The notes beneath the pieces were generated by a model. That model had not been told where the DNA came from. It searched no databases and saw only the letters and a list, made by a program, of their open reading frames with translations. Below are positions 1 to 64,000 of a stretch of 64,000 nucleotides of DNA, piece after piece. Both the position numbers and the translations under genes were made by a program. Position 1 is the stretch's first letter. The number at the start of each line of letters is the position of its first letter. The stretch is from NCBI GenBank assembly GCA_017643165.1, contig JAEPNY010000001.1, positions 186,001 to 250,000 of the forward strand, in the 5' to 3' direction. This stretch comes from Psychroserpens sp. (GTDB lineage Bacteria > Bacteroidota > Bacteroidia > Flavobacteriales > Flavobacteriaceae).

Positions 1-2
1 TC

Positions 3-125
3 AAGCCATTCGGTTTTATTCTGAAACCATTTATCAAAAAAAACTTTAAAAAAATTATTTCGGCTAACATTAATGAACTTAATTTGCTAATCGATTCTGG
101 ATTTGTTTTAGAATCAAAACAATAA
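3..125 (+). CDS. 3' end of an unidentified gene (partial)
   Basis: Frame 3 is open from the window edge to a TAA at 123-125, giving 40 residues that end in LESKQ. The other two forward frames close within the first 50 bases. The piece is lysine-rich and amphipathic. It stops 16 bases before pgk, which is normal spacing for a preceding gene on the same strand. Too little remains to recognise a family. It is probably a real gene tail, but a chance open frame of this length is possible. Confidence 0.5.
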   Translation, partial: KPFGFILKPFIKKNFKKIISANINELNLLIDSGFVLESKQ

Positions 126-141
126 TTTAAACCATTGAAAC

Positions 142-1329
142 ATGAAAACTATAAATGACTTCAACTTTAACAATAAAAAAGCACTTATTAGAGTGGATTT
201 TAATGTCCCGTTGAATGAAAATTTTGAGGTAACGGATGCTACTCGAATCATTTCAGCAAAGTCGACAATAATCAAAATTCTTGAGGATGGTGGAAGCTGC
301 ATTTTAATGTCCCACCTTGGGCGACCAAAAGGTGTGCAAGACGAGTTTTCATTAAGACATATTGTTACGAAGGTTGAAGACATTTTAGGCGTAGAGGTTC
401 GTTTTGTTTCAGATTGTGTAGGTCAAAAGGCAGAAGAAGCGGCAGCAAACTTGAAGCCAGGTGAGATTTTATTGTTGGAAAATTTACGTTTTCATGATGA
501 AGAAAAACAAGGCGACGACACCTTTTCGGAAGCCTTATCGCGATTAGGAGACATATACGTAAACGATGCGTTTGGTACGGCGCATCGCGCGCATGCGTCT
601 ACAACAATCGTAGCAAAATATTTTCCAGAAACAAAGTGCTTCGGACACTTATTAGCTAAAGAAATTGAAAGTATAAAGAAAGTTATGGAGACTGGTGAAA
701 AGCCAGTACTTGCTGTTTTAGGTGGCGCAAAAGTTTCCTCTAAAATTACCATTATTGAAAACATTCTAGATAAGGTTGATCACCTCATAGTTGGTGGAGG
801 AATGACTTTTACTTTTATTAAAGCTCAAGGTGGTCACATTGGAGATTCGATATGCGAAGATGATAAAATGGACCTGGCTAGAGATATTATGAAACTTGCT
901 GAAGAAAAGAACGTTCAAATCCACCTTCCTGTTGATGTGGTTGCTGCGAACGCCTTTAGTAATGATGCTGAACGCCAAATCATGGATGTTAACGAAATAT
1001 CTGAAGGATGGCAAGGTCTCGACGCTGGACCTAAGTCAAAGTCCATATTCCACGATGTCGTTATGATGAGCAAAACCATATTATGGAATGGACCACTGGG
1101 TGTTTTTGAAATGGAGAACTTTGCAAATGGAACAATTGCTCTAGGTAACTCCATCGCTGAAGCCACAGAAAACGGAGCGTTTTCACTTGTTGGAGGAGGA
1201 GATTCTGTCGCTGCGGTTAAGCAATTTGGTTTCGAAAATAAAGTTAGTTATGTAAGTACTGGAGGAGGAGCAATGTTAGAAAGCCTGGAAGGAAAAACGC
1301 TTCCTGGTATTGCTGCAATTCTCAATTAA
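142..1329 (+). CDS. pgk: phosphoglycerate kinase
   Basis: Cytosolic glycolytic enzyme that transfers phosphate between 1,3-bisphosphoglycerate and ADP. The 395-residue length is standard for the bacterial enzyme. Visible motifs are the N-terminal RVDFNVP near residues 17-23, SHLGRPKG near 57-64 (3-phosphoglycerate site), a central [10 protein letters not shown], the nucleotide-binding VGGGDSVAA, and the C-terminal STGGGAMLE. The ATG at 142 puts the usual start just ahead of the first motif. A gap of about 120 bases separates it from the next gene, with no obvious hairpin. Confidence 0.97.
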
Positions 1330-1451
1330 GCCAAAAAATAGGGATTTAAGGAATCTAAGGACCTTGTTAAATTGTCTTACAATCCTTTCATTTTAGCTGA
1401 AAAAACACGATTTTAGTCCACCTCATCGTTACGATATCAAATAGTCGACCT

Positions 1452-3053
1452 ATGAAACTAATGCTAACATATCTCGTTTTTGTTGCCCTTTTTTGTTCGA
1501 CATTCAGTTTTGCACAAGACTCAATTCCATCTACTTCTCAAACGAAACGGCTCGCTGAATCCGAGTTAATCGCAGGAGAATCTTATGTTGTAGATACGAT
1601 AATTGACGGTAAAACCTATTTTAAGAAAGACCTCAATATAAAACCTGCATTAGATTCGCTTAATTCAAGAACCTTAAGTGATCATGCGCTAGCGTCTGAA
1701 CTAGATGCGAAATGGTTAGAAGAATTATATAGCAATAACTTATTTGATACCATCTATAAATCAGTGTCAGAGCTCACCTATGAACCCGTTGATTATCCTG
1801 AATTATCAACAGACACATTAAAAGCGCGATTAGCTAGACTAAATGCTAGAACACCCTTCAATATTGAATATAATTCATCACTTGAGAGTGTTATAAAATC
1901 CTATCTAAAAAATAGAAAGACCTCTATGGCTAAATTAATGGCCTTAAGTGATTTCTATTTCCCATTATTCGAGGAATCATTGGATAATTATAATATTCCG
2001 CTGGAGGTAAAATATCTAGCCATTGTAGAGTCTGCTCTAAAACCAAGAGCAAAATCTAGGGTTGGTGCAACGGGTTTATGGCAATTCATGTTTGGAACTG
2101 GAAAAGAATATGGATTGAATGTTTCAAGTTATGTGGATGAGCGTAGTGACCCTGTGAAATCAACAGTTGCCGCTAGTAAGTATCTAGCTAAACTTTACAA
2201 AATATTTGGCGATTGGGACTTAGCATTAGCAGCTTATAATTCTGGTCCTGGGAATGTCACAAAGGCCATACGAAGATCTGGTGGTTACGAGAATTATTGG
2301 AATATCAGACCACATCTTCCACGTGAAACCGCAGGTTATTTGCCTGCATTCTTAGCAACGATGTATATTTTTGAATATGCCGAAGAACACGGGTTTCAAA
2401 AACAACGCCCACAACATCACTACATAGAAACGGATACAATTCGAGTAAAACAAATGATTACACTAGACCAAGTTTCTGAGCTTGTAGGTGTGCCTATGGA
2501 GGAACTTCAGTTTTTAAATCCTAGCTATAAATTAGACATCATACCATTTATTAAGGATGAAAACTATACCTTGCGATTACCTCGCGAAGCGGTGGGTAAG
2601 TTCGTTTCAAATGAAAAAGCTATTTACGCTTTTGTTGAGGAAGAATTTAAGAAACGCGAAAAACCACTACCTCAGTTTTTTGAAGCTGATACGAAGATAA
2701 GATATCGTGTAAGATCAGGAGATTATTTGGGTAAAATTGCCAGACGTTACGGAGTTAGAGTAAGCCAGATTAAACGATGGAATGGTTTACGAAGTAATAA
2801 TATTCGTGTTGGTCAAAGGTTAACTATTTATCCGAGAAAGCCTGTTGTTAATACCAAAAGTAGCACGAGTAGTTCAAAGGCAAAAACAGTTGTAAACACT
2901 GAAGGAAAATCGACCTATAAAGTAAAGAAAGGAGATTCTTTATGGAGCATTGCTCAAAAATTTCCTGGAATTTCTGTTCAGAATATTAAAGATTGGAACA
3001 GTATTCGCGGTAACAATTTAAAAATTGGTATGACACTTGTTGTGTCTAAATAA
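1452..3053 (+). CDS. MltD-like lytic transglycosylase with two LysM modules
   Basis: Predicted periplasmic or envelope enzyme that cleaves peptidoglycan glycan strands to 1,6-anhydro products. Residues 1-21 form a signal peptide ending FSFA before QDS. A transglycosylase (SLT) domain follows at about 165-310: the catalytic glutamate is probably E193 in the VES stretch, then GATGLWQF at 205-212 and AYNSGPGNV at 261-269. Two LysM peptidoglycan-binding modules are near 415-460 and 486-533, joined by a serine/lysine-rich linker. This order matches the MltD family. The DUF4837 lipoprotein gene starts 21 bases downstream, so the two are probably co-transcribed. Confidence 0.93.
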   Translation: MKLMLTYLVFVALFCSTFSFAQDSIPSTSQTKRLAESELIAGESYVVDTIIDGKTYFKKDLNIKPALDSLNSRTLSDHALASELDAKWLEELYSNNLFDTIYKSVSELTYEPVDYPELSTDTLKARLARLNARTPFNIEYNSSLESVIKSYLKNRKTSMAKLMALSDFYFPLFEESLDNYNIPLEVKYLAIVESALKPRAKSRVGATGLWQFMFGTGKEYGLNVSSYVDERSDPVKSTVAASKYLAKLYKIFGDWDLALAAYNSGPGNVTKAIRRSGGYENYWNIRPHLPRETAGYLPAFLATMYIFEYAEEHGFQKQRPQHHYIETDTIRVKQMITLDQVSELVGVPMEELQFLNPSYKLDIIPFIKDENYTLRLPREAVGKFVSNEKAIYAFVEEEFKKREKPLPQFFEADTKIRYRVRSGDYLGKIARRYGVRVSQIKRWNGLRSNNIRVGQRLTIYPRKPVVNTKSSTSSSKAKTVVNTEGKSTYKVKKGDSLWSIAQKFPGISVQNIKDWNSIRGNNLKIGMTLVVSK

Positions 3054-3074
3054 AAAATAAATTCAATTAAAAAC

Positions 3075-4046
3075 ATGAAGAACATTTTCAGTATTCTATG
3101 TCTAACCATGATGGTATTTTCTTGCGCAGACAAAGAACAGAAACGTTATGTCCCTAAGTCATCAGGAAATATAAATAATTTAGTCGTTGTAGCCGATAAT
3201 CAGCTCTGGGAAGACAGTGTTGGAGAAGCAATACGCGATATTTTAGCAGCGCCTGTCGAGGGCTTATCAAAAGAAGAACCAATGTTCTCAATGAATCAGA
3301 TGCCTACTTCAGTATTTTCTGGTTTTGCAAAGAAGAATAGACTGGTTCTTAAAATTGAAAAAGGAAAAGATGCTGAAGTTAAAATAGGAAAGGACACCTT
3401 CGCCAGACCTCAAGCCTTAGTTGTTGTTTCGGGACAAACAAATCAAGAGATCATAGATCAATTGAAAGCTAACGCGGTGAAGATTATTGATGTGTTTAAT
3501 AAAGAAGAAATTAAGGAAAAACAACGTCGTATATCTAAATCACTTTTTAAAGATGAACCTATTGAAAACCAATTGGGATTGTCTATGAAGTTCCCAACAG
3601 CTTATAGAATTGCTAAACATGATAATGATTTTTTCTGGCTAAGACGTGATATCGAAACAGGAACTGTTGATATTATGCTATATGAGGTACCGCTATCTTC
3701 AATTAGAGAAAATGACAGTACAGTGTTGGATGTTGTACGTGTTAGAGACTCCGTCGGAAAGATTCATATAGAGGGTCCTATAGAAGGGTCTTACATGGGA
3801 ACCGAAGACGCCTTTACACCATTTATTTCAAAATCAATTATCGATAATAAGCCAGCTTTTGAAACGAAGGGATTGTGGGATGTTAAGAACGCATTTATGT
3901 CCGGGCCATTTATTAATTATGCAATTGAAGATAAGGTGAACAATAGATATATTATTGCCGAAGGATATGTATTTGCGCCATCGGTCACGAAACGAGATTA
4001 TGTTTTTGAATTAGAAGCGATTATAAATTCAATACAGATTAAATAA
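3075..4046 (+). CDS. DUF4837-type lipoprotein
   Basis: The protein has 323 residues, and its N-terminus is a lipoprotein signal with the modified cysteine at position 17 (VFSC). The body alternates charged and aromatic stretches and reads as a soluble exported protein with no further membrane segment. I recognise it as the DUF4837 family, common in Bacteroidota beside pgk/mltD-type genes. Its function is unknown. It lies 21 bases after the transglycosylase and ahead of a strong terminator, so it probably closes that operon. The family name is from memory; the lipoprotein call is read directly. Confidence 0.85.
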   Translation: MKNIFSILCLTMMVFSCADKEQKRYVPKSSGNINNLVVVADNQLWEDSVGEAIRDILAAPVEGLSKEEPMFSMNQMPTSVFSGFAKKNRLVLKIEKGKDAEVKIGKDTFARPQALVVVSGQTNQEIIDQLKANAVKIIDVFNKEEIKEKQRRISKSLFKDEPIENQLGLSMKFPTAYRIAKHDNDFFWLRRDIETGTVDIMLYEVPLSSIRENDSTVLDVVRVRDSVGKIHIEGPIEGSYMGTEDAFTPFISKSIIDNKPAFETKGLWDVKNAFMSGPFINYAIEDKVNNRYIIAEGYVFAPSVTKRDYVFELEAIINSIQIK

Positions 4047-4076
4047 AAAAAGCCATCGAATTTCGATGGCTTTTTT
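4045..4076. terminator. bidirectional intrinsic terminator
   Basis: A 7-bp GC-rich stem (GCCATCG/CGATGGC, 4052-4058 and 4064-4070) with loop AATTT is flanked by an A-run on the left and a T-run on the right. The symmetric A and T tracts let it work in both directions. It sits between the 3' ends of the convergent DUF4837 and tatA genes. Confidence 0.9.
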
Positions 4077-4094
4077 AATTATGTGATGTGTGGT

Positions 4095-4277
4095 TTAATC
4101 TTCTTTTTTTGTCACGTTTTCGTCGTCCTTGCTGGCGTCCTTAAATTCTTTAATTCCACTTCCTAATCCTCTCATTAGTTCTGGGATTTTCTTCCCTCCA
4201 AACAACAGTAATACGATGACTACGATGAGTACTATTTGCCAAACTCCAGGAGCTAAAAATATGCTTGATGCTATCAT
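4095..4277 (-). CDS. tatA: Sec-independent translocase subunit TatA/TatE
   Basis: Small inner-membrane component of the twin-arginine translocase, which exports folded proteins. The 60 residues show the family layout: one N-terminal membrane helix (about 10-26), then [10 protein letters not shown] with the FG-hinge, an amphipathic helix ([13 protein letters not shown]), and a short acidic/lysine tail. The gene stands alone on the minus strand, converging on DUF4837 across a shared terminator. A TAnnTTTG promoter motif lies about 20 bases upstream of its start. TatA, TatE and TatB are hard to separate by sequence; TatA is the best fit. Confidence 0.92.
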
Positions 4278-4296
4278 AATGTTTACTTTTGAACTG

Positions 4297-4304
4297 CAAA
4301 TTTA
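4297..4304 (-). promoter_or_regulatory. Bacteroidota -7 promoter element for tatA
   Basis: On the minus strand this reads TAAATTTG, an exact match to the TAnnTTTG -7 consensus, 19 bases before the tatA start codon. No well-spaced -33 TTTG was found. Confidence 0.5.
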
Positions 4305-4377
4305 ATAATTAAACTTCAAAATAAGCGTTTAATCACAAACTTTAAGCAGCACGCATAAAACTTGGTCTTATTTTATT

Positions 4378-4385
4378 TAATTTTG
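4378..4385 (+). promoter_or_regulatory. -7 promoter element just upstream of the M23 peptidase gene
   Basis: TAATTTTG matches TAnnTTTG exactly. It ends only 7 bases before the likely ATG at 4393, which would give a nearly leaderless transcript. Chance occurrence in AT-rich DNA is possible. Confidence 0.35.
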
Positions 4386-4392
4386 TTTGACA

Positions 4393-5259
4393 ATGTCGAA
4401 AAAGCAGAAGGAAAAGAAATTTCGTAAAAAGCTACTTCACAAGTATCGTTTAGTTATTCTAAACGAAGACACTTTTGAAGAACGTTTTGCTATTAAACTT
4501 ACACGTTTAAATGTGTTTGTAATTGTTTCTTTGGGCTCAATAATATTGGTAGTTGGGACTATTTTACTCATAGCTTTCACATCTTTACGTGAGTATATTC
4601 CAGGGTATTCATCAACAGCCTTGAAGCGTCAGGCCACCGAACTCAATTACAAAGCCGATTCTCTTCAAGGCGTAATTAATAACAACGAAAAATATTATGC
4701 ATCCATTAAAAAGGTGCTAACAGGTGATGTTCAATCGGTTGAATTCAATCGAGACTCTATTTTTGACGCCTCCTCTATCGATCCGAGCCAATTGGATCTT
4801 AGACCTACAAAAGAGGACTCATTGTTAAGAGCAATAGTTGATGAAGAAGATAAATACAATGTTTTTGAATCCTCAATCTCCTCTTCAAATTTCGTTTTGT
4901 TCCCACCGGTTAATGGAACAATTTCCGAAGGTTATGATATAAAGGAGAAACATTTTGCAGTGGATATAGTAGTACCTAATAATACACCTGTAAAAGCCAC
5001 AGCTGACGGAACGGTGATATTTTCAGAATGGACTGCAGCAACTGGATATGTCGTTATTATTGAACATAGTTACGATCTAATATCTGTATACAAACACAAC
5101 GCGTCATTAACTAAACAGCAAGGTGATCTTGTGAAGTCTGGAGAGGTGATTGCATTAGCTGGTAATACAGGAGAGTTATCAACTGGACCACATCTGCATT
5201 TCGAACTTTGGAACAAAGGTTATCCAGTGAATCCTACAAATTTTATAGACTTTAATTAA
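4393..5259 (+). CDS. M23-family (LytM/DipM-like) murein peptidase
   Basis: Predicted inner-membrane-anchored zinc endopeptidase that cuts peptidoglycan cross-links. The N-terminus is very basic and cytoplasmic, followed by one membrane helix (about residues 40-64), a helical spacer, and a C-terminal LytM domain. Zinc ligands appear intact: H187 and D191 in HFAVD, and H267/H269 in PHLHFELW. The frame also extends to a TTG at 4387 (two extra residues), but the ATG at 4393 is the better start. The stop codon overlaps the next gene's ATG by one base (TAATG), so translation is probably coupled to the GH3-like enzyme. Confidence 0.9.
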   Translation: MSKKQKEKKFRKKLLHKYRLVILNEDTFEERFAIKLTRLNVFVIVSLGSIILVVGTILLIAFTSLREYIPGYSSTALKRQATELNYKADSLQGVINNNEKYYASIKKVLTGDVQSVEFNRDSIFDASSIDPSQLDLRPTKEDSLLRAIVDEEDKYNVFESSISSSNFVLFPPVNGTISEGYDIKEKHFAVDIVVPNNTPVKATADGTVIFSEWTAATGYVVIIEHSYDLISVYKHNASLTKQQGDLVKSGEVIALAGNTGELSTGPHLHFELWNKGYPVNPTNFIDFN

Positions 5260-6761
5260 TGGGATCCATAAAAAGCATACTCGCTAAACTACTAGCAAAA
5301 AAAGTCAAAAAGTCTATTCATAAATGGTCAAGCGCACCTGTAGATACGCAAAGAAAAGTGTTTAATACTCTTATTTCTAAAGCAAAACACACCGCCTTCG
5401 GTAAAGATCATCAGTTTGAAACCATTAAAAATCATGAGGATTTTGTCAAGCATGTTCCGATACGTGATTACGAAGCTCTAAGGACTTATGTGGATCGCGT
5501 TGTGGAAGGAGAAGACGATATTTTATGGCCAGGAAAACCACTATATTTTGCAAAAACTTCAGGGACAACATCTGGGGCAAAATATATTCCCATAACTAAG
5601 ACCAGTATGCCAACTCATATAGAATCCGCTAGAAATGCGATTTTAATGTATATCGCAGAAACTGGCAACAGTGATTTTGTTGATGGTAAAATGATTTTTC
5701 TGCAAGGCAGTCCGATTTTAGAAGAACAAAACGGCGTACAAATGGGTCGACTTTCAGGCATTGTAGCGCATTACGTTCCCAAATATTTACAGAAAAACAG
5801 AATGCCGTCTTGGGAAACCAATTGTATTGAAGATTGGGAAACAAAGGTGAATGCCATTGTTGAAGAAACATTACCTGAAAATATGACAGTGATTTCTGGA
5901 ATACCGTCTTGGGTTCAAATGTATTTTGAGAAGTTAGAAAGTAAAACACAGAAAAAGGTTGGTGAGGTCTTTAAGAACTTTAATCTATTCATTTTTGGAG
6001 GCGTGAATTATGAACCCTATCGTGCAAAATTTGAAAATCTAATAGGGCGAAAAGTTGATAGTATAGAGTTATATCCTGCTAGTGAAGGGTTCTTTGCATT
6101 CCAAGACAAACAAGATCAGAAAGGCATGTTACTTCAACTAAATTCAGGAATTTTTTACGAATTTATAGAAGCGAATACCTTTTTTGATGAACAACCAGAA
6201 CGATTAACTATTGGTGATGTTGAATTAGGCGTAAATTATGTAATGATTATTTCAAGTAGTGCCGGACTTTGGGCTTACAATATTGGTGACACTATTGAAT
6301 TTACGTCCTTAAATCCTTATCGCGTAATTGTTTCGGGTCGTATCAAGCACTTTATTTCTGCATTCGGAGAACATGTCATTGGGAAAGAAGTTGAACAGGC
6401 ACTACAAGAAGCTGCCCATGGATTTACAGTTAGTATATCCGAATTTACCGTTGCTCCCGAGATCAATCCATCATCAGGATTGCCATATCACGAATGGTTT
6501 ATCGAGTTCGATGAAGCACCTGACCAATTAGAGGAATTAGCTGTAAGAATTGAAAGTTCGTTACAAAAGCAAAACACCTATTATTACGATTTAATAGAAG
6601 GAAAGGTGTTGCAACCTCTAAAGATTACACCTGTAAAGAAAAATGGATTTCAAGACTATATGAAATCCATTGGTAAATTAGGAGGTCAAAACAAAATCCC
6701 TAGACTTGCAAATGATCGCAAAATAGCAGATGCTTTATACAGGCAAAAATTAACTAAATAA
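5259..6761 (+). CDS. GH3-family acyl-adenylating enzyme
   Basis: Resembles plant GH3 acyl-acid-amido synthetases, which adenylate a carboxylic acid and conjugate it to an amino acid. The bacterial substrate is unknown. At 500 residues it carries the adenylate-forming motif KTSGTTSG at 99-106, a central FGGVNYEPY stretch, and YPASEGFFAFQ, which corresponds to the family's second ATP motif. No signal peptide or membrane segment is visible, so it should be cytosolic. It overlaps the M23 gene by one base. Homologues are widespread in Bacteroidota, so it is probably a conserved core gene. The fold is confident; the reaction is inferred. Confidence 0.85.
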   Translation: MGSIKSILAKLLAKKVKKSIHKWSSAPVDTQRKVFNTLISKAKHTAFGKDHQFETIKNHEDFVKHVPIRDYEALRTYVDRVVEGEDDILWPGKPLYFAKTSGTTSGAKYIPITKTSMPTHIESARNAILMYIAETGNSDFVDGKMIFLQGSPILEEQNGVQMGRLSGIVAHYVPKYLQKNRMPSWETNCIEDWETKVNAIVEETLPENMTVISGIPSWVQMYFEKLESKTQKKVGEVFKNFNLFIFGGVNYEPYRAKFENLIGRKVDSIELYPASEGFFAFQDKQDQKGMLLQLNSGIFYEFIEANTFFDEQPERLTIGDVELGVNYVMIISSSAGLWAYNIGDTIEFTSLNPYRVIVSGRIKHFISAFGEHVIGKEVEQALQEAAHGFTVSISEFTVAPEINPSSGLPYHEWFIEFDEAPDQLEELAVRIESSLQKQNTYYYDLIEGKVLQPLKITPVKKNGFQDYMKSIGKLGGQNKIPRLANDRKIADALYRQKLTK

Positions 6762-6764
6762 TGC

Positions 6765-6772
6765 TATATTTG
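6765..6772 (+). promoter_or_regulatory. -7 promoter element before the 562-residue conserved gene
   Basis: TATATTTG is an exact TAnnTTTG match, 16 bases ahead of the ATG at 6789. It lies in the short gap after the GH3-like gene, suggesting a separate transcript start. No clear -33 TTTG was seen. Confidence 0.45.
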
Positions 6773-6788
6773 ACGGCAATCAAAACCT

Positions 6789-8477
6789 ATGAAGAATATT
6801 CGACACCACGAAAGAACGAGAGCTCAGGAGAGCTCGAATGCTATTGAAAGGATGTATATAACTATGCGTCATTTATTCAATCGTGGTTTTTATAAACCTA
6901 TGGGAGTTTCAGGTGAGACATTGAGAGAATCTCTATTATCATTAAGACCTGAAATTTATGGCTCTATTGCTGAACAAAAAGCCGAATTAGAAGGGCTTCT
7001 TTATGTAATAGATCGACTTCCAGAAGGCATTGAAGAATGTTCATTTATCAACCTCACTAGTGATGAAGGCTATAGTAGCTCTCATTTTAAACCTATTATT
7101 CCTCCGAAACGACGTCGAAATTGTTATCGTATAGACGATGAGCAAATGAACATTGAAATTACGCGTGGACGCTCAGAGATTTATGATATTTTAACCCACT
7201 TAACATTCCTATTTGTTGAGTCACACAAGATAAGTAAGCGCGTCTTAATAGATGACAATGGCAGTACAATTCGCGATTGGCAGAAATTAGAAAAGGCTGT
7301 ATTAACCAAAACAAAACTCAGCCAGAAAGAACGAGAGATTGCTATTACTCATACAGCCAATATTCTTGGGAGAACATTTCAAGAATTAACAAAGGCGCAT
7401 GCCGAGTTTTCCACAAAGCAAAAACCAGAACGCTTATTACATATCATTTATTGGCTTGGTAAACTTGCAATAGAAGAAGTGATTCATAATAAAAAGCGAA
7501 CGGTAACTTTTAGTCCAGTCTTAAGAGAACGATTAGGACATCATATTCATGGAGAAATTTGGGCAGATAACATCAAGGCAGTTCTACACAAGCATGACTT
7601 ATTAGATCGACCAATACACGTTATTAGTGCTAACATGCATAGTGTAATGAATTCGATTTTTGCGCCATCTGCGTTGAGTAGTTTGGTAGCAAAAAAAGAT
7701 ATTTTTGAAGTTTACGAAGCGATAAGCCAATCAGAAAATGAAAGCTTACGCAATAAAATAACCAAAGCAGCGTTGCAGAAAGGAATGCTCTACATAGAGG
7801 ATACGTCTGGAACGAATATAGATGTTCAGATTTTTGATGTTGAGAAGTTCAATTTCTCAGAAATGGATATTGAAGCCGATGTAGATGCATTATCCTCAAA
7901 CAAACCAGTCATTATCGTCATGGACTATGCTTTCGGCGAACAAGCGTATGAAACCATCGATGAACTCTTAAAACCTATCAAAGTTAAAGGAGAAAAAGTT
8001 CATTTGCATGTTGAATCCATTTCAATAATGGGTAAAGCTGGTATTCTCGAAGGAGGAAAGGGCGATATTATGATTCCTTCAGCGCATATTTTTGAAGGGA
8101 CAGCTGATAACTACCCATTTGATAACGAGCTTTGTAAGTCAGATCTTCAAGGCAGTGGAATATCAGTTTATGAAGGATCAATGGTTACTGTTTTAGGTAC
8201 TTCGCTTCAGAATAAGGATTTACTCAAGTTCTTTTATAATTCCACTTGGGATGTGATAGGACTGGAAATGGAAGGAGCGCATTATCAAAAAGCAATCCAA
8301 GCAGCCTCGAAGGTGCGAGGAAATATCAACTCAGATGTAAAAGTGAGATATGCATATTATGCAAGTGATAATCCACTTGAAACAGGTAGTACGTTAGCTT
8401 CTGGAGGTCTCGGAACATCTGGAGTAAAACCAACATATTTAATAACAAGAAAAATATTAGAACAAATATTTAATTAA
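6789..8477 (+). CDS. conserved Bacteroidota protein, possible C-terminal nucleoside-phosphorylase-like domain
   Basis: The 562-residue protein has no signal peptide or membrane segment. I recall this family as a Bacteroidota protein of unknown function (possibly DUF6909). The N-terminal half is helical and charged, with an RMYITMRHLFNRG stretch near the start. The C-terminal part has features of the purine nucleoside phosphorylase/AMP nucleosidase fold: MGKAGILEGGKGDIMIP around 414-430, then LEMEGAH around 492-498 and YASDNPLE shortly after. These resemble the GDxxIP, EMEGA and SDxP landmarks. It ends 12 bases before the Wzz-like gene and may be transcribed into it. Enzyme activity is not established. 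Confidence 0.75.
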   Translation: MKNIRHHERTRAQESSNAIERMYITMRHLFNRGFYKPMGVSGETLRESLLSLRPEIYGSIAEQKAELEGLLYVIDRLPEGIEECSFINLTSDEGYSSSHFKPIIPPKRRRNCYRIDDEQMNIEITRGRSEIYDILTHLTFLFVESHKISKRVLIDDNGSTIRDWQKLEKAVLTKTKLSQKEREIAITHTANILGRTFQELTKAHAEFSTKQKPERLLHIIYWLGKLAIEEVIHNKKRTVTFSPVLRERLGHHIHGEIWADNIKAVLHKHDLLDRPIHVISANMHSVMNSIFAPSALSSLVAKKDIFEVYEAISQSENESLRNKITKAALQKGMLYIEDTSGTNIDVQIFDVEKFNFSEMDIEADVDALSSNKPVIIVMDYAFGEQAYETIDELLKPIKVKGEKVHLHVESISIMGKAGILEGGKGDIMIPSAHIFEGTADNYPFDNELCKSDLQGSGISVYEGSMVTVLGTSLQNKDLLKFFYNSTWDVIGLEMEGAHYQKAIQAASKVRGNINSDVKVRYAYYASDNPLETGSTLASGGLGTSGVKPTYLITRKILEQIFN

Positions 8478-8489
8478 TGATAAGTAATT

Positions 8490-9545
8490 ATGAGTAAAGA
8501 ATTACCTCAAAACAATAATAACGAAGAAGTAGATCTCCTAATTTTATTCAATTATATTGGCGAGCGATTAAATAGGTTTTTTGGACTTTTTAAGAAAATA
8601 ATCCTATTCTTTTACTCAACGTTTATTTTTTCTGCCAAAGCGGTAATCAAAAATATCAAGTTGATTGTTATAGTTATGGTATTAGCTGGTGTTTTAGGTT
8701 ATGTGTTAGAGCGTTCTAGGCCAGTTGTTTATGACTCTAACATGTTGGTTAGAACCAATTTTGACACAAAATACCAATTGGCTTCAAATATTAATTATTA
8801 CAATGCTTTAATTAGCGATAAAAATTACCAAGCCCTTTCTGAGATATTTGAAATTTCGGAAGACGATTTGCAGCATGTAGAAAGATTTGCAATGGCAATA
8901 GGGCCAGAAACTGAAAACGAAAGAATCGTTGAGTACGATCGGTTTTTAAAGTCAATAGATAGCATTAGAGCTCAGGATATTACATATGATGAGTATCTTG
9001 AGAATCGTGATATTTATTCAGGAAATTTATTTGAAATTACTGTTGAATCCAGAAAGAAGGACATCTTTGGAAGTCTGGAAACCGGTATTAATGAATCCTT
9101 TGAAAGTAAATATTCACTAGAGGAAAAGGAGAAACGAGAAAGAAAATTAGATATTAGAAAGCAAAGTCTTGAGGCTCAACTTAACACCATAGATTCTTTA
9201 CAGAGTGTTTATATACAAGTAATTCAGAATGAATCAGAAACCACAAAGACCAATCTTGATTTAGGCGAAGGACTACTATTAAAACAAGATAAATCACAAA
9301 CAAAAGAATTCCCATTATTAGAGAAAAGAGTTAAAATCGTTGATTTATTGAGGGCTTTAGAAGAAGAAAGACTAGAAGAAGATGAGCTTTTTAAAGTTGT
9401 CTCTCAATTTCAACTTACAGGCAATTTGGTATCACATTGGTACAATAAATATTCGTTATTATTTCCTTTGATAGCATTTGGACTTTTATCTATAGGATAT
9501 GTGGCGAGAAAATTTGCCGTGTACGTAAGTAATTATGAAGGATAA
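8490..9545 (+). CDS. Wzz-like polysaccharide chain-length determinant
   Basis: Predicted inner-membrane co-polymerase that sets polymer length. The 351 residues show two membrane helices (about 57-75 and 323-343) that bracket a charged, largely helical periplasmic domain with coiled-coil character around 195-240. The cytoplasmic N-terminal tail is Asn/Glu-rich. No C-terminal tyrosine-kinase domain is attached, unlike Wzc. It is the first gene of the polysaccharide locus and overlaps rfbB by 11 bases. Sequence conservation in this family is low, so the call rests on topology and context. Confidence 0.8.
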   Translation: MSKELPQNNNNEEVDLLILFNYIGERLNRFFGLFKKIILFFYSTFIFSAKAVIKNIKLIVIVMVLAGVLGYVLERSRPVVYDSNMLVRTNFDTKYQLASNINYYNALISDKNYQALSEIFEISEDDLQHVERFAMAIGPETENERIVEYDRFLKSIDSIRAQDITYDEYLENRDIYSGNLFEITVESRKKDIFGSLETGINESFESKYSLEEKEKRERKLDIRKQSLEAQLNTIDSLQSVYIQVIQNESETTKTNLDLGEGLLLKQDKSQTKEFPLLEKRVKIVDLLRALEEERLEEDELFKVVSQFQLTGNLVSHWYNKYSLLFPLIAFGLLSIGYVARKFAVYVSNYEG

Positions 9546-10551
9546 TTCAATTTTAATTACGGGTGGATTAGGGTTTATTGGATCAAATTTTATAACCTAT
9601 TTTCTGAATCAATATCCAGAAATTCCCATTGTTAATTTAGATAAAGTTACCTACGCAGCCGATTTCAAGAACGTAGAAAGCGTTGAAAGCCATAAGAATT
9701 ACACGTTCATAAAAGGTGATATATGTGATAAACGACTGCTTGTTCGGCTTTTTTCTGAATACCAATTTAAAGGCGTAATTCACTTTGCAGCAGAATCCCA
9801 TGTAGATAATTCAATTTCTGATCCAAGCACTTTTATGGTTACAAATGTGCTTGGAACACAGGCACTATTAGATGTAGCCAGAGAACATTGGATGACTGCC
9901 CCCAATGTGTACAAAGAAGGATGTGAGGAGAACAGGTTTCTTCATGTATCTACAGATGAGGTTTTTGGGTCTCTCGGCGATAGTGGATTATTTACAGAAG
10001 AGACACCTTATGCTCCTAATAGCCCTTATAGCGCTTCAAAAGCAGCTTCAGATTTAGTGGTTCGAAGTTATTTTCACACATACGGAATGAATGTTGTGAC
10101 CACAAATTGTTCAAATAATTATGGCCCTAATCAACACGATGAAAAACTAATTCCTACTATTATTAGAAATGCAATTAGAAATGCTGAAATTCCGATTTAT
10201 GGTGATGGACAAAATGTTAGGGATTGGTTATATGTAGAAGATCATTGCAAGGGGATAGATCTTGCCTTTAAAAATGGAACATTTGGTGAAATGTATAATA
10301 TTGGAGGTGAGAATGAACGAACAAATCTCTATATTGCTAATACAATATGTAAGATTTTAGATGAGATTCATCCAAAGGATAAACCCTATAAGAATCAAAT
10401 CACATTTGTTAAGGATCGTCCAGGTCATGATTTTAGATATGCAATTGATGCGTCCAAGATTAAAGCAGAGTTAAGTTGGGAACCTCAAGAAACATTCGAA
10501 ACAGGAATATTAAAGACGATCAAATGGTATCTTCAAAAATATAGTAATTAA
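9535..10551 (+). CDS. rfbB: dTDP-glucose 4,6-dehydratase
   Basis: Second step of dTDP-L-rhamnose synthesis: dTDP-glucose to dTDP-4-keto-6-deoxyglucose, NAD-dependent. An extended SDR of 338 residues, with [11 protein letters not shown] (Rossmann glycine motif), [20 protein letters not shown] and the catalytic pair Y165/K169 in YSASK. A short insert before the TDE motif is normal in this family. It overlaps the Wzz-like gene by 11 bases and rfbA by one base, so the four rhamnose genes form one tightly packed unit in order B-A-C-D. Confidence 0.97.
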
Positions 10552-11408
10552 TGAAAGGTATAATTTTAGCTGGTGGATCAGGAACAAGGCTTCATCCTTT
10601 AACAAAAGTGATGAGTAAACAACTCATGCCTATCTACGATAAGCCAATGATTTATTATCCCTTAACCACTTTAATGTCAGTTGGAATTCGCGAAATTTTG
10701 ATTATTTCAACAGAAAAGGATACACCGAGATTTAAGGAATGCTTAGGAGATGGAAGTGATTATGGTTGTGAGTTTCACTACGCCATTCAAGAACAACCAA
10801 ATGGTCTCGCCGAAGCTTTTATTATAGGAGAGTCATTTATTGGTTCGGATAAGGTTGCATTAATTTTAGGAGATAATATATTTTACGGATCTGGGTTACA
10901 AAGTACTTTACAGGCTTCAAAAGATCCAAACGGAGGAATCATATTTGCGTATCATGTTAACGATCCACAACGCTATGGAGTTGTAGAATTTGATAAGGAC
11001 TTTAAGGCAATTTCAATAGAAGAAAAACCAAGCCTCCCAAAGTCTAAGTACGCAGTTCCTGGCATTTATTTTTATGACAATGACGTGATTCAAATTGCCA
11101 AAAGTATTAAACCAAGTGCCCGCGGAGAGTTAGAAATAACTGACGTCAATGCGAAATACCTTGAGATGGGGAAATTAAATGTTCAGATCTTGGATAAAGG
11201 AACCGCCTGGCTAGATACCGGAACGTTTAACTCATTAATGCAAGCATCACAGTTTGTTCAGGTCATTGAAGAACGCCAAGGTTTAAAGATCGGCTGCATA
11301 GAAGAAACGGCGTATAAAATGGGATTTATTTCAAAAGACCAATTACACAAATTAGCTGAACCACTTTTGAAAAGTGGCTATGGAAAGTATTTGCGAGAAC
11401 TAGATTAA
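10551..11408 (+). CDS. rfbA: glucose-1-phosphate thymidylyltransferase
   Basis: First step of dTDP-rhamnose synthesis: glucose-1-phosphate plus dTTP to dTDP-glucose and pyrophosphate. The 285-residue protein opens with the nucleotidyltransferase signature [11 protein letters not shown] followed by [12 protein letters not shown]. It later shows LGDNIFYG (metal site) and [16 protein letters not shown]. Length and motifs match RmlA of the short type. It starts on the last base of the rfbB stop codon (TAATG), and rfbC follows two bases after its own stop. Confidence 0.97.
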
Positions 11409-11410
11409 TT

Positions 11411-11956
11411 ATGACAGCAGAGAAAACAGAATTAGAAGGTTGTTTGATTTTATCACCAAATACCTTTACTGATCACAGAGGACAATTCTTTGAAAGTCAT
11501 AACAATCAACGGTTTAAAGACTTAACAGGACTCGATATTGAATTTGTTCAGGATAATCAATCCGTTTCTGCTAAAGGCGTTTTAAGAGGGCTTCATTTTC
11601 AAATGGGAAATTTTGAACAGGCAAAATTAGTGCGTGTAATTTCAGGACGAATCCAGGACGTATGTGTTGACATCCGACCTAGTTCTCCAACATTTGGTAA
11701 GTATTTTTCGATAGTCCTTGATAGCATTAATAACAAGCAGTTGTTCATTCCTAGAGGATTTGCGCATGGCTTTTTAGTACTTGAAGACAATACCATTGTT
11801 TCCTACAAATGTGACAATTACTATAACAAAGATGCTGAAGGCGGAATCATTTTCGATGATAAAACCCTAAGTATAAATTGGCAGGTTCCGACTTCGGAAG
11901 CCATTTTATCTTCTAAAGACAAATTATTACCTTCTTTTGAAAGTCAATTCATATGA
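11411..11956 (+). CDS. rfbC: dTDP-4-dehydrorhamnose 3,5-epimerase
   Basis: Third step of dTDP-rhamnose synthesis, a cofactor-free double epimerisation at C3 and C5. The 181-residue cupin shows FTDHRGQFFES, QDNQSVSAKGVLRGLHFQ (catalytic histidine in RGLHFQ), and FIPRGFAHGFLVLED with the second conserved histidine. Length is typical. It overlaps rfbD by four bases (ATGA), a translational-coupling arrangement. Confidence 0.96.
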   Translation: MTAEKTELEGCLILSPNTFTDHRGQFFESHNNQRFKDLTGLDIEFVQDNQSVSAKGVLRGLHFQMGNFEQAKLVRVISGRIQDVCVDIRPSSPTFGKYFSIVLDSINNKQLFIPRGFAHGFLVLEDNTIVSYKCDNYYNKDAEGGIIFDDKTLSINWQVPTSEAILSSKDKLLPSFESQFI

Positions 11957-12741
11957 ACGTATTAGTAACGGGCGCCTCAGGACAACTTGGCGTGGCAATC
12001 AAGTCCATCTCTCATCATTACGATAAACATTTTCAGATGACTTTTTTAACGAAACTAGATCTGGATATTACTAATCATAAAAGCGTAGCACGGCTTTTTA
12101 AAAATAACAACTTTGATTACTGTATTAATTGTGCGGCTTTCACTAATGTGGAGCTGGCTGAATCGACACCTGATTTGGCATATGAAATAAATCATGATGC
12201 GGTTAAAAATTTGGCCCTAGTATGTAAACAAAATGAAGTAATACTTGTGCATATTTCAACTGATTATGTGTTTGATGGCAACAAATCAAAACCATATACA
12301 GTTGATGACACTCCTAGCCCAATAAATATATATGGCGATTCTAAATTAAAAGGAGAGAAAGCAATACAGGAACTGATGCACTCCTATTTCATAATTCGGA
12401 CCTCTTGGCTATTTAATAAATCGTCTGGAAAGAACTTTTATAGGACTATTTTAAATAAGGCAATCAATCACGAAGCAATTCGTGTAGTTGATAATCAGAA
12501 AAGTTGCCCAACGGACTGTGATTCATTAGCGAAATTTATTTTAGATGGGATTAAAAACGCATCTAATAAATGGGGAATTCATCATTTCAGTGGCAAAACA
12601 CCAATGACTTGGTATGCGTTTGCAATTCAGATTTTAAAAGAAAATAATTTATTAAAATCAACAGATGTAAGTATTGATAATAATTATGTTACTTTTGCCA
12701 AGCGTCCAAAGTATTCTGTACTTGAAAATACGGTTATTTAG
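11953..12741 (+). CDS. rfbD: dTDP-4-dehydrorhamnose reductase
   Basis: Last step of dTDP-L-rhamnose synthesis, an NAD(P)H-dependent reduction at C4. The 262 residues include TGASGQLG at the N-terminus, NCAAFTNVE, HISTDYVFDG, and the SDR catalytic Y127/K131 in YGDSK. It is slightly shorter than many RmlD proteins (about 280-300), mainly near the C-terminus, but all catalytic landmarks are present. A 43-base gap follows before wecB. Confidence 0.94.
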   Translation: MNVLVTGASGQLGVAIKSISHHYDKHFQMTFLTKLDLDITNHKSVARLFKNNNFDYCINCAAFTNVELAESTPDLAYEINHDAVKNLALVCKQNEVILVHISTDYVFDGNKSKPYTVDDTPSPINIYGDSKLKGEKAIQELMHSYFIIRTSWLFNKSSGKNFYRTILNKAINHEAIRVVDNQKSCPTDCDSLAKFILDGIKNASNKWGIHHFSGKTPMTWYAFAIQILKENNLLKSTDVSIDNNYVTFAKRPKYSVLENTVI

Positions 12742-12784
12742 AACAAAGTATTTGTTCAAGTTAACAGTGTTGAAATGAAGATTT

Positions 12785-13936
12785 ATGAATCAAAAGAAAA
12801 AGAACCTTATCGTTTTTGGTACCAGACCAGAAGCAATTAAAATGGCGCCACTTGTTAAAGCGCTCCAAGAAAAATCAGATAATTTTATTACGAAAGTTTG
12901 TATAACTGCCCAACACAGGGAGATGCTAGATCAGGTTTTAGACTTTTTTGAGATTGATCCAGACTATGATCTTAACCTCATGAAGCCGAACCAAAATCTA
13001 TATACCTTAACGGCTGATATTATTACCGAACTAAAACCAATTTTAGAAGATTTCCAACCTGATTATGTATATGTTCATGGCGACACCACAACCTCTATGT
13101 CAGCGTCTATTGCGGCATTTTATTCTGGTGCTAAAATTTGCCATGTTGAAGCAGGATTAAGAACCTTCAATAAATTATCCCCTTTTCCTGAAGAGATAAA
13201 CAGAAGTATAGTTGGTAGAGTCACAGATTTTCATTTTGCGCCAACTGCATCATCGAAGGCTAATTTACTTAAAGAGAATGTGCCAGAAGATGGGATTATT
13301 ATCACTGGAAATACGGTTATTGATGCACTCAATTTTAGTACAAAAAAGGTTAATGATTCTGAATTTGTAGACGACGAAATTGAACAACTAAAATCAATTG
13401 TTGATAGTTCTAAAAAACTTATTCTTGTAACTGGTCATAGACGTGAAAATCACGGCCAAGGGTTTATTAATATTTGTGAAGCATTAAAAGAGATTGCTAT
13501 AATCAATCCTGATTGTGATATCATTTATCCTGTGCACTTAAACCCGAACGTTCAAAAACCAGTTTATGAATTATTATCAGGTATTGAAAATATCAAATTA
13601 ATTCAGCCCTTATCATACCCGAGCTTTGTTTGGTTAATGAACCTTTCATATATCATTATTACGGACAGTGGAGGTATACAAGAAGAAGCACCTAGCTTGG
13701 GAAAGCCTGTACTGGTAATGCGCGATACAACAGAACGACCAGAAGCTGTAGAAACTGGGACCGTGATCTTAGTTGGGACAGATAAAAATAGTATTGTAGA
13801 TGAAACGCAGAAGTTATTGAATGATACTAATGCTTACACACAAATGAGTAAATTACACAATCCATATGGTGACGGATTTGCCTGCGAACGCATCGTTAAT
13901 CATATTTTAAATACAAAAAACTTAGCACATCAATGA
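12785..13936 (+). CDS. wecB: UDP-N-acetylglucosamine 2-epimerase (non-hydrolysing)
   Basis: Cytosolic enzyme that interconverts UDP-GlcNAc and UDP-ManNAc, feeding the dehydrogenase encoded next. The 383 residues carry FGTRPEAIKMAPL at the N-terminus, VHGDTTTS, HVEAGLRT, TGHRREN, and the UDP-binding TDSGGIQEEAPSLGKPVLV followed by RDTTERPE. Length is standard. The stop overlaps wecC by four bases, so the pair should be co-translated to make UDP-ManNAcA. Confidence 0.97.
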   Translation: MNQKKKNLIVFGTRPEAIKMAPLVKALQEKSDNFITKVCITAQHREMLDQVLDFFEIDPDYDLNLMKPNQNLYTLTADIITELKPILEDFQPDYVYVHGDTTTSMSASIAAFYSGAKICHVEAGLRTFNKLSPFPEEINRSIVGRVTDFHFAPTASSKANLLKENVPEDGIIITGNTVIDALNFSTKKVNDSEFVDDEIEQLKSIVDSSKKLILVTGHRRENHGQGFINICEALKEIAIINPDCDIIYPVHLNPNVQKPVYELLSGIENIKLIQPLSYPSFVWLMNLSYIIITDSGGIQEEAPSLGKPVLVMRDTTERPEAVETGTVILVGTDKNSIVDETQKLLNDTNAYTQMSKLHNPYGDGFACERIVNHILNTKNLAHQ

Positions 13937-15144
13937 ATCAACCAGAAGTAGTTATGATTGGATTAGGCTATATTGGGTTGCCAACAGCGGCGCTTATAGC
14001 TCAAAATAAGACACTTGTTCATGGTGTTGATATTAATCCTAATGTCGTTGAAAAAATAAACAGAGGAGAAATCCATATTGTTGAGCCCGAACTTGATGAA
14101 GCAGTAGAGACTGCAGTTAAAGAAGGTTATCTCAAAGCAGATACGGTTCCTGTAGCAGCCAATACTTATATCGTTGTTGTTCCTACACCTTTTAAGGATA
14201 AAAATGAACCTGATATTTCATTTGTTGAGGCGGCGACAAAAGCAATCATACCAATTTTAAAGAAAGGAGATTTATATATTATCGAATCTACTTCACCAAT
14301 AGGTACGACGTCAAAAATGGCACAATTGATCTATCAGGAGCGCCCTGAACTCACAGATGAAATTTACATTGCCTATTGTCCTGAACGCGTACTTCCTGGA
14401 AATGTGATGTATGAATTAGTTCACAATGATCGTGTTATTGGTGGAATAACGCCAGAGTCAACAGCTAAAGCTGTTAGTTTTTATCGACAGTTTATAAAAG
14501 GTAATTTACACGAGACCAATGCAAGAACCGCTGAGATGTGTAAGTTGGTTGAGAACTCATCGAGAGATGTTCAAATTGCCTTCGCAAATGAACTTTCTTT
14601 AATTTGTGATAAGGCCGATATTAATGTCTGGGAGCTCATTGCCTTAGCAAATAAACATCCACGGGTTAATATTCTTCAACCTGGATGTGGCGTGGGTGGA
14701 CACTGTATAGCAGTTGATCCGTATTTCATCGTTTCAGACTACCCTATGGAATCTCAAATTATTGGTAAAGCACGTGAAATAAATAATTATAAATCATTTT
14801 GGTGCGCTGAAAAAATCCAATCTGAAAAATTGAAATTTGAATTAGAACACGGAAGGAAACCGAATATTGCTTTAATGGGATTAGCGTTTAAGCCAGATAT
14901 TGATGACTTAAGAGAATCACCAGCTAAATATATCGTTCAAAAGGTGTTACAGAATGCGAATAACGAAGACTACTATATTGTCGAACCCAACATAGATTCT
15001 CATAAAGTATTTAAGTTAACTTCTGTCGATAATGCTGTTGAACAAGCAGATATCATTGCATTTCTAGTCGCACATAAGGAATTCAAAAATTTAAATATTT
15101 CAGATAAAACAATTGTATTAGATTTTTGTGGCGTTCGAAAATAA
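13933..15144 (+). CDS. wecC: UDP-N-acetyl-D-mannosamine dehydrogenase
   Basis: Oxidises UDP-ManNAc twice to UDP-ManNAcA with NAD. The 403 residues show the Rossmann motif GLGYIGLPTAA at the N-terminus, VVPTPF, CPERVLPG, the catalytic-cysteine loop GCGVGGHCIAVDP with C258, and GLAFKPDIDDLRESPA. The PERVLPG form and pairing with wecB point to the ManNAc enzyme rather than UDP-glucose dehydrogenase (ugd is separate, near 36.3 kb). An 85-base gap follows before the sulfation genes. Confidence 0.94.
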   Translation: MNQPEVVMIGLGYIGLPTAALIAQNKTLVHGVDINPNVVEKINRGEIHIVEPELDEAVETAVKEGYLKADTVPVAANTYIVVVPTPFKDKNEPDISFVEAATKAIIPILKKGDLYIIESTSPIGTTSKMAQLIYQERPELTDEIYIAYCPERVLPGNVMYELVHNDRVIGGITPESTAKAVSFYRQFIKGNLHETNARTAEMCKLVENSSRDVQIAFANELSLICDKADINVWELIALANKHPRVNILQPGCGVGGHCIAVDPYFIVSDYPMESQIIGKAREINNYKSFWCAEKIQSEKLKFELEHGRKPNIALMGLAFKPDIDDLRESPAKYIVQKVLQNANNEDYYIVEPNIDSHKVFKLTSVDNAVEQADIIAFLVAHKEFKNLNISDKTIVLDFCGVRK

Positions 15145-15229
15145 ATAGTTTTTGTTTTCAACGGTGCACTTAAAACTCAGAATACATTCCTTTAACCGTA
15201 TAGCGTAGAATATTTATAAACACCTCAAC

Positions 15230-15697
15230 ATGCCGAAGTACAAAAAGGAATCACATATACGTAGCTTATTAAAAGGAATTTCCTGGCGAGTTGTAGCAAC
15301 TACAGACACCGTACTGGTGGTTTTACTTATTACTTGTCTTACGGGTACCTGTAGCTTAGAGAATGCCTTGCGAATTGGTGGAGCAGAGTTTATAATTAAG
15401 TTTCTAATATATTATGCTCACGAGCGTATTTGGCAATTTGCGTATAAAGATGGTGTAGTTTCAACTAAAGAAACTCTATATAAAACAATATCTTGGAGGA
15501 TTCTAGCGACTACAATGACCTTCATAATATCGGGCGCAATTCTAGAAAGTTTTGATGAGGTTGCATTTTACATCGCAATTACCGAATTATTTACGAAATT
15601 TATATTGTACTATTTCCATGAACGCCTATGGTTAAAGCTACCATTAGGACAGATTAGAGATTATTTTAAACGACTATTAAAGATTAGTAATGAGTAA
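15230..15697 (+). CDS. tandem DUF2061 membrane protein
   Basis: The 155-residue protein contains two copies of one module, about residues 10-68 and 82-137. Each starts with K/T-x-ISWR (GISWRVVATT and TISWRILATT) and ends with the aromatic YYxHERxW (YYAHERIW and YYFHERLW). This is the DUF2061 family. Each module probably has two membrane helices, so the protein is likely a small four-helix membrane protein. DUF2061 genes often sit beside cysC/cysD/cysN, and here the frame overlaps cysC by eight bases, so a role with sulfate activation is likely. The actual function is unknown. Confidence 0.9.
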   Translation: MPKYKKESHIRSLLKGISWRVVATTDTVLVVLLITCLTGTCSLENALRIGGAEFIIKFLIYYAHERIWQFAYKDGVVSTKETLYKTISWRILATTMTFIISGAILESFDEVAFYIAITELFTKFILYYFHERLWLKLPLGQIRDYFKRLLKISNE

Positions 15698-16292
15698 AAA
15701 TATTGTACCACATCACTATAAAATTTCAGCGGAAGACCGACGTGCGATTAAAAAGCACAATTCGTTCTTGATTTGGTTTACGGGTCTTTCAGGTTCTGGT
15801 AAATCTACTATTGCAAATGCTGTAGAACAGGAGCTATTCAAAAAAGGCATTCATACCTATAGTCTTGATGGTGATAACATAAGAAAAGGAATCAATAATG
15901 ATTTGTCATTTTCGCCCGAAGATCGCACTGAGAATATTAGAAGAATTGCCGAAGTTGCCAATTTAATGATCGACGCAGGAATTGTTACTTTAGCGGCCTT
16001 TGTTTCTCCCTATAAAAAAGATAGACAGAACATTAAAAGTGTCGTCAAAGATATTAACTTTGTCGAGGTTTATGTGAATACAAGCGTTGAAGAATGTGAG
16101 CGGCGAGATGTGAAAGGATTGTACGCGAAAGCAAGGAAAGGGGAAATCAAAAATATGACTGGAATATCGGCACCATATGAAGCGCCAGAAAACCCAGACA
16201 TAGAGATTAAAACCGAGACTGAAAACATAGAACAAGCTGTAAAGCGAATAATGGATTTTATAACACCAAAATTAGAACTTAACAATGAGTAA
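15690..16292 (+). CDS. cysC: adenylylsulfate kinase
   Basis: Phosphorylates adenosine 5'-phosphosulfate (APS) to PAPS, the universal sulfate donor. The 200-residue cytosolic protein has the P-loop GLSGSGKS at 32-39, LDGDNIRKGIN, and the APS-kinase region FVSPYKKDRQ. It is a stand-alone kinase, not fused to CysN. It overlaps the DUF2061 gene by eight bases and cysD by eight bases, showing tight operon packing. PAPS is the substrate of the sulfotransferase encoded about 8 kb downstream. Confidence 0.96.
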   Translation: MSKNIVPHHYKISAEDRRAIKKHNSFLIWFTGLSGSGKSTIANAVEQELFKKGIHTYSLDGDNIRKGINNDLSFSPEDRTENIRRIAEVANLMIDAGIVTLAAFVSPYKKDRQNIKSVVKDINFVEVYVNTSVEECERRDVKGLYAKARKGEIKNMTGISAPYEAPENPDIEIKTETENIEQAVKRIMDFITPKLELNNE

Positions 16293-17190
16293 GTACTATT
16301 TAAACTATCTTGATGAATTAGAAAGTGAAGCAATATTTGTTTTACGTGAAGTTTGGGCACAATTTGATAATCCTGTAATCCTGTTTTCTGGAGGTAAGGA
16401 TTCAATTTTGGTTACACATTTGGCAAAAAAAGCATTTTACCCATCAAAGATTCCATTTCCACTTATGCACGTGGATACCGGACATAATTTTCCAGAGACC
16501 ATCCAGTTTCGAGACGATATTATAAAGCAGTTAGGAGTTCAACTTATCGTAGGTTCTGTTCAAGAATCGATTGATGAAGGACGTGTGGCTGAGGAACGCG
16601 GTAAAAATGCAACACGAAATGCACTTCAAATCACGACACTGCTCGATGCCATAGAAAGCAACAAAATTGATTGTGCTATTGGAGGCGGTCGAAGAGATGA
16701 AGAGAAGGCGAGAGCTAAAGAGCGGTTCTTTTCACATCGCGATGATTTTGGACAATGGGATCCAAAAAATCAACGTCCAGAATTATGGAACATCTTTAAT
16801 GGGAAACATTACGAGGGCGAACATTTTAGAGCGTTTCCAATTAGTAATTGGACCGAAATGGATGTTTGGAACTATATTAAAAGAGAAAACATAGAAATAC
16901 CTTCGTTATATTTTGCTCACGAACGTGAAGTTATTTGGAGGCAAAATTCATGGATTCCAAATTCAGAATTCTTAGTGCTTGAAGATAGCGAAGAGATTGT
17001 AACCAAAAAAGTGAGGTTCAGAACTCTGGGCGATATTACAATTACTGGTGGTATTGAATCAGATGCTGACACTTTAGCGAAAATAGTTGAAGAAGTTTCG
17101 GGGATGCGCCAAACCGAACGCGGTAACAGAAGTGATGATAAGCGATCTGAGACAGCTATGGAAGACCGCAAGAAACAAGGTTATTTTTAA
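16285..17190 (+). CDS. cysD: sulfate adenylyltransferase subunit 2
   Basis: Catalytic subunit of ATP sulfurylase, which forms APS and pyrophosphate from sulfate and ATP. The 301 residues show the PP-loop SGGKDS at 35-40, HVDTGHNFPE, GGGRRDEEKARAKERFFSHR, and the C-terminal RGNRSDDKRSETAMEDRKKQGYF region (conserved GTPase-subunit contact in CysD proteins). The length is that of CysD rather than a PAPS reductase, and the RRDEEKARAKER stretch supports this. It lies 40 bases ahead of cysN. Confidence 0.96.
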   Translation: MSKYYLNYLDELESEAIFVLREVWAQFDNPVILFSGGKDSILVTHLAKKAFYPSKIPFPLMHVDTGHNFPETIQFRDDIIKQLGVQLIVGSVQESIDEGRVAEERGKNATRNALQITTLLDAIESNKIDCAIGGGRRDEEKARAKERFFSHRDDFGQWDPKNQRPELWNIFNGKHYEGEHFRAFPISNWTEMDVWNYIKRENIEIPSLYFAHEREVIWRQNSWIPNSEFLVLEDSEEIVTKKVRFRTLGDITITGGIESDADTLAKIVEEVSGMRQTERGNRSDDKRSETAMEDRKKQGYF

Positions 17191-17230
17191 TAATAAACTC
17201 CATTAATTACCATATATATTAACAAGCGAT

Positions 17231-18484
17231 ATGTTAGATAACAATCAATTATTACGATTTACTACAGCAGGAAGTGTAGATGATGGAAAAAGCACATTAA
17301 TTGGTCGATTACTTTATGATTCTAAATCAATTTTTGAAGATCAATTAGAAGCCATAGAAAATACAAGTAAGAAAAAAGGTCACGATGGTGTTGATTTAGC
17401 TTTGTTTACTGATGGACTTAGAGATGAACGAGAGCAAGGTATTACAATTGATGTAGCCTATCGTTATTTTACAACACCAAAGCGTAAATTTATAATTGCA
17501 GATACACCTGGTCATATTCAATACACCAGAAACATGGTGACGGGTGCTTCGACGGCCAATGCTGCAATCATTCTTGTGGATGCCAGACATGGTGTTATTG
17601 AACAAACCAGACGTCACTCTTTTATAGCATCGTTATTACAGATCCCACACGTTATAGTTTGTATTAACAAAATGGATCTTGTTGACTATTCTGAAGAAGC
17701 TTACAATAAGGTAATTGAACAGTTTGAAGAGTTCTCATCTAAGATGTTGGTAAAGGATATTCGTTTTATTCCAATTAGTGCCTTAAAGGGAGATAATGTC
17801 GTTAATCGTTCTGAAAATATGAATTGGTATCAAGGTGCGCCATTATTGCATACTTTAGAAACATTGCATATTAGTAGCGATATTAATAAAGTGGACGCGC
17901 GTTTTCCGGTTCAAACTGTTTTAAGACCACAAAGCGAAGGGTTTATTGATTACAGAGGTTATGCTGGTAGAGTGGCAGGAGGAGTGTTTAGAAAAGGTGA
18001 TCAAATTACCGTCTTACCCTCTGGATTTACATCTAGTATAAAAACAATAGACACCTTTGATGGTGAAGTAGAAGAAGCATTTGCACCTATGTCTGTAGCG
18101 ATTACATTAGAAGACGATATCGATGTTAGTCGCGGTGATATGATTGTGCGTTCAAACAACAAACCAAATACAGCACAAGACCTAGAAGTTATGTTATGTT
18201 GGCTTCACGATAATTCAGCCAAACCAAGAGCTAAGTATTCAATACAACACACGTCAAATGATCAAAAAGCAATGATCAAAGAAGTGATTTACAAAATTGA
18301 TATCAACACATTGGAACGAATCACCGATGATTCAGAATTACATATGAATGATATTTGCAAGGTTAAAATTAGAACTACAAAACCTTTAATGATCGATTCA
18401 TATCGTGAAAATAGAACTACAGGAAGTATTATACTTGTGGATGATAATACTAATGAAACTGTTGCCGCGGGAATGGTCATTTAA
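17231..18484 (+). CDS. cysN: sulfate adenylyltransferase subunit 1 (GTPase)
   Basis: GTP-hydrolysing partner of CysD that drives APS formation. The 417-residue elongation-factor-like protein shows the G1 motif GSVDDGKS at 14-21, RDEREQGITIDVAYRYF (switch), DTPGHIQYTRNM (G3) and NKMDLVDY (G4), followed by EF-Tu-like beta-barrel domains. It lacks the C-terminal APS-kinase extension of NodQ-type fusions, which fits the separate cysC. A gene for a pyrophosphatase begins nine bases after its stop. Confidence 0.96.
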   Translation: MLDNNQLLRFTTAGSVDDGKSTLIGRLLYDSKSIFEDQLEAIENTSKKKGHDGVDLALFTDGLRDEREQGITIDVAYRYFTTPKRKFIIADTPGHIQYTRNMVTGASTANAAIILVDARHGVIEQTRRHSFIASLLQIPHVIVCINKMDLVDYSEEAYNKVIEQFEEFSSKMLVKDIRFIPISALKGDNVVNRSENMNWYQGAPLLHTLETLHISSDINKVDARFPVQTVLRPQSEGFIDYRGYAGRVAGGVFRKGDQITVLPSGFTSSIKTIDTFDGEVEEAFAPMSVAITLEDDIDVSRGDMIVRSNNKPNTAQDLEVMLCWLHDNSAKPRAKYSIQHTSNDQKAMIKEVIYKIDINTLERITDDSELHMNDICKVKIRTTKPLMIDSYRENRTTGSIILVDDNTNETVAAGMVI

Positions 18485-18492
18485 ATTGATTC

Positions 18493-19092
18493 ATGAACAA
18501 TAATAAATTGGTATTCATATTAATGATTTTACTTATGTTCTCATCATGTGAGACTAAGGTTGATTATGGTGAAATACCATTATATTCTTCAAATAATAAT
18601 ATACAGGCTGTAATAGAGATTCCTGCTGGAACTAACAAAAAAATAGAATACAATAAAACGTCAAAGGCTTTTGAAATTGATAAAAAAAATGGCAAGGATC
18701 GAGTGATAGATTTTTTACCATATATTGGAAATTATGGATTTTTCCCTTCTACATTTTCAAATCCTGATGAAGGTGGAGATGGAGACGCAATAGATGTATT
18801 GGTTCTTTCAGAGAACGTAAGTACAGGAACTATTATTGAGGTCAAACCAATTGCGATAATGAAACTCATTGATGATGGCGAACTTGATTATAAGATTATA
18901 GCGGTTCCTATTGATAAAAAAATGCAGATTATAAAGGCAAATAACTATCTTGAATTTTCTGAAAATTATGCTGAACTAAAACAGATTATTGAATTGTGGT
19001 TTTATAATTACAATAAAGATGATACTGCTGTAATTAAAGGTTGGGGCAGTGAATTAGAAGCACTTAACGAATTAAAACACTCAAGTTTATAA
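18493..19092 (+). CDS. family I inorganic pyrophosphatase with lipoprotein signal
   Basis: The 199-residue protein aligns by eye to family I soluble pyrophosphatase. It has EIPAG, a tyrosine-bearing NYGFFP, the metal site DGDAIDVLV with all three aspartates, LDYKIIAVP, and a C-terminal VIKGWG. The active-site set seems complete. Unusually, it begins with a lipoprotein signal peptide ending MFSSC (cysteine 19), so the mature enzyme should be anchored outside the cytoplasm. It follows cysN by nine bases; ATP sulfurylase releases PPi in the cytosol, so the location does not fit a simple PPi-pull role. No internal ATG would give a cytosolic form with the whole domain. Confidence 0.88.
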   Translation: MNNNKLVFILMILLMFSSCETKVDYGEIPLYSSNNNIQAVIEIPAGTNKKIEYNKTSKAFEIDKKNGKDRVIDFLPYIGNYGFFPSTFSNPDEGGDGDAIDVLVLSENVSTGTIIEVKPIAIMKLIDDGELDYKIIAVPIDKKMQIIKANNYLEFSENYAELKQIIELWFYNYNKDDTAVIKGWGSELEALNELKHSSL

Positions 19093-19137
19093 CTAAAAAT
19101 AAAGAATAATAAAAACAACAAATAAAAACGCATTATA

Positions 19138-19815
19138 ATGGAAGAATTATTAGGTCAATTAGATTTCAATTTTACAGAAAACTTTTCTATCACGGGATAT
19201 ATTATTAATATCTTAATAGCAGCAATATTTTTGTACATTCTTAGCATTGTATACAGGAGGTATGGGAATTCAATTTCTAATAGAAATCAATTATCAAAAG
19301 TTCTGATAATTGTTGGGCTAACAACGTTTATTATAATTTCGATAGTTAAATCTTCACTGGCATTATCTCTCGGGTTAGTTGGTGCTTTATCGATAATCAG
19401 ATTTAGAACTGCTATAAAAGAACCAGAAGAATTAGGATATTTCTTTATCGCAATATGTATTGGATTAGGAATGGGAGCGGGTCAATTATTACCTACCTTA
19501 ATTGGCTTTTTCGTAGTTATGGTGATTATAGTACTCTTAAGTAATACTAAGTTAAGCAGTTCATTAACTCAAAATCTAATAATTAATGCCACTTGCGATG
19601 ATAAAGAACGACCTGGTTTAATTAACGCAGTTAGTGTTATTGTAGAGAACAATGCTAAACAGGCTGAGTTGAAAAGGCTAAGCCAAACAGACGGTGGTGT
19701 TGATTTTAATTTTTTAATCAACGTATCGAATTTGGAAAGTTTACAAGAAATTTCAAAAGAAATTTATGGTATAGACAAAGCCATTAAACTTACTTTTATC
19801 GACAACGAAATCTAG
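19138..19815 (+). CDS. DUF4956 membrane protein
   Basis: The 225-residue protein has about four membrane helices in residues 20-145, then a soluble C-terminal domain of about 80 residues. The segment LSLGLVGALSIIRFRTAIKEPEELGY, split by a basic RFRTAIK turn, is the conserved core of the DUF4956 family. Genes of this family commonly neighbour VTC-domain and CotH genes, as here (CotH starts five bases later, VTC after that). A role as the membrane part of a polyphosphate or phosphate-transfer system is inferred. Function is not established. Confidence 0.85.
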   Translation: MEELLGQLDFNFTENFSITGYIINILIAAIFLYILSIVYRRYGNSISNRNQLSKVLIIVGLTTFIIISIVKSSLALSLGLVGALSIIRFRTAIKEPEELGYFFIAICIGLGMGAGQLLPTLIGFFVVMVIIVLLSNTKLSSSLTQNLIINATCDDKERPGLINAVSVIVENNAKQAELKRLSQTDGGVDFNFLINVSNLESLQEISKEIYGIDKAIKLTFIDNEI

Positions 19816-19820
19816 TAATT

Positions 19821-22800
19821 ATGAAAATAAAAAGCAGTAGAATTAATTTTAAGTTAGGATTTTTAATAATACCGTTACTCGCACTTTTATTTTTACTATC
19901 GCTTAATTCGAACAGTAAAGCTAATCAGGAGAGTAATAATAAAACTGAACAGAAGCGTGATGTTGAATTAGAAACAGCACTGAGTTTAAATAAAAATATT
20001 GAACAAATTATTGAAAATCAAACTAATTTAATTCACAAGGATTCGGTTTGTTCAATTTACTACTTGACGGAGTTAGGGACCCCAACAGTAATTTTTGATT
20101 ATAAGGAGAAATTGAGTATTGATCAAAAATACGGAAGATTTAAATTTAGAGCGGTATTAAAGGATTCGACTGAATTAAAACAAAGAAATAATAATAATGC
20201 CGTAATATTCTTAGATTTCAACGCAAGACATCATGAACTGACAATTAATGATACGAAGCATTTCATTTTTAAGAAATCTCTCAACCATGATTTACTGTTT
20301 CCCGACAACATAAAACATGTAAACATCGGTAGATATTATAATAATCAAAAAGCTATCGCCTACAATGTTGAAAATATAAGCCTTAATAAACTTGATAACA
20401 TAAATGTAATTGGGCTAAAAAATAGAATGAACATAACCATTAAAGAAAAGAACTTCAATAAAATTAAAGACAAAAGAATGTCTTCATTTAGAAATGGGGT
20501 TTTAGTGACAGAAGATGGAGATGAAGTAAATGAATTGGTTAACTACAAGAATTCTGAAAACATTGAAGCTACAATTCGTTTGAAAGGCGATATAACCGAC
20601 CATTTAAACGACCCTAAGAAATGGTCATTTAGAATCGTTGCAGATGGCGAAAAAACAATTAATAGATTACGTAAATTTTCAATTCAACACCCTAAGACTA
20701 GAAGTTATTTATGGGAGTGGTTATTTAATAAAGTAATAAAGGACAATGATTTAATTGGCATCAAATATGAGTTCTTAGATGTAAATATAAACGTTGTAAA
20801 TAATAATGATTCAATAAGCAAAATTCCATTAGGAATAATGGCATTTGAAGAAGCATTTGATAAAATTTTAATTGAAAATAATAATAGAAGAGAAGGACTG
20901 TTATTTGGTTTTGATGATGCGGCAGCTTGGTTACAAATTGAAAGGCAAAATGAGCTTAATTTACCAAAAGATAGTAAGGCGAACCGAGTTCATCCTGGGT
21001 CTATTTCACATTTTAAAGTATTTAATGAGTCTAAAGTTATTTCAGATCCAAAATTAAAAAAGCAATTTGAGACGGCTATTGACTTATTGGATGGATTGAG
21101 ATCTAAAAAATTAAAAATCTCAGAAGTCTTTGATGTTGATAAGCTAGCTTTTTATGTGGCTTTATCGAATCTATTTGGTGGAGGTCATGGAATTAGAGGA
21201 AGTAACGTTCGGATATACTACAATCCTATTACTAATAAATTTGAACCTGTTTCTTGGGACTCCTCATTAGGGAATAAATTAACTAAGTTGGAAAAGTATA
21301 GTTTGTTAGTTGAAGGAGACGAAGTTTACAATCAGAAATTAGTTGAAAAATTAAAATTAGTTAGCAGTACCGATTTTATTAACTCATTGGTGGATAAATT
21401 TAGAGAGGATTTAACATTACAGCACATGAATTTGTATAACGAGTTTAAAAATCAATGTAATTTAGATTTATCTGTTTTAGAGTACAATAGTAATTTTATT
21501 AAGCAAAAAATTTACCCTTCTAAACCAATTGCAGCAAGCTTTATCGACTTTAATAAGTCAGAAATGACCATAAACATTGAAAATACATCTTATGACCTCC
21601 CAATAGTTGTAAATGGATTAATTCATAAAAACGGAAAGGTATTATCAGACGAAAGAACAGGTTCAATTATTTTAGAACCTTATTCTAACCAGTTGATCAC
21701 CTTTAAGCTAAAAGAATCATTTATAAATGCATTTGTTTCAAAAAAGAATAAAAAAGGTGAATTTAGATTTCCTAAAGATCTGAGTAAAATTCGTATCGAG
21801 TATGATATGCTTGGATTAGATGAAAAGAGACAAGAGAGAATAATACCTTATAGTATTAATAGCAACCTTAGCGAAAGCATAAGTAGTTATAAAGATTCCC
21901 AAAAGCCTAATTTGGAACTTTTTGATTTTGTTTTATTGAATGAGAACGAAAAAATAATTGTTCTTAAATCTGGATCCTACGAAATTAATAAGACAATGAT
22001 CATACCATCTGGTTATTCTGTTCTTGTTGAGAAAGGATTTCAGTTAAACCTAAGGAATAACGCTTCTCTTATATCTTACTCATCAATTACTAGTGTTGGA
22101 AATGAAGAAGAACAAATTAAGTTTTATTCATCAGATGGAACTGGAGCAGGATTGTTTATTACAAATGCCACGCAAAAATCAATTTTTAAGAATTGTATTT
22201 TCTCTAATCTTTCTAATCCAAATTCAGACGCTTGGGAGTTGTCGGGTGCTGTAAATTTTCACGAAACAACCGTCGATATTAGCAATTCTATTTTTAAGAA
22301 TAATAGATGTGAAGATGGATTAAATATCATTAGATCTACATTTAATTTAGAATCGTCTACTTTTTTAAATACTTTTTCTGACGCATTTGATGGTGATTTT
22401 GTTCAAGGAACAATATCGAATTGTGAATTCACTAACTCAGGTAATGATGGAGTCGACGTTTCAGGTTCAAACATAAAACTAGTAAATATAGATTTTGTGA
22501 ATCCTTCAGATAAGGCTATAAGCGCAGGAGAAAAAAGTACTATTACTGGATCTAAAATTGACATTAGAGGTGGAGAAATTGGCGTTGTAAGCAAGGATTT
22601 ATCAAATGTATTTTTAACGTCAGTATCGATTTCAGATACGCGATTAGGATTTTCTAGTTTTCAAAAGAAAAGTGAGTACGGACCAGGTAGTATTACCATC
22701 GAAAATTTAACGACAGCTAACGTTGAGTCGGAACATTTAATAGAAATAGGATCTAACTTGATGATTGATAATATGCTGGCTGCGACTGTTACGAATAAGG

Positions 22801-22847
22801 TTATTGACCAAATGTATGGTAAAGAGTATGGTAAAAGTAGCAAATAA
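19821..22847 (+). CDS. CotH-kinase-like protein with C-terminal beta-helix
   Basis: A large 1008-residue envelope protein. One membrane helix near residues 10-28 is a signal anchor, so most of the chain is probably periplasmic. Residues about 250-520 resemble the CotH protein-kinase family: RKFSIQHPKTRSYLWEWL, GIMAFEEAFDK, FGFDDAAAW, and NVRIYYNPITNKFEPVSWD, whose terminal WD corresponds to the metal-binding aspartate. The C-terminal third (roughly 740-970) is a run of short imperfect beta-helix turns (such as ISNSIFKNN and ISNCEFTNS). CotH proteins phosphorylate surface proteins in Bacillus spores; the substrate here is unknown. The gene is very AT-rich, and its end overlaps the VTC gene. 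Confidence 0.82.
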   Translation: MKIKSSRINFKLGFLIIPLLALLFLLSLNSNSKANQESNNKTEQKRDVELETALSLNKNIEQIIENQTNLIHKDSVCSIYYLTELGTPTVIFDYKEKLSIDQKYGRFKFRAVLKDSTELKQRNNNNAVIFLDFNARHHELTINDTKHFIFKKSLNHDLLFPDNIKHVNIGRYYNNQKAIAYNVENISLNKLDNINVIGLKNRMNITIKEKNFNKIKDKRMSSFRNGVLVTEDGDEVNELVNYKNSENIEATIRLKGDITDHLNDPKKWSFRIVADGEKTINRLRKFSIQHPKTRSYLWEWLFNKVIKDNDLIGIKYEFLDVNINVVNNNDSISKIPLGIMAFEEAFDKILIENNNRREGLLFGFDDAAAWLQIERQNELNLPKDSKANRVHPGSISHFKVFNESKVISDPKLKKQFETAIDLLDGLRSKKLKISEVFDVDKLAFYVALSNLFGGGHGIRGSNVRIYYNPITNKFEPVSWDSSLGNKLTKLEKYSLLVEGDEVYNQKLVEKLKLVSSTDFINSLVDKFREDLTLQHMNLYNEFKNQCNLDLSVLEYNSNFIKQKIYPSKPIAASFIDFNKSEMTINIENTSYDLPIVVNGLIHKNGKVLSDERTGSIILEPYSNQLITFKLKESFINAFVSKKNKKGEFRFPKDLSKIRIEYDMLGLDEKRQERIIPYSINSNLSESISSYKDSQKPNLELFDFVLLNENEKIIVLKSGSYEINKTMIIPSGYSVLVEKGFQLNLRNNASLISYSSITSVGNEEEQIKFYSSDGTGAGLFITNATQKSIFKNCIFSNLSNPNSDAWELSGAVNFHETTVDISNSIFKNNRCEDGLNIIRSTFNLESSTFLNTFSDAFDGDFVQGTISNCEFTNSGNDGVDVSGSNIKLVNIDFVNPSDKAISAGEKSTITGSKIDIRGGEIGVVSKDLSNVFLTSVSISDTRLGFSSFQKKSEYGPGSITIENLTTANVESEHLIEIGSNLMIDNMLAATVTNKVIDQMYGKEYGKSSK

Positions 22848-23550
22848 AGGCCTTAGTGAAGTTCATGGGCAAAATCTGAGGTATGAGCGTAAGTTTATAT
22901 TTGAAAAGACCGAACCAGAAGATTTAATTGAAGAGGTTCTTTCCAACAGTTTTGGGTTTAATGAAGTATTTTATAGACGAACTATAAATAATATTTATTA
23001 TGACGACAACAAGTTTAGTTACTATCATCAAAATGTAGCGGGAGATGGTCATAGAGAGAAATGTCGAATACGATGGTACGGTGATACGTTTTCAGAAATC
23101 AATAATCCAACTTTCGAGATTAAGAAAAAGTTTGGAGAAGTAGGCGACAAAATTTCATTTAAACTAAAAAACCATAAAACATCTATTGATCAGATAGACA
23201 TTAAACAATTTGATCATCTGTTGTTTGAGGGTGATACTGAGAAAAACGTTTCAGTAATAGGGAAATTTCAACAATTGGTTCCAACCTTGTACAATACATA
23301 TGAACGGCGTTATTTTTTGTCGTTTTGTCAGAAATTTAGAATAACGATTGACTACAATATGCAGTTCTATAATCCAAATTATAACAATTTCTCTAGTAGC
23401 AATATGAGCATACCCTATGATGAGGTTGTTTTAGAGCTGAAATACAATCTGGAACATGATCAAGAAAGTAGATTAATAACGCAGCAGTTTAATACAAGAC
23501 TTTCGAAAAACTCAAAGTATGTAAGAGGTGTGGAATTAGTCCATCATTAA
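22816..23550 (+). CDS. VTC-domain polyphosphate polymerase
   Basis: Resembles the catalytic domain of yeast Vtc4, which makes polyphosphate from ATP inside a beta-barrel tunnel lined with basic residues. Matching elements in order are LRYERKF, KCRIRWYGD (two tunnel arginines), TFEIKKKFG, YERRYFLS, RITIDY and VVLELKY (metal-binding glutamate). There is no membrane segment, so it is probably cytosolic and may work with the DUF4956 protein. The frame extends back to 22765, but that stretch lies inside the CotH gene and reads unlike protein. ATGs at 22816 and 22828 are the likely starts; the choice is uncertain. Confidence 0.85.
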   Translation: MVKSMVKVANKGLSEVHGQNLRYERKFIFEKTEPEDLIEEVLSNSFGFNEVFYRRTINNIYYDDNKFSYYHQNVAGDGHREKCRIRWYGDTFSEINNPTFEIKKKFGEVGDKISFKLKNHKTSIDQIDIKQFDHLLFEGDTEKNVSVIGKFQQLVPTLYNTYERRYFLSFCQKFRITIDYNMQFYNPNYNNFSSSNMSIPYDEVVLELKYNLEHDQESRLITQQFNTRLSKNSKYVRGVELVHH

Positions 23551-23574
23551 TAAAGACTTAATTAATAATAGAAT

Positions 23575-24342
23575 ATGAGTTTTGATTTAACTGCACAAAT
23601 TCCAAATTTAATTGAATGTGCCTATTCTGCAGGACAAGCAATATTAGAAATATACAATTCTGATGATTTTAATATTGAACATAAGGAAGACAATAGCCCA
23701 TTAACTATTGCTGATAGAAATGCACATGATGTCATAGTTTCCTATTTAAAGACCACAAACTTGCCGATTTTATCTGAAGAGGGCGAAGGGATATCCTATG
23801 AAATTAGAAAGAATTGGAACTTATTTTGGATGGTTGACCCTTTGGATGGGACGAAAGAATTTATAAAACGAAATGGCGAATTCACAGTAAATATTGCACT
23901 AATACAAAATCAAAAGCCAATTTTTGGAATTGTGTATGCTCCAGTATTAGACAAGATGTTTATTGGTGACGTTTTAAAAGGTGCAAAACTAATTGAAAAA
24001 GGTGTTGAAATGGAATTAATTAATTCTAGTCAAAACAGCCAAAGCGTTAGGATAGTAGCATCGCGCTCACATTTGAATTCTGATACAGAAACATTTATCA
24101 ATAAATTCGAACAGTCGGAAATCGTATCCATGGGAAGTTCATTAAAATTTATGGTTATCGCAGAAGGAAAAGCCGATGTTTATCCCAGATTTGCACCAAC
24201 AATGGAGTGGGATACAGCTGCTGCACATGCTGTGCTCAATGCACTCGGAATTAAGGTAAACAATAATGAAACAGGCAATGAGTTGTTATATAACAAAGAA
24301 GACTTATTGAACCCCCACTTTTTAGTGAACAACTTAAAGTAG
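23575..24342 (+). CDS. cysQ: 3'(2'),5'-bisphosphate nucleotidase
   Basis: Hydrolyses PAP, the by-product of PAPS-dependent sulfotransfer, to AMP and so relieves product inhibition. The 255 residues show the lithium-sensitive phosphatase motifs: DNSPLTIADRNAH, SEEGEG, DPLDGTKEF at 88-96 (metal-binding aspartates), and WDTAAAHAVL near the C-terminus. Length is standard. It ends one base before the sulfotransferase gene, which makes the substrate link between the two very clear. Confidence 0.95.
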   Translation: MSFDLTAQIPNLIECAYSAGQAILEIYNSDDFNIEHKEDNSPLTIADRNAHDVIVSYLKTTNLPILSEEGEGISYEIRKNWNLFWMVDPLDGTKEFIKRNGEFTVNIALIQNQKPIFGIVYAPVLDKMFIGDVLKGAKLIEKGVEMELINSSQNSQSVRIVASRSHLNSDTETFINKFEQSEIVSMGSSLKFMVIAEGKADVYPRFAPTMEWDTAAAHAVLNALGIKVNNNETGNELLYNKEDLLNPHFLVNNLK

Positions 24343-24343
24343 A

Positions 24344-25255
24344 ATGTCGAAGTCTAACAAAGTCAATTGTTTTTTAGTTGGAGGCCCTAAATGTGGAACT
24401 ACAGCTATGGTCGCTCATCTGAAATCACATGAAAGCGTATTTATTTCTGAACCTAAAGAATGTAATTTCTTCCTAGAAGACATGCCAGAAATGAAATATG
24501 CTCGAAACCTTAAAGAGTACCATGCATTATTTGGGCAATTTAAATCAACCCACCTAGCTTACATGGATGCTTCGATTCTTTATCTGCACTCTGAAGACGC
24601 ATTAAAAGCGATTTATGAGTATAATAAAGACGCAAAAATTATTGCTATGTTAAGGGATCCTATGGAAATGGCATACTCCTTTCATAGTCAAATTTCATAT
24701 ACACTTGACGAAGATATTGCCGATTTTGAACAAGCATGGGATCTAGAACAATCCAGAAGACAAGGAAAAAACATTCCTAAAAACTGTCGAAGTACTAGAT
24801 TGCTGTTTTATTCGGAAGTCGCAAAATATTACGAACAACTGCAACGAGTGTATAAGTATTTTCCTGAAGATCAGGTGAGAGTGATTCTATTTGATGATTT
24901 CAAAACCTCAAATCTAGTAGCCTATAAAGAACTTTTAGAATTCATCAATGTCCCTTATGACGGGAAAATCGATTTTCCTCGAGTGAATGAAGCTAAAAAA
25001 GCGAAGAATAAGTTGATCAATAAGTTCGTCAATAGACCTCCGAAGTTTTTGAAAGCTATAGCTAGATTAATTCTTAAATTGGTTAATAAGCCAAGATTTG
25101 GTATTCTCGAAAGAATCGATAAATTGAACAGAGATAAAGATTTACGTCAAGAGCTATCCATGGAAATGAAAGTCAAGATTCAAAACGCCTATACTCAAGA
25201 TGTAAATCAACTATCAAAACTGATAAATAGAGATTTAAGCCATTGGCTAAACTAA
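24344..25255 (+). CDS. PAPS-dependent sulfotransferase
   Basis: Predicted to transfer sulfate from PAPS to a sugar hydroxyl of the polysaccharide. The 303 residues carry the 5'-phosphosulfate loop VGGPKCGTT at 12-20 and the 3'-phosphate region AMLRDPMEMAYSFHSQ (RDP with a downstream serine). The middle part, FEQAWDLEQSRRQGK, is typical of bacterial sulfotransferases of the heparan-sulfate type. No signal peptide or membrane helix is seen, so transfer should take place on the cytosolic face, probably on the lipid-linked repeat unit before flipping. It follows cysQ directly and precedes the flippase gene by six bases. Confidence 0.92.
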   Translation: MSKSNKVNCFLVGGPKCGTTAMVAHLKSHESVFISEPKECNFFLEDMPEMKYARNLKEYHALFGQFKSTHLAYMDASILYLHSEDALKAIYEYNKDAKIIAMLRDPMEMAYSFHSQISYTLDEDIADFEQAWDLEQSRRQGKNIPKNCRSTRLLFYSEVAKYYEQLQRVYKYFPEDQVRVILFDDFKTSNLVAYKELLEFINVPYDGKIDFPRVNEAKKAKNKLINKFVNRPPKFLKAIARLILKLVNKPRFGILERIDKLNRDKDLRQELSMEMKVKIQNAYTQDVNQLSKLINRDLSHWLN

Positions 25256-25261
25256 ATACAT

Positions 25262-26461
25262 GTGCTGAAACAGTCATTTTTTTCAAATTATTTAAATAAG
25301 AATTATTTACTCTACGGTGGTTCTATCCTTATTTCTAGAGGTGCTGAATACCTTGTTCTGTTAATTGCTGCAGGTTTAATTACAAAAGATAGTTACGGAC
25401 AATTAGAGTTTTATAAGAAAATAATTGAAGTGCTCTCAATTTTGGTAGCATTTGGCTTTCCTCCTTTAATTTTAAGTTATACGCGTAGTCAGCATAGTAA
25501 GAAGTATTTTTTTGTATTAGCTCTAGGCTTTATTAGTATATTCTCGGCGCTTTTTGCGCTAATATTGATACCCTTTGAACTTTCATTTTTAGCAATCCCA
25601 TTGCTATTCTATGCCGTCTTTTTTACTAATGGTATCTTTCCTGTTTTTCATCTTGTACATGATGGGAGTCAAAAAGCCTCTTTGTATAAGATGTTGGTGT
25701 CGGTCATATTTTATGGCGTTATCTTAGGCTTGTATTATTTTGGTTACTACGAATATTCATTTGTTATAGTTAATTATATTTTACTTCCAGTAGGATTCAT
25801 CTATACAATTCTTGTTATTAGGAAGTTACATATATCTCAACGCAAGCTTGTTAAATATTGGAAACTGTTAAAACGCTTGCTTCTTAGTTCATTCACCTTG
25901 GTGCTTAGCAACTTTGCTAATATCATGTTTATGTATTCAGATATTTTCGTAATTACTCTACTCTCTACTCAAGTAAATAAAGAAATAGCAGATTATAGCT
26001 TTCCATTGAATATTGCAAATGCGTTGTTAATTATTCCATTTACGCTGGTTCAAGTAGATATCGAAAAGATAAAAAATAGTGAGGCTGCGAGTAGATTAAC
26101 GATGCAAAAGATTATCAAGCTAACACTTTTAGGAGCTGTTTGTATTGTTGCCATTTATTTATTGTTGATTAATACGGCGTATGCAAAGTATGATAACACA
26201 TTGAATATTTTTTATTTGATCATAATCGCTAAGATATTTCAGTCACTTGCAGTACTTTTAGGCACAAAGATTATGATTTATAAACTGTTTAGAATCAATT
26301 TAATGATCACCTCAAGCATCATGGTGACTAATTTTGTGATAAGTTATTTAATTTATCCTCATTATGGATTAATTGGAATTGCTGCTGCCAGCATATTTTC
26401 ACTTTTTCTGCGTTATCTATTATTAGTGATTGCCAACAGAAAACACAAAAACAAATCTTAA
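25262..26461 (+). CDS. polysaccharide flippase (Wzx-like)
   Basis: The 399-residue protein is almost entirely hydrophobic, with about 11-12 membrane helices, and fits the oligosaccharide flippase family. It would move the undecaprenyl-linked repeat unit across the inner membrane. The start is GTG at 25262: an in-frame stop lies at 25253-25255 and the ATG at 25260 is in another frame and closes at once. It lies between the sulfotransferase and a polymerase-like gene, and its stop overlaps the next ATG by one base. A second flippase-type gene is at 61.0 kb. Confidence 0.85.
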   Translation: MLKQSFFSNYLNKNYLLYGGSILISRGAEYLVLLIAAGLITKDSYGQLEFYKKIIEVLSILVAFGFPPLILSYTRSQHSKKYFFVLALGFISIFSALFALILIPFELSFLAIPLLFYAVFFTNGIFPVFHLVHDGSQKASLYKMLVSVIFYGVILGLYYFGYYEYSFVIVNYILLPVGFIYTILVIRKLHISQRKLVKYWKLLKRLLLSSFTLVLSNFANIMFMYSDIFVITLLSTQVNKEIADYSFPLNIANALLIIPFTLVQVDIEKIKNSEAASRLTMQKIIKLTLLGAVCIVAIYLLLINTAYAKYDNTLNIFYLIIIAKIFQSLAVLLGTKIMIYKLFRINLMITSSIMVTNFVISYLIYPHYGLIGIAAASIFSLFLRYLLLVIANRKHKNKS

Positions 26462-27744
26462 TGAGCGGTGCAAATAATATCATCCATCTGAACAACCAAG
26501 ATTGGTTAGATAAAATTAGTTTGATAGCACTGATTCTAAGTGTGTTCTTTTTACCGCTAAATATGTGGTTAAACAACCTATTAACATTACTATTTATTGG
26601 GCTACAATTAATAAGTTTTGTAAAGACGGATTTTAAAGAAAAACAAAAGCGTTTAAAGCAGAACAGAAACTTATTGTTCATTTTTACTTTGCCATTTACT
26701 TTAACAGTTATTGGAACAATTTATTCAGATAACCTGTCTAATGCCTATGATGATATTGTTCGATTAGCACCTATTTTAATGCTTCCGATGTTATTTGTCT
26801 TAAATCCAGACATGATCCGAATTAATCGGAATGCAATAGGATGGGTATTGGTTATAGGTTGTTTATTATCGGCGTTACTATGTTGGGCCAATAATTTTTA
26901 TACGATTTATAATAATAATGAAAGCTTTATGCGTATACTAAAGCCAGAATACGCAAATCAAGGTCTAACTAAGGTGCTAGATCTACATGCGTCTTATATA
27001 GCGATATTGGTCAATACAAGTTTAGCATTCATAGTTTATCATTTGGATTCATCAAAGCTTAAGATTAAACGTCTTTGGTTATATATCGGCTTTGGGATAT
27101 TAGTACTTTTTTTGTTCCATTTACTAGCCAGAACGGCAATTGTTACCTTTTTACTTGCTGCATTAGTTTATATAATTGCAAGAAAAAAATGGAAAATTTT
27201 AATTGTGCTGTTAACAGGGTTAACGGTTTTAACAGTTACTGTTCAGAGTATCGATCAGAATTATTTAAGAGATCGACTTATTAATAGTTTGAATTTCTTC
27301 CAAAAAGAGTCACAATTTAGTAAGAAGGATGATCGTTTTAATAGGCTAAAAGCTTCATACGAGGTGTTTTTACAGCATCCCATTATCGGGCCAGGAACGG
27401 CCGATGATGACGACTTCAGAAGACCTATTTTTAAGCGAAATAGAGACGTTATAGCCTACAATCAAAACTATAATGCGCATAATCAATTTTTTGAATACTT
27501 AAGTACATATGGAATAGTGGGAGCAATTGTTTTTATTGTGTTATTCTATACTATTTTTGCAAAGGTAATTAGGCATAAAAATTACTTTTATTTATTCATT
27601 TTTTCTGCATTTTTACTAGCTAGTATGACAGAGTCTCTTCTCGAGCGAACACTTGGAATTGTGTATTTTGGTTTAGCTCTTTCGTTTTTGATTATATTAA
27701 CTACAAAAAATGGTTTAAAATCACAACACTATGAAAACAACTAA
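26461..27744 (+). CDS. O-antigen ligase/polymerase family membrane protein
   Basis: The 427-residue protein has about 11 membrane helices. A large periplasmic stretch around 290-345 contains QHPIIGPGTADDDD and YNAHNQFFEYLSTYGIVG. The HNQFFEYL-x-GIVG pattern is characteristic of the O-antigen ligase/Wzy-C family. It could polymerise repeat units or ligate the finished polymer. It starts on the last base of the flippase stop codon and overlaps the downstream lipoprotein gene by 14 bases. Confidence 0.85.
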   Translation: MSGANNIIHLNNQDWLDKISLIALILSVFFLPLNMWLNNLLTLLFIGLQLISFVKTDFKEKQKRLKQNRNLLFIFTLPFTLTVIGTIYSDNLSNAYDDIVRLAPILMLPMLFVLNPDMIRINRNAIGWVLVIGCLLSALLCWANNFYTIYNNNESFMRILKPEYANQGLTKVLDLHASYIAILVNTSLAFIVYHLDSSKLKIKRLWLYIGFGILVLFLFHLLARTAIVTFLLAALVYIIARKKWKILIVLLTGLTVLTVTVQSIDQNYLRDRLINSLNFFQKESQFSKKDDRFNRLKASYEVFLQHPIIGPGTADDDDFRRPIFKRNRDVIAYNQNYNAHNQFFEYLSTYGIVGAIVFIVLFYTIFAKVIRHKNYFYLFIFSAFLLASMTESLLERTLGIVYFGLALSFLIILTTKNGLKSQHYENN

Positions 27745-28561
27745 ATTTCTATTTCTATTCATAATCCTAGCTCTGGCTTCATGTAAAGATCAAGAAAAGA
27801 AACAGCCAGAGGTTGAAGACGGTAAACCGGATGAGGTCGAAAGTATATCCGTAAAACCATTAGAGGAAACACGCGTAATTAATTTACCATTGAATGATAA
27901 TGATACGTCACTAACAATTAATAATATTCAGTTTACTTATGAAGGCGCCGAGTTTGATAACACAAAGGGTTCTTACATTCAAACTTCTTCAAAAGATCTT
28001 AATATTAATGATGGAATAGGCATTAATACCGTATTTAATTTTAGCGAAAGAGATGGAGCTAAAGCTCAAACGTTATTTTCGATGGTGGATGCAAATAGCG
28101 CTACTGGAACCGCTGCCTTTACATTCTATATTTCTAATCGAAGAATCACGGGTGTTGCTCAGGGAAAGTTTCTATGGGGTAATGATTACACCTATAACAA
28201 GGGAATGTCCGATGTGTTTTTTGATTCACCACAACTAGAAATAGATAAATATTATAGTCTGTCTATAAATATTACTTCTGAAAAAATTGAACTTTTTGTT
28301 AATAATGAATTGTATCAAGAATTCAATAATCTTTCTATTCAGAAGTTGAAAGGAGATCATATTGTTTTAGGGGCATTTAAAAAGCCTCAAGATCCGGCTG
28401 GAAGTAAAATACTTAAAGGTAAAATTAGAAATCTTGAGATCTATAATCGTTCACTCACGCTTGACGAGATCGACGATTACTATTTAATCAATCAAGGTGA
28501 GATGAACGAGCAAAATGATGCCTTAGCTCTTGAACAGATGGAAAAGTCTAACGAGAATTAA
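27731..28561 (+). CDS. lipoprotein with LamG-like (concanavalin-type) domain
   Basis: The 276-residue protein begins with a lipoprotein signal ending ALASC (cysteine 18), then an acidic/lysine linker to about residue 50. Residues roughly 52-250 look like a LamG/pentraxin jelly roll: alternating beta strands, FSMVDANSATGTAAFTF, KYYSLSINITSEKIELFVNN, and the closing KGKIRNLEIYNRSLTLDEI, the typical LamG ending. Such domains bind carbohydrate. It sits between two polymerase-like genes, so a role in holding or sensing the polymer is possible. Cleavage activity seems less likely; no catalytic motif is visible. Confidence 0.8.
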   Translation: MKTTKFLFLFIILALASCKDQEKKQPEVEDGKPDEVESISVKPLEETRVINLPLNDNDTSLTINNIQFTYEGAEFDNTKGSYIQTSSKDLNINDGIGINTVFNFSERDGAKAQTLFSMVDANSATGTAAFTFYISNRRITGVAQGKFLWGNDYTYNKGMSDVFFDSPQLEIDKYYSLSINITSEKIELFVNNELYQEFNNLSIQKLKGDHIVLGAFKKPQDPAGSKILKGKIRNLEIYNRSLTLDEIDDYYLINQGEMNEQNDALALEQMEKSNEN

Positions 28562-28581
28562 ACCGTTGAATTATTACATTA

Positions 28582-29817
28582 TTGAAGTTAACTCGAAAAA
28601 TAAACTTTCACAATTGGTTATTTAATTTAATAATAGCATTAATCTATATTAAGTTAATTTTTTCTTACCTCATGGTTGAGTTAGGCTGGTGGCTAAGACA
28701 TCTTGAGTCCAACTTTGATACAAGAAATTATCTTGGTTTACCTAAGGATTTCTCTGGAAATATTGAATACCTGCTTATTCCATTACTACTTGCTTATGTT
28801 CTAATGAACTTAAAACATTTAGGACATTATGTAAGAATCGTTGAGGTCCTATTTGTTTTTATTGTTATCAACCTTTGTACCTCATTTTTAACAGGGGAGA
28901 CGCTATTCGCATCATTTCAATTAACACTTAAATTAATGAGCCCTGTTATGTTATTTCTAGTGTTGATAATTAAATACAAGAAGGGTGAATTAGATATTGG
29001 TAAACTTGCAAAGCGATTCTTATATCTCTGTATTTTTTTAATACTAATAGCGTTGTTATTATTTAATCCTAGCTCTAATAGAGGGCCACAACATTTCTTA
29101 CCTATCTATTTTGAAAGTATTCATACGCACAGCTACATATTAGTGAGTTTATTTATAATAATTTCATTTCCACTGTTTATTCGAAAGCGGTATATCACTC
29201 TAATCAGTTTTTTTGTTGTTTCTTTTTTATTCATTTGGTTCGGATATGCTGTGAGAACCGCAATTATTGTTTATCTAATATACATGTTAATTGTGTTGTT
29301 CTATATGAATGTGTTTTTTAAATATTTATGGGTAAAGGCTATTATATATGTTCCAATAATTGTGTTCTTTTTTAGTTTGTTCGCAACAAGTTTTAGTTTA
29401 GATGATTATTCGTCTGGTCGTCTATCTATGTATTCAGCGAAGATTGACCAAATCAGTAAGTTCAACATCTTTGAAGTCTTATTTGGTCAGGGGCATGGAT
29501 CAGATTTAATTCGTACAGACTTTTGGGCGTTTGGTAAAAAGGGATCTCATAGTGATGTCATTACCTACTTCGTGGAGAATGGGATTTTATTTCTGCTATT
29601 TTACTTTTACCTTTTATTTGTATTAGTTTGGATTCGAAAAAAAGTAAGTCTTATTTATCTGTTTTTAATTATTGGTTATTTTGTTAGTAGTTTAGTTAGT
29701 AATGGTATAACTTCGAGACCTCTTTCGGGATATCTATTTTTCATTGCTTTGGCGGTGGTTTTATTCTATCAGAATCCCTCTATATTAAAGAATAATGAAG
29801 CAAAAAGTACTAGTTAA
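28582..29817 (+). CDS. polymerase-like multi-spanning membrane protein (Wzy-type)
   Basis: The 411-residue protein has about 11-12 membrane helices. A periplasmic loop near 285-330 contains LFGQGHGSDLIRTDFW and GSHSDVITYFVENGILFL, an arrangement seen in Wzy polymerases, where a late H-x-(8-10)-GILF-like helix follows the loop. The start is TTG at 28582; an in-frame stop lies at 28567-28569 and no ATG intervenes. The GT4 gene begins inside its end (23-base overlap). Wzy proteins diverge too far for a firm call by eye; topology and context are the main support. Confidence 0.75.
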   Translation: MKLTRKINFHNWLFNLIIALIYIKLIFSYLMVELGWWLRHLESNFDTRNYLGLPKDFSGNIEYLLIPLLLAYVLMNLKHLGHYVRIVEVLFVFIVINLCTSFLTGETLFASFQLTLKLMSPVMLFLVLIIKYKKGELDIGKLAKRFLYLCIFLILIALLLFNPSSNRGPQHFLPIYFESIHTHSYILVSLFIIISFPLFIRKRYITLISFFVVSFLFIWFGYAVRTAIIVYLIYMLIVLFYMNVFFKYLWVKAIIYVPIIVFFFSLFATSFSLDDYSSGRLSMYSAKIDQISKFNIFEVLFGQGHGSDLIRTDFWAFGKKGSHSDVITYFVENGILFLLFYFYLLFVLVWIRKKVSLIYLFLIIGYFVSSLVSNGITSRPLSGYLFFIALAVVLFYQNPSILKNNEAKSTS

Positions 29818-30874
29818 TACACCTGATCTTTCTCAAGGAGGAGGCGTGTCACATTATTTAAATAATTTAAGTTTAAATGAATCCTCTGATATTGATTATT
29901 TTCAAATTCAAGGAACTGGTAAATCTATTTTTGCTAAAGTGCTTTACTTATGTAGAAGATATGTACAGTTTAGTCGAAAAATAAAGTCATACGACCTTAT
30001 CCACATCCATCCTTCTCTAAATAAGAATTCATTTTTACGGGATGCAGTTTTTATTAGAATTGCTATCAAGAAAAAAAAGAATGTATTAATTACTATGCAT
30101 GGTTGGGAGGACGAATTCGAATCTAAAATAAAGGCTTCTAAACTTTACCGTTATATTTTTAAGAAAACCTATGCACGTGTTGCACATTATGTTGTCTTAG
30201 GTAATATCTTTAAGAATAAGTTGATCGAACTTACTGGTTCTGATAATACTCAATATTTTATTGAGTATACAGTCATAGATGATGTTAAAATAAAAATGCC
30301 TGTAAAATCAATTACCACAACAGATCCTGTAAAATTCTTATTCTTATCAAGAGTTGAAAAAACAAAAGGTATTTATATAGCAATTGATGCCATTTGGATG
30401 TTAAATAAAAAGACAGGAATGAATCACAAACTGATTATTGCTGGTGATGGGAATGAGTTGGAATCAGTTAAAACATATGTTAGCGATAACAACCTATCAT
30501 TTGTTGATATTAAGGGGTTTATTCATGGAGATGATAAAATTCAGGCATTTATGAATTCGGATGTATTTATCTTTCCAACATATTACGGTGAAGGATTGCC
30601 TACAGCTATTCTAGAATCTATGCTTTATGGCTTACCGGTGATTTCAAGAGTAATCGCTGCTATTCCAGAGGTCGTGAAAAATGGTGTGAACGGCTATTTA
30701 TTAGAAAGTAAGGCTCCAAATGATTTTATGAATGCTATAGAAGAATTGATTAAATCTCCTGATCAATTCAGTAGTATTTCTGAATTGAATCAAAAAACCG
30801 CTAAGCAACTATTTGTAGCGCCTAAAGCGCGACAAAGAATGAAAGAAATCTATCAAAAACTATTGAATGATTGA
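29795..30874 (+). CDS. glycosyltransferase family 4
   Basis: A GT-B fold glycosyltransferase of 359 residues that adds a nucleotide-sugar residue to the growing repeat unit on the cytosolic face. The N-terminus has DLSQGGGVSHYL; the C-terminal half has SRVEKTKGIYIAIDA, IIAGDGNELESV, and the donor-binding FPTYYGEGLPTAILESMLYGLPVI with the E-x7-E pair. Donor and acceptor cannot be named. It overlaps the upstream membrane protein by 23 bases and the next gene by eight. Confidence 0.93.
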   Translation: MKQKVLVNTPDLSQGGGVSHYLNNLSLNESSDIDYFQIQGTGKSIFAKVLYLCRRYVQFSRKIKSYDLIHIHPSLNKNSFLRDAVFIRIAIKKKKNVLITMHGWEDEFESKIKASKLYRYIFKKTYARVAHYVVLGNIFKNKLIELTGSDNTQYFIEYTVIDDVKIKMPVKSITTTDPVKFLFLSRVEKTKGIYIAIDAIWMLNKKTGMNHKLIIAGDGNELESVKTYVSDNNLSFVDIKGFIHGDDKIQAFMNSDVFIFPTYYGEGLPTAILESMLYGLPVISRVIAAIPEVVKNGVNGYLLESKAPNDFMNAIEELIKSPDQFSSISELNQKTAKQLFVAPKARQRMKEIYQKLLND

Positions 30875-32006
30875 TATCAAACAACTAATTGATACTGATG
30901 ATCTTGCCACATTCGACCCATACGACATATGGAAGTCCAAATTGGGTTATGGTGTAAAAGCCTTGTTCAATTTTAACAAGTATCTAGGACTTATTCCAGC
31001 CGCTACCCTCACAATTTTCGATGATCTCAATGATTCAAGTAGAATTGGCTACAAAAAACAGGAGTACCCAATAGTTAGAGCATTTGCCGCACTAACCGCA
31101 TTACGATGTTATCAAAATTCAAAAGTTAACGACTGGTTGATTATAGCTAAACGGCATCTGGATTGGCTTATGACAAATAAAGCTGAGTTTAGTGAACATT
31201 ATTCTTGGGGAATCAACTTTAAACTATCTATAAAAAAGGATTTGGTGTATCCAGCTAATGTTGGTTTTACTACGATTACACCTTACGCACTTGAAGCATT
31301 TGATATCTATTATCAGATAACACAAGATGAAAGTATTCTCCCAGTTTTTCAAGGTGTTTATGAATTTCTGGAAAATGATATTCAAATCATGTATGAAGAC
31401 GATTTGTCAATGGCAACATCTTATGGCCCTTCAAATGATAGAATTGTTACCAATTCTGCTTCATACACGATGTATTCTTACGCTATTTTAAGTAAGTATA
31501 TTAATAATAAGGAGGAGATCAATTCTAAAATCAACAAACTATATAAGTTTATTTCTAAGCATCAAAATGAAGATGGTTCTTGGTTATATGAGCCATTAAG
31601 TAATAATTCATTTGTTGATTGTTTTCATTCGTGCTTTGTTCTCAAAAATATTATTAAGACTAACACTATTATTTCACTAGAACAGTCGGATAACCTAATA
31701 TATAAAGGCATAGCGTATCTAAAAAACAATTTCTTTGACTCTGAAACAGGGCTCTATAAAAGATTTTCATTGAGCAATAAACCTTCGTTTATTAAATGGG
31801 ATCTCTATGACAATGCCGAGATGTTAAACGTACTCAACTTAACGAATGATATAAAATCTGCACGTTCCTTAAACGCAAGTATTGAAAAACACTTTATTAG
31901 CCGTTCACGAATCTATTCTCAGATTAATTATTTTAATAAAAAAAGGAAAAAAGATACTTTGCGTTGGGCGGTAATGCCATATATTTACGCTTTAACATAT
32001 TTATAG
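30867..32006 (+). CDS. unknown protein of probable alpha/alpha-toroid fold in the polysaccharide locus
   Basis: The 379-residue protein has no signal peptide or membrane segment. Repeated helix pairs with aromatic and Asp/Asn-rich turns (such as KHQNEDGSWLYEPLS, FHSCFVLKNI, IAYLKNNFFDSETGLYKRF) look like the alpha/alpha toroid seen in six-hairpin glycosidases and terpene cyclases. Similar proteins in other polysaccharide loci are sometimes labelled delta-aminolevulinic acid dehydratase; nothing in this sequence supports that. Its position between a glycosyltransferase and an acyltransferase suggests work on the repeat unit. The reaction is unknown. Confidence 0.7.
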   Translation: MIDIKQLIDTDDLATFDPYDIWKSKLGYGVKALFNFNKYLGLIPAATLTIFDDLNDSSRIGYKKQEYPIVRAFAALTALRCYQNSKVNDWLIIAKRHLDWLMTNKAEFSEHYSWGINFKLSIKKDLVYPANVGFTTITPYALEAFDIYYQITQDESILPVFQGVYEFLENDIQIMYEDDLSMATSYGPSNDRIVTNSASYTMYSYAILSKYINNKEEINSKINKLYKFISKHQNEDGSWLYEPLSNNSFVDCFHSCFVLKNIIKTNTIISLEQSDNLIYKGIAYLKNNFFDSETGLYKRFSLSNKPSFIKWDLYDNAEMLNVLNLTNDIKSARSLNASIEKHFISRSRIYSQINYFNKKRKKDTLRWAVMPYIYALTYL

Positions 32007-32008
32007 TT

Positions 32009-32521
32009 TTGCGTAAGTTAAAAATCATCATTTATTACTTAATAGTTAATAAATTACCTCATTCGAGGTTTTTGATGCTATCCAATCGCTTTCGTGTTTG
32101 GTACGTATCCAAAGTATTACATGTGATGGAATACTCGAAGACTAGTTATTTTGAGAATAATATATATTTTGGGAAGGGAGACCTTATACGTATTGGTTCC
32201 AATTGCCAGATCAATGAAAACGTTTTTATTCAGTCTGCAAGAATAGGAGACAACGTAATGTTGGCTCCAAATGTTGCTATTTTAAGCAAGTCACATCATC
32301 ATTCAGATATCAATACACCTATGATTCTTCAAGGGGAAACCGAACATCAAGAAGTTGTTATAGAGAGTAACGTGTGGATTGGAAGGAATGCGATAATTAT
32401 GCCTGGTGTTGTGATTAGTGAAGGATGTATTGTTGGCGCTGGTGCTGTTGTTACAAGAAGCACAGAACCGAATACAATTGTTGGAGGTATTCCGGCGAAA
32501 ATAATTAAAAGAAGAGAATAA
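32009..32521 (+). CDS. hexapeptide-repeat acyltransferase
   Basis: Left-handed beta-helix protein of the LbetaH acetyltransferase type, probably O-acetylating a sugar. Hexapeptide turns run through most of the chain (IGSNCQINENVFI, IGDNVMLAPNVAI, IESNVWIGRNAIIMPGVVI, EGCIVGAGAVVT) and end with the common VGGIPAKIIKRR. A histidine cluster, SHHHSD, sits where the catalytic histidine is usually found. The frame opens at a TTG at 31964 inside the upstream gene; a second TTG at 32009, just after that gene's stop, is the more natural start (170 residues). Confidence 0.88.
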   Translation: MRKLKIIIYYLIVNKLPHSRFLMLSNRFRVWYVSKVLHVMEYSKTSYFENNIYFGKGDLIRIGSNCQINENVFIQSARIGDNVMLAPNVAILSKSHHHSDINTPMILQGETEHQEVVIESNVWIGRNAIIMPGVVISEGCIVGAGAVVTRSTEPNTIVGGIPAKIIKRRE

Positions 32522-32524
32522 TAT

Positions 32525-34357
32525 ATGTGCGGAATATTAGGAAGCGTTAATGCAAGAATAAGTAATGACGTTCTAGATATGATTTCCCATAGAGGACCTG
32601 ACGGAAGCGGCCTTGAACACTACACATCAGGAATTCATAACGTCAGTTTTGGACATAAGCGATTGTCTATCGTTGATCTTTCTGAAAATGGAAGGCAGCC
32701 TATGAAATCGGCTGCAAATGCCTCTTCAATGATTTTTAACGGTGAGATTTACAACCATTCCCAATTACGTGAAAAATTATCTGGAATAAGTTTTAGAGGC
32801 ACCTCAGATACCGAAACCATCGTAAATTATATTGATCGCTTTGGTATCGAAGCCATAAGTGATTTTAATGGAATATTTTCACTAGCATACCTAGACCATA
32901 AGTCTAATCATTTATATATTGCCCGCGATCCTTTTGGAGTAAAACCGCTCTATATTTATAAAGGCTCTGATCAATGTTTCTTTTCATCAGAATTAAAACC
33001 TTTATTAAAGCTAAAAGGGACGTCAGAGCTTAATACAGAAGCCTTAGTAGAGACCTTAACCTTACGATTTGCGCCTGCACCATTAACCTTTGTCAAGAAT
33101 GTCGAAAAGGTGGTTCCTGGTACTATAGTTAAAGTTGATTTAAATCATAGGCAACTGAACTATGAAACGATAAAATTTTCTAGACCAATTCCAGAAGATA
33201 ATAACATATCTTTTGATGAGGCCTTAGCGCAGTATGAGCAACATTTTGAAAATGCAATACAGAGACAACTAATGTCAGATGTTGAATTGGGTGTGTTGCT
33301 AAGCGGAGGAGTAGACTCTGCTCTGGTTGCTTATTATGCGCAAAAAAATTATGACAAGAAACTTAAAGCATTCACGATTGGCTTCTCTGGAAATACAAGT
33401 GCTAATGAAATTGAAGATGCGCAAGAAACAGCAAATATCTTAGGTCTGGATCATTATTATGAAACTATAAATTTCAATAGCTTTCTTGATACGGTTGAAC
33501 GATCTGTTAAAATTGTAGAAGAGCCATTGGCAACGACCTCCACCATTCCTATGTTGTTCTTATCAGAAATGGTTAGTAAGCATGTATCTGTTGTATTAAC
33601 GGGTCAAGGAGCAGATGAACCTTTGGCAGGATATAATCGTTATCAACTTGAACTAGTAAGAAACAAAATTCCTGAAATTGGGCATAATTTGGTTAGTAAG
33701 GTGTTTTCAAAGTCAAAAAATGAAACACTTCGACGCGGTGCTTTTTCTATAAACAATAAAGACCTAGTTGATCGGCTTGTAGCAGGTTATACATTATTCA
33801 ATAAAGATCAAATTCAAAGACTGACCGGGATTAATAAAAACACGACGTATGACCACATTAAGGATACGCTCGATTTCCTTGCAATTCCTGAGTCGAAAAG
33901 TGATTTAGAAAAGCAACTAAGCCTTGACTTAAGATTTAACCTATCTGATGATTTATTGCTTTACACAGATAAAATCACAATGAATTATTCAATAGAGGCA
34001 CGTGTACCAATTTTAGATCTTGAATTAATTTCATTCATTGAAAGTTTACCAGAAGCGCATAAGATTAAATTAAAAAACGGTAAATGGATACATAAAAAAT
34101 TCGCTGAAAAAGTCTTACCTAATTCTATTGTCTATAGAAAAAAGAAAGGGTTTTTATCACCAACTAAAGACTGGTTTAAAACCTATGATCAAAAAGTATT
34201 GAGCATTCTTTCAGATTCTAATTCTGTGTTTAGTAATCATTTTGAAGTCAAGGAGGTTGAAAAGTTATTTCATGCTCACAAGCAAGGCTATAACAATGAA
34301 AAGCAAATATTCTTATTATTGAATATATTCTACTGGATGGAGAATTATTTAAAGTAA
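32525..34357 (+). CDS. asnB: asparagine-synthase-type glutamine amidotransferase
   Basis: The 610-residue protein has an N-terminal glutaminase domain starting at the nucleophile Cys2 (MCGILG), with RGPDG, FNGEIYN and ARDPFGVKPLY. The C-terminal synthetase domain has the PP-loop SGGVDS at 260-265 and TGQGADEPLAGY. In polysaccharide loci such proteins often amidate uronic acids rather than make asparagine. With UDP-ManNAcA and UDP-GlcA genes nearby, that role is a reasonable inference. It begins three bases after the acyltransferase stop codon. Confidence 0.92.
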   Translation: MCGILGSVNARISNDVLDMISHRGPDGSGLEHYTSGIHNVSFGHKRLSIVDLSENGRQPMKSAANASSMIFNGEIYNHSQLREKLSGISFRGTSDTETIVNYIDRFGIEAISDFNGIFSLAYLDHKSNHLYIARDPFGVKPLYIYKGSDQCFFSSELKPLLKLKGTSELNTEALVETLTLRFAPAPLTFVKNVEKVVPGTIVKVDLNHRQLNYETIKFSRPIPEDNNISFDEALAQYEQHFENAIQRQLMSDVELGVLLSGGVDSALVAYYAQKNYDKKLKAFTIGFSGNTSANEIEDAQETANILGLDHYYETINFNSFLDTVERSVKIVEEPLATTSTIPMLFLSEMVSKHVSVVLTGQGADEPLAGYNRYQLELVRNKIPEIGHNLVSKVFSKSKNETLRRGAFSINNKDLVDRLVAGYTLFNKDQIQRLTGINKNTTYDHIKDTLDFLAIPESKSDLEKQLSLDLRFNLSDDLLLYTDKITMNYSIEARVPILDLELISFIESLPEAHKIKLKNGKWIHKKFAEKVLPNSIVYRKKKGFLSPTKDWFKTYDQKVLSILSDSNSVFSNHFEVKEVEKLFHAHKQGYNNEKQIFLLLNIFYWMENYLK

Positions 34358-34365
34358 AAAGCAGT

Positions 34366-35514
34366 ATGTTACAGATGTTTAAAAAGATAGACGCAGTTGT
34401 TGCAACGAATTTTGTGATAATTGCGATTTTGTCGGTTTATTTATCTGATGGTATTAGTAAGTTTGCACTTATTTTTTTTAAGTATAATTTACCCTTAAGT
34501 AAAATCATAAAGGCGGGCTTAATTTGCTACTTGTTTTATTGGCAGTTAAAGAAAAAGCAAATGTTTTCGTTTGTTTTAATTTTAATGTTCGCAATTGGTC
34601 AATTCTTTATTTCTGATCAATTCTCTACGAATAGCGTTACCATTCTTTTTAAGTATCTATTTACGGCATCCGTTATCGTTTATTTTGAACGAACGCAGTT
34701 ACCTGAGATGACATCAAATCGATTTGCTCGCATCTTTGAGATTATTCTAATAATTAACTGTTTACTCATTTTTGTGGGGTGGGTTTTCGAGATATCTTTC
34801 CTGAGAACTTATGCAGGGCATCGATTTGGATATAATGGACTATTTTTAAATTCGGCGACTGGTACTTATGCCTATATCATTGGTCTTTTTTATTATTTGA
34901 TTAAGTACAAGAGATCATTCTTTTTTAAAATTAATTCATGGATGCTCATTCTGTGCTGTTTATTACTGGGCACAAAAGCCGCAATTCTTGGTATCTGTTT
35001 TTTACTATTAGGATATGTGATTTTTTTCTTAAGCGGAATTCAGCGTATAATTGCCATGATAGTTGGTCTATTGCTAAGTTCAGGTGCTTTTTATTATGTT
35101 TTTTATCACGGAAAACTGTTTAATTCCATTCGAATAAAAGATGGACTGTGGACTGCTATTTTCTCTTTTCGAAATGAAAATTTACAAGAACTAACGCTTA
35201 ATTATATCGCCGAACAGTGGCGTTTTATTAATTACCTTTTTGGTGGTGTGAGTGATTTTGGAAGTAGAGCGCAATTTGGTTTTATTGACGAGATATTTTT
35301 CTTCGGAATAATAGGAGGCTCTTATTATTTATTCATTCATTATCGAATGATAAAGAAATATCTTAATATTAATTTGTTTAAATACTTGCTATTTAGTTTA
35401 TGCATTGTAATTTTGCTCGCTGGAAATTACTTTTCTTACCCATCTATTGCGGTATATGTAATTGCGTTTATATATATAATGAAGTTAGAATATAACAAAG
35501 AATCGATACAATAA
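34366..35514 (+). CDS. multi-spanning membrane protein, third polymerase-like protein
   Basis: A 382-residue hydrophobic protein with about 10-11 membrane helices. A periplasmic loop near 255-305 includes YIAEQWRFINYLFGGVSDFGSR, followed by FIDEIFFFGIIGGSYYLF, a late-helix arrangement seen in Wzy-like polymerases. No enzyme motif is recognised. It begins eight bases after the asparagine-synthase gene and ends four bases before the WecG-type gene. It might be the polymerase, or an unrelated membrane protein; sequence alone does not decide. Confidence 0.65.
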   Translation: MLQMFKKIDAVVATNFVIIAILSVYLSDGISKFALIFFKYNLPLSKIIKAGLICYLFYWQLKKKQMFSFVLILMFAIGQFFISDQFSTNSVTILFKYLFTASVIVYFERTQLPEMTSNRFARIFEIILIINCLLIFVGWVFEISFLRTYAGHRFGYNGLFLNSATGTYAYIIGLFYYLIKYKRSFFFKINSWMLILCCLLLGTKAAILGICFLLLGYVIFFLSGIQRIIAMIVGLLLSSGAFYYVFYHGKLFNSIRIKDGLWTAIFSFRNENLQELTLNYIAEQWRFINYLFGGVSDFGSRAQFGFIDEIFFFGIIGGSYYLFIHYRMIKKYLNINLFKYLLFSLCIVILLAGNYFSYPSIAVYVIAFIYIMKLEYNKESIQ

Positions 35515-35518
35515 AAGA

Positions 35519-36259
35519 TTGCGAATCCATATTTTAAATACGTGCATTGATAACTTTTCAATGCAAGAAACACTCAATAAAGTTGAAGATGGTATCAAGC
35601 AAAACCAACAAATTCACCATGTTGTTGTGAATGCAGGTAAGATTGTATCAATGCAAACTGATGACAAACTTCGAGAAAGTGTTAATGAAAGTGATATTAT
35701 TAACGCAGATGGTCAAGCGGTTGTTTGGGCGTCTAAACTATTAAATAAACCACTCAAGGAACGCGTAGCAGGAATTGATCTAATGATCAATTTAGTTGAG
35801 CTAGCGCATAAAAATAACTACAAAATATTTTTTCTTGGCGCGAAGGAGGAGGTCGTTAAAAAAGTAGTAGACCAATATGCTCAGACGTATTCTACCGACA
35901 TAATTGCCGGTTATCGAAACGGATATTTTGATAAGTCTGAAGAAAAAAAGATCGCACAACAAATCTCTGATAGTGGTGCTAATCTACTTTTTGTTGCGAT
36001 TAGTTCTCCAAAAAAGGAGATCTTCCTTTACGAAAACAAATCCACCTTAAAAGACGTCAATTTTATTATGGGAGTAGGTGGTAGTTTCGATGTAGTTTCG
36101 GGACTTGTTAAACGCGCGCCAATATGGATGCAAAATTCAGGTTTAGAATGGTTTTATCGTTTTATACAAGAACCGCAAAGAATGTGGAAGCGTTATTTAA
36201 TTGGCAATTCAAAATTCATTTACTTAGTACTGAAGGAAAAATTTAGCAGATCCGTTTAG
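35519..36259 (+). CDS. WecG/TagA/CpsF family glycosyltransferase
   Basis: The 246-residue GT26-type enzyme transfers N-acetylmannosamine(uronic acid) or a related sugar to a lipid-linked acceptor. It shows VVNAGKIV, INADGQAVVWASKLLNKPLKERVAGIDL and FFLGAKEEV, then GYRNGYF and IMGVGGSFDVVSG near the C-terminus, all typical of the family. With wecB and wecC present, UDP-ManNAcA is the likely donor. The start is a TTG at 35519, four bases after the upstream stop. A 67-base gap with a promoter motif follows. Confidence 0.92.
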   Translation: MRIHILNTCIDNFSMQETLNKVEDGIKQNQQIHHVVVNAGKIVSMQTDDKLRESVNESDIINADGQAVVWASKLLNKPLKERVAGIDLMINLVELAHKNNYKIFFLGAKEEVVKKVVDQYAQTYSTDIIAGYRNGYFDKSEEKKIAQQISDSGANLLFVAISSPKKEIFLYENKSTLKDVNFIMGVGGSFDVVSGLVKRAPIWMQNSGLEWFYRFIQEPQRMWKRYLIGNSKFIYLVLKEKFSRSV

Positions 36260-36299
36260 TATATACCCAATTTCACACAGTAAAGTTCGTATACTTTGT

Positions 36300-36307
36300 T
36301 ATTTTTG
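36300..36307 (+). promoter_or_regulatory. -7 promoter element before ugd
   Basis: TATTTTTG, an exact TAnnTTTG match, 19 bases upstream of the ugd ATG, in the only real gap (67 bases) between polysaccharide genes in this area. It may start an internal transcript for ugd-uxs-glycosylphosphotransferase. No well-spaced -33 TTTG. Confidence 0.4.
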
Positions 36308-36326
36308 TTTCTTAAATTAAAGATTA

Positions 36327-37640
36327 ATGAAAATAACCGTTGTAGGAACAGGCTATGTTGGTTTAGTTACAGGAACCTGTTTAGCAGAAACAGGTAACGA
36401 AGTCGTTTGCATTGATATCGACAAACGTAAAGTTGAACAGATGCAAAACGGTGAAATACCAATTTATGAACCGCACCTTGACGTAATATTTGAACGCAAT
36501 ATAAAAGCTGATCGACTTCGGTTTTCAACTTCTTTAGCAGAAGGAATCTCACATGGAGACATTATATTTTTAGCACTCCCAACTCCAGAAGATGAAGATG
36601 GTTCAGCAGACTTGTCTTATGTTCTAGACACAGCTAAAAATATTGGCAAACTCATTAAAGAGTATAAAGTTATCGTCGATAAGAGTACAGTTCCGGTAGG
36701 AACAGCCGATCAGGTAAGGACAATTATTTCTAATGAAACCAATGTAGAATTTGATGTTGTTTCTAACCCAGAATTCTTGCGAGAAGGTTTCGCAGTTGAT
36801 GATTTTCTAAAGCCAGAGCGCATTGTCATCGGTTCTAGTTCAAAACGTGCTAGTGCACTAATGCAAAAACTGTACAAGCCATTTGTAAGATCAGGAAATC
36901 CAATTATTGTAATGGATGAACGATCTGCAGAATTAACGAAGTACGCGGCTAATTCATTTTTAGCAACGAAGATTACCTTCATGAACGAAATCGCCAACTT
37001 TTGCGAGAAAGTTGGAGCCGATGTAGATAAAGTTCGGGTAGGCATGGGAACCGACTCTAGAATAGGTAAGCGCTTTTTATTTCCAGGTATAGGATATGGC
37101 GGTTCTTGTTTTCCAAAAGATGTTAAAGCATTGTATAAATCAGGATTAGATAATGCGTATAGTTTTCAGATTTTGAAATCTGTATTGGACGTTAATAATC
37201 AGCAAAGAACAATCTTGGTTCCTAAAATGAAAGACTATTTCAACGGTCAACTTCAAGGGAAAACTTTTGGTGTTTGGGGATTGGCTTTTAAACCCGAAAC
37301 AGATGATATTAGAGAAGCACCTGCACTCTATATCATCGATGAGCTATTGAACGAAAAAGCAAAGGTTAAAGTTTATGATCCTGAAGCCATGTCTAATGTG
37401 AAAAATAAATACAAAGACCAATTAGAATATACGTCGAATATGTATAATGCTATTAAAGAAGTTGATGCTTTGATAATCTGTACAGAATGGAGTATTTTTA
37501 GAACACCTGACTTTAATAAAGTCAAATCTAGAATGAAAACTCCCGTAATATTTGATGGTCGAAATCTATATGATGTAAATGATATGGAGAAGGAAGGATT
37601 CACCTATATTTCGATTGGTAGAGATAAAACAACTATATGA
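36327..37640 (+). CDS. ugd: UDP-glucose 6-dehydrogenase
   Basis: Oxidises UDP-glucose to UDP-glucuronate with two NAD. The 437-residue protein shows [15 protein letters not shown] at the N-terminus, [36 protein letters not shown], the catalytic loop [10 protein letters not shown] with C261, and [16 protein letters not shown]. The SFPKD-like loop and EFLREG set it apart from the WecC-type enzyme at 13.9 kb. It overlaps the next gene by four bases, whose product uses UDP-GlcA. Confidence 0.96.
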
Positions 37641-38623
37641 AAAAGGTTCTTATAACAGGTGCTGCAGGGTTTTTAGGTTCGCATTTATGCGATCGTTTTA
37701 TAGCTGAAGGTTTTTATGTTATAGGAATGGATAATTTTATAACTGGTGATCCTCAAAATGTCGCACATTTACAATCAAACTCCAACTTTGAATTGGTTGA
37801 GCACGATGTTACGGAATACATTTCTATTGCTGGCGAATTAGATTATATTCTGCATTTTGCTTCACCAGCGAGTCCTATTGACTATTTGAAGATTCCTATT
37901 CAAACACTAAAAGTTGGGGCTTTAGGAACTCATAATCTTTTAGGATTAGCCAAAGCGAAGAAAGCACGCATTTTAATTGCCTCAACTTCCGAAGTATATG
38001 GTGATCCTTTAGTTCATCCACAAACCGAAGAATACTACGGAAACGTCAATACTATAGGGCCTCGTGGTGTTTATGATGAAGCTAAACGTTTTCAAGAATC
38101 AATTACCATGGCCTATCATAGATTTCATGGCCTCGAGACTAGAATAGTAAGGATCTTTAACACCTATGGACCAAGAATGCGATTAAATGACGGTAGAGTC
38201 ATACCAGCTTTTATCGGTCAAGCCTTAAGAGGAGAAAACTTAACGATATTTGGTGATGGTTCTCAAACGCGATCATTTTGTTATATAAATGATCAGGTGG
38301 AAGGAATTTATAAATTGCTGTTTAGTGATTATGCCTATCCTGTGAATATTGGAAACCCTGATGAAATTTCTATAAAAGATTTTGCTGATGAGATTATTAA
38401 ACTTACAGGAACTGATCAGAAAGTGATCTATCAGGACTTACCTGTAAATGATCCTATGCAAAGACAACCAGATATAACATTAGCTAAAAAACTATTAAAT
38501 TGGGAACCAAAAGTAGATCGGGCAGAAGGGATGAAAAAAACGTTCGAATATTTTAAGTCGCTTTCACAGGACGAATTATTTAAAACAGAACACAGAGATT
38601 TTTCTAAACACATAAAAAAATAA
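37637..38623 (+). CDS. uxs: UDP-glucuronate decarboxylase (UDP-xylose synthase)
   Basis: Extended SDR of 328 residues that decarboxylates UDP-GlcA to UDP-xylose. It has [15 protein letters not shown], the family-specific [37 protein letters not shown], and the catalytic Y146/K150 in YDEAKR. The [14 protein letters not shown] pair is typical of Uxs rather than UDP-glucose epimerases. Overlap with ugd implies coupled synthesis of UDP-xylose, which would be a component of the polymer. The next gene's start (TTG) lies two bases after its stop. Confidence 0.94.
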
Positions 38624-38624
38624 A

Positions 38625-39983
38625 TTGAGTTTATTTAAACAAGGAAGATATTCGGGATACTTAAGGCCCATTTCATACTTAATCGATTTAAGTATTATCA
38701 ATGCATTTGCATTATTGTACTTTTTTCCTAATATCGATCCAGTAATTTTTATTTTATTTTCATCAATTTCATGGGTGACCTTATCTATATATTCCAAATT
38801 TTATGAGGTATATCGCTATACGAGTGAATTAAAGATATTCTCTTTGATTTTACCACAAATGGTGCTCTTTACTTTAATAATGTTTGCTTTATCTGGCTAT
38901 TACCATGATTTAAATATCCGACCCGTAACAATCATAAAATATATAGCGGCCATATTTTTATGCATAACGTTTCTGAAGTTTACTATATACTATTTACTAC
39001 AGAAATATCGAGTTTCGTTTGGAGGGAACTACCGAAAAACGGCAATCCTAGGTACCACTAGAAAAACGAGAGCATTGGAGAAGTTTTTTAATAACAATCC
39101 TGAATATGGTTATGTACATATTAAGACTTTCGATATAAAAGGGCCAAATGGCTCCAGCCTTGATGACTGTTTCAATGAAATCTTAAAAGAAACTATCGAT
39201 GAAATTTATTGTTCGATTTCAGAACTTACTAATGAACAAATAAATGAGATTGCTGATTTTGCAGATAACAATTTAAAAATTCTCAAGTTCCTTCCTGACA
39301 ATAAAGAGATCTATTCCAAGAAACTGAAATATGAGTATTACGACTATATTCCAATTTTATCTCTTAGGAATATACCCTTAGAAGATTCTTTTAATATGGT
39401 GGTGAAGCGTATCTTCGATATCGTATTTTCAAGTTTAGTAATCATTTTTATTCTGTCTTGGTTAACACCAATCATTGCTATCCTTATTAAACTTGAATCT
39501 AAAGGTCCAGTCTTTTTTAAACAATCTCGAAACGGATTTAATTATAAAGAATTTGATTGTTATAAATTTAGATCAATGACTCCAAATAAAGATGCGCATT
39601 TATATCAAGCCACCAGAGATGACCTTCGCATCACTAAAATTGGAAAATTCATTCGAAAGACTAGTATTGACGAATTACCGCAGTTTTTTAATGTACTTTT
39701 TGGCGATATGTCTGTTGTGGGACCTCGCCCACACATGGTAAGTCATACGAATATGTATGCAAAGAAGATTGATAAATTTATGGTAAGACATTTTGTTAAA
39801 CCTGGTATTACAGGATTAGCTCAAGTGAGTGGTTTTAGAGGTGAAATAGAAACAGATAAGGATATTATTGGACGCGTAAAATTTGATATTTTTTATATAG
39901 AGAATTGGTCGCTACTGTTAGACCTGAAAATTATAACTCAAACATTTGTTAATGCAGTTCGTGGCGAGGATAAAGCTTATTAA
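38625..39983 (+). CDS. polyprenyl glycosylphosphotransferase (initiating sugar transferase, WcaJ-like)
   Basis: Starts repeat-unit assembly by moving a sugar-1-phosphate to undecaprenyl phosphate. At 452 residues it has about four N-terminal membrane helices (to residue 130), a middle CoA-binding-like domain, one further helix near 265-285, and the conserved catalytic domain: KRIFDIVFS, FKQSRNG, YKFRSMTPN, TKIGKFIRKTSIDELPQFFNVL, GDMSVVGPRPH and KPGITGLAQVSGFRGE. The start is TTG at 38625. Its last 35 bases overlap the convergent GT4 gene on the minus strand. Confidence 0.94.
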   Translation: MSLFKQGRYSGYLRPISYLIDLSIINAFALLYFFPNIDPVIFILFSSISWVTLSIYSKFYEVYRYTSELKIFSLILPQMVLFTLIMFALSGYYHDLNIRPVTIIKYIAAIFLCITFLKFTIYYLLQKYRVSFGGNYRKTAILGTTRKTRALEKFFNNNPEYGYVHIKTFDIKGPNGSSLDDCFNEILKETIDEIYCSISELTNEQINEIADFADNNLKILKFLPDNKEIYSKKLKYEYYDYIPILSLRNIPLEDSFNMVVKRIFDIVFSSLVIIFILSWLTPIIAILIKLESKGPVFFKQSRNGFNYKEFDCYKFRSMTPNKDAHLYQATRDDLRITKIGKFIRKTSIDELPQFFNVLFGDMSVVGPRPHMVSHTNMYAKKIDKFMVRHFVKPGITGLAQVSGFRGEIETDKDIIGRVKFDIFYIENWSLLLDLKIITQTFVNAVRGEDKAY

Positions 39984-41133
39984 TGAGCTCGTTTAATTGA
40001 TTCTTTGAATTAAAATTTTCGATTGCTATTTTTTGAATTTTTCTTTTATAGTCTATTGATGTTGTGCTAGGTTTGATAGACGAAATTACCTCATTTAGAT
40101 GCTCATAATTTCCCGCAACTGCTGTCCACCCCAATTCATATGTTTTAACAATAGATTCGCCTTCTCCACCACCAAAATATAACAAGGGCAATCCTAATCG
40201 CGTATACTCAAATAGTTTAGACGGAACACTTCCGTAAATGCGATTTAGAAGCGGTATTAAAGCCAAATCATAGTTTAATAGCGTTTTATGCAACTCCTCT
40301 CTAACTAATTGTCCGTGATAATGGATTGGTAATTCTGGATGATTCTTAAGAAATGTTTCTATTAAGTGTTGTTCGGGACCAGAACCATAGATGTGAAGTT
40401 CAGCATTATCAAGCTTAATTTCCTGACACACTTTGAGTACGCCTTGTGCAATTCCCAGTAAACCAGCATAAACAATTTTTAATGGACGATCGATATTCAG
40501 GTCTCTTGGTTGAAGTGGTTTAAAATCTGGATAATTGCGATATAACAAAGTATCGTCATGATTGGATACAGCCTTAACATGAGCTAAAATTTCTTCACTT
40601 TGTCCTAGTACTATACTTGCGCGATTGTAGTTAAATCGCTCAATACGTTCCAGCAATTTATAGCTCGTATTTTTTTTAAAAGCGCCTAGCTCGAGACCTG
40701 CTTTAGGCCAAAGATCACTCACATTCAAAACTAGTCTGCGTTTCTTGCGTTTTAAGAACAACATGCATGTAAATGCCACTAACAATGGTGGTGACTGTAC
40801 AATCACTGTACTCGGAATTTTATTCCATAGAAAATACCAGATCAGACTAAAACTATATGAAAGCATAGCAACGAGACGAGACAATTTGTTTTTGGAATTA
40901 CTAGCATAGATCCATAAACGGGATATTTCTATGCCCTGCTCTGTTGAGGTATGCTTAAAAACACCTTTGTAATCTGCGAAGATTTTCCCCGTTGGATAAT
41001 TAGGCAAGGGTGTTAATACTCTAACATTTATAGAATTAAGCTGTAATTGATGTGCTAAATGATGTATACGATTTGATGCCGCTCCAATTTCTGGAGGGAA
41101 ATAGTTGGTAATTATCAAAACGTCTTTAGCCAT
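39949..41133 (-). CDS. glycosyltransferase family 4 (WbuB-like)
   Basis: The 394-residue GT-B enzyme has ITNYFPPEIGAASNRIHHLA at the N-terminus, NVSDLWPKAGLELGAF and VQSPPLL in the middle, and VYAGLLGIAQGVLKV plus LFEYTRLGLPLLYFGGGEGESIV at the C-terminus. NVSDLWP is typical of WbuB-type transferases. Donor sugar unknown. It lies on the minus strand with the CapK-like gene just upstream (four-base gap), forming a convergent two-gene unit at the right edge of the locus, and its 3' end overlaps the glycosylphosphotransferase gene by 35 bases. Confidence 0.92.
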   Translation of the reverse strand: MAKDVLIITNYFPPEIGAASNRIHHLAHQLQLNSINVRVLTPLPNYPTGKIFADYKGVFKHTSTEQGIEISRLWIYASNSKNKLSRLVAMLSYSFSLIWYFLWNKIPSTVIVQSPPLLVAFTCMLFLKRKKRRLVLNVSDLWPKAGLELGAFKKNTSYKLLERIERFNYNRASIVLGQSEEILAHVKAVSNHDDTLLYRNYPDFKPLQPRDLNIDRPLKIVYAGLLGIAQGVLKVCQEIKLDNAELHIYGSGPEQHLIETFLKNHPELPIHYHGQLVREELHKTLLNYDLALIPLLNRIYGSVPSKLFEYTRLGLPLLYFGGGEGESIVKTYELGWTAVAGNYEHLNEVISSIKPSTTSIDYKRKIQKIAIENFNSKNQLNELINKLYPRHELH

Positions 41134-41137
41134 AGTA

Positions 41138-42448
41138 TTAATTTACTTTCGAGCTAAACTGCTTAAGTTTGCCACGGTTTGATCGGTCCAACCTAGCGCA
41201 TCGCTCATAAGCAATTACTAAGCCACTTTCGAGATAGATTTCCACTTGTTGGGTAATATTATTCATTTGTGCTTTTGTAAGTTCACAATCACTTACATAT
41301 CTTATATGGAATTTCTCCTTTGTTTGTTGTTCAATTACAAATTCTTTTACATTTCCATCGTCTTCGATAATTCGCTTTGTTATGTAGTAAAATGTTAATC
41401 CAGCTGCTTTTTTCCCGCTAGGAAGAATCACTAGGTCATTGGTTCTACCTATTAATTTTTTTAAAATGGGCTGCTGTATTGTACTTGATTTAGACTTAAT
41501 GCCTATGTCACCAATATCATAACGAATAAACGGATGAGCTTTGTTATAGAGTGATGTAATAACAATTCTTCCTTCAGTACCGTCTGGAACTGGATTATTC
41601 TTTTCGTCTAGTATTTCTATGAATAAGGTTTCACTATTTAATTGCCATTCATTTTGTGGGTTTTCGAATGCAATCAGATCTAATTCAGAGGCGCCATATT
41701 CGTTAATAATTGGCACGCCAAATGCAGATTCCATTAGCTGTTTGTCTTGTTCAAATAACATTTCCGAAGTAACAACGCAAGCCTTTAGTGCTGGGCAAAT
41801 TTTATTTAATACGAGTTGTTTGCGATCTAAAAACTTAGCAAACTGTACAATAGAACTTGTATAACCATTGATATATACAAATGGGATACGATTAAAATAC
41901 TCTAAATGTTGTTCTAGTGCCTTATCGCTGAGATCAAAAACCGAAAAACGTAAACGGTTACTTAGTTTGTCTTTGAGGCGCTCTTTAAAATATCCCTTTT
42001 TATCTAAAGGGATACCATAGAAGCGGGCTTGTTTTGACGTATTAAAATCGATGTCGAACCATCCAAATCTATTCTGTATAACCGCCCAAGTCATTGCATG
42101 ACAGAATTTGTCTTTAGCAAAAATGAATGGATCGCCTGATGATCCGGAAGTCTTATTTATGTATGAATTACGTAATGTAAACCCTTCTGACAATCGTTTT
42201 TCTAATGGAATTTGTAGATCCTTTTTGGTCATAACAGGGATACTATTCCAATTCGATTCTATTGCGTTATTAAACAAAGATTTATAGAACGAATTGTGAC
42301 TTAAATGGTAACGAATGATCTCTGTTTTTTGTGCATTCAGAAAGGCTTCAAAAGCTGCTTCGCCCAATGCTTGAATTCGATTCAACTCTCGAATCGCTCT
42401 TTTGAGTGGATAACCATTAATTCTTAAAGAAAGATCGAAAAGGTTCAA
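41138..42448 (-). CDS. CapK/PaaK-like adenylate-forming enzyme
   Basis: The 436-residue protein belongs to the phenylacetate-CoA ligase/CapK group, which activates carboxylic acids as adenylates. Visible motifs are NKTSGSSGDPFIFAKD (ATP loop), YGASELDLIAFENP, and IRYDIGDIGIKSK. In polysaccharide loci these proteins probably add an acyl or amino-acid group, but the substrate is unknown. The start is a TTG at 42448; the nearby ATG on this strand lies in another frame and stops after two codons. It is four bases upstream of the GT4 gene. Confidence 0.85.
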   Translation of the reverse strand: MNLFDLSLRINGYPLKRAIRELNRIQALGEAAFEAFLNAQKTEIIRYHLSHNSFYKSLFNNAIESNWNSIPVMTKKDLQIPLEKRLSEGFTLRNSYINKTSGSSGDPFIFAKDKFCHAMTWAVIQNRFGWFDIDFNTSKQARFYGIPLDKKGYFKERLKDKLSNRLRFSVFDLSDKALEQHLEYFNRIPFVYINGYTSSIVQFAKFLDRKQLVLNKICPALKACVVTSEMLFEQDKQLMESAFGVPIINEYGASELDLIAFENPQNEWQLNSETLFIEILDEKNNPVPDGTEGRIVITSLYNKAHPFIRYDIGDIGIKSKSSTIQQPILKKLIGRTNDLVILPSGKKAAGLTFYYITKRIIEDDGNVKEFVIEQQTKEKFHIRYVSDCELTKAQMNNITQQVEIYLESGLVIAYERCARLDRSNRGKLKQFSSKVN

Positions 42449-42526
42449 AAGGTTATGGCATTTGTATTTCTTGTAAAGTAACTAAAAAAAGTCTGGTCTA
42501 GAAACTTCCTAAACCTTAAAAACGAC

Positions 42527-42534
42527 TATTTTTG
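42527..42534 (+). promoter_or_regulatory. -7 promoter element before purD
   Basis: TATTTTTG matches TAnnTTTG exactly, 18 bases ahead of the purD ATG, in the divergent gap between the CapK-like gene and purD. No clear -33 TTTG. Confidence 0.5.
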
Positions 42535-42552
42535 CGCATATAAATTAAAACT

Positions 42553-43824
42553 ATGACAATTCTTATTCTAGGTTCTGGTGGAAGAGAACATACATTTGCT
42601 TGGAAAGTTGCGCAAAGTCCACTCTGTGATAAACTAATTGTAGCACCAGGTAACTCTGGGACGGCTCAAATTGCGACCAATGTAAATATAAAAGTTACAG
42701 ATTTTGAGGCGATTAAGAATCTAGTGCTTGATAAGAATATTGATATGGTGGTTGTTGGACCTGAAGATCCTTTAGTACAAGGAATCCATGATTATTTTTT
42801 AAATAATGATAATCTGAGTCATATCCCTGTTATTGGTCCTCAAAAAGCGGCTGCCGAACTAGAAGGAAGTAAAGAGTTTGCAAAAACCTTTATGTCTAGA
42901 CATAATATACCAACTGCAGCTTATCAAAGTTTTGACAGTTCTAACTTGGAAGATGGGTATAAGTTTTTGGAAACGTTACGTCCACCTTATGTCTTAAAAG
43001 CTGATGGTCTTGCGGCCGGAAAAGGGGTTTTGATCATCAATGATATCCAGGAGGCCAAACAAGAGTTGAAGGAGATGCTAGTTGGTGCAAAATTTGGTGA
43101 CGCAAGTTCAAAGGTCGTAATAGAAGAATTTCTTGACGGAATTGAATTGAGCTGCTTTGTGATTACTGACGGCAAGAATTATAAAATCTTACCAACTGCG
43201 AAAGATTATAAACGTATCGGTGAAGGCGATACTGGATTAAATACTGGAGGAATGGGTGCAATTTCACCTGTACCGTTCGCCACATCGGAGTTTCTTCAAA
43301 AGATAGAAGAACGTATCGTTAAACCAACAGTTGAAGGCTTGGTTAAAGATAAATTGCCATATAAAGGCTTTATTTTTATTGGACTTATAAAAGTAGGTGA
43401 CGATCCAAAGGTAATTGAATACAATGTGAGAATGGGAGATCCTGAAACCGAAGTGGTTTTGCCGCGCTTAAAAAATGACCTTGTCGAAATTTTTAATGCT
43501 ACAGCAAATGAGCAGCTGGATACTATTGATATTGAAATTGACGATAGAGCTGCAACGACCGTAATGTTAGTTTCAGGTGGTTACCCAGAATCCTACGAAA
43601 AAGGCAAAGTCATAACAGGAATTGAACATATAGAAGGGTCAATTCCATTCCATGCTGGTGCAACAAATAAAGATGGTGAGGTTGTAACTTCAGGAGGACG
43701 CGTTATGGCAATTACTTCATATGGCGACACGTATGAAGATGCCATAAAAAAATCTTATCAAAATATAGATAAACTACATTTCGATAAGATGTATTTTCGA
43801 AAAGATATTGGATTTGACCTATAA
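42553..43824 (+). CDS. purD: phosphoribosylamine-glycine ligase
   Basis: Second step of purine synthesis: ATP-dependent joining of phosphoribosylamine and glycine to GAR. The 423-residue ATP-grasp protein has LGSGGREHTFAWK at the N-terminus, VVGPEDPL, PYVLKADGLAAGKGV, EEFLDGIELSCF, GLNTGGMGA and YNVRMGDPE. Length and all motifs are standard. It is read toward a convergent small gene whose 3' end overlaps purD by six bases. A promoter motif lies just upstream. Confidence 0.97.
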   Translation: MTILILGSGGREHTFAWKVAQSPLCDKLIVAPGNSGTAQIATNVNIKVTDFEAIKNLVLDKNIDMVVVGPEDPLVQGIHDYFLNNDNLSHIPVIGPQKAAAELEGSKEFAKTFMSRHNIPTAAYQSFDSSNLEDGYKFLETLRPPYVLKADGLAAGKGVLIINDIQEAKQELKEMLVGAKFGDASSKVVIEEFLDGIELSCFVITDGKNYKILPTAKDYKRIGEGDTGLNTGGMGAISPVPFATSEFLQKIEERIVKPTVEGLVKDKLPYKGFIFIGLIKVGDDPKVIEYNVRMGDPETEVVLPRLKNDLVEIFNATANEQLDTIDIEIDDRAATTVMLVSGGYPESYEKGKVITGIEHIEGSIPFHAGATNKDGEVVTSGGRVMAITSYGDTYEDAIKKSYQNIDKLHFDKMYFRKDIGFDL

Positions 43825-44046
43825 ATAAGAATGTGAAGATATACTCTTATCTTCCTCATTGTTATCATTAAACTTTTTAAGTTGTCCCATCCAGTATACC
43901 ATTGCTATAATTCCTATAATCGAAAATATCCAAGTCACTGCATTAGCAGCCCACCAGTTGTCTAATTCTAATGCTCTTAGCCAATCAAAAGGCGCAAATA
44001 AAACATTTACGAATAAGTCTTCTATAGCGTAAAAAAAGTCTTTCAT
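43819..44046 (-). CDS. small membrane protein, DUF6341-like
   Basis: The 75-residue protein has one strong membrane helix (about residues 34-54, VTWIFSIIGIIAMVYWMGQL) after an aromatic, weakly hydrophobic N-terminal stretch (LFAPFDWLRALELDNWW), and a hydrophilic Asp/Glu/Ser tail. I recall such a protein between purD and the next genes in flavobacteria (DUF6341, from memory). Function unknown. It is convergent with purD (six-base overlap) and divergent from the DUF6427-like gene. Confidence 0.75.
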   Translation of the reverse strand: MKDFFYAIEDLFVNVLFAPFDWLRALELDNWWAANAVTWIFSIIGIIAMVYWMGQLKKFNDNNEEDKSISSHSYL

Positions 44047-44108
44047 TAAATTTATATTTTTTAGAAACTCATTATGAGCTTCAAGGGTATAATCATATAT
44101 TTACGAAG

Positions 44109-44116
44109 CAAAATTA
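44109..44116 (-). promoter_or_regulatory. -7 promoter element for the small membrane protein
   Basis: On the minus strand it reads TAATTTTG, an exact TAnnTTTG match, 62 bases upstream of the start at 44046 in the divergent gap. No clear -33 TTTG. Confidence 0.4.
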
Positions 44117-44142
44117 CATATTTTTCTACTTAAAACACCTTA

Positions 44143-45066
44143 ATGATTTCAAAATTTTTTAGCCAATCAAAACCCATACAATATGTCACAATGTCTATTG
44201 TGTTATTGTTAGTATTTGTGTTGGTTAAACTTAAGGCCTTTTCATCCGAATTTGAAATCATTGTAATTGCTGAACAGTTTGGTTTATTTTTAATGGTGTT
44301 ACTTTCATTGTTCATTTTTGATTTTTTTGTCACGCGTAACAGCCTCACAAAAAAAAATAGTTATGGGCTTTATGTATTTGTACTTTGTTTTGCCATTTTC
44401 CCACAAACAATTTTACATTCAGAGGTGCTATGGGCTAATTTCTTTGTTTTATTGGCACTAAGACGATTAATCAGTTTGAGGTCGCATAAGCATATCAAAA
44501 AGAAACTCTTTGACGCCGCGTTTTGGATTGCTTTGGCTTCATTATTCTATTTCTGGGCAATTGTTTTTTTTATTTTGGTTTATGTTGCCTTGCTGGTTTA
44601 CAGAATTACAGATCCAAAAAATTATGTTATACCCATTGTTGGAGTTGTAACATTAGCTATTATGATTGTTTCGTATTTAATTATCAAAGACATTGAATTT
44701 GTTTCCTACGCTAGCGATCTTATAGATTTTAGTTTAGATTTTAGTTTACTAAATACGAGACCATTTATAATTGGAACAACCATTTTGCTTTCTTTAGGTA
44801 TTTGGTCCTTGTTCTTTTTTGTGAAGAATTTGAGGTCCCAGATGAAAAGTTATAGACCGTCTTTCTCACTTATTTTAGTAGTTCTGCTTTTAGGGTTTTC
44901 AATTCTTGTTTTAGCACCTGATAAAAATGGAAGTGAATTGATATTTTTATTCGCACCATTAGCCATTATTATTGCTAATTATATAGAAGTAATTTCTGAA
45001 ATATGGTTTAAAGAAAGCCTGCTTTGGATTTTATTTTTGACGCCTATTGCGATTTCATTGTTGTAA
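44143..45066 (+). CDS. multi-spanning membrane protein, DUF6427-like
   Basis: The 307-residue protein has about nine membrane helices, short loops and a hydrophobic C-terminus; no signal peptide or enzymatic motif is recognised. The family (DUF6427, from memory) is common in flavobacteria next to purD and upp. The N-terminal MISKFFSQSKPIQYV and loop segments NTRPFIIG and APDKNGSEL are notable conserved-looking stretches. Its 3' end overlaps the convergent upp gene by 12 bases, so no independent terminator fits between them. Confidence 0.75.
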   Translation: MISKFFSQSKPIQYVTMSIVLLLVFVLVKLKAFSSEFEIIVIAEQFGLFLMVLLSLFIFDFFVTRNSLTKKNSYGLYVFVLCFAIFPQTILHSEVLWANFFVLLALRRLISLRSHKHIKKKLFDAAFWIALASLFYFWAIVFFILVYVALLVYRITDPKNYVIPIVGVVTLAIMIVSYLIIKDIEFVSYASDLIDFSLDFSLLNTRPFIIGTTILLSLGIWSLFFFVKNLRSQMKSYRPSFSLILVVLLLGFSILVLAPDKNGSELIFLFAPLAIIIANYIEVISEIWFKESLLWILFLTPIAISLL

Positions 45067-45714
45067 TTTATCGCCATAAGCCAAGTCACCCGCGTCGCCT
45101 AAACCAGGAATTATGTATCCTTTTGAATTTAATGAGGGATCGATATCGGCAATCCATAAGTTTACATCAGATGAAAAATAATCATTTACCAGGTCAACGC
45201 CTGGCTGCGCACCAATAACACTTAATATGTGTATTTGCTTTGGTGTACCATATGGCTTTAGTGCTTCAAAAGTAGCAATCATTGATTGCCCTGTAGCTAA
45301 CATTGGATCTGCAAGGATCAACGTTTTACCATCGAGATTGGGGCAGGCCAAATATTCTACTTTGATATCAAATGACGTGTTATCATTATTATGCTTTCTG
45401 TAAGCTGAAATGAATGCATTTTCAGCGTGATCGAAGTAATTTAATAGCCCGTTGTGTAACGGAATACCTGCGCGAAGGATTGAGCATAGCACTAAATTAT
45501 TGGTATGATATTCGGTGTTGTGCTTACCCAAAGGTGTTGTTACAGACTTCTCATGAAAATCAAATGCTTTGCTCATCTCAAAGGCAAGGATTTCTCCAAT
45601 GCGTTCAATATTTCTTCTAAATCGCATTTTATCCTTTTGAATGTGAACATCACGTATCTCTGAAATAAATGAATTTAAAATAGAATTTTGGTCGGAAAGA
45701 TTATGAATTTGCAT
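45055..45714 (-). CDS. upp: uracil phosphoribosyltransferase
   Basis: Pyrimidine-salvage enzyme that makes UMP from uracil and PRPP. The 219 residues include RAGIPLHNGL, the PRPP-binding ADPMLATGQS (D136-G142) and the uracil-binding C-terminus PGLGDAGDLAYGDK. Length is within the family range. The protein starts MQIHNLSDQN, a typical flavobacterial N-terminus. It is read toward the DUF6427-like gene, overlapping its end by 12 bases. Upstream lies a divergent DUF4254 gene. Confidence 0.94.
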   Translation of the reverse strand: MQIHNLSDQNSILNSFISEIRDVHIQKDKMRFRRNIERIGEILAFEMSKAFDFHEKSVTTPLGKHNTEYHTNNLVLCSILRAGIPLHNGLLNYFDHAENAFISAYRKHNNDNTSFDIKVEYLACPNLDGKTLILADPMLATGQSMIATFEALKPYGTPKQIHILSVIGAQPGVDLVNDYFSSDVNLWIADIDPSLNSKGYIIPGLGDAGDLAYGDKLQQ

Positions 45715-45758
45715 GAGCAGTAGTCGTTATTTTCTGAGATAAAGTTAATAATAACTTC

Positions 45759-45766
45759 TATATTTG
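45759..45766 (+). promoter_or_regulatory. -7 promoter element before the DUF4254 gene
   Basis: TATATTTG, an exact TAnnTTTG match, 19 bases before the ATG at 45786 in the divergent upp-DUF4254 gap. No clear -33 TTTG. Confidence 0.5.
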
Positions 45767-45785
45767 CACTTTAAATTATCACATC

Positions 45786-46394
45786 ATGTTTTCAGAAAAT
45801 GCCAATAAGATATTTCAAGAAGTCATTGAAAAATATCACATTATAAATACGGTCGATCAACCCTTCGCAAATGCCTATAGCGAAGACACAGCGTTATTAG
45901 ATCATTTGTTATACAGAAAGTGTTGGATAGACACAGTGCAATGGCATTACGAAGATATTATACGCGATCCACAAATTGATCCTATTGCTGCGCTAAAACT
46001 TAAGCGACAGATCGATGCATCTAATCAAGACCGTACCGATATGGTTGAGTATATCGATAGTTATTTTCTTCAGAAATATGATGGTGTAACTGCAAAAGCT
46101 GATGCAACTATTAATACGGAAAGTCCGGCTTGGGGAGTTGATAGACTTTCAATTCTTGCCTTGAAAATTTATCATATGAATGAGGAGGCAACTCGAGAAG
46201 ACGCAACTCCTGAACACCGTGAAGCTTGTGAGAAAAAATTATCAGTGTTATTAGAACAACGTGTTGATCTTTCTACGGCTATTGATACATTGCTTGATGA
46301 TATTTCCAAAGGAGATAAATACATGAAAGTTTACAAGCAAATGAAAATGTATAATGACGACGAGCTAAATCCAGTATTAAGAGGTCAAAAGTAG
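45786..46394 (+). CDS. DUF4254 protein
   Basis: The 202-residue protein is helical and soluble, with no signal peptide or membrane segment. Its sequence fits DUF4254, a Bacteroidota family of unknown function usually found beside a GT9 glycosyltransferase, as it is here. A histidine/aspartate-rich stretch near residues 35-60 (LLYRKCWIDTVQWHYED) and NQDRTDMVEYIDSYF are the most distinctive features. The gene ends 63 bases before the GT9 gene. A role in lipopolysaccharide or envelope metabolism is only inferred from this pairing. Confidence 0.82.
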   Translation: MFSENANKIFQEVIEKYHIINTVDQPFANAYSEDTALLDHLLYRKCWIDTVQWHYEDIIRDPQIDPIAALKLKRQIDASNQDRTDMVEYIDSYFLQKYDGVTAKADATINTESPAWGVDRLSILALKIYHMNEEATREDATPEHREACEKKLSVLLEQRVDLSTAIDTLLDDISKGDKYMKVYKQMKMYNDDELNPVLRGQK

Positions 46395-46457
46395 ATCATG
46401 TAAAAACGGCTGTAGTCGTTATGAGGTAAGAACAATCGTTGGCAAAACGCATCTTAA

Positions 46458-47477
46458 ATGCCAAAAATCCATCACATATTGATTATTCGTCTTTCGGCCA
46501 TGGGAGACGTTGCCATGACAATCCCAGTGCTCAAGGTTTTTAGAGATCAATACCCAGATGTTGAACTTTCTGTAATTACCAAACCCTTTTTTAAGCCCAT
46601 TTTTCAAACCATTCCTAATTGCAATATTGTTCTTGTAGACACAAAGAGTAAACACAAAGGAGTTCTTGGGTTATGGAAATTATCTAGAGAGTTAAGACAC
46701 TTAAAATTCAATGCTATAGCAGATTTACATAATGTTTTACGTAGTAAAATATTAAGAGTTTTCCTGACAGGGAAACATTCGGCAGTTATCGATAAAGGAA
46801 GGCAAGAGAAGCGTGCGTTAATAAATAAGTCAAATTTCATACAGCTCAAAAGTACCCATCAAAGGTATGCTGATGTCTTTGAACAATTGGGCTTTCCAAT
46901 TGATATTAATGACGTAAGATTTTCAGCAAAAGCAGAATTGCGTTCTGAGTACATAGAGGTCATCGGTGATGCTCCTTTGAAATGGGTGGGAATTGCACCT
47001 TTCGCTGCATTTAAAGGCAAAGAATATCCGAGCGAACTAATGGCTGAAGTTATAGCACATCTCTCTAATGATCATAAGATTCTACTATTTGGTGCTGGAC
47101 AAGAGGAGATAAATCAGTTACAGTTATGGCAGGATCAATTTGAAAATGTTATTAATCTTGCAGGTGTATTTAACCTAAAACAAGAACTTGACATTATTTC
47201 TAATTTAGATGTCATGCTTTCTATGGATTCGGGTAACGGACATTTAGCAGCTATGTTAGGAATTCCTGTTGTTACGCTTTGGGGAGTAACGCATCCTTTC
47301 GCTGGATTTCTTCCATTTAACCAGCCTATTGATTCGGCATTGCTTTCAGATTCTACTAGATATCCAAAAATTCCCACATCCATATACGGGAATAAACTAC
47401 CAGAAGGATATGAGAATGTCATGTCAACTATAACACCTGATCAGGTCATTTCAAAGATTAAAAGCTATTTAGAATAA
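46458..47477 (+). CDS. glycosyltransferase family 9 (heptosyltransferase-like)
   Basis: The 339-residue GT-B enzyme resembles ADP-heptose:LPS heptosyltransferases. The N-terminus has IIRLSAMGDVAMTIPVLKVF, the C-terminal domain GIAPFAAFKGKEYP, and the donor site MDSGNGHLAAMLGIPVVTLWG. The donor may be heptose or another sugar; flavobacterial lipid A cores vary. It is probably involved in LPS core assembly on the cytosolic face, and is near but not part of the large polysaccharide locus. A possible terminator hairpin follows its stop. Confidence 0.9.
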   Translation: MPKIHHILIIRLSAMGDVAMTIPVLKVFRDQYPDVELSVITKPFFKPIFQTIPNCNIVLVDTKSKHKGVLGLWKLSRELRHLKFNAIADLHNVLRSKILRVFLTGKHSAVIDKGRQEKRALINKSNFIQLKSTHQRYADVFEQLGFPIDINDVRFSAKAELRSEYIEVIGDAPLKWVGIAPFAAFKGKEYPSELMAEVIAHLSNDHKILLFGAGQEEINQLQLWQDQFENVINLAGVFNLKQELDIISNLDVMLSMDSGNGHLAAMLGIPVVTLWGVTHPFAGFLPFNQPIDSALLSDSTRYPKIPTSIYGNKLPEGYENVMSTITPDQVISKIKSYLE

Positions 47478-47482
47478 AAAAA

Positions 47483-47504
47483 GCCCCATCCGTTAGAATG
47501 AGGC
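47483..47504 (+). terminator. possible terminator after the GT9 gene
   Basis: A 7-bp arm (GCCCCAT/ATGAGGC) with one mismatch, preceded by an A-run and followed by a weakly T-rich stretch, starts five bases after the stop codon. The missing clean T-run keeps confidence moderate. The rest of the 191-base gap to 47668 shows nothing further. Confidence 0.45.
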
Positions 47505-47668
47505 CTGATTTAGAATTTGTTTAGATAATCCCTATGATTAAATTCTAATCTATAGCGAATGTATTTTGAATCGAACGATGCATCAAATATATGCGTTGTT
47601 ATTATTGCTTTTATCGACGAAGTGCAAATTAAGGCAGATTAAATTCGATTTTTATAGATTAACGTACA

Positions 47669-48727
47669 TCATACGTCATCATAATCTACAACAATTGTCG
47701 TTGATGTTGGGTGTGCCTGACAAGTTAAAATTAATCCTTCGGCTACTTCGCCGTCAGTTAAGATATTATTTTGTCGCATCGTAGCATTACCTTCAGTTAT
47801 ACGCGCGATACAACTACTACATATGCCGCCTTGGCAAGAATAAGGCGCATCTAGATCTTTATCTAATGAGGCTTCTAATAGCGTTTTAGTCTGATCCATG
47901 ACAAAAGTAGATTCTTCATCGTCAATTAAAACAGTGATCTTAGTCTTTCCATTGGGTAAGCTCTCAGTTACTTCATCTGTATCTGTAGTAGGAACAGTAA
48001 ATAATTCAAAGTGAATGGCATCTTCAGAAATAGTATTCTCGAGTAGCACGTCTTTAACCGTGTAAATCATTTGTTCAGGACCACAAATGTAGAAGGCATC
48101 GATATGCCTGTCTTTGTACTGATTTTTCAGAATAAAATTAACAGTGCTTTTTTCAATACGACCGAAAAGTGCTTCAGGTTCTTGTGATTGACTAAAAACT
48201 AATTTTAAATAGAAACGTTCACCGTACGTGTTTTGGAGTTCTAAAATTTCGTCTAAAAAGATTGTATCCTTTGGCGATTTATTACCATAAATTAAAACAA
48301 ACTTGCTATTTGGTTCTTCTTCAAGTACGGATTTGGCAATACTCATAATAGGAGTTATTCCACTTCCTGCAGCAAATGCGGCAACAGTTCTATTGCTTTG
48401 AACATTTGGTTCAAAAATAAATCGACCATTCGGTGCAGAAACATCTATTAAATCACCAACTTTTAGAACGCGATTAGCAAACTTTGAAAACGTACCATCT
48501 ACAACCTCTTTCACAGCAACAACAAGTTTTCCACTCTTGGGCGCACTACAAATAGAGTAGTCTCTTCGAACCTCTTCATTATTGATTGTTGCTCTGAGCG
48601 TGATATATTGTCCGGCTTTGTATTGAAAAGATGTACGTAGCGAATCTGGAACTTCAAAACCTATAGTTACGGCATTTTCTGTTGCTTTTTGTACAGCGTT
48701 AATTTTTAGTTGGTGGAATTGCGACAT
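47669..48727 (-). CDS. PaaE-like flavin/2Fe-2S oxidoreductase
   Basis: The 352-residue electron-transfer protein has a ferredoxin-NADP reductase module fused to a plant-type 2Fe-2S domain. Motifs are RRDYSICSAPKSG (FAD), AAGSGITPIMSI and YGNKSPKDTIFL (NAD(P)H), and the cluster ligands C298, C303, C306 and C336 (C-x4-C-x2-C and a distal CQAHP). It resembles PaaE, the phenylacetyl-CoA epoxidase reductase, but no paa genes are nearby, so the partner is open. The frame runs upstream to 48868, but that part is unlike protein; ATG at 48727 gives the family-typical MSQFHQLKI start. Confidence 0.9.
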   Translation of the reverse strand: MSQFHQLKINAVQKATENAVTIGFEVPDSLRTSFQYKAGQYITLRATINNEEVRRDYSICSAPKSGKLVVAVKEVVDGTFSKFANRVLKVGDLIDVSAPNGRFIFEPNVQSNRTVAAFAAGSGITPIMSIAKSVLEEEPNSKFVLIYGNKSPKDTIFLDEILELQNTYGERFYLKLVFSQSQEPEALFGRIEKSTVNFILKNQYKDRHIDAFYICGPEQMIYTVKDVLLENTISEDAIHFELFTVPTTDTDEVTESLPNGKTKITVLIDDEESTFVMDQTKTLLEASLDKDLDAPYSCQGGICSSCIARITEGNATMRQNNILTDGEVAEGLILTCQAHPTSTTIVVDYDDV

Positions 48728-48742
48728 TTCTATTTTTTTTTG

Positions 48743-48750
48743 CAAAAATA
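48743..48750 (-). promoter_or_regulatory. -7 promoter element for the PaaE-like gene
   Basis: Minus-strand TATTTTTG matches TAnnTTTG exactly and lies 15 bases upstream of the ATG at 48727. Its position supports that start and rules against the longer reading frame. Confidence 0.5.
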
Positions 48751-48908
48751 AAGAAGCCTGTAGCATTTGTAGCTTCATTTGGCTAAAATTTAATATTAAA
48801 ATTTTACTTTTTTCATCTGAAGTTAAATGCAATCGGCCAGTACTTCTTTTGTAACAATTTCTTATCATTGTATACTAACTGTTCACATTAACAATAATAA
48901 ACTCAGCT

Positions 48909-49313
48909 ATGAAAAAGATCTTATTGGTATTGACATTGGTGTTTTCCGTTTCTTTAAATGCCCAAGACACTTCAGATTTTAAATCCAAAACCATCAATTT
49001 TATTAAACTCACAGGCTCCGCACAAATGTTTGATGATGCCATCTCTCAAATAGGAATGATGGTTCCGGAAGACAAGAAAGAAGCTTACACAAAAGAAGCG
49101 CAGGGCACGCTCGACGATTTATACAGTGAGCTAGCTAAGGTTTACATGAAGGAGTTCACAGAAGCTGAAATAAACGAATTAATTGGATTTTATAATTCTG
49201 AGATTGGTCAAAAGCTGGCTTCAAAACAAACAGAAATTACGCAATCTGGAATGGCTATTGGCCAAAATTGGGGAATGAGTCTTTCTCAGATCGCTCAAAA
49301 GTATTCCAACTAA
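48909..49313 (+). CDS. exported DUF2059 protein
   Basis: The 134-residue protein has a clear signal peptide (to about residue 19, SLNAQ) and an all-helical body. The sequence DDLYSELAKVYMKEFTEAEINELIGFYNSEIGQKLASKQ fits DUF2059, whose ending (EFYNTPxGQKxxxK) is well conserved. Function is unknown; it should be periplasmic. It stands 23 bases ahead of the ABC-exporter permease gene and may be co-transcribed with it. The 181-base gap to its left holds divergent promoters for the PaaE-like gene. Confidence 0.85.
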   Translation: MKKILLVLTLVFSVSLNAQDTSDFKSKTINFIKLTGSAQMFDDAISQIGMMVPEDKKEAYTKEAQGTLDDLYSELAKVYMKEFTEAEINELIGFYNSEIGQKLASKQTEITQSGMAIGQNWGMSLSQIAQKYSN

Positions 49314-49335
49314 CCAACCCTAACCAACTATTATT

Positions 49336-50814
49336 ATGAAACTGAAACATTTTATTAATTTAGAATGGAAAAAGTTCTTTCGCTCTGCAAGTTTTGGTAA
49401 AAGTCTTGCATTAAATATCCTGATGATCTTTTTGGCGTTGTATTTTATCGCGATCTTCTTGATTATGGGTATTGCTTTATTCCCTGGTTTGAAAAAAGCC
49501 TTTCCAGATGATGATCCATTTATAATTTTAAATGGCGTTATGTTCTTCTATATCCTCGCAGATGTAGTGATGCGATTCTTTTTCCAAAAGCTGCCTGTTA
49601 TGGCGGTGAAACCACTTTTACCATTACCCGTTAAACGTAGTAAGGTGGTCAATTATGTATTAAGAAAATCAGCATTTTCATTCTTCAATTTTTTACCACT
49701 TTTTGCCTTTGTGCCTTTTAGTGTCTTTTTAATTTCGAATGACTATTCAACTTCTGGCGTACTTGTTTGGTTACTTACTGTAATCATTGTGACGCTCATA
49801 ATTAACTTTCTCAATTTTATAATTGAAAGTTATGCCTCAGAAACCGAGTTATCGTTCTTGCCTGTGATTGTTTTAGCAGGTGGCTTATTTGCATTAAACC
49901 ATTTCAACATTATTTCACTCGCAGATTTAGTTGCAAATGGGTTTATTGGAATCTATGAGAATCCAATCCTTGTATTAGTGCCAATATTGATCCTGATTGG
50001 CCTATATATTATCAATTTTAAACAACTCAAACAGAAGTTATATTTAGATAGTTCTTTAAAAACTAAAGTAACAGAAGTAAACGCCGCAAATCTGGAATGG
50101 ACCAAACGATTTGGCGATATCGCTCCATTTATGCAATTGGATTTAAAATTACTTTGGAGAAATAAGCGGTCGAAGTCATCCATTTGGTTATTGTTGATCG
50201 GGTTATTATACGGACTTTTCTTTTATCCAAATCCGATATATGCTGATATGCCGTGGTTCTTCGCGTTCATAGGAATCTTCGTAACGGGAATTTTTCTCAT
50301 CAATTTTGGCCAGTTTATTCCAGCGTGGGATAGTGGTTATTATAAACTATTGATGAGTCAGAATATTAAGTATGAAGAATACTTAAAATCGAAATTTACC
50401 CTTATGGCATTGAGTGTAGTAATACTTTTTGTTTTGAGTATTCCTTATGTCTATTTTGGCTGGAAGATATTGGTAGCTCATTTCGCTGCGGCAGTGTATA
50501 ATATTGGTGTCAACACTCATGTTATCATGTATGGTGGTTCTTTCAACCGAAAGAAGATAGATCTCAATCAACGTGCTGCATTTAACTATCAAGGGACAGG
50601 AGCCGTACAATGGATCATCGGAATTCCGTTAATGCTTCTTCCGTTGGCGATTTTTGGAATCACATATTGGATTGGCAATTTCGAAATAGCCTGTGTCGTG
50701 CTTACAGTTCTTGGTGTAATTGGAATCGTTTTACATCAAAAACTTATGCGATTTATTACTCAAAAATATATAGACTCAAAATATAAAATGATTGACGCAT
50801 TTAGTCAAGACTAA
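49336..50814 (+). CDS. ABC-type permease, DUF5687 family
   Basis: The 492-residue membrane protein has about ten to twelve helices in two halves and basic cytosolic loops (RNKRSKSSIW). It fits DUF5687, a Bacteroidota ABC-2-like permease that works with an ATPase encoded next (14 bases later). Substrate unknown. It has no signal peptide; the N-terminus is amphipathic and likely cytosolic (EWKKFFRSASFGKSLA). Confidence 0.82.
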   Translation: MKLKHFINLEWKKFFRSASFGKSLALNILMIFLALYFIAIFLIMGIALFPGLKKAFPDDDPFIILNGVMFFYILADVVMRFFFQKLPVMAVKPLLPLPVKRSKVVNYVLRKSAFSFFNFLPLFAFVPFSVFLISNDYSTSGVLVWLLTVIIVTLIINFLNFIIESYASETELSFLPVIVLAGGLFALNHFNIISLADLVANGFIGIYENPILVLVPILILIGLYIINFKQLKQKLYLDSSLKTKVTEVNAANLEWTKRFGDIAPFMQLDLKLLWRNKRSKSSIWLLLIGLLYGLFFYPNPIYADMPWFFAFIGIFVTGIFLINFGQFIPAWDSGYYKLLMSQNIKYEEYLKSKFTLMALSVVILFVLSIPYVYFGWKILVAHFAAAVYNIGVNTHVIMYGGSFNRKKIDLNQRAAFNYQGTGAVQWIIGIPLMLLPLAIFGITYWIGNFEIACVVLTVLGVIGIVLHQKLMRFITQKYIDSKYKMIDAFSQD

Positions 50815-50827
50815 TACATAAAATATC

Positions 50828-51535
50828 ATGATAGAAACTAGTAATCTTTCAAAATCATATGGCAGCAAAAAAGTGCTGCAAATTGATGATCTCAATATAC
50901 CTAAAGGGCAAAGTTTTGGTTTAGTAGGAAATAATGGTGCCGGAAAAACAACGTATTTCAGCCTGCTTTTAGATCTTATAAAGCCAACTACAGGCCACAT
51001 CAAGAGTAATGAAATTTTAGTTCACGACAGTGAAGACTGGAAACCATTCACCTCAGCTTTTATTGATGAAAGCTTCCTAATTGGGTATTTGACACCTGAA
51101 GAGTATTTTTATTTCATAGGTGAATTAAGAGGGCAAAATAAAGCCGATGTTGACAGCTTAGTGGCGCAATTTGAAGACTTTTTCCATGGTGAAATCTTAG
51201 GTCAAAAGAAGTACTTACGCGACTTGAGTAAAGGTAACCAGAAAAAAGCTGGAATTGTTGCAGCATTGATCGGGAACCCTGAAGTAATAATATTAGATGA
51301 ACCTTTTGCAAATTTGGATCCAACGACTCAAATTCGATTGAAGGGAATTATTAAGGATTTGGCCGAAACACAAGGTGTTACAATTTTAGTGTCAAGTCAT
51401 GATTTACTCCATGTCACAGACGTTTGTGAGCGCATCGTTGTTCTAGAAAAAGGAGAGATCGTTAAAGATCTTGAAACGAATGAAGCTACACTCAAAGAAT
51501 TAGAAGCTCATTTTGCAGGCTCAGAAATGGTTTAA
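50828..51535 (+). CDS. ABC transporter ATP-binding protein
   Basis: The 235-residue ATPase powers the DUF5687 permease. It has the Walker A GNNGAGKT at 34-41, a Q-loop region, the signature LSKGNQKKAG (a variant of LSGGQ), Walker B VIILDEPFANLDP, and the switch-histidine SSHDLLH. The C-terminal tail is short and acidic. The signature change LSKGN is common in Bacteroidota exporters of this kind and does not indicate loss of function. A 125-base gap with no clear terminator follows. Confidence 0.93.
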   Translation: MIETSNLSKSYGSKKVLQIDDLNIPKGQSFGLVGNNGAGKTTYFSLLLDLIKPTTGHIKSNEILVHDSEDWKPFTSAFIDESFLIGYLTPEEYFYFIGELRGQNKADVDSLVAQFEDFFHGEILGQKKYLRDLSKGNQKKAGIVAALIGNPEVIILDEPFANLDPTTQIRLKGIIKDLAETQGVTILVSSHDLLHVTDVCERIVVLEKGEIVKDLETNEATLKELEAHFAGSEMV

Positions 51536-51660
51536 GCCTTCTGTTTACAACGAAAAAGCCTCTATTTTTAAACGATAATTCAAAAAGATGTTTATTTTTA
51601 CGGCATAGCATAATATATGCTGGTTAATACAGTTATAGTATGTACTAAAAACCTAACCTT

Positions 51661-54216
51661 TTGAATTCATCGTTTAAAGTATTCATAGCGCTAATATGTT
51701 TAACTGTCGTGATCACAGGATGCTCACGTAAGAAGAACACCTTTATTAATCGAAATTTCCATGCCTTAGGAACGAAGTATAATGTCTTATACAACGGAAA
51801 TATCGCTCTTGAAAAAGGACGACAAACAGTAGATGATGCTTCGACCGATAATTTCTGGGAATTACTTCCAGTTGAGCGCATGCAAATTGACGAAGATGTA
51901 ATCCTACCAGGTCAATCTAAAAATCAAGACTTTCAACGTGCAGAGGAAAAAGCGATTAAAGCTGTTCAAAAGCATGGGATGAATATCAAGGGGAAAGAGT
52001 ATAACCCTCAAATTGATGAAGCATATTTACTTCTAGGGCAGGCGCGATATTTTGATCAACGCTTCATTCCAGCATTAGAAGCCTTTAACTATATCTTGTA
52101 TAAGTACCCAGCCAGTGATAAGATTAACACGGCTAAAGTGTGGCGTGAGAAAACTAATATTCGACTTGAAAACAACGAACTCGCGATCAAAAATCTTAAA
52201 CGTTTATTAGATCAGGAAGCACTAGAAGATCAAGACCTTGCCGATGCAACAGCCATTCTAGCTCAGGCTTATATTAAAATCAAAGCGAAAGACAGTGCAT
52301 TAGTTCAGTTAAATATAGCTGCAGACTATACAAAGAAAAAGAAAGAGATTGCCAGATACAATTACATTATTGGGCAGCTTTACAATGAGTTCGGAGAAAA
52401 GGATAGTGCAAATTTAGCTTTTGATAAGGTCATAGAATTACATCGTAAAGTTCCAAGAGCTTATTACATCAATGCGCACTTGGCCAAGTCTTATAATTTT
52501 GATCCAGAAACGGGAGACCCTGTTGAGTTCTTAGACTATTTGACAGATCTTGAAGAGAATCGTGAAAATCGTCCATTCTTAGATAAGATCTATTATCGTA
52601 TAGCCGAATATCACAGGTCTGGAGGGAATGATTCTCTAGCAATGGCTTACTACAATAAATCATTACGAACAAATTTAGGTGATAAAGAATTGATCTCGAG
52701 AGATTATTCAACTTTAGGAGATATGAATTTTGATAAAGCTGAGTATAGATTGGCTGGAGATTATTACGATAGTACGATGCAGAGCATGAAGCTCAATTCT
52801 AAACCGTATCGCTTGATTAAGCGGAAACGTGAAAATTTAGACGATGTTATTTACTATGAAGATATCGCTCAGGTTGACGATAGCATTCTTAATCTGGTGA
52901 ATATGTCTGAAGCTGACCGATTGACTTATTTTACCACCTTCACCGATGATCTTAGAGCAAAAGCTGAGGAAGAAAAGGCTAAGGCTGAAGCAGAGGAACG
53001 GAGAAATTCCAATACAGGCATTCAGCAATCATTGAACACAAACAGTAAATCGTTAAGAGGTGATACAAATAGTAAAGGTGCTCAAAAGGACGAATTTTAT
53101 TTTTATAATCAGACGATTGTTGCTTATGGTAAAAACGAATTTGTGAAAATTTGGGGTAATAGAGATCTTAAAGATAATTGGAGACTATCGAATTCGAACA
53201 TTAGAAGTGCAACCAACAACCAGACTGAAGATTTAGCTGCAAGTGCATCAGATGAAGAACGATTTGATCCTCAGTTTTATATTTCCAAAATCCCAACTGA
53301 TGAAAAAGTAATAGATAGTATTGCTAAAGAACGCAATTTTGCCTATTACCAATTAGGGGCAATCTATAAGGAAAAGTTTAAAGAATACATACTAGCTAAA
53401 GATAAACTCGAAGCACTTTTACAGAATAATCCAGAAGAGCGACTCATATTACCTTCAGAGTATAATTTGTTCAAAATCTATGAAATCTTAGGATTAGATT
53501 CTAAGGCAACTGCAATGAAAGATTTGATTGTAAGCACCTATCCAGATTCGCGTTATGCGCAGATTTTGTTAAATCCGAAATCTGATTTAGGAAAGGATGA
53601 AAATAGCCCTGAGAGTTTATATGAAAAACTCTATGGTCAATTTGAAAACCAGGAATATGTTCAGGTAGTAGAACAAGCAGAACAGTACATTTCTGAATTT
53701 GAAGGGGATCCAATCGTGCCAAAATTTGAAATTCTAAAAGCATCGGCTAATGGTCGACTAAAAGGCTTTGAAGCCTATAAAAGTGGCGTTAATTATATAG
53801 CACTTACGTATCCAAATACTGAGGAAGGTAAAAAAGCACAGGAGATTTTAAACACGGCGATACCTTTGCTGTCCAACAAGACCTTTACCAGTGATGATAC
53901 AGCAAAACATTTTAATGTGCTTTATGCATTTGACAATTCAGAAAAGGATCAAATAGAAGAATTTGTTAAGACTTTAGATGAAGCCATAGCAAAGGTATCA
54001 TATTACAGCCTTTCAACATCAGTGGATTTTTATGATGGGAATACGACATTTGTAGTAGTTCACGGATTGAAAAGTATTGGAGGAGCCAGAGGGTTCGCTG
54101 AGATACTTAAAGAGAACAAACTCAAAATAGACCGCACATTCTATCCGATTTCATCACCTAACTATGAAATTGTACAACGACACAAGAATTTAATCGAATA
54201 CTTAGAATCACAATAA
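51661..54216 (+). CDS. sprE: T9SS/gliding-motility lipoprotein SprE (PorW-like)
   Basis: An 851-residue periplasmic lipoprotein of the type IX secretion system, needed for gliding and secretion in flavobacteria. It has a lipoprotein signal (cysteine 21, VITGC) and a long helical body rich in tetratricopeptide-like repeats (such as YLLLGQARYFDQRFIPALEAFNYILYKYP). The middle has a charged Lys/Glu/Ala segment near 430-455. The N-terminal FINRNFHALGTKYNVLYNGN is characteristic of SprE/PorW. The start is TTG at 51661. The bactofilin gene follows nine bases after the stop. Confidence 0.9.
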   Translation: MNSSFKVFIALICLTVVITGCSRKKNTFINRNFHALGTKYNVLYNGNIALEKGRQTVDDASTDNFWELLPVERMQIDEDVILPGQSKNQDFQRAEEKAIKAVQKHGMNIKGKEYNPQIDEAYLLLGQARYFDQRFIPALEAFNYILYKYPASDKINTAKVWREKTNIRLENNELAIKNLKRLLDQEALEDQDLADATAILAQAYIKIKAKDSALVQLNIAADYTKKKKEIARYNYIIGQLYNEFGEKDSANLAFDKVIELHRKVPRAYYINAHLAKSYNFDPETGDPVEFLDYLTDLEENRENRPFLDKIYYRIAEYHRSGGNDSLAMAYYNKSLRTNLGDKELISRDYSTLGDMNFDKAEYRLAGDYYDSTMQSMKLNSKPYRLIKRKRENLDDVIYYEDIAQVDDSILNLVNMSEADRLTYFTTFTDDLRAKAEEEKAKAEAEERRNSNTGIQQSLNTNSKSLRGDTNSKGAQKDEFYFYNQTIVAYGKNEFVKIWGNRDLKDNWRLSNSNIRSATNNQTEDLAASASDEERFDPQFYISKIPTDEKVIDSIAKERNFAYYQLGAIYKEKFKEYILAKDKLEALLQNNPEERLILPSEYNLFKIYEILGLDSKATAMKDLIVSTYPDSRYAQILLNPKSDLGKDENSPESLYEKLYGQFENQEYVQVVEQAEQYISEFEGDPIVPKFEILKASANGRLKGFEAYKSGVNYIALTYPNTEEGKKAQEILNTAIPLLSNKTFTSDDTAKHFNVLYAFDNSEKDQIEEFVKTLDEAIAKVSYYSLSTSVDFYDGNTTFVVVHGLKSIGGARGFAEILKENKLKIDRTFYPISSPNYEIVQRHKNLIEYLESQ

Positions 54217-54225
54217 ATTTGAACT

Positions 54226-54663
54226 ATGTTTTCAGATAAAAAAACAGGACGTATGGCATCAGAAACAATTTCACAGCAAAATACAATAGCGAAAGGCACT
54301 GTTATCACTGGTGATATTATAAGTGAAGGTGATTTTCGAATTGAAGGATCTATTCAAGGAAACATTAAAACTCCAGGTAAGGTTGTTATTGGTAAAACAG
54401 GCGTCATCAATGGAACTTTAAAAAGCACAAATGCTGATATTGAAGGCAAATTTATGGGGAAACTCATACTTTCAGACACCTTGTCTTTGAAGTCATCAGC
54501 GCACGTTGAAGGTGAAGTTGAAGTTGGTAAATTAGCCGTTGAACCAGGAGCAACATTTAATGCAACTTGTGTCATGAAAGGCGCACTCAAAGAATTAAAT
54601 AATGGACCAGGAAAGCAAACAACCATCCAAAGACCAGGGCCAGAAAAAGGACAATCCGCTTAA
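54226..54663 (+). CDS. bactofilin
   Basis: Cytoskeletal beta-helix polymer protein of 145 residues. After a short, disordered start, residues about 20-125 form right-handed beta-helix turns (TVITGDIISEGDFRIEGSIQG, VVIGKTGVINGTL, ADIEGKFMGKLIL, HVEGEVEVGKLAVEPG), the canonical bactofilin core. The tail NGPGKQTTIQRPGPEKG is Pro/Gly-rich. The last 62 bases overlap the atpZ gene in another frame. Bactofilins often sit near envelope and ATP-synthase genes in Bacteroidota. Confidence 0.94.
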   Translation: MFSDKKTGRMASETISQQNTIAKGTVITGDIISEGDFRIEGSIQGNIKTPGKVVIGKTGVINGTLKSTNADIEGKFMGKLILSDTLSLKSSAHVEGEVEVGKLAVEPGATFNATCVMKGALKELNNGPGKQTTIQRPGPEKGQSA

Positions 54664-54853
54664 ACATGTCGCTATCCTTATGGGTATAGGGATAGAAATG
54701 GGAGTGATAATTTACCTTTTTGTTATGTTAGGTAAGTGGCTCGATGCGACCTATAACGACGGACAAAAAATGTATATAATCATTTGCACGCTTTTTGGAG
54801 TTGCTGCTTCACTTTTTATCGTAGTAAAACAGCTCAATAGAATTCACAAATGA
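54602..54853 (+). CDS. atpZ: AtpZ/AtpI-like F0 accessory protein
   Basis: The 83-residue membrane protein with two helices (about residues 22-42 and 55-75) helps assemble the c-ring or transport Mg2+/Ca2+ in ATP-synthase operons. The N-terminus is hydrophilic (MDQESKQPSK) and is coded inside the bactofilin gene (62-base overlap); no other ATG, GTG or TTG lies between it and the first helix, so the overlap is real. Motifs GIEMGVIIYLF and LGKWLD fit AtpZ. The next gene begins four bases before its stop. Confidence 0.88.
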   Translation: MDQESKQPSKDQGQKKDNPLKHVAILMGIGIEMGVIIYLFVMLGKWLDATYNDGQKMYIIICTLFGVAASLFIVVKQLNRIHK

Positions 54854-55236
54854 ACGACCCAATACTTAATTTCTCGTTTAAACTTACGTTCATACTTGCC
54901 GTTGCATTTGGGGCACATATACTGGTATTAAATTATTTTGAATTAGCCCTTTTCGATAACAAAATTATCTTAGCTTACCTTATTAATTTGATCTTGGCTA
55001 TTCTCATATTTGTGACCCTACATAAATTAAAGAATAAATTCAAAGAGCAATTGGGTTTTTTATTTATTGCAGGAAGCTTCTTGAAGTTCATCGTATTTTT
55101 TGCGCTATTTTATGGTGCCTATAAAGCCGACGGAACGATTACAAAGCCCGAATTTGCTGCGTTTTTTGTGCCTTATGTCTTGTGTCTAGTTATTGAAACC
55201 TTCAGTCTTGCAAAATGGCTAAATAAACTGGATTAA
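54850..55236 (+). CDS. small membrane protein of the atp region (DUF6168-like)
   Basis: The 128-residue protein has four membrane helices and short loops. It resembles the AtpI-like family by position and topology, and I recall it as DUF6168 (from memory). Features are FAGSFLKFIVFFALFYG-type helices and an ETFSLAKWLNKLD ending. It overlaps atpZ by four bases (ATGA) and is followed by a 116-base gap with a strong promoter motif for atpB. Function unknown; F0 assembly is a guess from context. Confidence 0.75.
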   Translation: MNDPILNFSFKLTFILAVAFGAHILVLNYFELALFDNKIILAYLINLILAILIFVTLHKLKNKFKEQLGFLFIAGSFLKFIVFFALFYGAYKADGTITKPEFAAFFVPYVLCLVIETFSLAKWLNKLD

Positions 55237-55290
55237 AATCCCCTTTTTTTGACCCATAAACACCTTCGTCAAATAAACATTAAAATAGTT

Positions 55291-55319
55291 TTTGTTTTTG
55301 ATATAAAACCCTACCTTTG
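55291..55319 (+). promoter_or_regulatory. promoter for the atpB-atpG operon
   Basis: The -7 element TACCTTTG (55312-55319) is an exact TAnnTTTG match; a -33-type TTTG lies at 55291-55294, giving a 17-base spacer. It is 33 bases upstream of the atpB ATG in the 116-base gap. This is the best-formed Bacteroidota promoter in the window. Confidence 0.65.
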
Positions 55320-55352
55320 CAGCGATTTTTAAGCCACTATTATTGAAGTGAT

Positions 55353-56459
55353 ATGCGTACAAAAATAACTGCTAAGGTCTTAACCTTATTTTTATTGATG
55401 ATATCCTTTACTGCTTTCGCAAGTGAAGAGACTGGAAAAGGAGATAAAAAAACAGAAATCAAAGAGTATATTCAACATCACTTGAAAGACTCATATGATT
55501 TTAGTTTGTTTTCATACACAACAGATGCTGGAGAGCACAAATACATTGGTTTACCATTACCAGTTATCATCTGGGATGAAGGCTTGAAGGTGTTTTCGTC
55601 ATCAAAATTCCATCATGGTGAAACTGTAGCTGAGGTTGATGGAAATTACTACGCATTATATCACAACAAAATCTACAGAACGGATGCTCAGGGAACTATC
55701 AACTACGATGCTGAGCACCATCCAACAAACGTAAAGCCTTTAGATTTCTCAATCACCAAGAGTGTCGTAATGATCCTTATCACAGGATTATTAATGTTTT
55801 TCTTATTCAAGAGTTTAGCGAAGTCTTACTCAAACAACGGAGGAATAGCTAAAGGAGCAGGTAGATTTTTTGAACCAATAGTATTATATATTCGTGATGA
55901 TATTGCCATTCCAAATATTGGAGAGAAAAAGTACATGAGGTACATGCCATTCTTATTGACGATATTCTTCTTTATCTGGTTCTTAAATATATTTGGATTA
56001 ACGCCATTAGGAGTGAACGTAACTGGTAATTTGGCCGTAACAGCCTCACTAGCCATTCTTACTTTCTTATTAACGAATTTTACAGGAACAAAAGACTACT
56101 GGAAGCACATTTTTGATCCATTAGGAGATTCTATGCCTTGGTATGCTAAAATTGTTCTTTATGTCATATTAATCCCAATTGAAGTTTTAGGGATCTTTAT
56201 CAAACCATTCTCATTATTGATTCGTTTGTATGCAAACATGCAAGCTGGACACATCGTATTAATGAGCTTAATCGGATTGATGTTTATTTTCAAGAGCTGG
56301 CTCGGAAGTCCGTTATCATTCGGATTAGCTTTCGCGATTTCGCTTATTGAAATATTAGTAGCATTGTTACAAGCATATATTTTCACAATGCTATCGGCTT
56401 TATATTTTGGTTTTGCTGCAGAAGAGCATGACCATCATGAAGAAGCACACGCTCATTAA
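55353..56459 (+). CDS. atpB: ATP synthase F0 subunit a
   Basis: Inner-membrane stator subunit that forms the proton half-channels against the c-ring. The 368-residue protein is long for the family: an N-terminal signal-like helix and a soluble periplasmic domain (to about 125) precede the core helices. The essential arginine is R291 in LLIRLYANMQAGH; the preceding IKPFSLL and the late AYIFTMLSALYF are also typical. The C-terminus is histidine-rich (EEHDHHEEAHAH). The long N-terminal domain is a known Bacteroidota feature. atpE follows after 42 bases. Confidence 0.94.
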   Translation: MRTKITAKVLTLFLLMISFTAFASEETGKGDKKTEIKEYIQHHLKDSYDFSLFSYTTDAGEHKYIGLPLPVIIWDEGLKVFSSSKFHHGETVAEVDGNYYALYHNKIYRTDAQGTINYDAEHHPTNVKPLDFSITKSVVMILITGLLMFFLFKSLAKSYSNNGGIAKGAGRFFEPIVLYIRDDIAIPNIGEKKYMRYMPFLLTIFFFIWFLNIFGLTPLGVNVTGNLAVTASLAILTFLLTNFTGTKDYWKHIFDPLGDSMPWYAKIVLYVILIPIEVLGIFIKPFSLLIRLYANMQAGHIVLMSLIGLMFIFKSWLGSPLSFGLAFAISLIEILVALLQAYIFTMLSALYFGFAAEEHDHHEEAHAH

Positions 56460-56501
56460 GAGCTTAATAAATTGAATGTTTAATTTTTAAATATATTTTT
56501 T

Positions 56502-56696
56502 ATGGAAATTCCAGTAATGATCGGTGCAGGTTTAGTTGTAATCGGAGTTGGTATTGGTATTGGTAGAATTGGTGGATCAGCTATGGAAGCGATCGCTCGT
56601 CAACCAGAATCATACGGAAAGATTCAAACTGCTATGCTTATTGCAGCTGCATTAATTGAAGGTATTGGTTTCGCGGCATTATTTGCTGTAAGCTAA
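56502..56696 (+). CDS. atpE: ATP synthase F0 subunit c
   Basis: The 64-residue proteolipid of the rotating ring. Two helices are joined by the polar RQPESYGKIQ loop. The first has the packing motif GVGIGIGRIGG; the second carries the ion-binding carboxylate E53 in ALIEGIGFAALF. The residue after the glutamate is glycine and the first helix lacks the glutamine of Na+-type rings, which favours protons (inferred). A 15-bp hairpin begins nine bases after its stop codon. Confidence 0.95.
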   Translation: MEIPVMIGAGLVVIGVGIGIGRIGGSAMEAIARQPESYGKIQTAMLIAAALIEGIGFAALFAVS

Positions 56697-56704
56697 ATCG
56701 AACT

Positions 56705-56739
56705 AAGTAACCTTGCAACGGTTGGTTGCAAGGTTACTT
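56705..56739 (+). promoter_or_regulatory. intercistronic hairpin between atpE and atpF
   Basis: A perfect 15-bp stem (AAGTAACCTTGCAAC/GTTGCAAGGTTACTT) with loop GGTTG, nine bases past the atpE stop. No T-run follows, so it is better read as a transcript-stabilising or processing element than as a full terminator. It sits where c-subunit demand (many per complex) exceeds that of subunit b. Confidence 0.85.
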
Positions 56740-56775
56740 CTATTAAAAATTAAAAAGACACAACAATAATATATT

Positions 56776-57273
56776 ATGAAGTTATTAGAAGATTTTTCTT
56801 TAGGATTATTTTTTTGGCAAACACTTTTGTTTGTCCTGTTAATTCTATTATTGAAGAAGTATGCTTGGAAACCAATCCTGAACGCTGTTAACGAAAGAGA
56901 AGAAGGTATTAAAAATGCCTTAGACTCAGCTGAGAAAGCAAAGCGTGAAATGGAAAACCTACAAGCAGATAACCAAAAGCTACTTAAAGAAGCGCGATTA
57001 GAGCGTGAAGCTATGCTTAAAGAAGCACGCGACATGAAGAACAAAATGATCGAGGACGCTAAAGATCAAGCTAAAGAAGAAGCAAATAAATTAATCGCTC
57101 AAGCGCAAGTGTCAATCGAAACAGAAAAGAAAGCTGCGATCGCTGAATTAAAATCTCAGGTAGCAAACCTTTCTATTGACATCGCTGAAAAAGTAGTAAA
57201 AGAAGAATTATCAAACAAAGACAAGCAAATCAAACTTGTTGAGTCTATGTTAGGTGAAGCGACATTAAACTAA
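56776..57273 (+). CDS. atpF: ATP synthase F0 subunit b
   Basis: The 165-residue peripheral-stalk subunit has one N-terminal membrane helix (about residues 10-28, GLFFWQTLLFVLLILLL), then KKYAWKPILNAVNERE and a long charged alpha-helix (coiled-coil-like) to the end. This is the standard AtpF layout. It is five bases ahead of atpH. Confidence 0.95.
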   Translation: MKLLEDFSLGLFFWQTLLFVLLILLLKKYAWKPILNAVNEREEGIKNALDSAEKAKREMENLQADNQKLLKEARLEREAMLKEARDMKNKMIEDAKDQAKEEANKLIAQAQVSIETEKKAAIAELKSQVANLSIDIAEKVVKEELSNKDKQIKLVESMLGEATLN

Positions 57274-57278
57274 GAACT

Positions 57279-57809
57279 ATGTCAAGAGCAGCAATACGTT
57301 ACGCTAAAGCAGTATTAAGCTTAGCTGTTGATCAAAAATCAGCAGAAGCTGTGAATGCAGATATGGCACTTATCTCTAAAACTGTATCAGAGAATGAAGA
57401 GCTAGATCTAGTGTTAAGAAATGCAATCACTAAGCAGTCTACAAAGAAGGACATCTTATTGAAGGTCTTCCCTAAGCTGAATGATTTAACAACCAAGCTG
57501 TTAGATATATTGGTAGAGAACAACAGAGTAGATATCATTGCTTATGTTGCTCAACAATATAATACCCTTTATGATGATCATACGGGCAAAGAAAAAGCAA
57601 CAGTGACTACAGCAGTACCTATGACAAATGATCTTGAATTAAAGGTTATGGCAAAGATCAAAGATCTTACTAGCAAAGCTGTAGAATTGGAAAATATCGT
57701 TGATGAAACTATTATTGGCGGTTTCATCCTACGTGTTGGAGATATTGAATACAACGCGAGCATAGCTAATAAATTAAATAAGTTAAAAAGAGAATTTACA
57801 TTAAACTAA
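57279..57809 (+). CDS. atpH: ATP synthase F1 subunit delta
   Basis: The 176-residue stalk subunit links F1 to subunit b. The N-terminal six-helix domain begins RAAIRYAKAVLSLAVDQ, a typical start, and the C-terminal domain has the signature IVDETIIGGFILRVGDIEYNAS. Length is standard. It starts five bases after atpF and is followed by a 59-base gap with a hairpin before atpA. Confidence 0.95.
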   Translation: MSRAAIRYAKAVLSLAVDQKSAEAVNADMALISKTVSENEELDLVLRNAITKQSTKKDILLKVFPKLNDLTTKLLDILVENNRVDIIAYVAQQYNTLYDDHTGKEKATVTTAVPMTNDLELKVMAKIKDLTSKAVELENIVDETIIGGFILRVGDIEYNASIANKLNKLKREFTLN

Positions 57810-57815
57810 AAATGA

Positions 57816-57849
57816 GTTAGTGACGATGAACGATCATCATAACACTAAC
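57816..57849 (+). promoter_or_regulatory. intercistronic hairpin upstream of atpA
   Basis: An outer 7-bp stem (GTTAGTG/CACTAAC) encloses an inner 5-bp stem (GATGA/TCATC) around the loop ACGA. It ends 19 bases before the atpA ATG. No T-run follows. It may protect a processed 5' end of atpA mRNA. Confidence 0.65.
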
Positions 57850-57868
57850 CTCTAATATCTAAATAAAG

Positions 57869-59449
57869 ATGGCAGAAGTAAAACCAGCTGAGATATCAGC
57901 AATCTTAAAACAACAACTTTCAGGTTTTGAAGCAGGTGCTTCATTAGATGAAGTAGGAACAGTATTAACTGTTGGTGATGGTATTGTACGTGCTTACGGA
58001 CTTTCAAATGCACAATACGGAGAATTAGTAGAATTCGATGGTGGATTAGAAGGTATCGTACTTAACCTTGAGGAAGATAATGTAGGTATCGTATTATTAG
58101 GACCTTCTAAAGAGATTAAAGAAGGATCAACTGTAAAAAGAACTAAGAAAATTGCTTCTATCAATGTTGGTGAAGGAATTGTAGGTCGTGTTGTTGATAC
58201 ACTTGGAAATCCAATTGATGGTAAGGGTCCTATCGCAGGAGATACCTATCAAATGCCATTAGAGCGTAAAGCTCCTGGTGTAATTTACCGTCAGCCAGTA
58301 AACGAACCATTACAAACAGGTATTAAGTCTATTGACGCTATGATTCCTGTAGGTAGAGGTCAGCGTGAGTTGGTAATTGGTGACCGTCAAACTGGTAAAA
58401 CAACAGTTTGTATCGATACGATTCTTAACCAAAAAGAATTCTACGATGCAGGTGAGCCTGTTTACTGTATCTATGTTGCAGTTGGTCAAAAAGCATCAAC
58501 AGTAGCAAACATTGCTAAGGTATTAGAAGAAAAAGGAGCATTAGCTTATACTACGATTGTAGCAGCTAACGCATCAGATCCTGCACCAATGCAAGTATAC
58601 GCACCAATGGCAGGAGCTGCGATCGGTGAATACTTTAGAGATACTGGTCGTCCAGCATTAATTATATATGATGATTTATCTAAACAAGCGGTAGCTTACC
58701 GTGAGGTATCACTTCTTTTACGTCGTCCACCAGGACGTGAGGCGTATCCAGGTGACGTTTTCTACTTACACTCAAGATTATTAGAGCGTGCGGCTAAAGT
58801 TATCGATGACGATAATATCGCTAAAGAAATGAACGATTTACCAGATTCGCTTAAGCCAATGGTAAAAGGTGGTGGTTCTTTAACTGCTTTACCAATTATT
58901 GAAACACAAGCGGGTGACGTATCAGCATATATCCCAACAAACGTAATTTCGATTACAGACGGACAGATCTTCTTGGAGTCTGACTTATTTAACTCTGGTG
59001 TACGTCCAGCAATTAACGTAGGTATCTCTGTATCTCGTGTTGGTGGTTCTGCTCAGATTAAATCAATGAAGAAAGTAGCAGGTACATTAAAGTTAGACCA
59101 GGCACAGTTCCGTGAACTAGAAGCATTTGCTAAGTTTGGATCTGACCTTGATGCAGCGACTTTAAATGTGATTGAGAAAGGTAAGCGTAACGTGGAGATC
59201 TTAAAGCAAGCTCAGAATGATCCATTTACTGTGGAAGATCAAGTTGCTATCATCTATGCAGGTTCTAAGAACTTATTACGTGATGTACCGGTTGAAAAAG
59301 TAAAAGAGTTTGAGTTAGAATATATCGAGTTCTTGAATGCTAAACATAGAGATGTTTTAGATACACTTAAAGCTGGAAAATTAACTGATGAAGTTATTGA
59401 TACTTTAACTTCTGTTTGTAAAGATTTATCAGGAAAGTATACAGCATAA
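57869..59449 (+). CDS. atpA: ATP synthase F1 subunit alpha
   Basis: The 526-residue non-catalytic nucleotide-binding subunit. It has the Walker [54 protein letters not shown], and the arginine-finger region [13 protein letters not shown]. Three copies are required per complex. The gene lies between two hairpins (57816 and 59455). Base use is slightly less AT-rich than in the polysaccharide locus, as expected for a highly expressed gene. Confidence 0.98.
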
Positions 59450-59454
59450 TTAAC

Positions 59455-59482
59455 GTTTCAGAGCTTATTTAAGCTCTGAAAC
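59455..59482 (+). terminator. hairpin between atpA and atpG, possible partial terminator
   Basis: A perfect 12-bp stem (GTTTCAGAGCTT/AAGCTCTGAAAC) with loop ATTT begins five bases after the atpA stop. A T-rich stretch (CCTTTTCATATTTT) follows, so it could attenuate transcription into atpG as well as protect the upstream mRNA. Confidence 0.7.
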
Positions 59483-59498
59483 CTTTTCATATTTTAAT

Positions 59499-60359
59499 AT
59501 GGCTAATCTTAAAGAAATACGTAACAGAATATCTTCGGTATCTTCAACGATGCAGATTACCAGTGCCATGAAAATGGTATCAGCTGCTAAATTGAAGAAA
59601 GCACAAGATGCAATTACTGCAATGCGTCCATATTCGGATAAGTTGACAGAATTATTGCAGAGTTTAAGTGCATCACTCGAAGGTGATTCTGGAAGTAAAT
59701 TTGCAGAGCAAAGAGAGGTTGAAAATGTTTTAATAGTTGCCATTACCTCAAATAGAGGTCTTTGTGGGGCTTTTAATTCAAATATCATCAAAGAGGTTAC
59801 TCGATTAACAAAAGACAGTTACGCCAATCAGGAAGTGTCTTACCTTGCCATCGGTAAGAAAGCTAATGATGCCTTTGCGAAAACCGATAAAGTTATCGAT
59901 AATAAAAGCGATGTATTTGACAACCTAACGTTTGATAATGTAGCTGAAGTTGCTCAAATGTTAATGGATACTTTCGTTAACGGTGATTACGATAAGATTG
60001 TATTGGTATACAATAAGTTCAAAAATGCTGCGACACAAGAAATCATGACAGAACAGTTCTTACCAATCGTTCCAATGGAAGGAGAGTCGTCAAGCAGCGC
60101 AGATTATATTTTTGAACCATCAAAAGAACAGATCGTAGAACAATTGATTCCAAAGTCATTAAAGACGCAATTATTCAAATCGGTTCGTGATAGTTTTGCT
60201 TCTGAGCATGGTGCACGTATGACTGCTATGCATAAAGCAACTGATAACGCTACAGAGCTGAGAGATCAATTGAAGCTAACGTATAACAAAGCGCGTCAAG
60301 CAGCAATTACGAACGAGATCCTTGAGATCGTTGGTGGTGCTGAAGCCTTGAATAGCTAA
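59499..60359 (+). CDS. atpG: ATP synthase F1 subunit gamma
   Basis: Central rotor shaft of F1, 286 residues. The N-terminus LKEIRNRISSVSSTMQITSAMKMVSAAKLKKAQ and the C-terminus ATELRDQLKLTYNKARQAAITNEILEIVGGAEAL are the highly conserved coiled-coil parts (cited here in pieces). SNRGLCGAFN is also visible. It is the last gene of the operon: beta (atpD) and epsilon (atpC) are absent here and a strong terminator follows, in line with the split atp arrangement of Bacteroidota. Confidence 0.97.
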   Translation: MANLKEIRNRISSVSSTMQITSAMKMVSAAKLKKAQDAITAMRPYSDKLTELLQSLSASLEGDSGSKFAEQREVENVLIVAITSNRGLCGAFNSNIIKEVTRLTKDSYANQEVSYLAIGKKANDAFAKTDKVIDNKSDVFDNLTFDNVAEVAQMLMDTFVNGDYDKIVLVYNKFKNAATQEIMTEQFLPIVPMEGESSSSADYIFEPSKEQIVEQLIPKSLKTQLFKSVRDSFASEHGARMTAMHKATDNATELRDQLKLTYNKARQAAITNEILEIVGGAEALNS

Positions 60360-60383
60360 GCATACAATTCGTATAAAAAAATG

Positions 60384-60415
60384 AAAAACCTAACTCATTC
60401 GAGTTAGGTTTTTTT
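60384..60415 (+). terminator. intrinsic terminator of the atp operon
   Basis: A perfect 13-bp stem (AAAAACCTAACTC/GAGTTAGGTTTTT) with loop ATTC, followed by further T residues, starts 25 bases after the atpG stop. Confidence 0.93.
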
Positions 60416-60457
60416 ATGGCATCAATTTTGAAATTGTATCTTTAAACGAGAAAAAAA

Positions 60458-60973
60458 ATGCAAATGGATTTTCTAAAACGACTTTTTACATCAAGCATAC
60501 TCTTATTAGTTATGGCAAGCTTTTCACAGTGTTCGTCAGTACCAAAACTCCAAAAAGAGGCTCCCATAAGTATCGCAGACGTTTATTATCAGGAATGGAT
60601 AGCTGGCGTTCAAGGTGGAGGTTCTGGAATTAATTTATTTATTTCCGTAAGTGATTCAGACATTACTCTCGAAACCGTATATTTTAGAGGAGAAGTTGCT
60701 AAATTAGAGGTTAAACCATCTAATCCTAATCAATATATTGGTCGATTTAAAACTGAAATGAATCAACCGAAGGATATTATACTGAGTTCAGATCCAAAGG
60801 AGGAATATGGAAATAAAATGCCACAAAAAAAGGATAAATTTCCTTTTGAATTAGCAGATAATGAATGTGTTATTTCTTATACTGTAAACGATGAAATCAA
60901 ATATTTCAAAATTTCTAACATCAAAAATAAGCCTGTAATCAATTATCCTAGTGCAGGTCCTAAACAAGATTAA
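60458..60973 (+). CDS. small lipoprotein of unknown function
   Basis: A 171-residue exported protein. The N-terminal signal has a basic start (KRLF) and a hydrophobic core, ending FSQC, so it is probably lipidated on that cysteine. The mature part is beta-rich with many lysine-proline turns (EVKPSNPNQYIGRF, MPQKKDKFPFELADNECV) and no known catalytic motif. Starts at 60458 or the in-frame ATG at 60464 are both possible. I do not recognise a family. It follows the atp terminator, so it is a separate unit. Confidence 0.7.
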   Translation: MQMDFLKRLFTSSILLLVMASFSQCSSVPKLQKEAPISIADVYYQEWIAGVQGGGSGINLFISVSDSDITLETVYFRGEVAKLEVKPSNPNQYIGRFKTEMNQPKDIILSSDPKEEYGNKMPQKKDKFPFELADNECVISYTVNDEIKYFKISNIKNKPVINYPSAGPKQD

Positions 60974-60975
60974 TT

Positions 60976-60983
60976 TATCTTTG
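60976..60983 (+). promoter_or_regulatory. -7 promoter element before the second flippase
   Basis: TATCTTTG, an exact TAnnTTTG match three bases after the lipoprotein stop codon and 46 bases before the TTG start at 61030. No clear -33 TTTG. Confidence 0.4.
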
Positions 60984-61029
60984 ATTTTGGCATTGTAAAA
61001 CTGTATTTTAGTGCTTCAATTAATAGCAT

Positions 61030-62490
61030 TTGAGTGCACTAAGATCTCTTTTCAAACAGACATTCATTTATGGTTTAGCGACTGTATTACCGCGAATGTT
61101 GAGTTTTTTACTGGTTCCTTTATACACAACAGAAGGTGTACTCTCTTCAGTTGCCGAATATGGTCAGGTCTCGGTAATTTTTTCTTATTTCGTGGTATTT
61201 AATGTGATCCTTGCTTATGGTATGGAAACCGCGTTTTTTAGGTTTTTTAATAAGCAAAAAGATCAAGAAGCTGTCTTAAGCACATCAGCCATTTCATTGG
61301 TTATTTCGTCAGTGCTTTTTGTTTGTATTGCGCTTTATTTCCAAGATCCTATTGCTAAGTTTATAGATATTCCATCTAAATATATTAATCTGGTTATATG
61401 GATACTTTTACTTGATGCTTTAGTTATCATTCCATTTGCTTGGTTAAGGGCTACCGAACGGCCTATGCGTTACGCAATCATCAAAATAGTAAATGTTGCC
61501 ATTAATCTTGGATTAAATATTTTCTTCCTTTTAGCCTTACCAAGTGTTGTTTCCGAGGAAAGTCTGTTTAAGGCAATATATCGTCCTGATTTTGAAATCA
61601 GCTATATATTTATTGCTAATCTTGTTGCCAGCGCGTTCACCTTTATACTGCTACTTGGATTCTATTCTAAGATTCGATTCAAATTCGATAAACAACTTTG
61701 GAAACAAATGTTTAGATATGCTTTTCCAGTTTTAGTTGCTGGTGTCGCCTTTTCTATCAATGAGACTTTTGATCGTATTTTACTTGATAGATTATTACCT
61801 GCGGATATTGCAGAAACAGAAATAGGAATGTATTCCGCCTGCTATAAGATTGCGTTATTTATGACCTTATTTGCCACGGCTTATCGTTTAGGTATAGAAC
61901 CGTTCTTTTTCAGTCACTCTAAAACAGAGAACCCTCAAGACAATTATGCGCGTATTTTGGAGTTTTTTGTTGCTTTCGGGTCAATAATACTGTTAGGCGT
62001 TGTAGTTTTCGCAGATGCATTAAAACCCTTAATCGTACGAAGTGAGGCATATTGGGAGGCCATGTGGATTGTACCAATAATTTTATTGGCTAATTTTTGT
62101 CTAGGAATTTACCACAACCTTTCTGTTTGGTATAAAATTACAGACAGAACAAAATTTGGAGCTTATATCTCTATCATCGGTGCATTGATAACATTAGTAA
62201 TCAATTTTGTGTTCATTGAAACATATAGCTATAAGGCTTCCGCTGTTGCAACTTTGATAGCCTATGCTGTAATGATGCTCCTTTCATATGTTTTAGGCAG
62301 GAAGTATTATCCGGTCCCTTATAATTTGAAAAAAATAGGATTGTATATGTCGCTTTCAATTCTCTTGTCGTTTTTATCATTCTATAGATTTAGAGGAGAT
62401 TATATGGCTGGTATTTCAATGTTAATTGTATTTTTGATGGTGGTGTTTTTTCTTGAAAAACAGCAATTAAAACAACTTCTAAAAAACTGA
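61030..62490 (+). CDS. polysaccharide flippase-type membrane protein
   Basis: The 486-residue protein has about 14 membrane helices, belongs to the polysaccharide-export/MATE-like group (MurJ/Wzx relatives), and starts with an amphipathic [12 protein letters not shown] helix. [10 protein letters not shown]-like and [14 protein letters not shown] segments are typical of flavobacterial flippases of this class. It lies next to dut and a sugar nucleotidyltransferase, away from the large locus, so it probably serves another glycan. The start is TTG at 61030; no in-frame ATG precedes the first helix. Confidence 0.85.
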
Positions 62491-62491
62491 T

Positions 62492-62926
62492 ATGCAAATA
62501 AAAATAATCAATAAATCAACACACGATTTACCGCATTATGAAACGGCTGGTTCGGCTGGAATGGATCTTCGTGCAAACCTCTCGGAGCCACGAATATTGA
62601 AACCACTTGAACGTAGTATTGTTGGCACAGGATTGTTCATTGAGTTACCAATAGGAATCGAAGCTCAGGTGCGCCCACGAAGTGGACTAGCAGCTAAAAA
62701 GGGAATTACAGTACTGAATGCTCCTGGAACCATCGATGCAGATTACAGAGGAGAAATTGGAGTCATTCTTGTGAATTTGTCGAATGACGATTTCGTCATT
62801 AATAACGGTGAACGAATTGCGCAATTAGTCATTGCGAAACACGAACGCGCAGAATGGAATGAGGTAGGTGTACTTTCAGATACCGTTAGAGGAGAAGGTG
62901 GCTTTGGTAGTACAGGAGTAAAATAA
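62492..62926 (+). CDS. dut: dUTP pyrophosphatase
   Basis: Homotrimeric enzyme that hydrolyses dUTP to dUMP and PPi, keeping uracil out of DNA. The 144 residues show all five family motifs: [42 protein letters not shown], and the C-terminal GEGGFGSTG. Length is standard. It begins one base after the flippase stop and 20 bases before the nucleotidyltransferase gene; a shared transcript is likely. Confidence 0.97.
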
Positions 62927-62946
62927 AGAATCAATCTACAACAATT

Positions 62947-63966
62947 ATGAAAATTATAGTACCAATGGCAGGTCGAGGATCAAGACTTCGCCCACATAGT
63001 TTAACAGTTCCTAAACCATTAATACCTGTAGCAGGCCAGCCAATCGTACATCGTCTTGTAAAAGACATTGTAAAAGTTTTAAAACAACCCATAGATGAGA
63101 TTGCATTTGTTTTAGGAGATCCTGCATGGTTTGGTGATGAAGTCGTTGATAGCTTAAAAGCATTAGCTCAGAGTTTAGGTGCAAAACCATCAATATATCG
63201 TCAAGACCAACCGCTAGGAACAGGGCATGCCATTATGTGTGCTGAGCCTTCATTATCAGGACCAGCTGTTATAGCTTATGCTGATACGCTTATTCGTGCC
63301 GAATTTGATCTCGATCCAGATGCAGATAGTGTGATATGGACCAAGCGTGTGACTAATCCTGAGGCCTATGGTGTTGTTAAGTTGAATGATAAAGATGAGA
63401 TTATAGAATTAGTTGAGAAACCGGAAAATTTTGTGAGCGATCAGGCGGTAATTGGGATTTATTATTTTAAGGATGTGGCTGTTTTAAAGGCCAAGCTACA
63501 AGAAGTTTTAGATCAGAACGTTATGAATGGTGGCGAATATCAAATTAATGACGGGATTAAACGCATGATGACTGATGGTAACATCTTTAAAACAGGTACA
63601 GTTGATGAGTGGATGGACTGCGGTAATAAGAACGTGACTTTAGATACCAATAGTAAAATGCTAGCCTTTATAAAATCGGATGGAGATGAACAGATGATAT
63701 CAGATTCTGTTGAAAATATCAATTCAGTAATTATAGAACCCTGTTATATTGGTGAAAATGTGATATTAAAGAATACATCTATTGGTCCTAATGTATCTAT
63801 TGGGAATAATTGTGTTATAGAGGATTCATCCGTTAAAAATAGCTTAATTCAGAACGATACAACTATTAAAAATGCTAATTTAGAGCTTGCTATGATTGGT
63901 AATCATGTTAAATTCGATGGTAACTTTACTGCAATCAGCATCGGTGATTATTCTGTTTTGGAATAG
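62947..63966 (+). CDS. sugar-1-phosphate nucleotidyltransferase with C-terminal beta-helix
   Basis: The 339-residue protein makes an NDP-sugar from a sugar-1-phosphate. The N-terminal domain has the signature MAGRGSRLRPHSLTVPKPL, LGTGHAIMCA, AYADTL (metal site) and VEKPENF; it resembles glucose-1-phosphate thymidylyl- and mannose-1-phosphate guanylyltransferases. The C-terminal 80 residues form hexapeptide turns (CYIGENVILKNTSIGPNVSIG). The nucleotide and sugar cannot be told by eye. It is distinct from rfbA at 10.5 kb, which lacks the beta-helix. The gene ends 34 bases before the window edge. Confidence 0.88.
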   Translation: MKIIVPMAGRGSRLRPHSLTVPKPLIPVAGQPIVHRLVKDIVKVLKQPIDEIAFVLGDPAWFGDEVVDSLKALAQSLGAKPSIYRQDQPLGTGHAIMCAEPSLSGPAVIAYADTLIRAEFDLDPDADSVIWTKRVTNPEAYGVVKLNDKDEIIELVEKPENFVSDQAVIGIYYFKDVAVLKAKLQEVLDQNVMNGGEYQINDGIKRMMTDGNIFKTGTVDEWMDCGNKNVTLDTNSKMLAFIKSDGDEQMISDSVENINSVIIEPCYIGENVILKNTSIGPNVSIGNNCVIEDSSVKNSLIQNDTTIKNANLELAMIGNHVKFDGNFTAISIGDYSVLE

Positions 63967-64000
63967 TTATTGGAATTACTCAAATCAAAAGTGATATAAT

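Follow-up and report, generated by a model that had tools for sequence, protein, structure and literature searches.

DUF4956, a CotH-like protein and a VTC polyphosphate polymerase are encoded together as a recurrent, conserved module (termed here the triad), and an exported inorganic pyrophosphatase (PPase) tracks this module and not CysC. Triad and PPase were analyzed in a 64,000 nucleotide stretch of Psychroserpens sp. DNA (the window), where they form one close-packed block within a sulfated exopolysaccharide (EPS) locus. The link of the triad to sulfation genes is real but secondary. The reading preferred here, with a probability of roughly 40%, is that of a transferable accessory module, often situated in surface-polysaccharide loci, which produces polyphosphate for use outside the cytoplasm in the phosphorylation of polysaccharide.

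Organization of the locus

The block and its surroundings consist of the following features.

9535..15144, + strand, RmlBACD, WecB and WecC, nucleotide-sugar genes of the EPS locus (context)
15230..18484, + strand, DUF2061, CysC, CysD and CysN, PAPS synthesis (context; Pfam)
18493..19092, + strand, family I inorganic pyrophosphatase, exported (lipoprotein); PF00719, E = 1.4e-32, 113 bits
19138..19815, + strand, DUF4956, five modelled hydrophobic helices and a C-terminal ACT/ferredoxin-like domain; PF16316, E = 1.7e-17
19821..22847, + strand, CotH-like domain fused to a right-handed beta-helix, N-terminal membrane anchor (AlphaFold2, Foldseek, hhalign)
20403..21455, + strand, CotH-like domain of this protein, residues 195–545, with H456 (21186–21188), N462 and D480 (21258–21260)
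21891..22775, + strand, beta-helix domain of this protein, residues 691–985, the C-terminal third (AlphaFold2, alignment)
22816..23550, + strand, VTC polyphosphate polymerase catalytic domain, start at 22816 or 22828, overlapping the CotH-like gene; PF09359
23575..25255, + strand, CysQ (PAP phosphatase) and sulfotransferase, PAPS use (context; Pfam)
25262..39983, + strand, flippase, Wzy/ligase, glycosyltransferase, WecG, UDP-sugar dehydrogenase, epimerase and initiating sugar transferase (context)

The successive spacings from CysN to the sulfotransferase are 8, 45, 5, an overlap, 24 and 1 bases. The four open reading frames at 18493–23550 keep the PAPS-making genes apart from the PAPS-using genes, and here the coordinates and Pfam matches agree with an earlier note on this DNA, which had described such a split. 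The EPS genes end at 39983 and are followed by purD at 42553. From 15.3 to 26.4 kb the + strand showed no terminator-like site. The same scan gave only three sites against a shuffle mean of 6.3, so this absence says little.

Recurrence of the triad

A total of 173 DUF4956 loci was collected, or 165 after removal of 8 duplicates. VTC is present in 124 of these and VTC together with the CotH-like gene in 67; since many canonical CotH sequences escape the CotH-like profile, the latter count is a minimum for kinase-like partners. For one DUF4956 type, the named loci comprise the best 80 of at least 585 relatives. Sampling by phylum took 60 of 96 places, with 2 already in the set, and passed over 21 of the other, strongest-scoring subtype and 13 more that were weak or repeated; sampling by family added 17 of 55 places, with 3 already present, and passed over 35 with weaker scores (E above 1e-14). 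The triad is found in Bacteroidota, Chloroflexi, Planctomycetota, Gemmatimonadetes, other bacteria and two archaea, most commonly in the order DUF4956, CotH-like, VTC. Thus the three genes do belong together, as the earlier note had supposed. Triad carriers include named strains, e.g. Dokdonia sinensis and Aquimarina megaterium.

Two or more EPS marker genes are found at 21/45 adequately flanked triad loci and fewer than two at the other 24/45, a count made without control loci. By eye, the triads of two Dokdonia loci (L063, L071) adjoin apparent ATP synthase genes. A metallophosphoesterase gene lies near the module, outside Bacteroidota as well. PPase, Cys and EPS genes were detected with profiles grown from this window, in flanks of about 10 kb at most.

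These counts bear on a reading in which polyphosphate is itself the exported product, an anionic matrix or phosphate store beside the EPS, with the CotH-like protein anchoring or priming it and the PPase and phosphoesterase recovering phosphate. Many loci have VTC-DUF4956 and no detected CotH-like gene (124 loci with VTC versus 67 with all three), and turnover of phosphate polymers would suit an exported PPase and phosphoesterase. However, the CotH-like protein is well conserved and often encoded between DUF4956 and VTC, and in the other DUF4956 subtype a PF08757 CotH is found within 5 kb of DUF4956 in 7/8 relatives, near the pair. This reading is considered unlikely.

The pyrophosphatase follows the triad

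The PPase was proposed earlier to be exported, and this stands. Its N-terminus is hydrophobic, with a signal that by eye ends in a lipobox-like Cys, and the same is seen in 15/15 homologues listed. The family I motif is usually DGDPxD; here it reads DGDAID(V), with the Asp triad present. The nearest solved structure is 5tea (E = 1.3e-21).

A strong homologue (E<1e-69) is found in 5/57 genomes (the Psychroserpens genome itself and 56 relatives), all five of which have the triad. The only other genome with this triad type (G005) carries a PPase homologue of 36%, 54 kb distant. CysC is strong in 23/23 genomes of the genus, but this PPase is strong in only four, every one a triad carrier. A PPase lies within 10 kb of 18/45 triads versus 0/58 other adequately flanked DUF4956 loci, a count in which related loci are not independent and one PPase (L050) is 9 kb off on the opposite strand; the remaining 27/45 triads have none inside 10 kb. 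The PPase also adjoins triads with no Cys genes in view, in Dokdonia, Allomuricauda and Pareuzebyella loci.

The position of the PPase gene directly 3′ of cysN, here and in one other locus (L069), could indicate that it serves the PAPS pathway, where PPi removal would pull ATP sulfurylase, and that the other three genes are unrelated insertions. The export signal, the restriction to triad carriers among CysC-strong genomes of the genus, and the recurrence beside triads that show no Cys genes all argue against this, as does a second PPase encoded elsewhere in the same genome. Such a role is most improbable.

Link to sulfation genes

DUF4956 loci adjacent to Cys genes number 8/165 and fall in two separate clades; 7/45 adequately flanked triads are Cys-linked. 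The eight loci span at least four genera (group codes g1, g9, g404 and g225), with Lutibacter maybe a fifth. On a tree, Cys linkage requires three changes, all forced by starred branches, and 0/500 shuffles were as low, although the tree is quick with long branches, near relatives make the shuffles optimistic, and the three changes are possibly one gain and two losses. Pure chance insertion is rejected, as the linkage occurs in two clades and in at least three gene orders. The earlier note had regarded chance as probable if related genomes carried the triad far from sulfation genes and the arrangement was unique to one strain. Most sampled triads do lie away from sulfation genes, but the arrangement is not confined to one strain.

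No APS kinase at E<1e-40 is found in 7/20 module genomes checked: Dokdonia sinensis, an Allomuricauda MAG, Flagellimonas flava, two Aquimarina, Methanogenium marinum and a Marinamargulisbacteria single cell; incompleteness is possible for the MAG and for the single-cell genome of 1.5 Mb. At the looser default threshold a match is present in 15/20, versus 13/20 strong. Partial weak matches above the Pfam cut-off of 21.1 occur in Flagellimonas (3.8e-4, 21.8 bits) and Methanogenium (3.6e-6, 27.6 bits), and are read as probable P-loop cross-matches. Conversely, the Cys cassette is found beside sugar genes without the triad at 20/20 places checked in genus and family. Eighteen of these are in 17 genus genomes (one, G005, with a triad elsewhere) and two in other genera, with G013 and G019 left out; the sugar genes are Rml-like at 19 places and WecC-like at one (L227). 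The shared EPS locus therefore accounts for the co-location, and a sulfation-specific machine is rejected, since both the 7/20 genomes and the 20/20 places speak against it. The earlier suggestion that the block is a machine tied to sulfation was thus not borne out.

VTC polymerase and DUF4956

The open reading frame proposed as a VTC polyphosphate polymerase retains that prediction. It matches PF09359 with E = 4.9e-28 and 98.7 bits (cut-off 23), and its profile matches yeast Vtc4 (3g3q) with E = 3e-13. Residues R19, K23, R81, E98, K100, K109, R161, R172, D176, E204, K206 and K231 (counted from 22825) are invariant among 45 rows and identical in Vtc4; E21 and K79 are also invariant in these rows but not common to Vtc4. 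We take the conserved basic and acidic residues to line the tunnel. The open reading frame opens with TTG at 22765, and the ATGs at 22816 and 22828 overlap the stop of the CotH-like gene, which suggests coupled translation. Because the genome encodes a separate PPK and gives only a single VTC match, the VTC looks dedicated.

DUF4956 scores 64.1 bits with PF16316 (cut-off 30.6). The family assignment of the earlier note is confirmed, but its four helices become five in the AlphaFold2 model, followed by the ACT-like domain. Mean pLDDT is 83 but only about 66 across residues 71–90. Foldseek matches are ACT-like and include SbtB and the MgtC C-domain. No VTC chains are found among the 50 PDB fold matches listed; the model resembles ACT and, less clearly, MgtC proteins. 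Identification as MgtC was set aside as weakly supported (hhalign probability 20%, E = 0.001); a protein of one relative (G035) gives 25.1 bits with PF02308, under the cut-off of 31.4. A conserved basic stretch, RFRTAIKE, lies where helix 3 ends, and its R88, R90 and K94 are invariant in 59 rows. DUF4956 is a candidate polyphosphate channel or regulator; given the ACT and weak MgtC likeness and the low model certainty at the basic stretch, it may regulate rather than transport.

CotH-like/beta-helix protein

A Pfam search of this protein at E<=1 gave no families, and in the genome scan PF08757 reaches 21.6 bits (cut-off 23.8). A PDB profile search with the 41-row alignment gave a best E of only 0.31. 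Profile-profile comparison with CotH by hhalign gives E = 9.9e-17 (probability 98.8), and with the AlphaFold2 model (pLDDT 89.7) the first Foldseek PDB matches are CotH 5jda/5jd9 (5jda E = 4.3e-10, TM-score 0.65 by target length). PF08757 is matched at E<=0.1 by 13/41 relatives (best 2.1e-13). The gene is called CotH-like on the strength of the sub-threshold PF08757 score, hhalign, the fold and these relatives. After CotH, the fold-search matches are beta-helix glycan enzymes (GH87, 3.5e-6; AlgG, 8.4e-4), and 14/41 relatives match PF13229 at E<=0.1.

By our own alignment, H456, N462 and D480 presumably correspond to PKA D166, N171 and D184. The catalytic-base Asp position is thus His, in 40/41 aligned relatives and in 49/62 across all rows, the 41-row alignment omitting 21 of the 62; the other two residues are kept. 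Of the 13/62 rows without His, five are beta-helix copies from two-gene loci, seven are divergent and one is a canonical CotH. At the CotH K276 place the window has Gly (Lys/Arg in 20/41), and the D210 place is a gap. D166, N171 and D184 are the PKA residues as named in the available text of a CotH review. The His at the putative catalytic-base position is a new feature. Because of the Asp to His change, the Gly at K276 and the D210 gap, the protein may be no kinase. The earlier designation as a periplasmic CotH-like kinase therefore holds for the fold but not for the Pfam match or the catalytic Asp, and it did not mention the beta-helix.

The beta-helix displays a conserved acidic/Lys ladder (D854, D857, D859, D876, D879, D897, K898, E904, D926, K950), of which D854, D857 and D859 are unsubstituted in 40/41 rows, the remaining row being a gap. 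This conservation would fit a CotH-like domain that is a non-catalytic scaffold, a beta-helix that is the enzyme (epimerase, hydrolase or lyase), and a VTC-DUF4956 pair acting as sensor/regulator. So would the two-gene relatives L025–L028 and L032, in which the beta-helix copies lost the H456- and D480-place residues (L025 has Glu at D480). However, the second copy in the same loci retains both, H456 is kept in 40/41 rows, and E343 and E344 are each kept in 39/41. This reading is very doubtful.

A different role would be phosphorylation of surface or export proteins, as by spore-coat CotH, with the module controlling EPS assembly. CotH is a protein kinase according to the review text available, and the Pel paper (PMC7112168), in its available text, names control of Pel synthesis through protein phosphorylation as one possibility. 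Against it, the beta-helix resembles polysaccharide enzymes and bears the acidic ladder, and this role, too, is held to be unlikely.

Proposed mechanism

In the preferred reading, polyphosphate-dependent phosphorylation of polysaccharide, the cytosolic VTC would polymerize the gamma-phosphate of ATP into polyphosphate. DUF4956 would carry the chain across the inner membrane with its basic stretch toward the VTC, a role likened to that of the yeast VTC membrane part serving the vacuole, and its ACT-like domain would probably be regulatory. The beta-helix of the anchored CotH-like protein would bind the growing or finished polysaccharide, and the CotH-like domain would place phosphate onto this glycan acceptor, with polyphosphate as the proposed donor since the periplasm is without ATP. 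The exported PPase would split the PPi end product and so pull the reaction, and the exported phosphoesterase would be an addition in relatives. The module's place among the sulfation genes would reflect a shared target, as each set of genes would modify what this one EPS locus produces. It is quite unlikely that the more specific form applies, in which the CotH-like/beta-helix protein is a polyphosphate-driven extracytoplasmic polysaccharide kinase using the conserved His as base or in a phosphohistidine relay, so that a single EPS receives sulfate from PAPS in the cytosol as well as phosphate from polyphosphate in the periplasm.

To our knowledge, no obvious ATP is available to extracytoplasmic kinases. 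A polymerase, a membrane protein and an exported kinase-like protein, joined in many Bacteroidota by an exported PPase, offer the testable idea of polyphosphate as an exported phosphate currency. If the acceptor is polysaccharide, this would be a widespread added route to phosphorylated EPS in loci shared with sulfation.

Comparison with known systems

Literature searches found no pairing of CotH kinase with exopolysaccharide, a search on CotH, sulfotransferase and polyphosphate matched only the author name Schoepp-Cothenet, and no assigned function for the module was found in the available texts. A triad next to Gram-positive Pel operons has been published before: the accessory genes cotH-PPP-DUF4956-DUF4832 adjoin these operons in streptococci, clostridia and bifidobacteria and are described there as of unknown function (PMC7112168, available text). 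The same three families are contiguous beside exopolysaccharide synthesis in both cases, but the Pel module as described lacks sulfation genes, an exported PPase and a beta-helix fusion. The window triad is contiguous beside Wzx/Wzy-type EPS and sulfation genes and does not adjoin pelDEADAFG.

In C. perfringens NELoc-2, two VTC genes, a CotH and a GT2 gene are in one block, described in the text available as a locus without a function (PMC2879425). VTC and CotH genes are likewise together near a putative polysaccharide synthase, but in another phylum. MgtC proteins share with DUF4956 the order of membrane helices then ACT-like domain and a colinear weak profile match, but at the low hhalign probability given above. 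The Bacillus CotH atypical kinase (5jda/5jd9) shares the fold and the residues at the N171 and D184 places; the protein here differs in having His456 at the D166 place, in being anchored, predicted exported and beta-helix-fused, and in scoring below the Pfam cut-off.

An SPX domain is part of yeast VTC, whereas the VTC here, of 241–245 residues and prokaryotic, has no room for one. The membrane partner here also appears to differ, being DUF4956 with an ACT-like domain. With the yeast complex (Vtc4 3g3q; 8i6v, 7ytj) the module here shares the VTC catalytic domain and its residues, and the placement of the polymerase beside a membrane partner.

Gene order in the window

The four genes lie within an exopolysaccharide (EPS) locus of approximately 30 kb on the + strand, in the following order:

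First part of the EPS locus, +: RmlBACD, WecB, WecC
After WecC, before the four-gene block, +: DUF2061, CysC, CysD, CysN
18493–19092, +: pyrophosphatase (PPase)
19138–19815, +: DUF4956
19821–22847, +: CotH-like/beta-helix protein
22816/22828–23550 (two candidate starts), +: VTC
After the four-gene block, +: CysQ and sulfotransferase
Distal EPS part, +: flippase, Wzy/ligase, glycosyltransferase, WecG, UDP-sugar dehydrogenase, epimerase, initiating sugar transferase

Intergenic gaps within the block are small and the VTC start overlaps the end of the CotH-like gene. A scan for terminator-like sites was uninformative (3 sites vs 6.3 in shuffled sequences). Also in the EPS locus, a gene encoding a LamG/sialidase-N type lectin domain (27731–28561) overlaps the end of the Wzy/ligase gene. 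The window's EPS locus is bordered by purD (42553–43824), and purD-like open reading frames, identified by eye, lie close to the module in Maribacter, Allomuricauda and Pareuzebyella (L032, L052, L068). This recurrence suggests that EPS loci share a chromosomal site.

Conservation of the module

DUF4956 loci totaling 173 were compared: the window plus 15 relatives, 80 named loci (the best 80 of at least 585 relatives of one DUF4956 type), 60 of the 96 places in the phylum and 17 of the 55 in the family. Removal of 8 duplicates left 165. VTC adjoins DUF4956 in 124 of these, and both VTC and a CotH-like gene are beside it in 67. Where flanks exceed 8 kb (103 loci), 45 carry the full triad, most frequently as DUF4956>CotH-like>VTC (17) or DUF4956>CotH-like>VTC>PPase (7). 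Full triads are present in Chloroflexi, Planctomycetota and Gemmatimonadetes, among other groups, as well as in a gammaproteobacterial MAG, the Pelagibacteraceae isolate AG-915-D19, Methanogenium marinum and a Woesearchaeota record. A Lutibacter MAG supplies the closest named module in the tree. With the other DUF4956 subtype, a PF08757 CotH gene is found within 5 kb in 7/8 relatives, the exception being genome G056. The grouping of the four genes proposed in the earlier note is borne out, and the module is real, conserved and poorly known.

The pyrophosphatase and phosphoesterases

The PPase N-terminus is hydrophobic and ends in a lipobox-like Cys (by eye), as in 15/15 of the homologues listed; the best solved relative is 5tea (E-value = 1.3e-21). 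Among 57 genomes (the window's own and 56 relatives), with E < 1e-69 taken as the same PPase, it is confined to the window genome, G007, G012, G015 and G030, all of which carry the triad. Genome G005, whose triad is a distant one, has a 36% homologue 54 kb away from it, and remaining PPases score 2.5e-14 or weaker. PPase lies within 10 kb of 18/45 triads vs 0/58 other DUF4956 loci, related loci not being independent and one of the 18 (L050) having its PPase 9 kb off on the opposite strand. It directly follows VTC, with no Cys genes in view, in the Bacteroidota loci L052, L053, L054, L064 (only 6.7 kb long), L068 and L080.

An exported metallophosphoesterase adjoins in G007, G012, G015, G030 and L068, and homologues occur close to the module in loci of Planctomycetota, Anaerolineales, Gemmatimonadetes and Methanogenium; a search of the window genome gave no match. 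Calcineurin-like phosphoesterases near the module span several phyla, with an export signal (by eye) in flavobacterial copies:

L025:5351–6217, calcineurin-like phosphoesterase
L028:13737–14621, calcineurin-like phosphoesterase
L068:15036–15926, calcineurin-like phosphoesterase
L037:13357–14442, calcineurin-like phosphoesterase

Link to sulfation genes

Modules flanked by two or more of CysC, CysD and CysN number eight: the window, L025–L028, L069 (a 4.7 kb MAG contig with CysC out of view), L191 and L192. None of these Cys genes lies within 10 kb of the module in L193, which belongs to the same clade. The eight are spread over two clades of the tree and require three changes, each forced by starred branches. 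Gene order takes at least three forms across these two separate lineages, and the strand is the same in every case. Their settling by Cys genes fits co-expression for one polymer, without proving that a single polymer bears both sulfate and phosphate groups. The Lutibacter MAG locus (L069:3–4268) contains a sulfotransferase-like open reading frame, CysD, CysN, PPase and DUF4956; it shares the CysD-CysN-PPase-DUF4956 order with the window, and the DUF4956 sequences are 77% identical.

CysC is strong in 23/23 genomes of the genus; the module is found in 5/23, in 4 of those 5 beside Cys genes. A CysQ-DUF2061-CysC-CysD-CysN cassette stands among sugar genes in 20/20 module-free CysC neighbourhoods. 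A strong APS kinase was absent from 7 of 20 module genomes searched, two of the seven showing weak partial matches above the Pfam cut-off. A functionally necessary link is countered by CysC without the module, the cassette without the module, and the module without strong APS kinase. The tie to sulfation drawn in the earlier note is a local and secondary one. The most economical view has both the sulfation genes and the module modifying the product of one EPS locus. DUF2061 (window 15230–15697), situated between CysQ and CysC in all 20 module-free cassettes, may be a membrane protein related to sulfate or PAPS.

The CotH-like protein

In the 1008-residue protein, an N-terminal anchor precedes a CotH-like domain and a beta-helix (model pLDDT 89.7). 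A Pfam search matched no family, while its relatives match CotH in 13/41 and Beta_helix in 14/41 at E ≤ 0.1. The top Foldseek matches are 5jda/5jd9 (E-value = 4e-10); lower-ranked matches are beta-helix glycan enzymes, which superpose poorly overall. In an alignment with ten canonical CotH proteins, the WD Asp is retained as D480 (D 35/41, E 5/41) and N462 in 36/41 rows. The NWD Asp, present in 9/10 canonical rows, is replaced by His456 in 40/41 CotH-like rows (49/62 when all such rows are counted). According to a review, CotH retains equivalents of PKA D166, N171 and D184, and on this alignment His456 would therefore occupy the D166 place. A beta-helix enzyme carrying a dead kinase domain is a reading we consider quite improbable.

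Beta-helix residues D854, D857, D859, D876, D879, D897, K898, E904, D926 and K950 are each conserved in 37–40 of the 41 rows and are candidates for an active or binding face. The beta-helix (21891–22775) resembles GH87/AlgG-type enzymes, with a conserved Asp/Lys/Glu ladder, and may hold a second catalytic site. In L025–L028, L032 and L191–L193, VTC-DUF4956 is flanked by two CotH-like genes. In L025–L028 and L032, the beta-helix copy lacks the residues at the H456 and D480 places, and a short copy without beta-helix keeps them; the window protein unites both features. Either a single two-domain protein was divided into two in these loci, or the window gene arose by fusion.

Proposed mechanism and known systems

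The DUF4956 model (mean pLDDT 83, approximately 66 over residues 71–90) shows five helices followed by a C-terminal beta-alpha-beta-beta-alpha-beta domain, with fold matches to ACT/ferredoxin-like proteins, including SbtB and the MgtC C-domain. RFRTAIKE, almost invariant across 59 homologues, ends helix 3; by the positive-inside rule, we infer that this motif and the C-domain face the cytosol. Two relatives' loci, L029 and L030, have DUF4956 with no VTC detected, and the L029 protein (G035) gives a weak MgtC match (PF02308, 25.1 bits).

From family membership, VTC would make polyphosphate and PPase would remove PPi; DUF4956 would export the polyphosphate, and the CotH-like protein would use it as donor with the glycan as acceptor. 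The periplasm is not known to contain ATP. We give this whole mechanism a probability of about 0.4. Secretion of polyphosphate as such appears unlikely, and phosphorylation of protein is likewise doubtful.

Near Gram-positive Pel operons, cotH, a poly-phosphate polymerase, DUF4956 and DUF4832 are described in PMC7112168, where one option raised for these genes is regulation. A C. perfringens locus is described in PMC2879425 as including VTC and CotH genes. In the literature searched, no paper described the module together with sulfation genes or an exported PPase; this is weak evidence of absence because most subscription journals fell outside the search.

The window genome also encodes PPK elsewhere, and a search of it for a second VTC found none. 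Yeast VTC has a channel model for polyphosphate. The window VTC matches yeast Vtc4 (profile E-value = 3e-13) and has its conserved residues.
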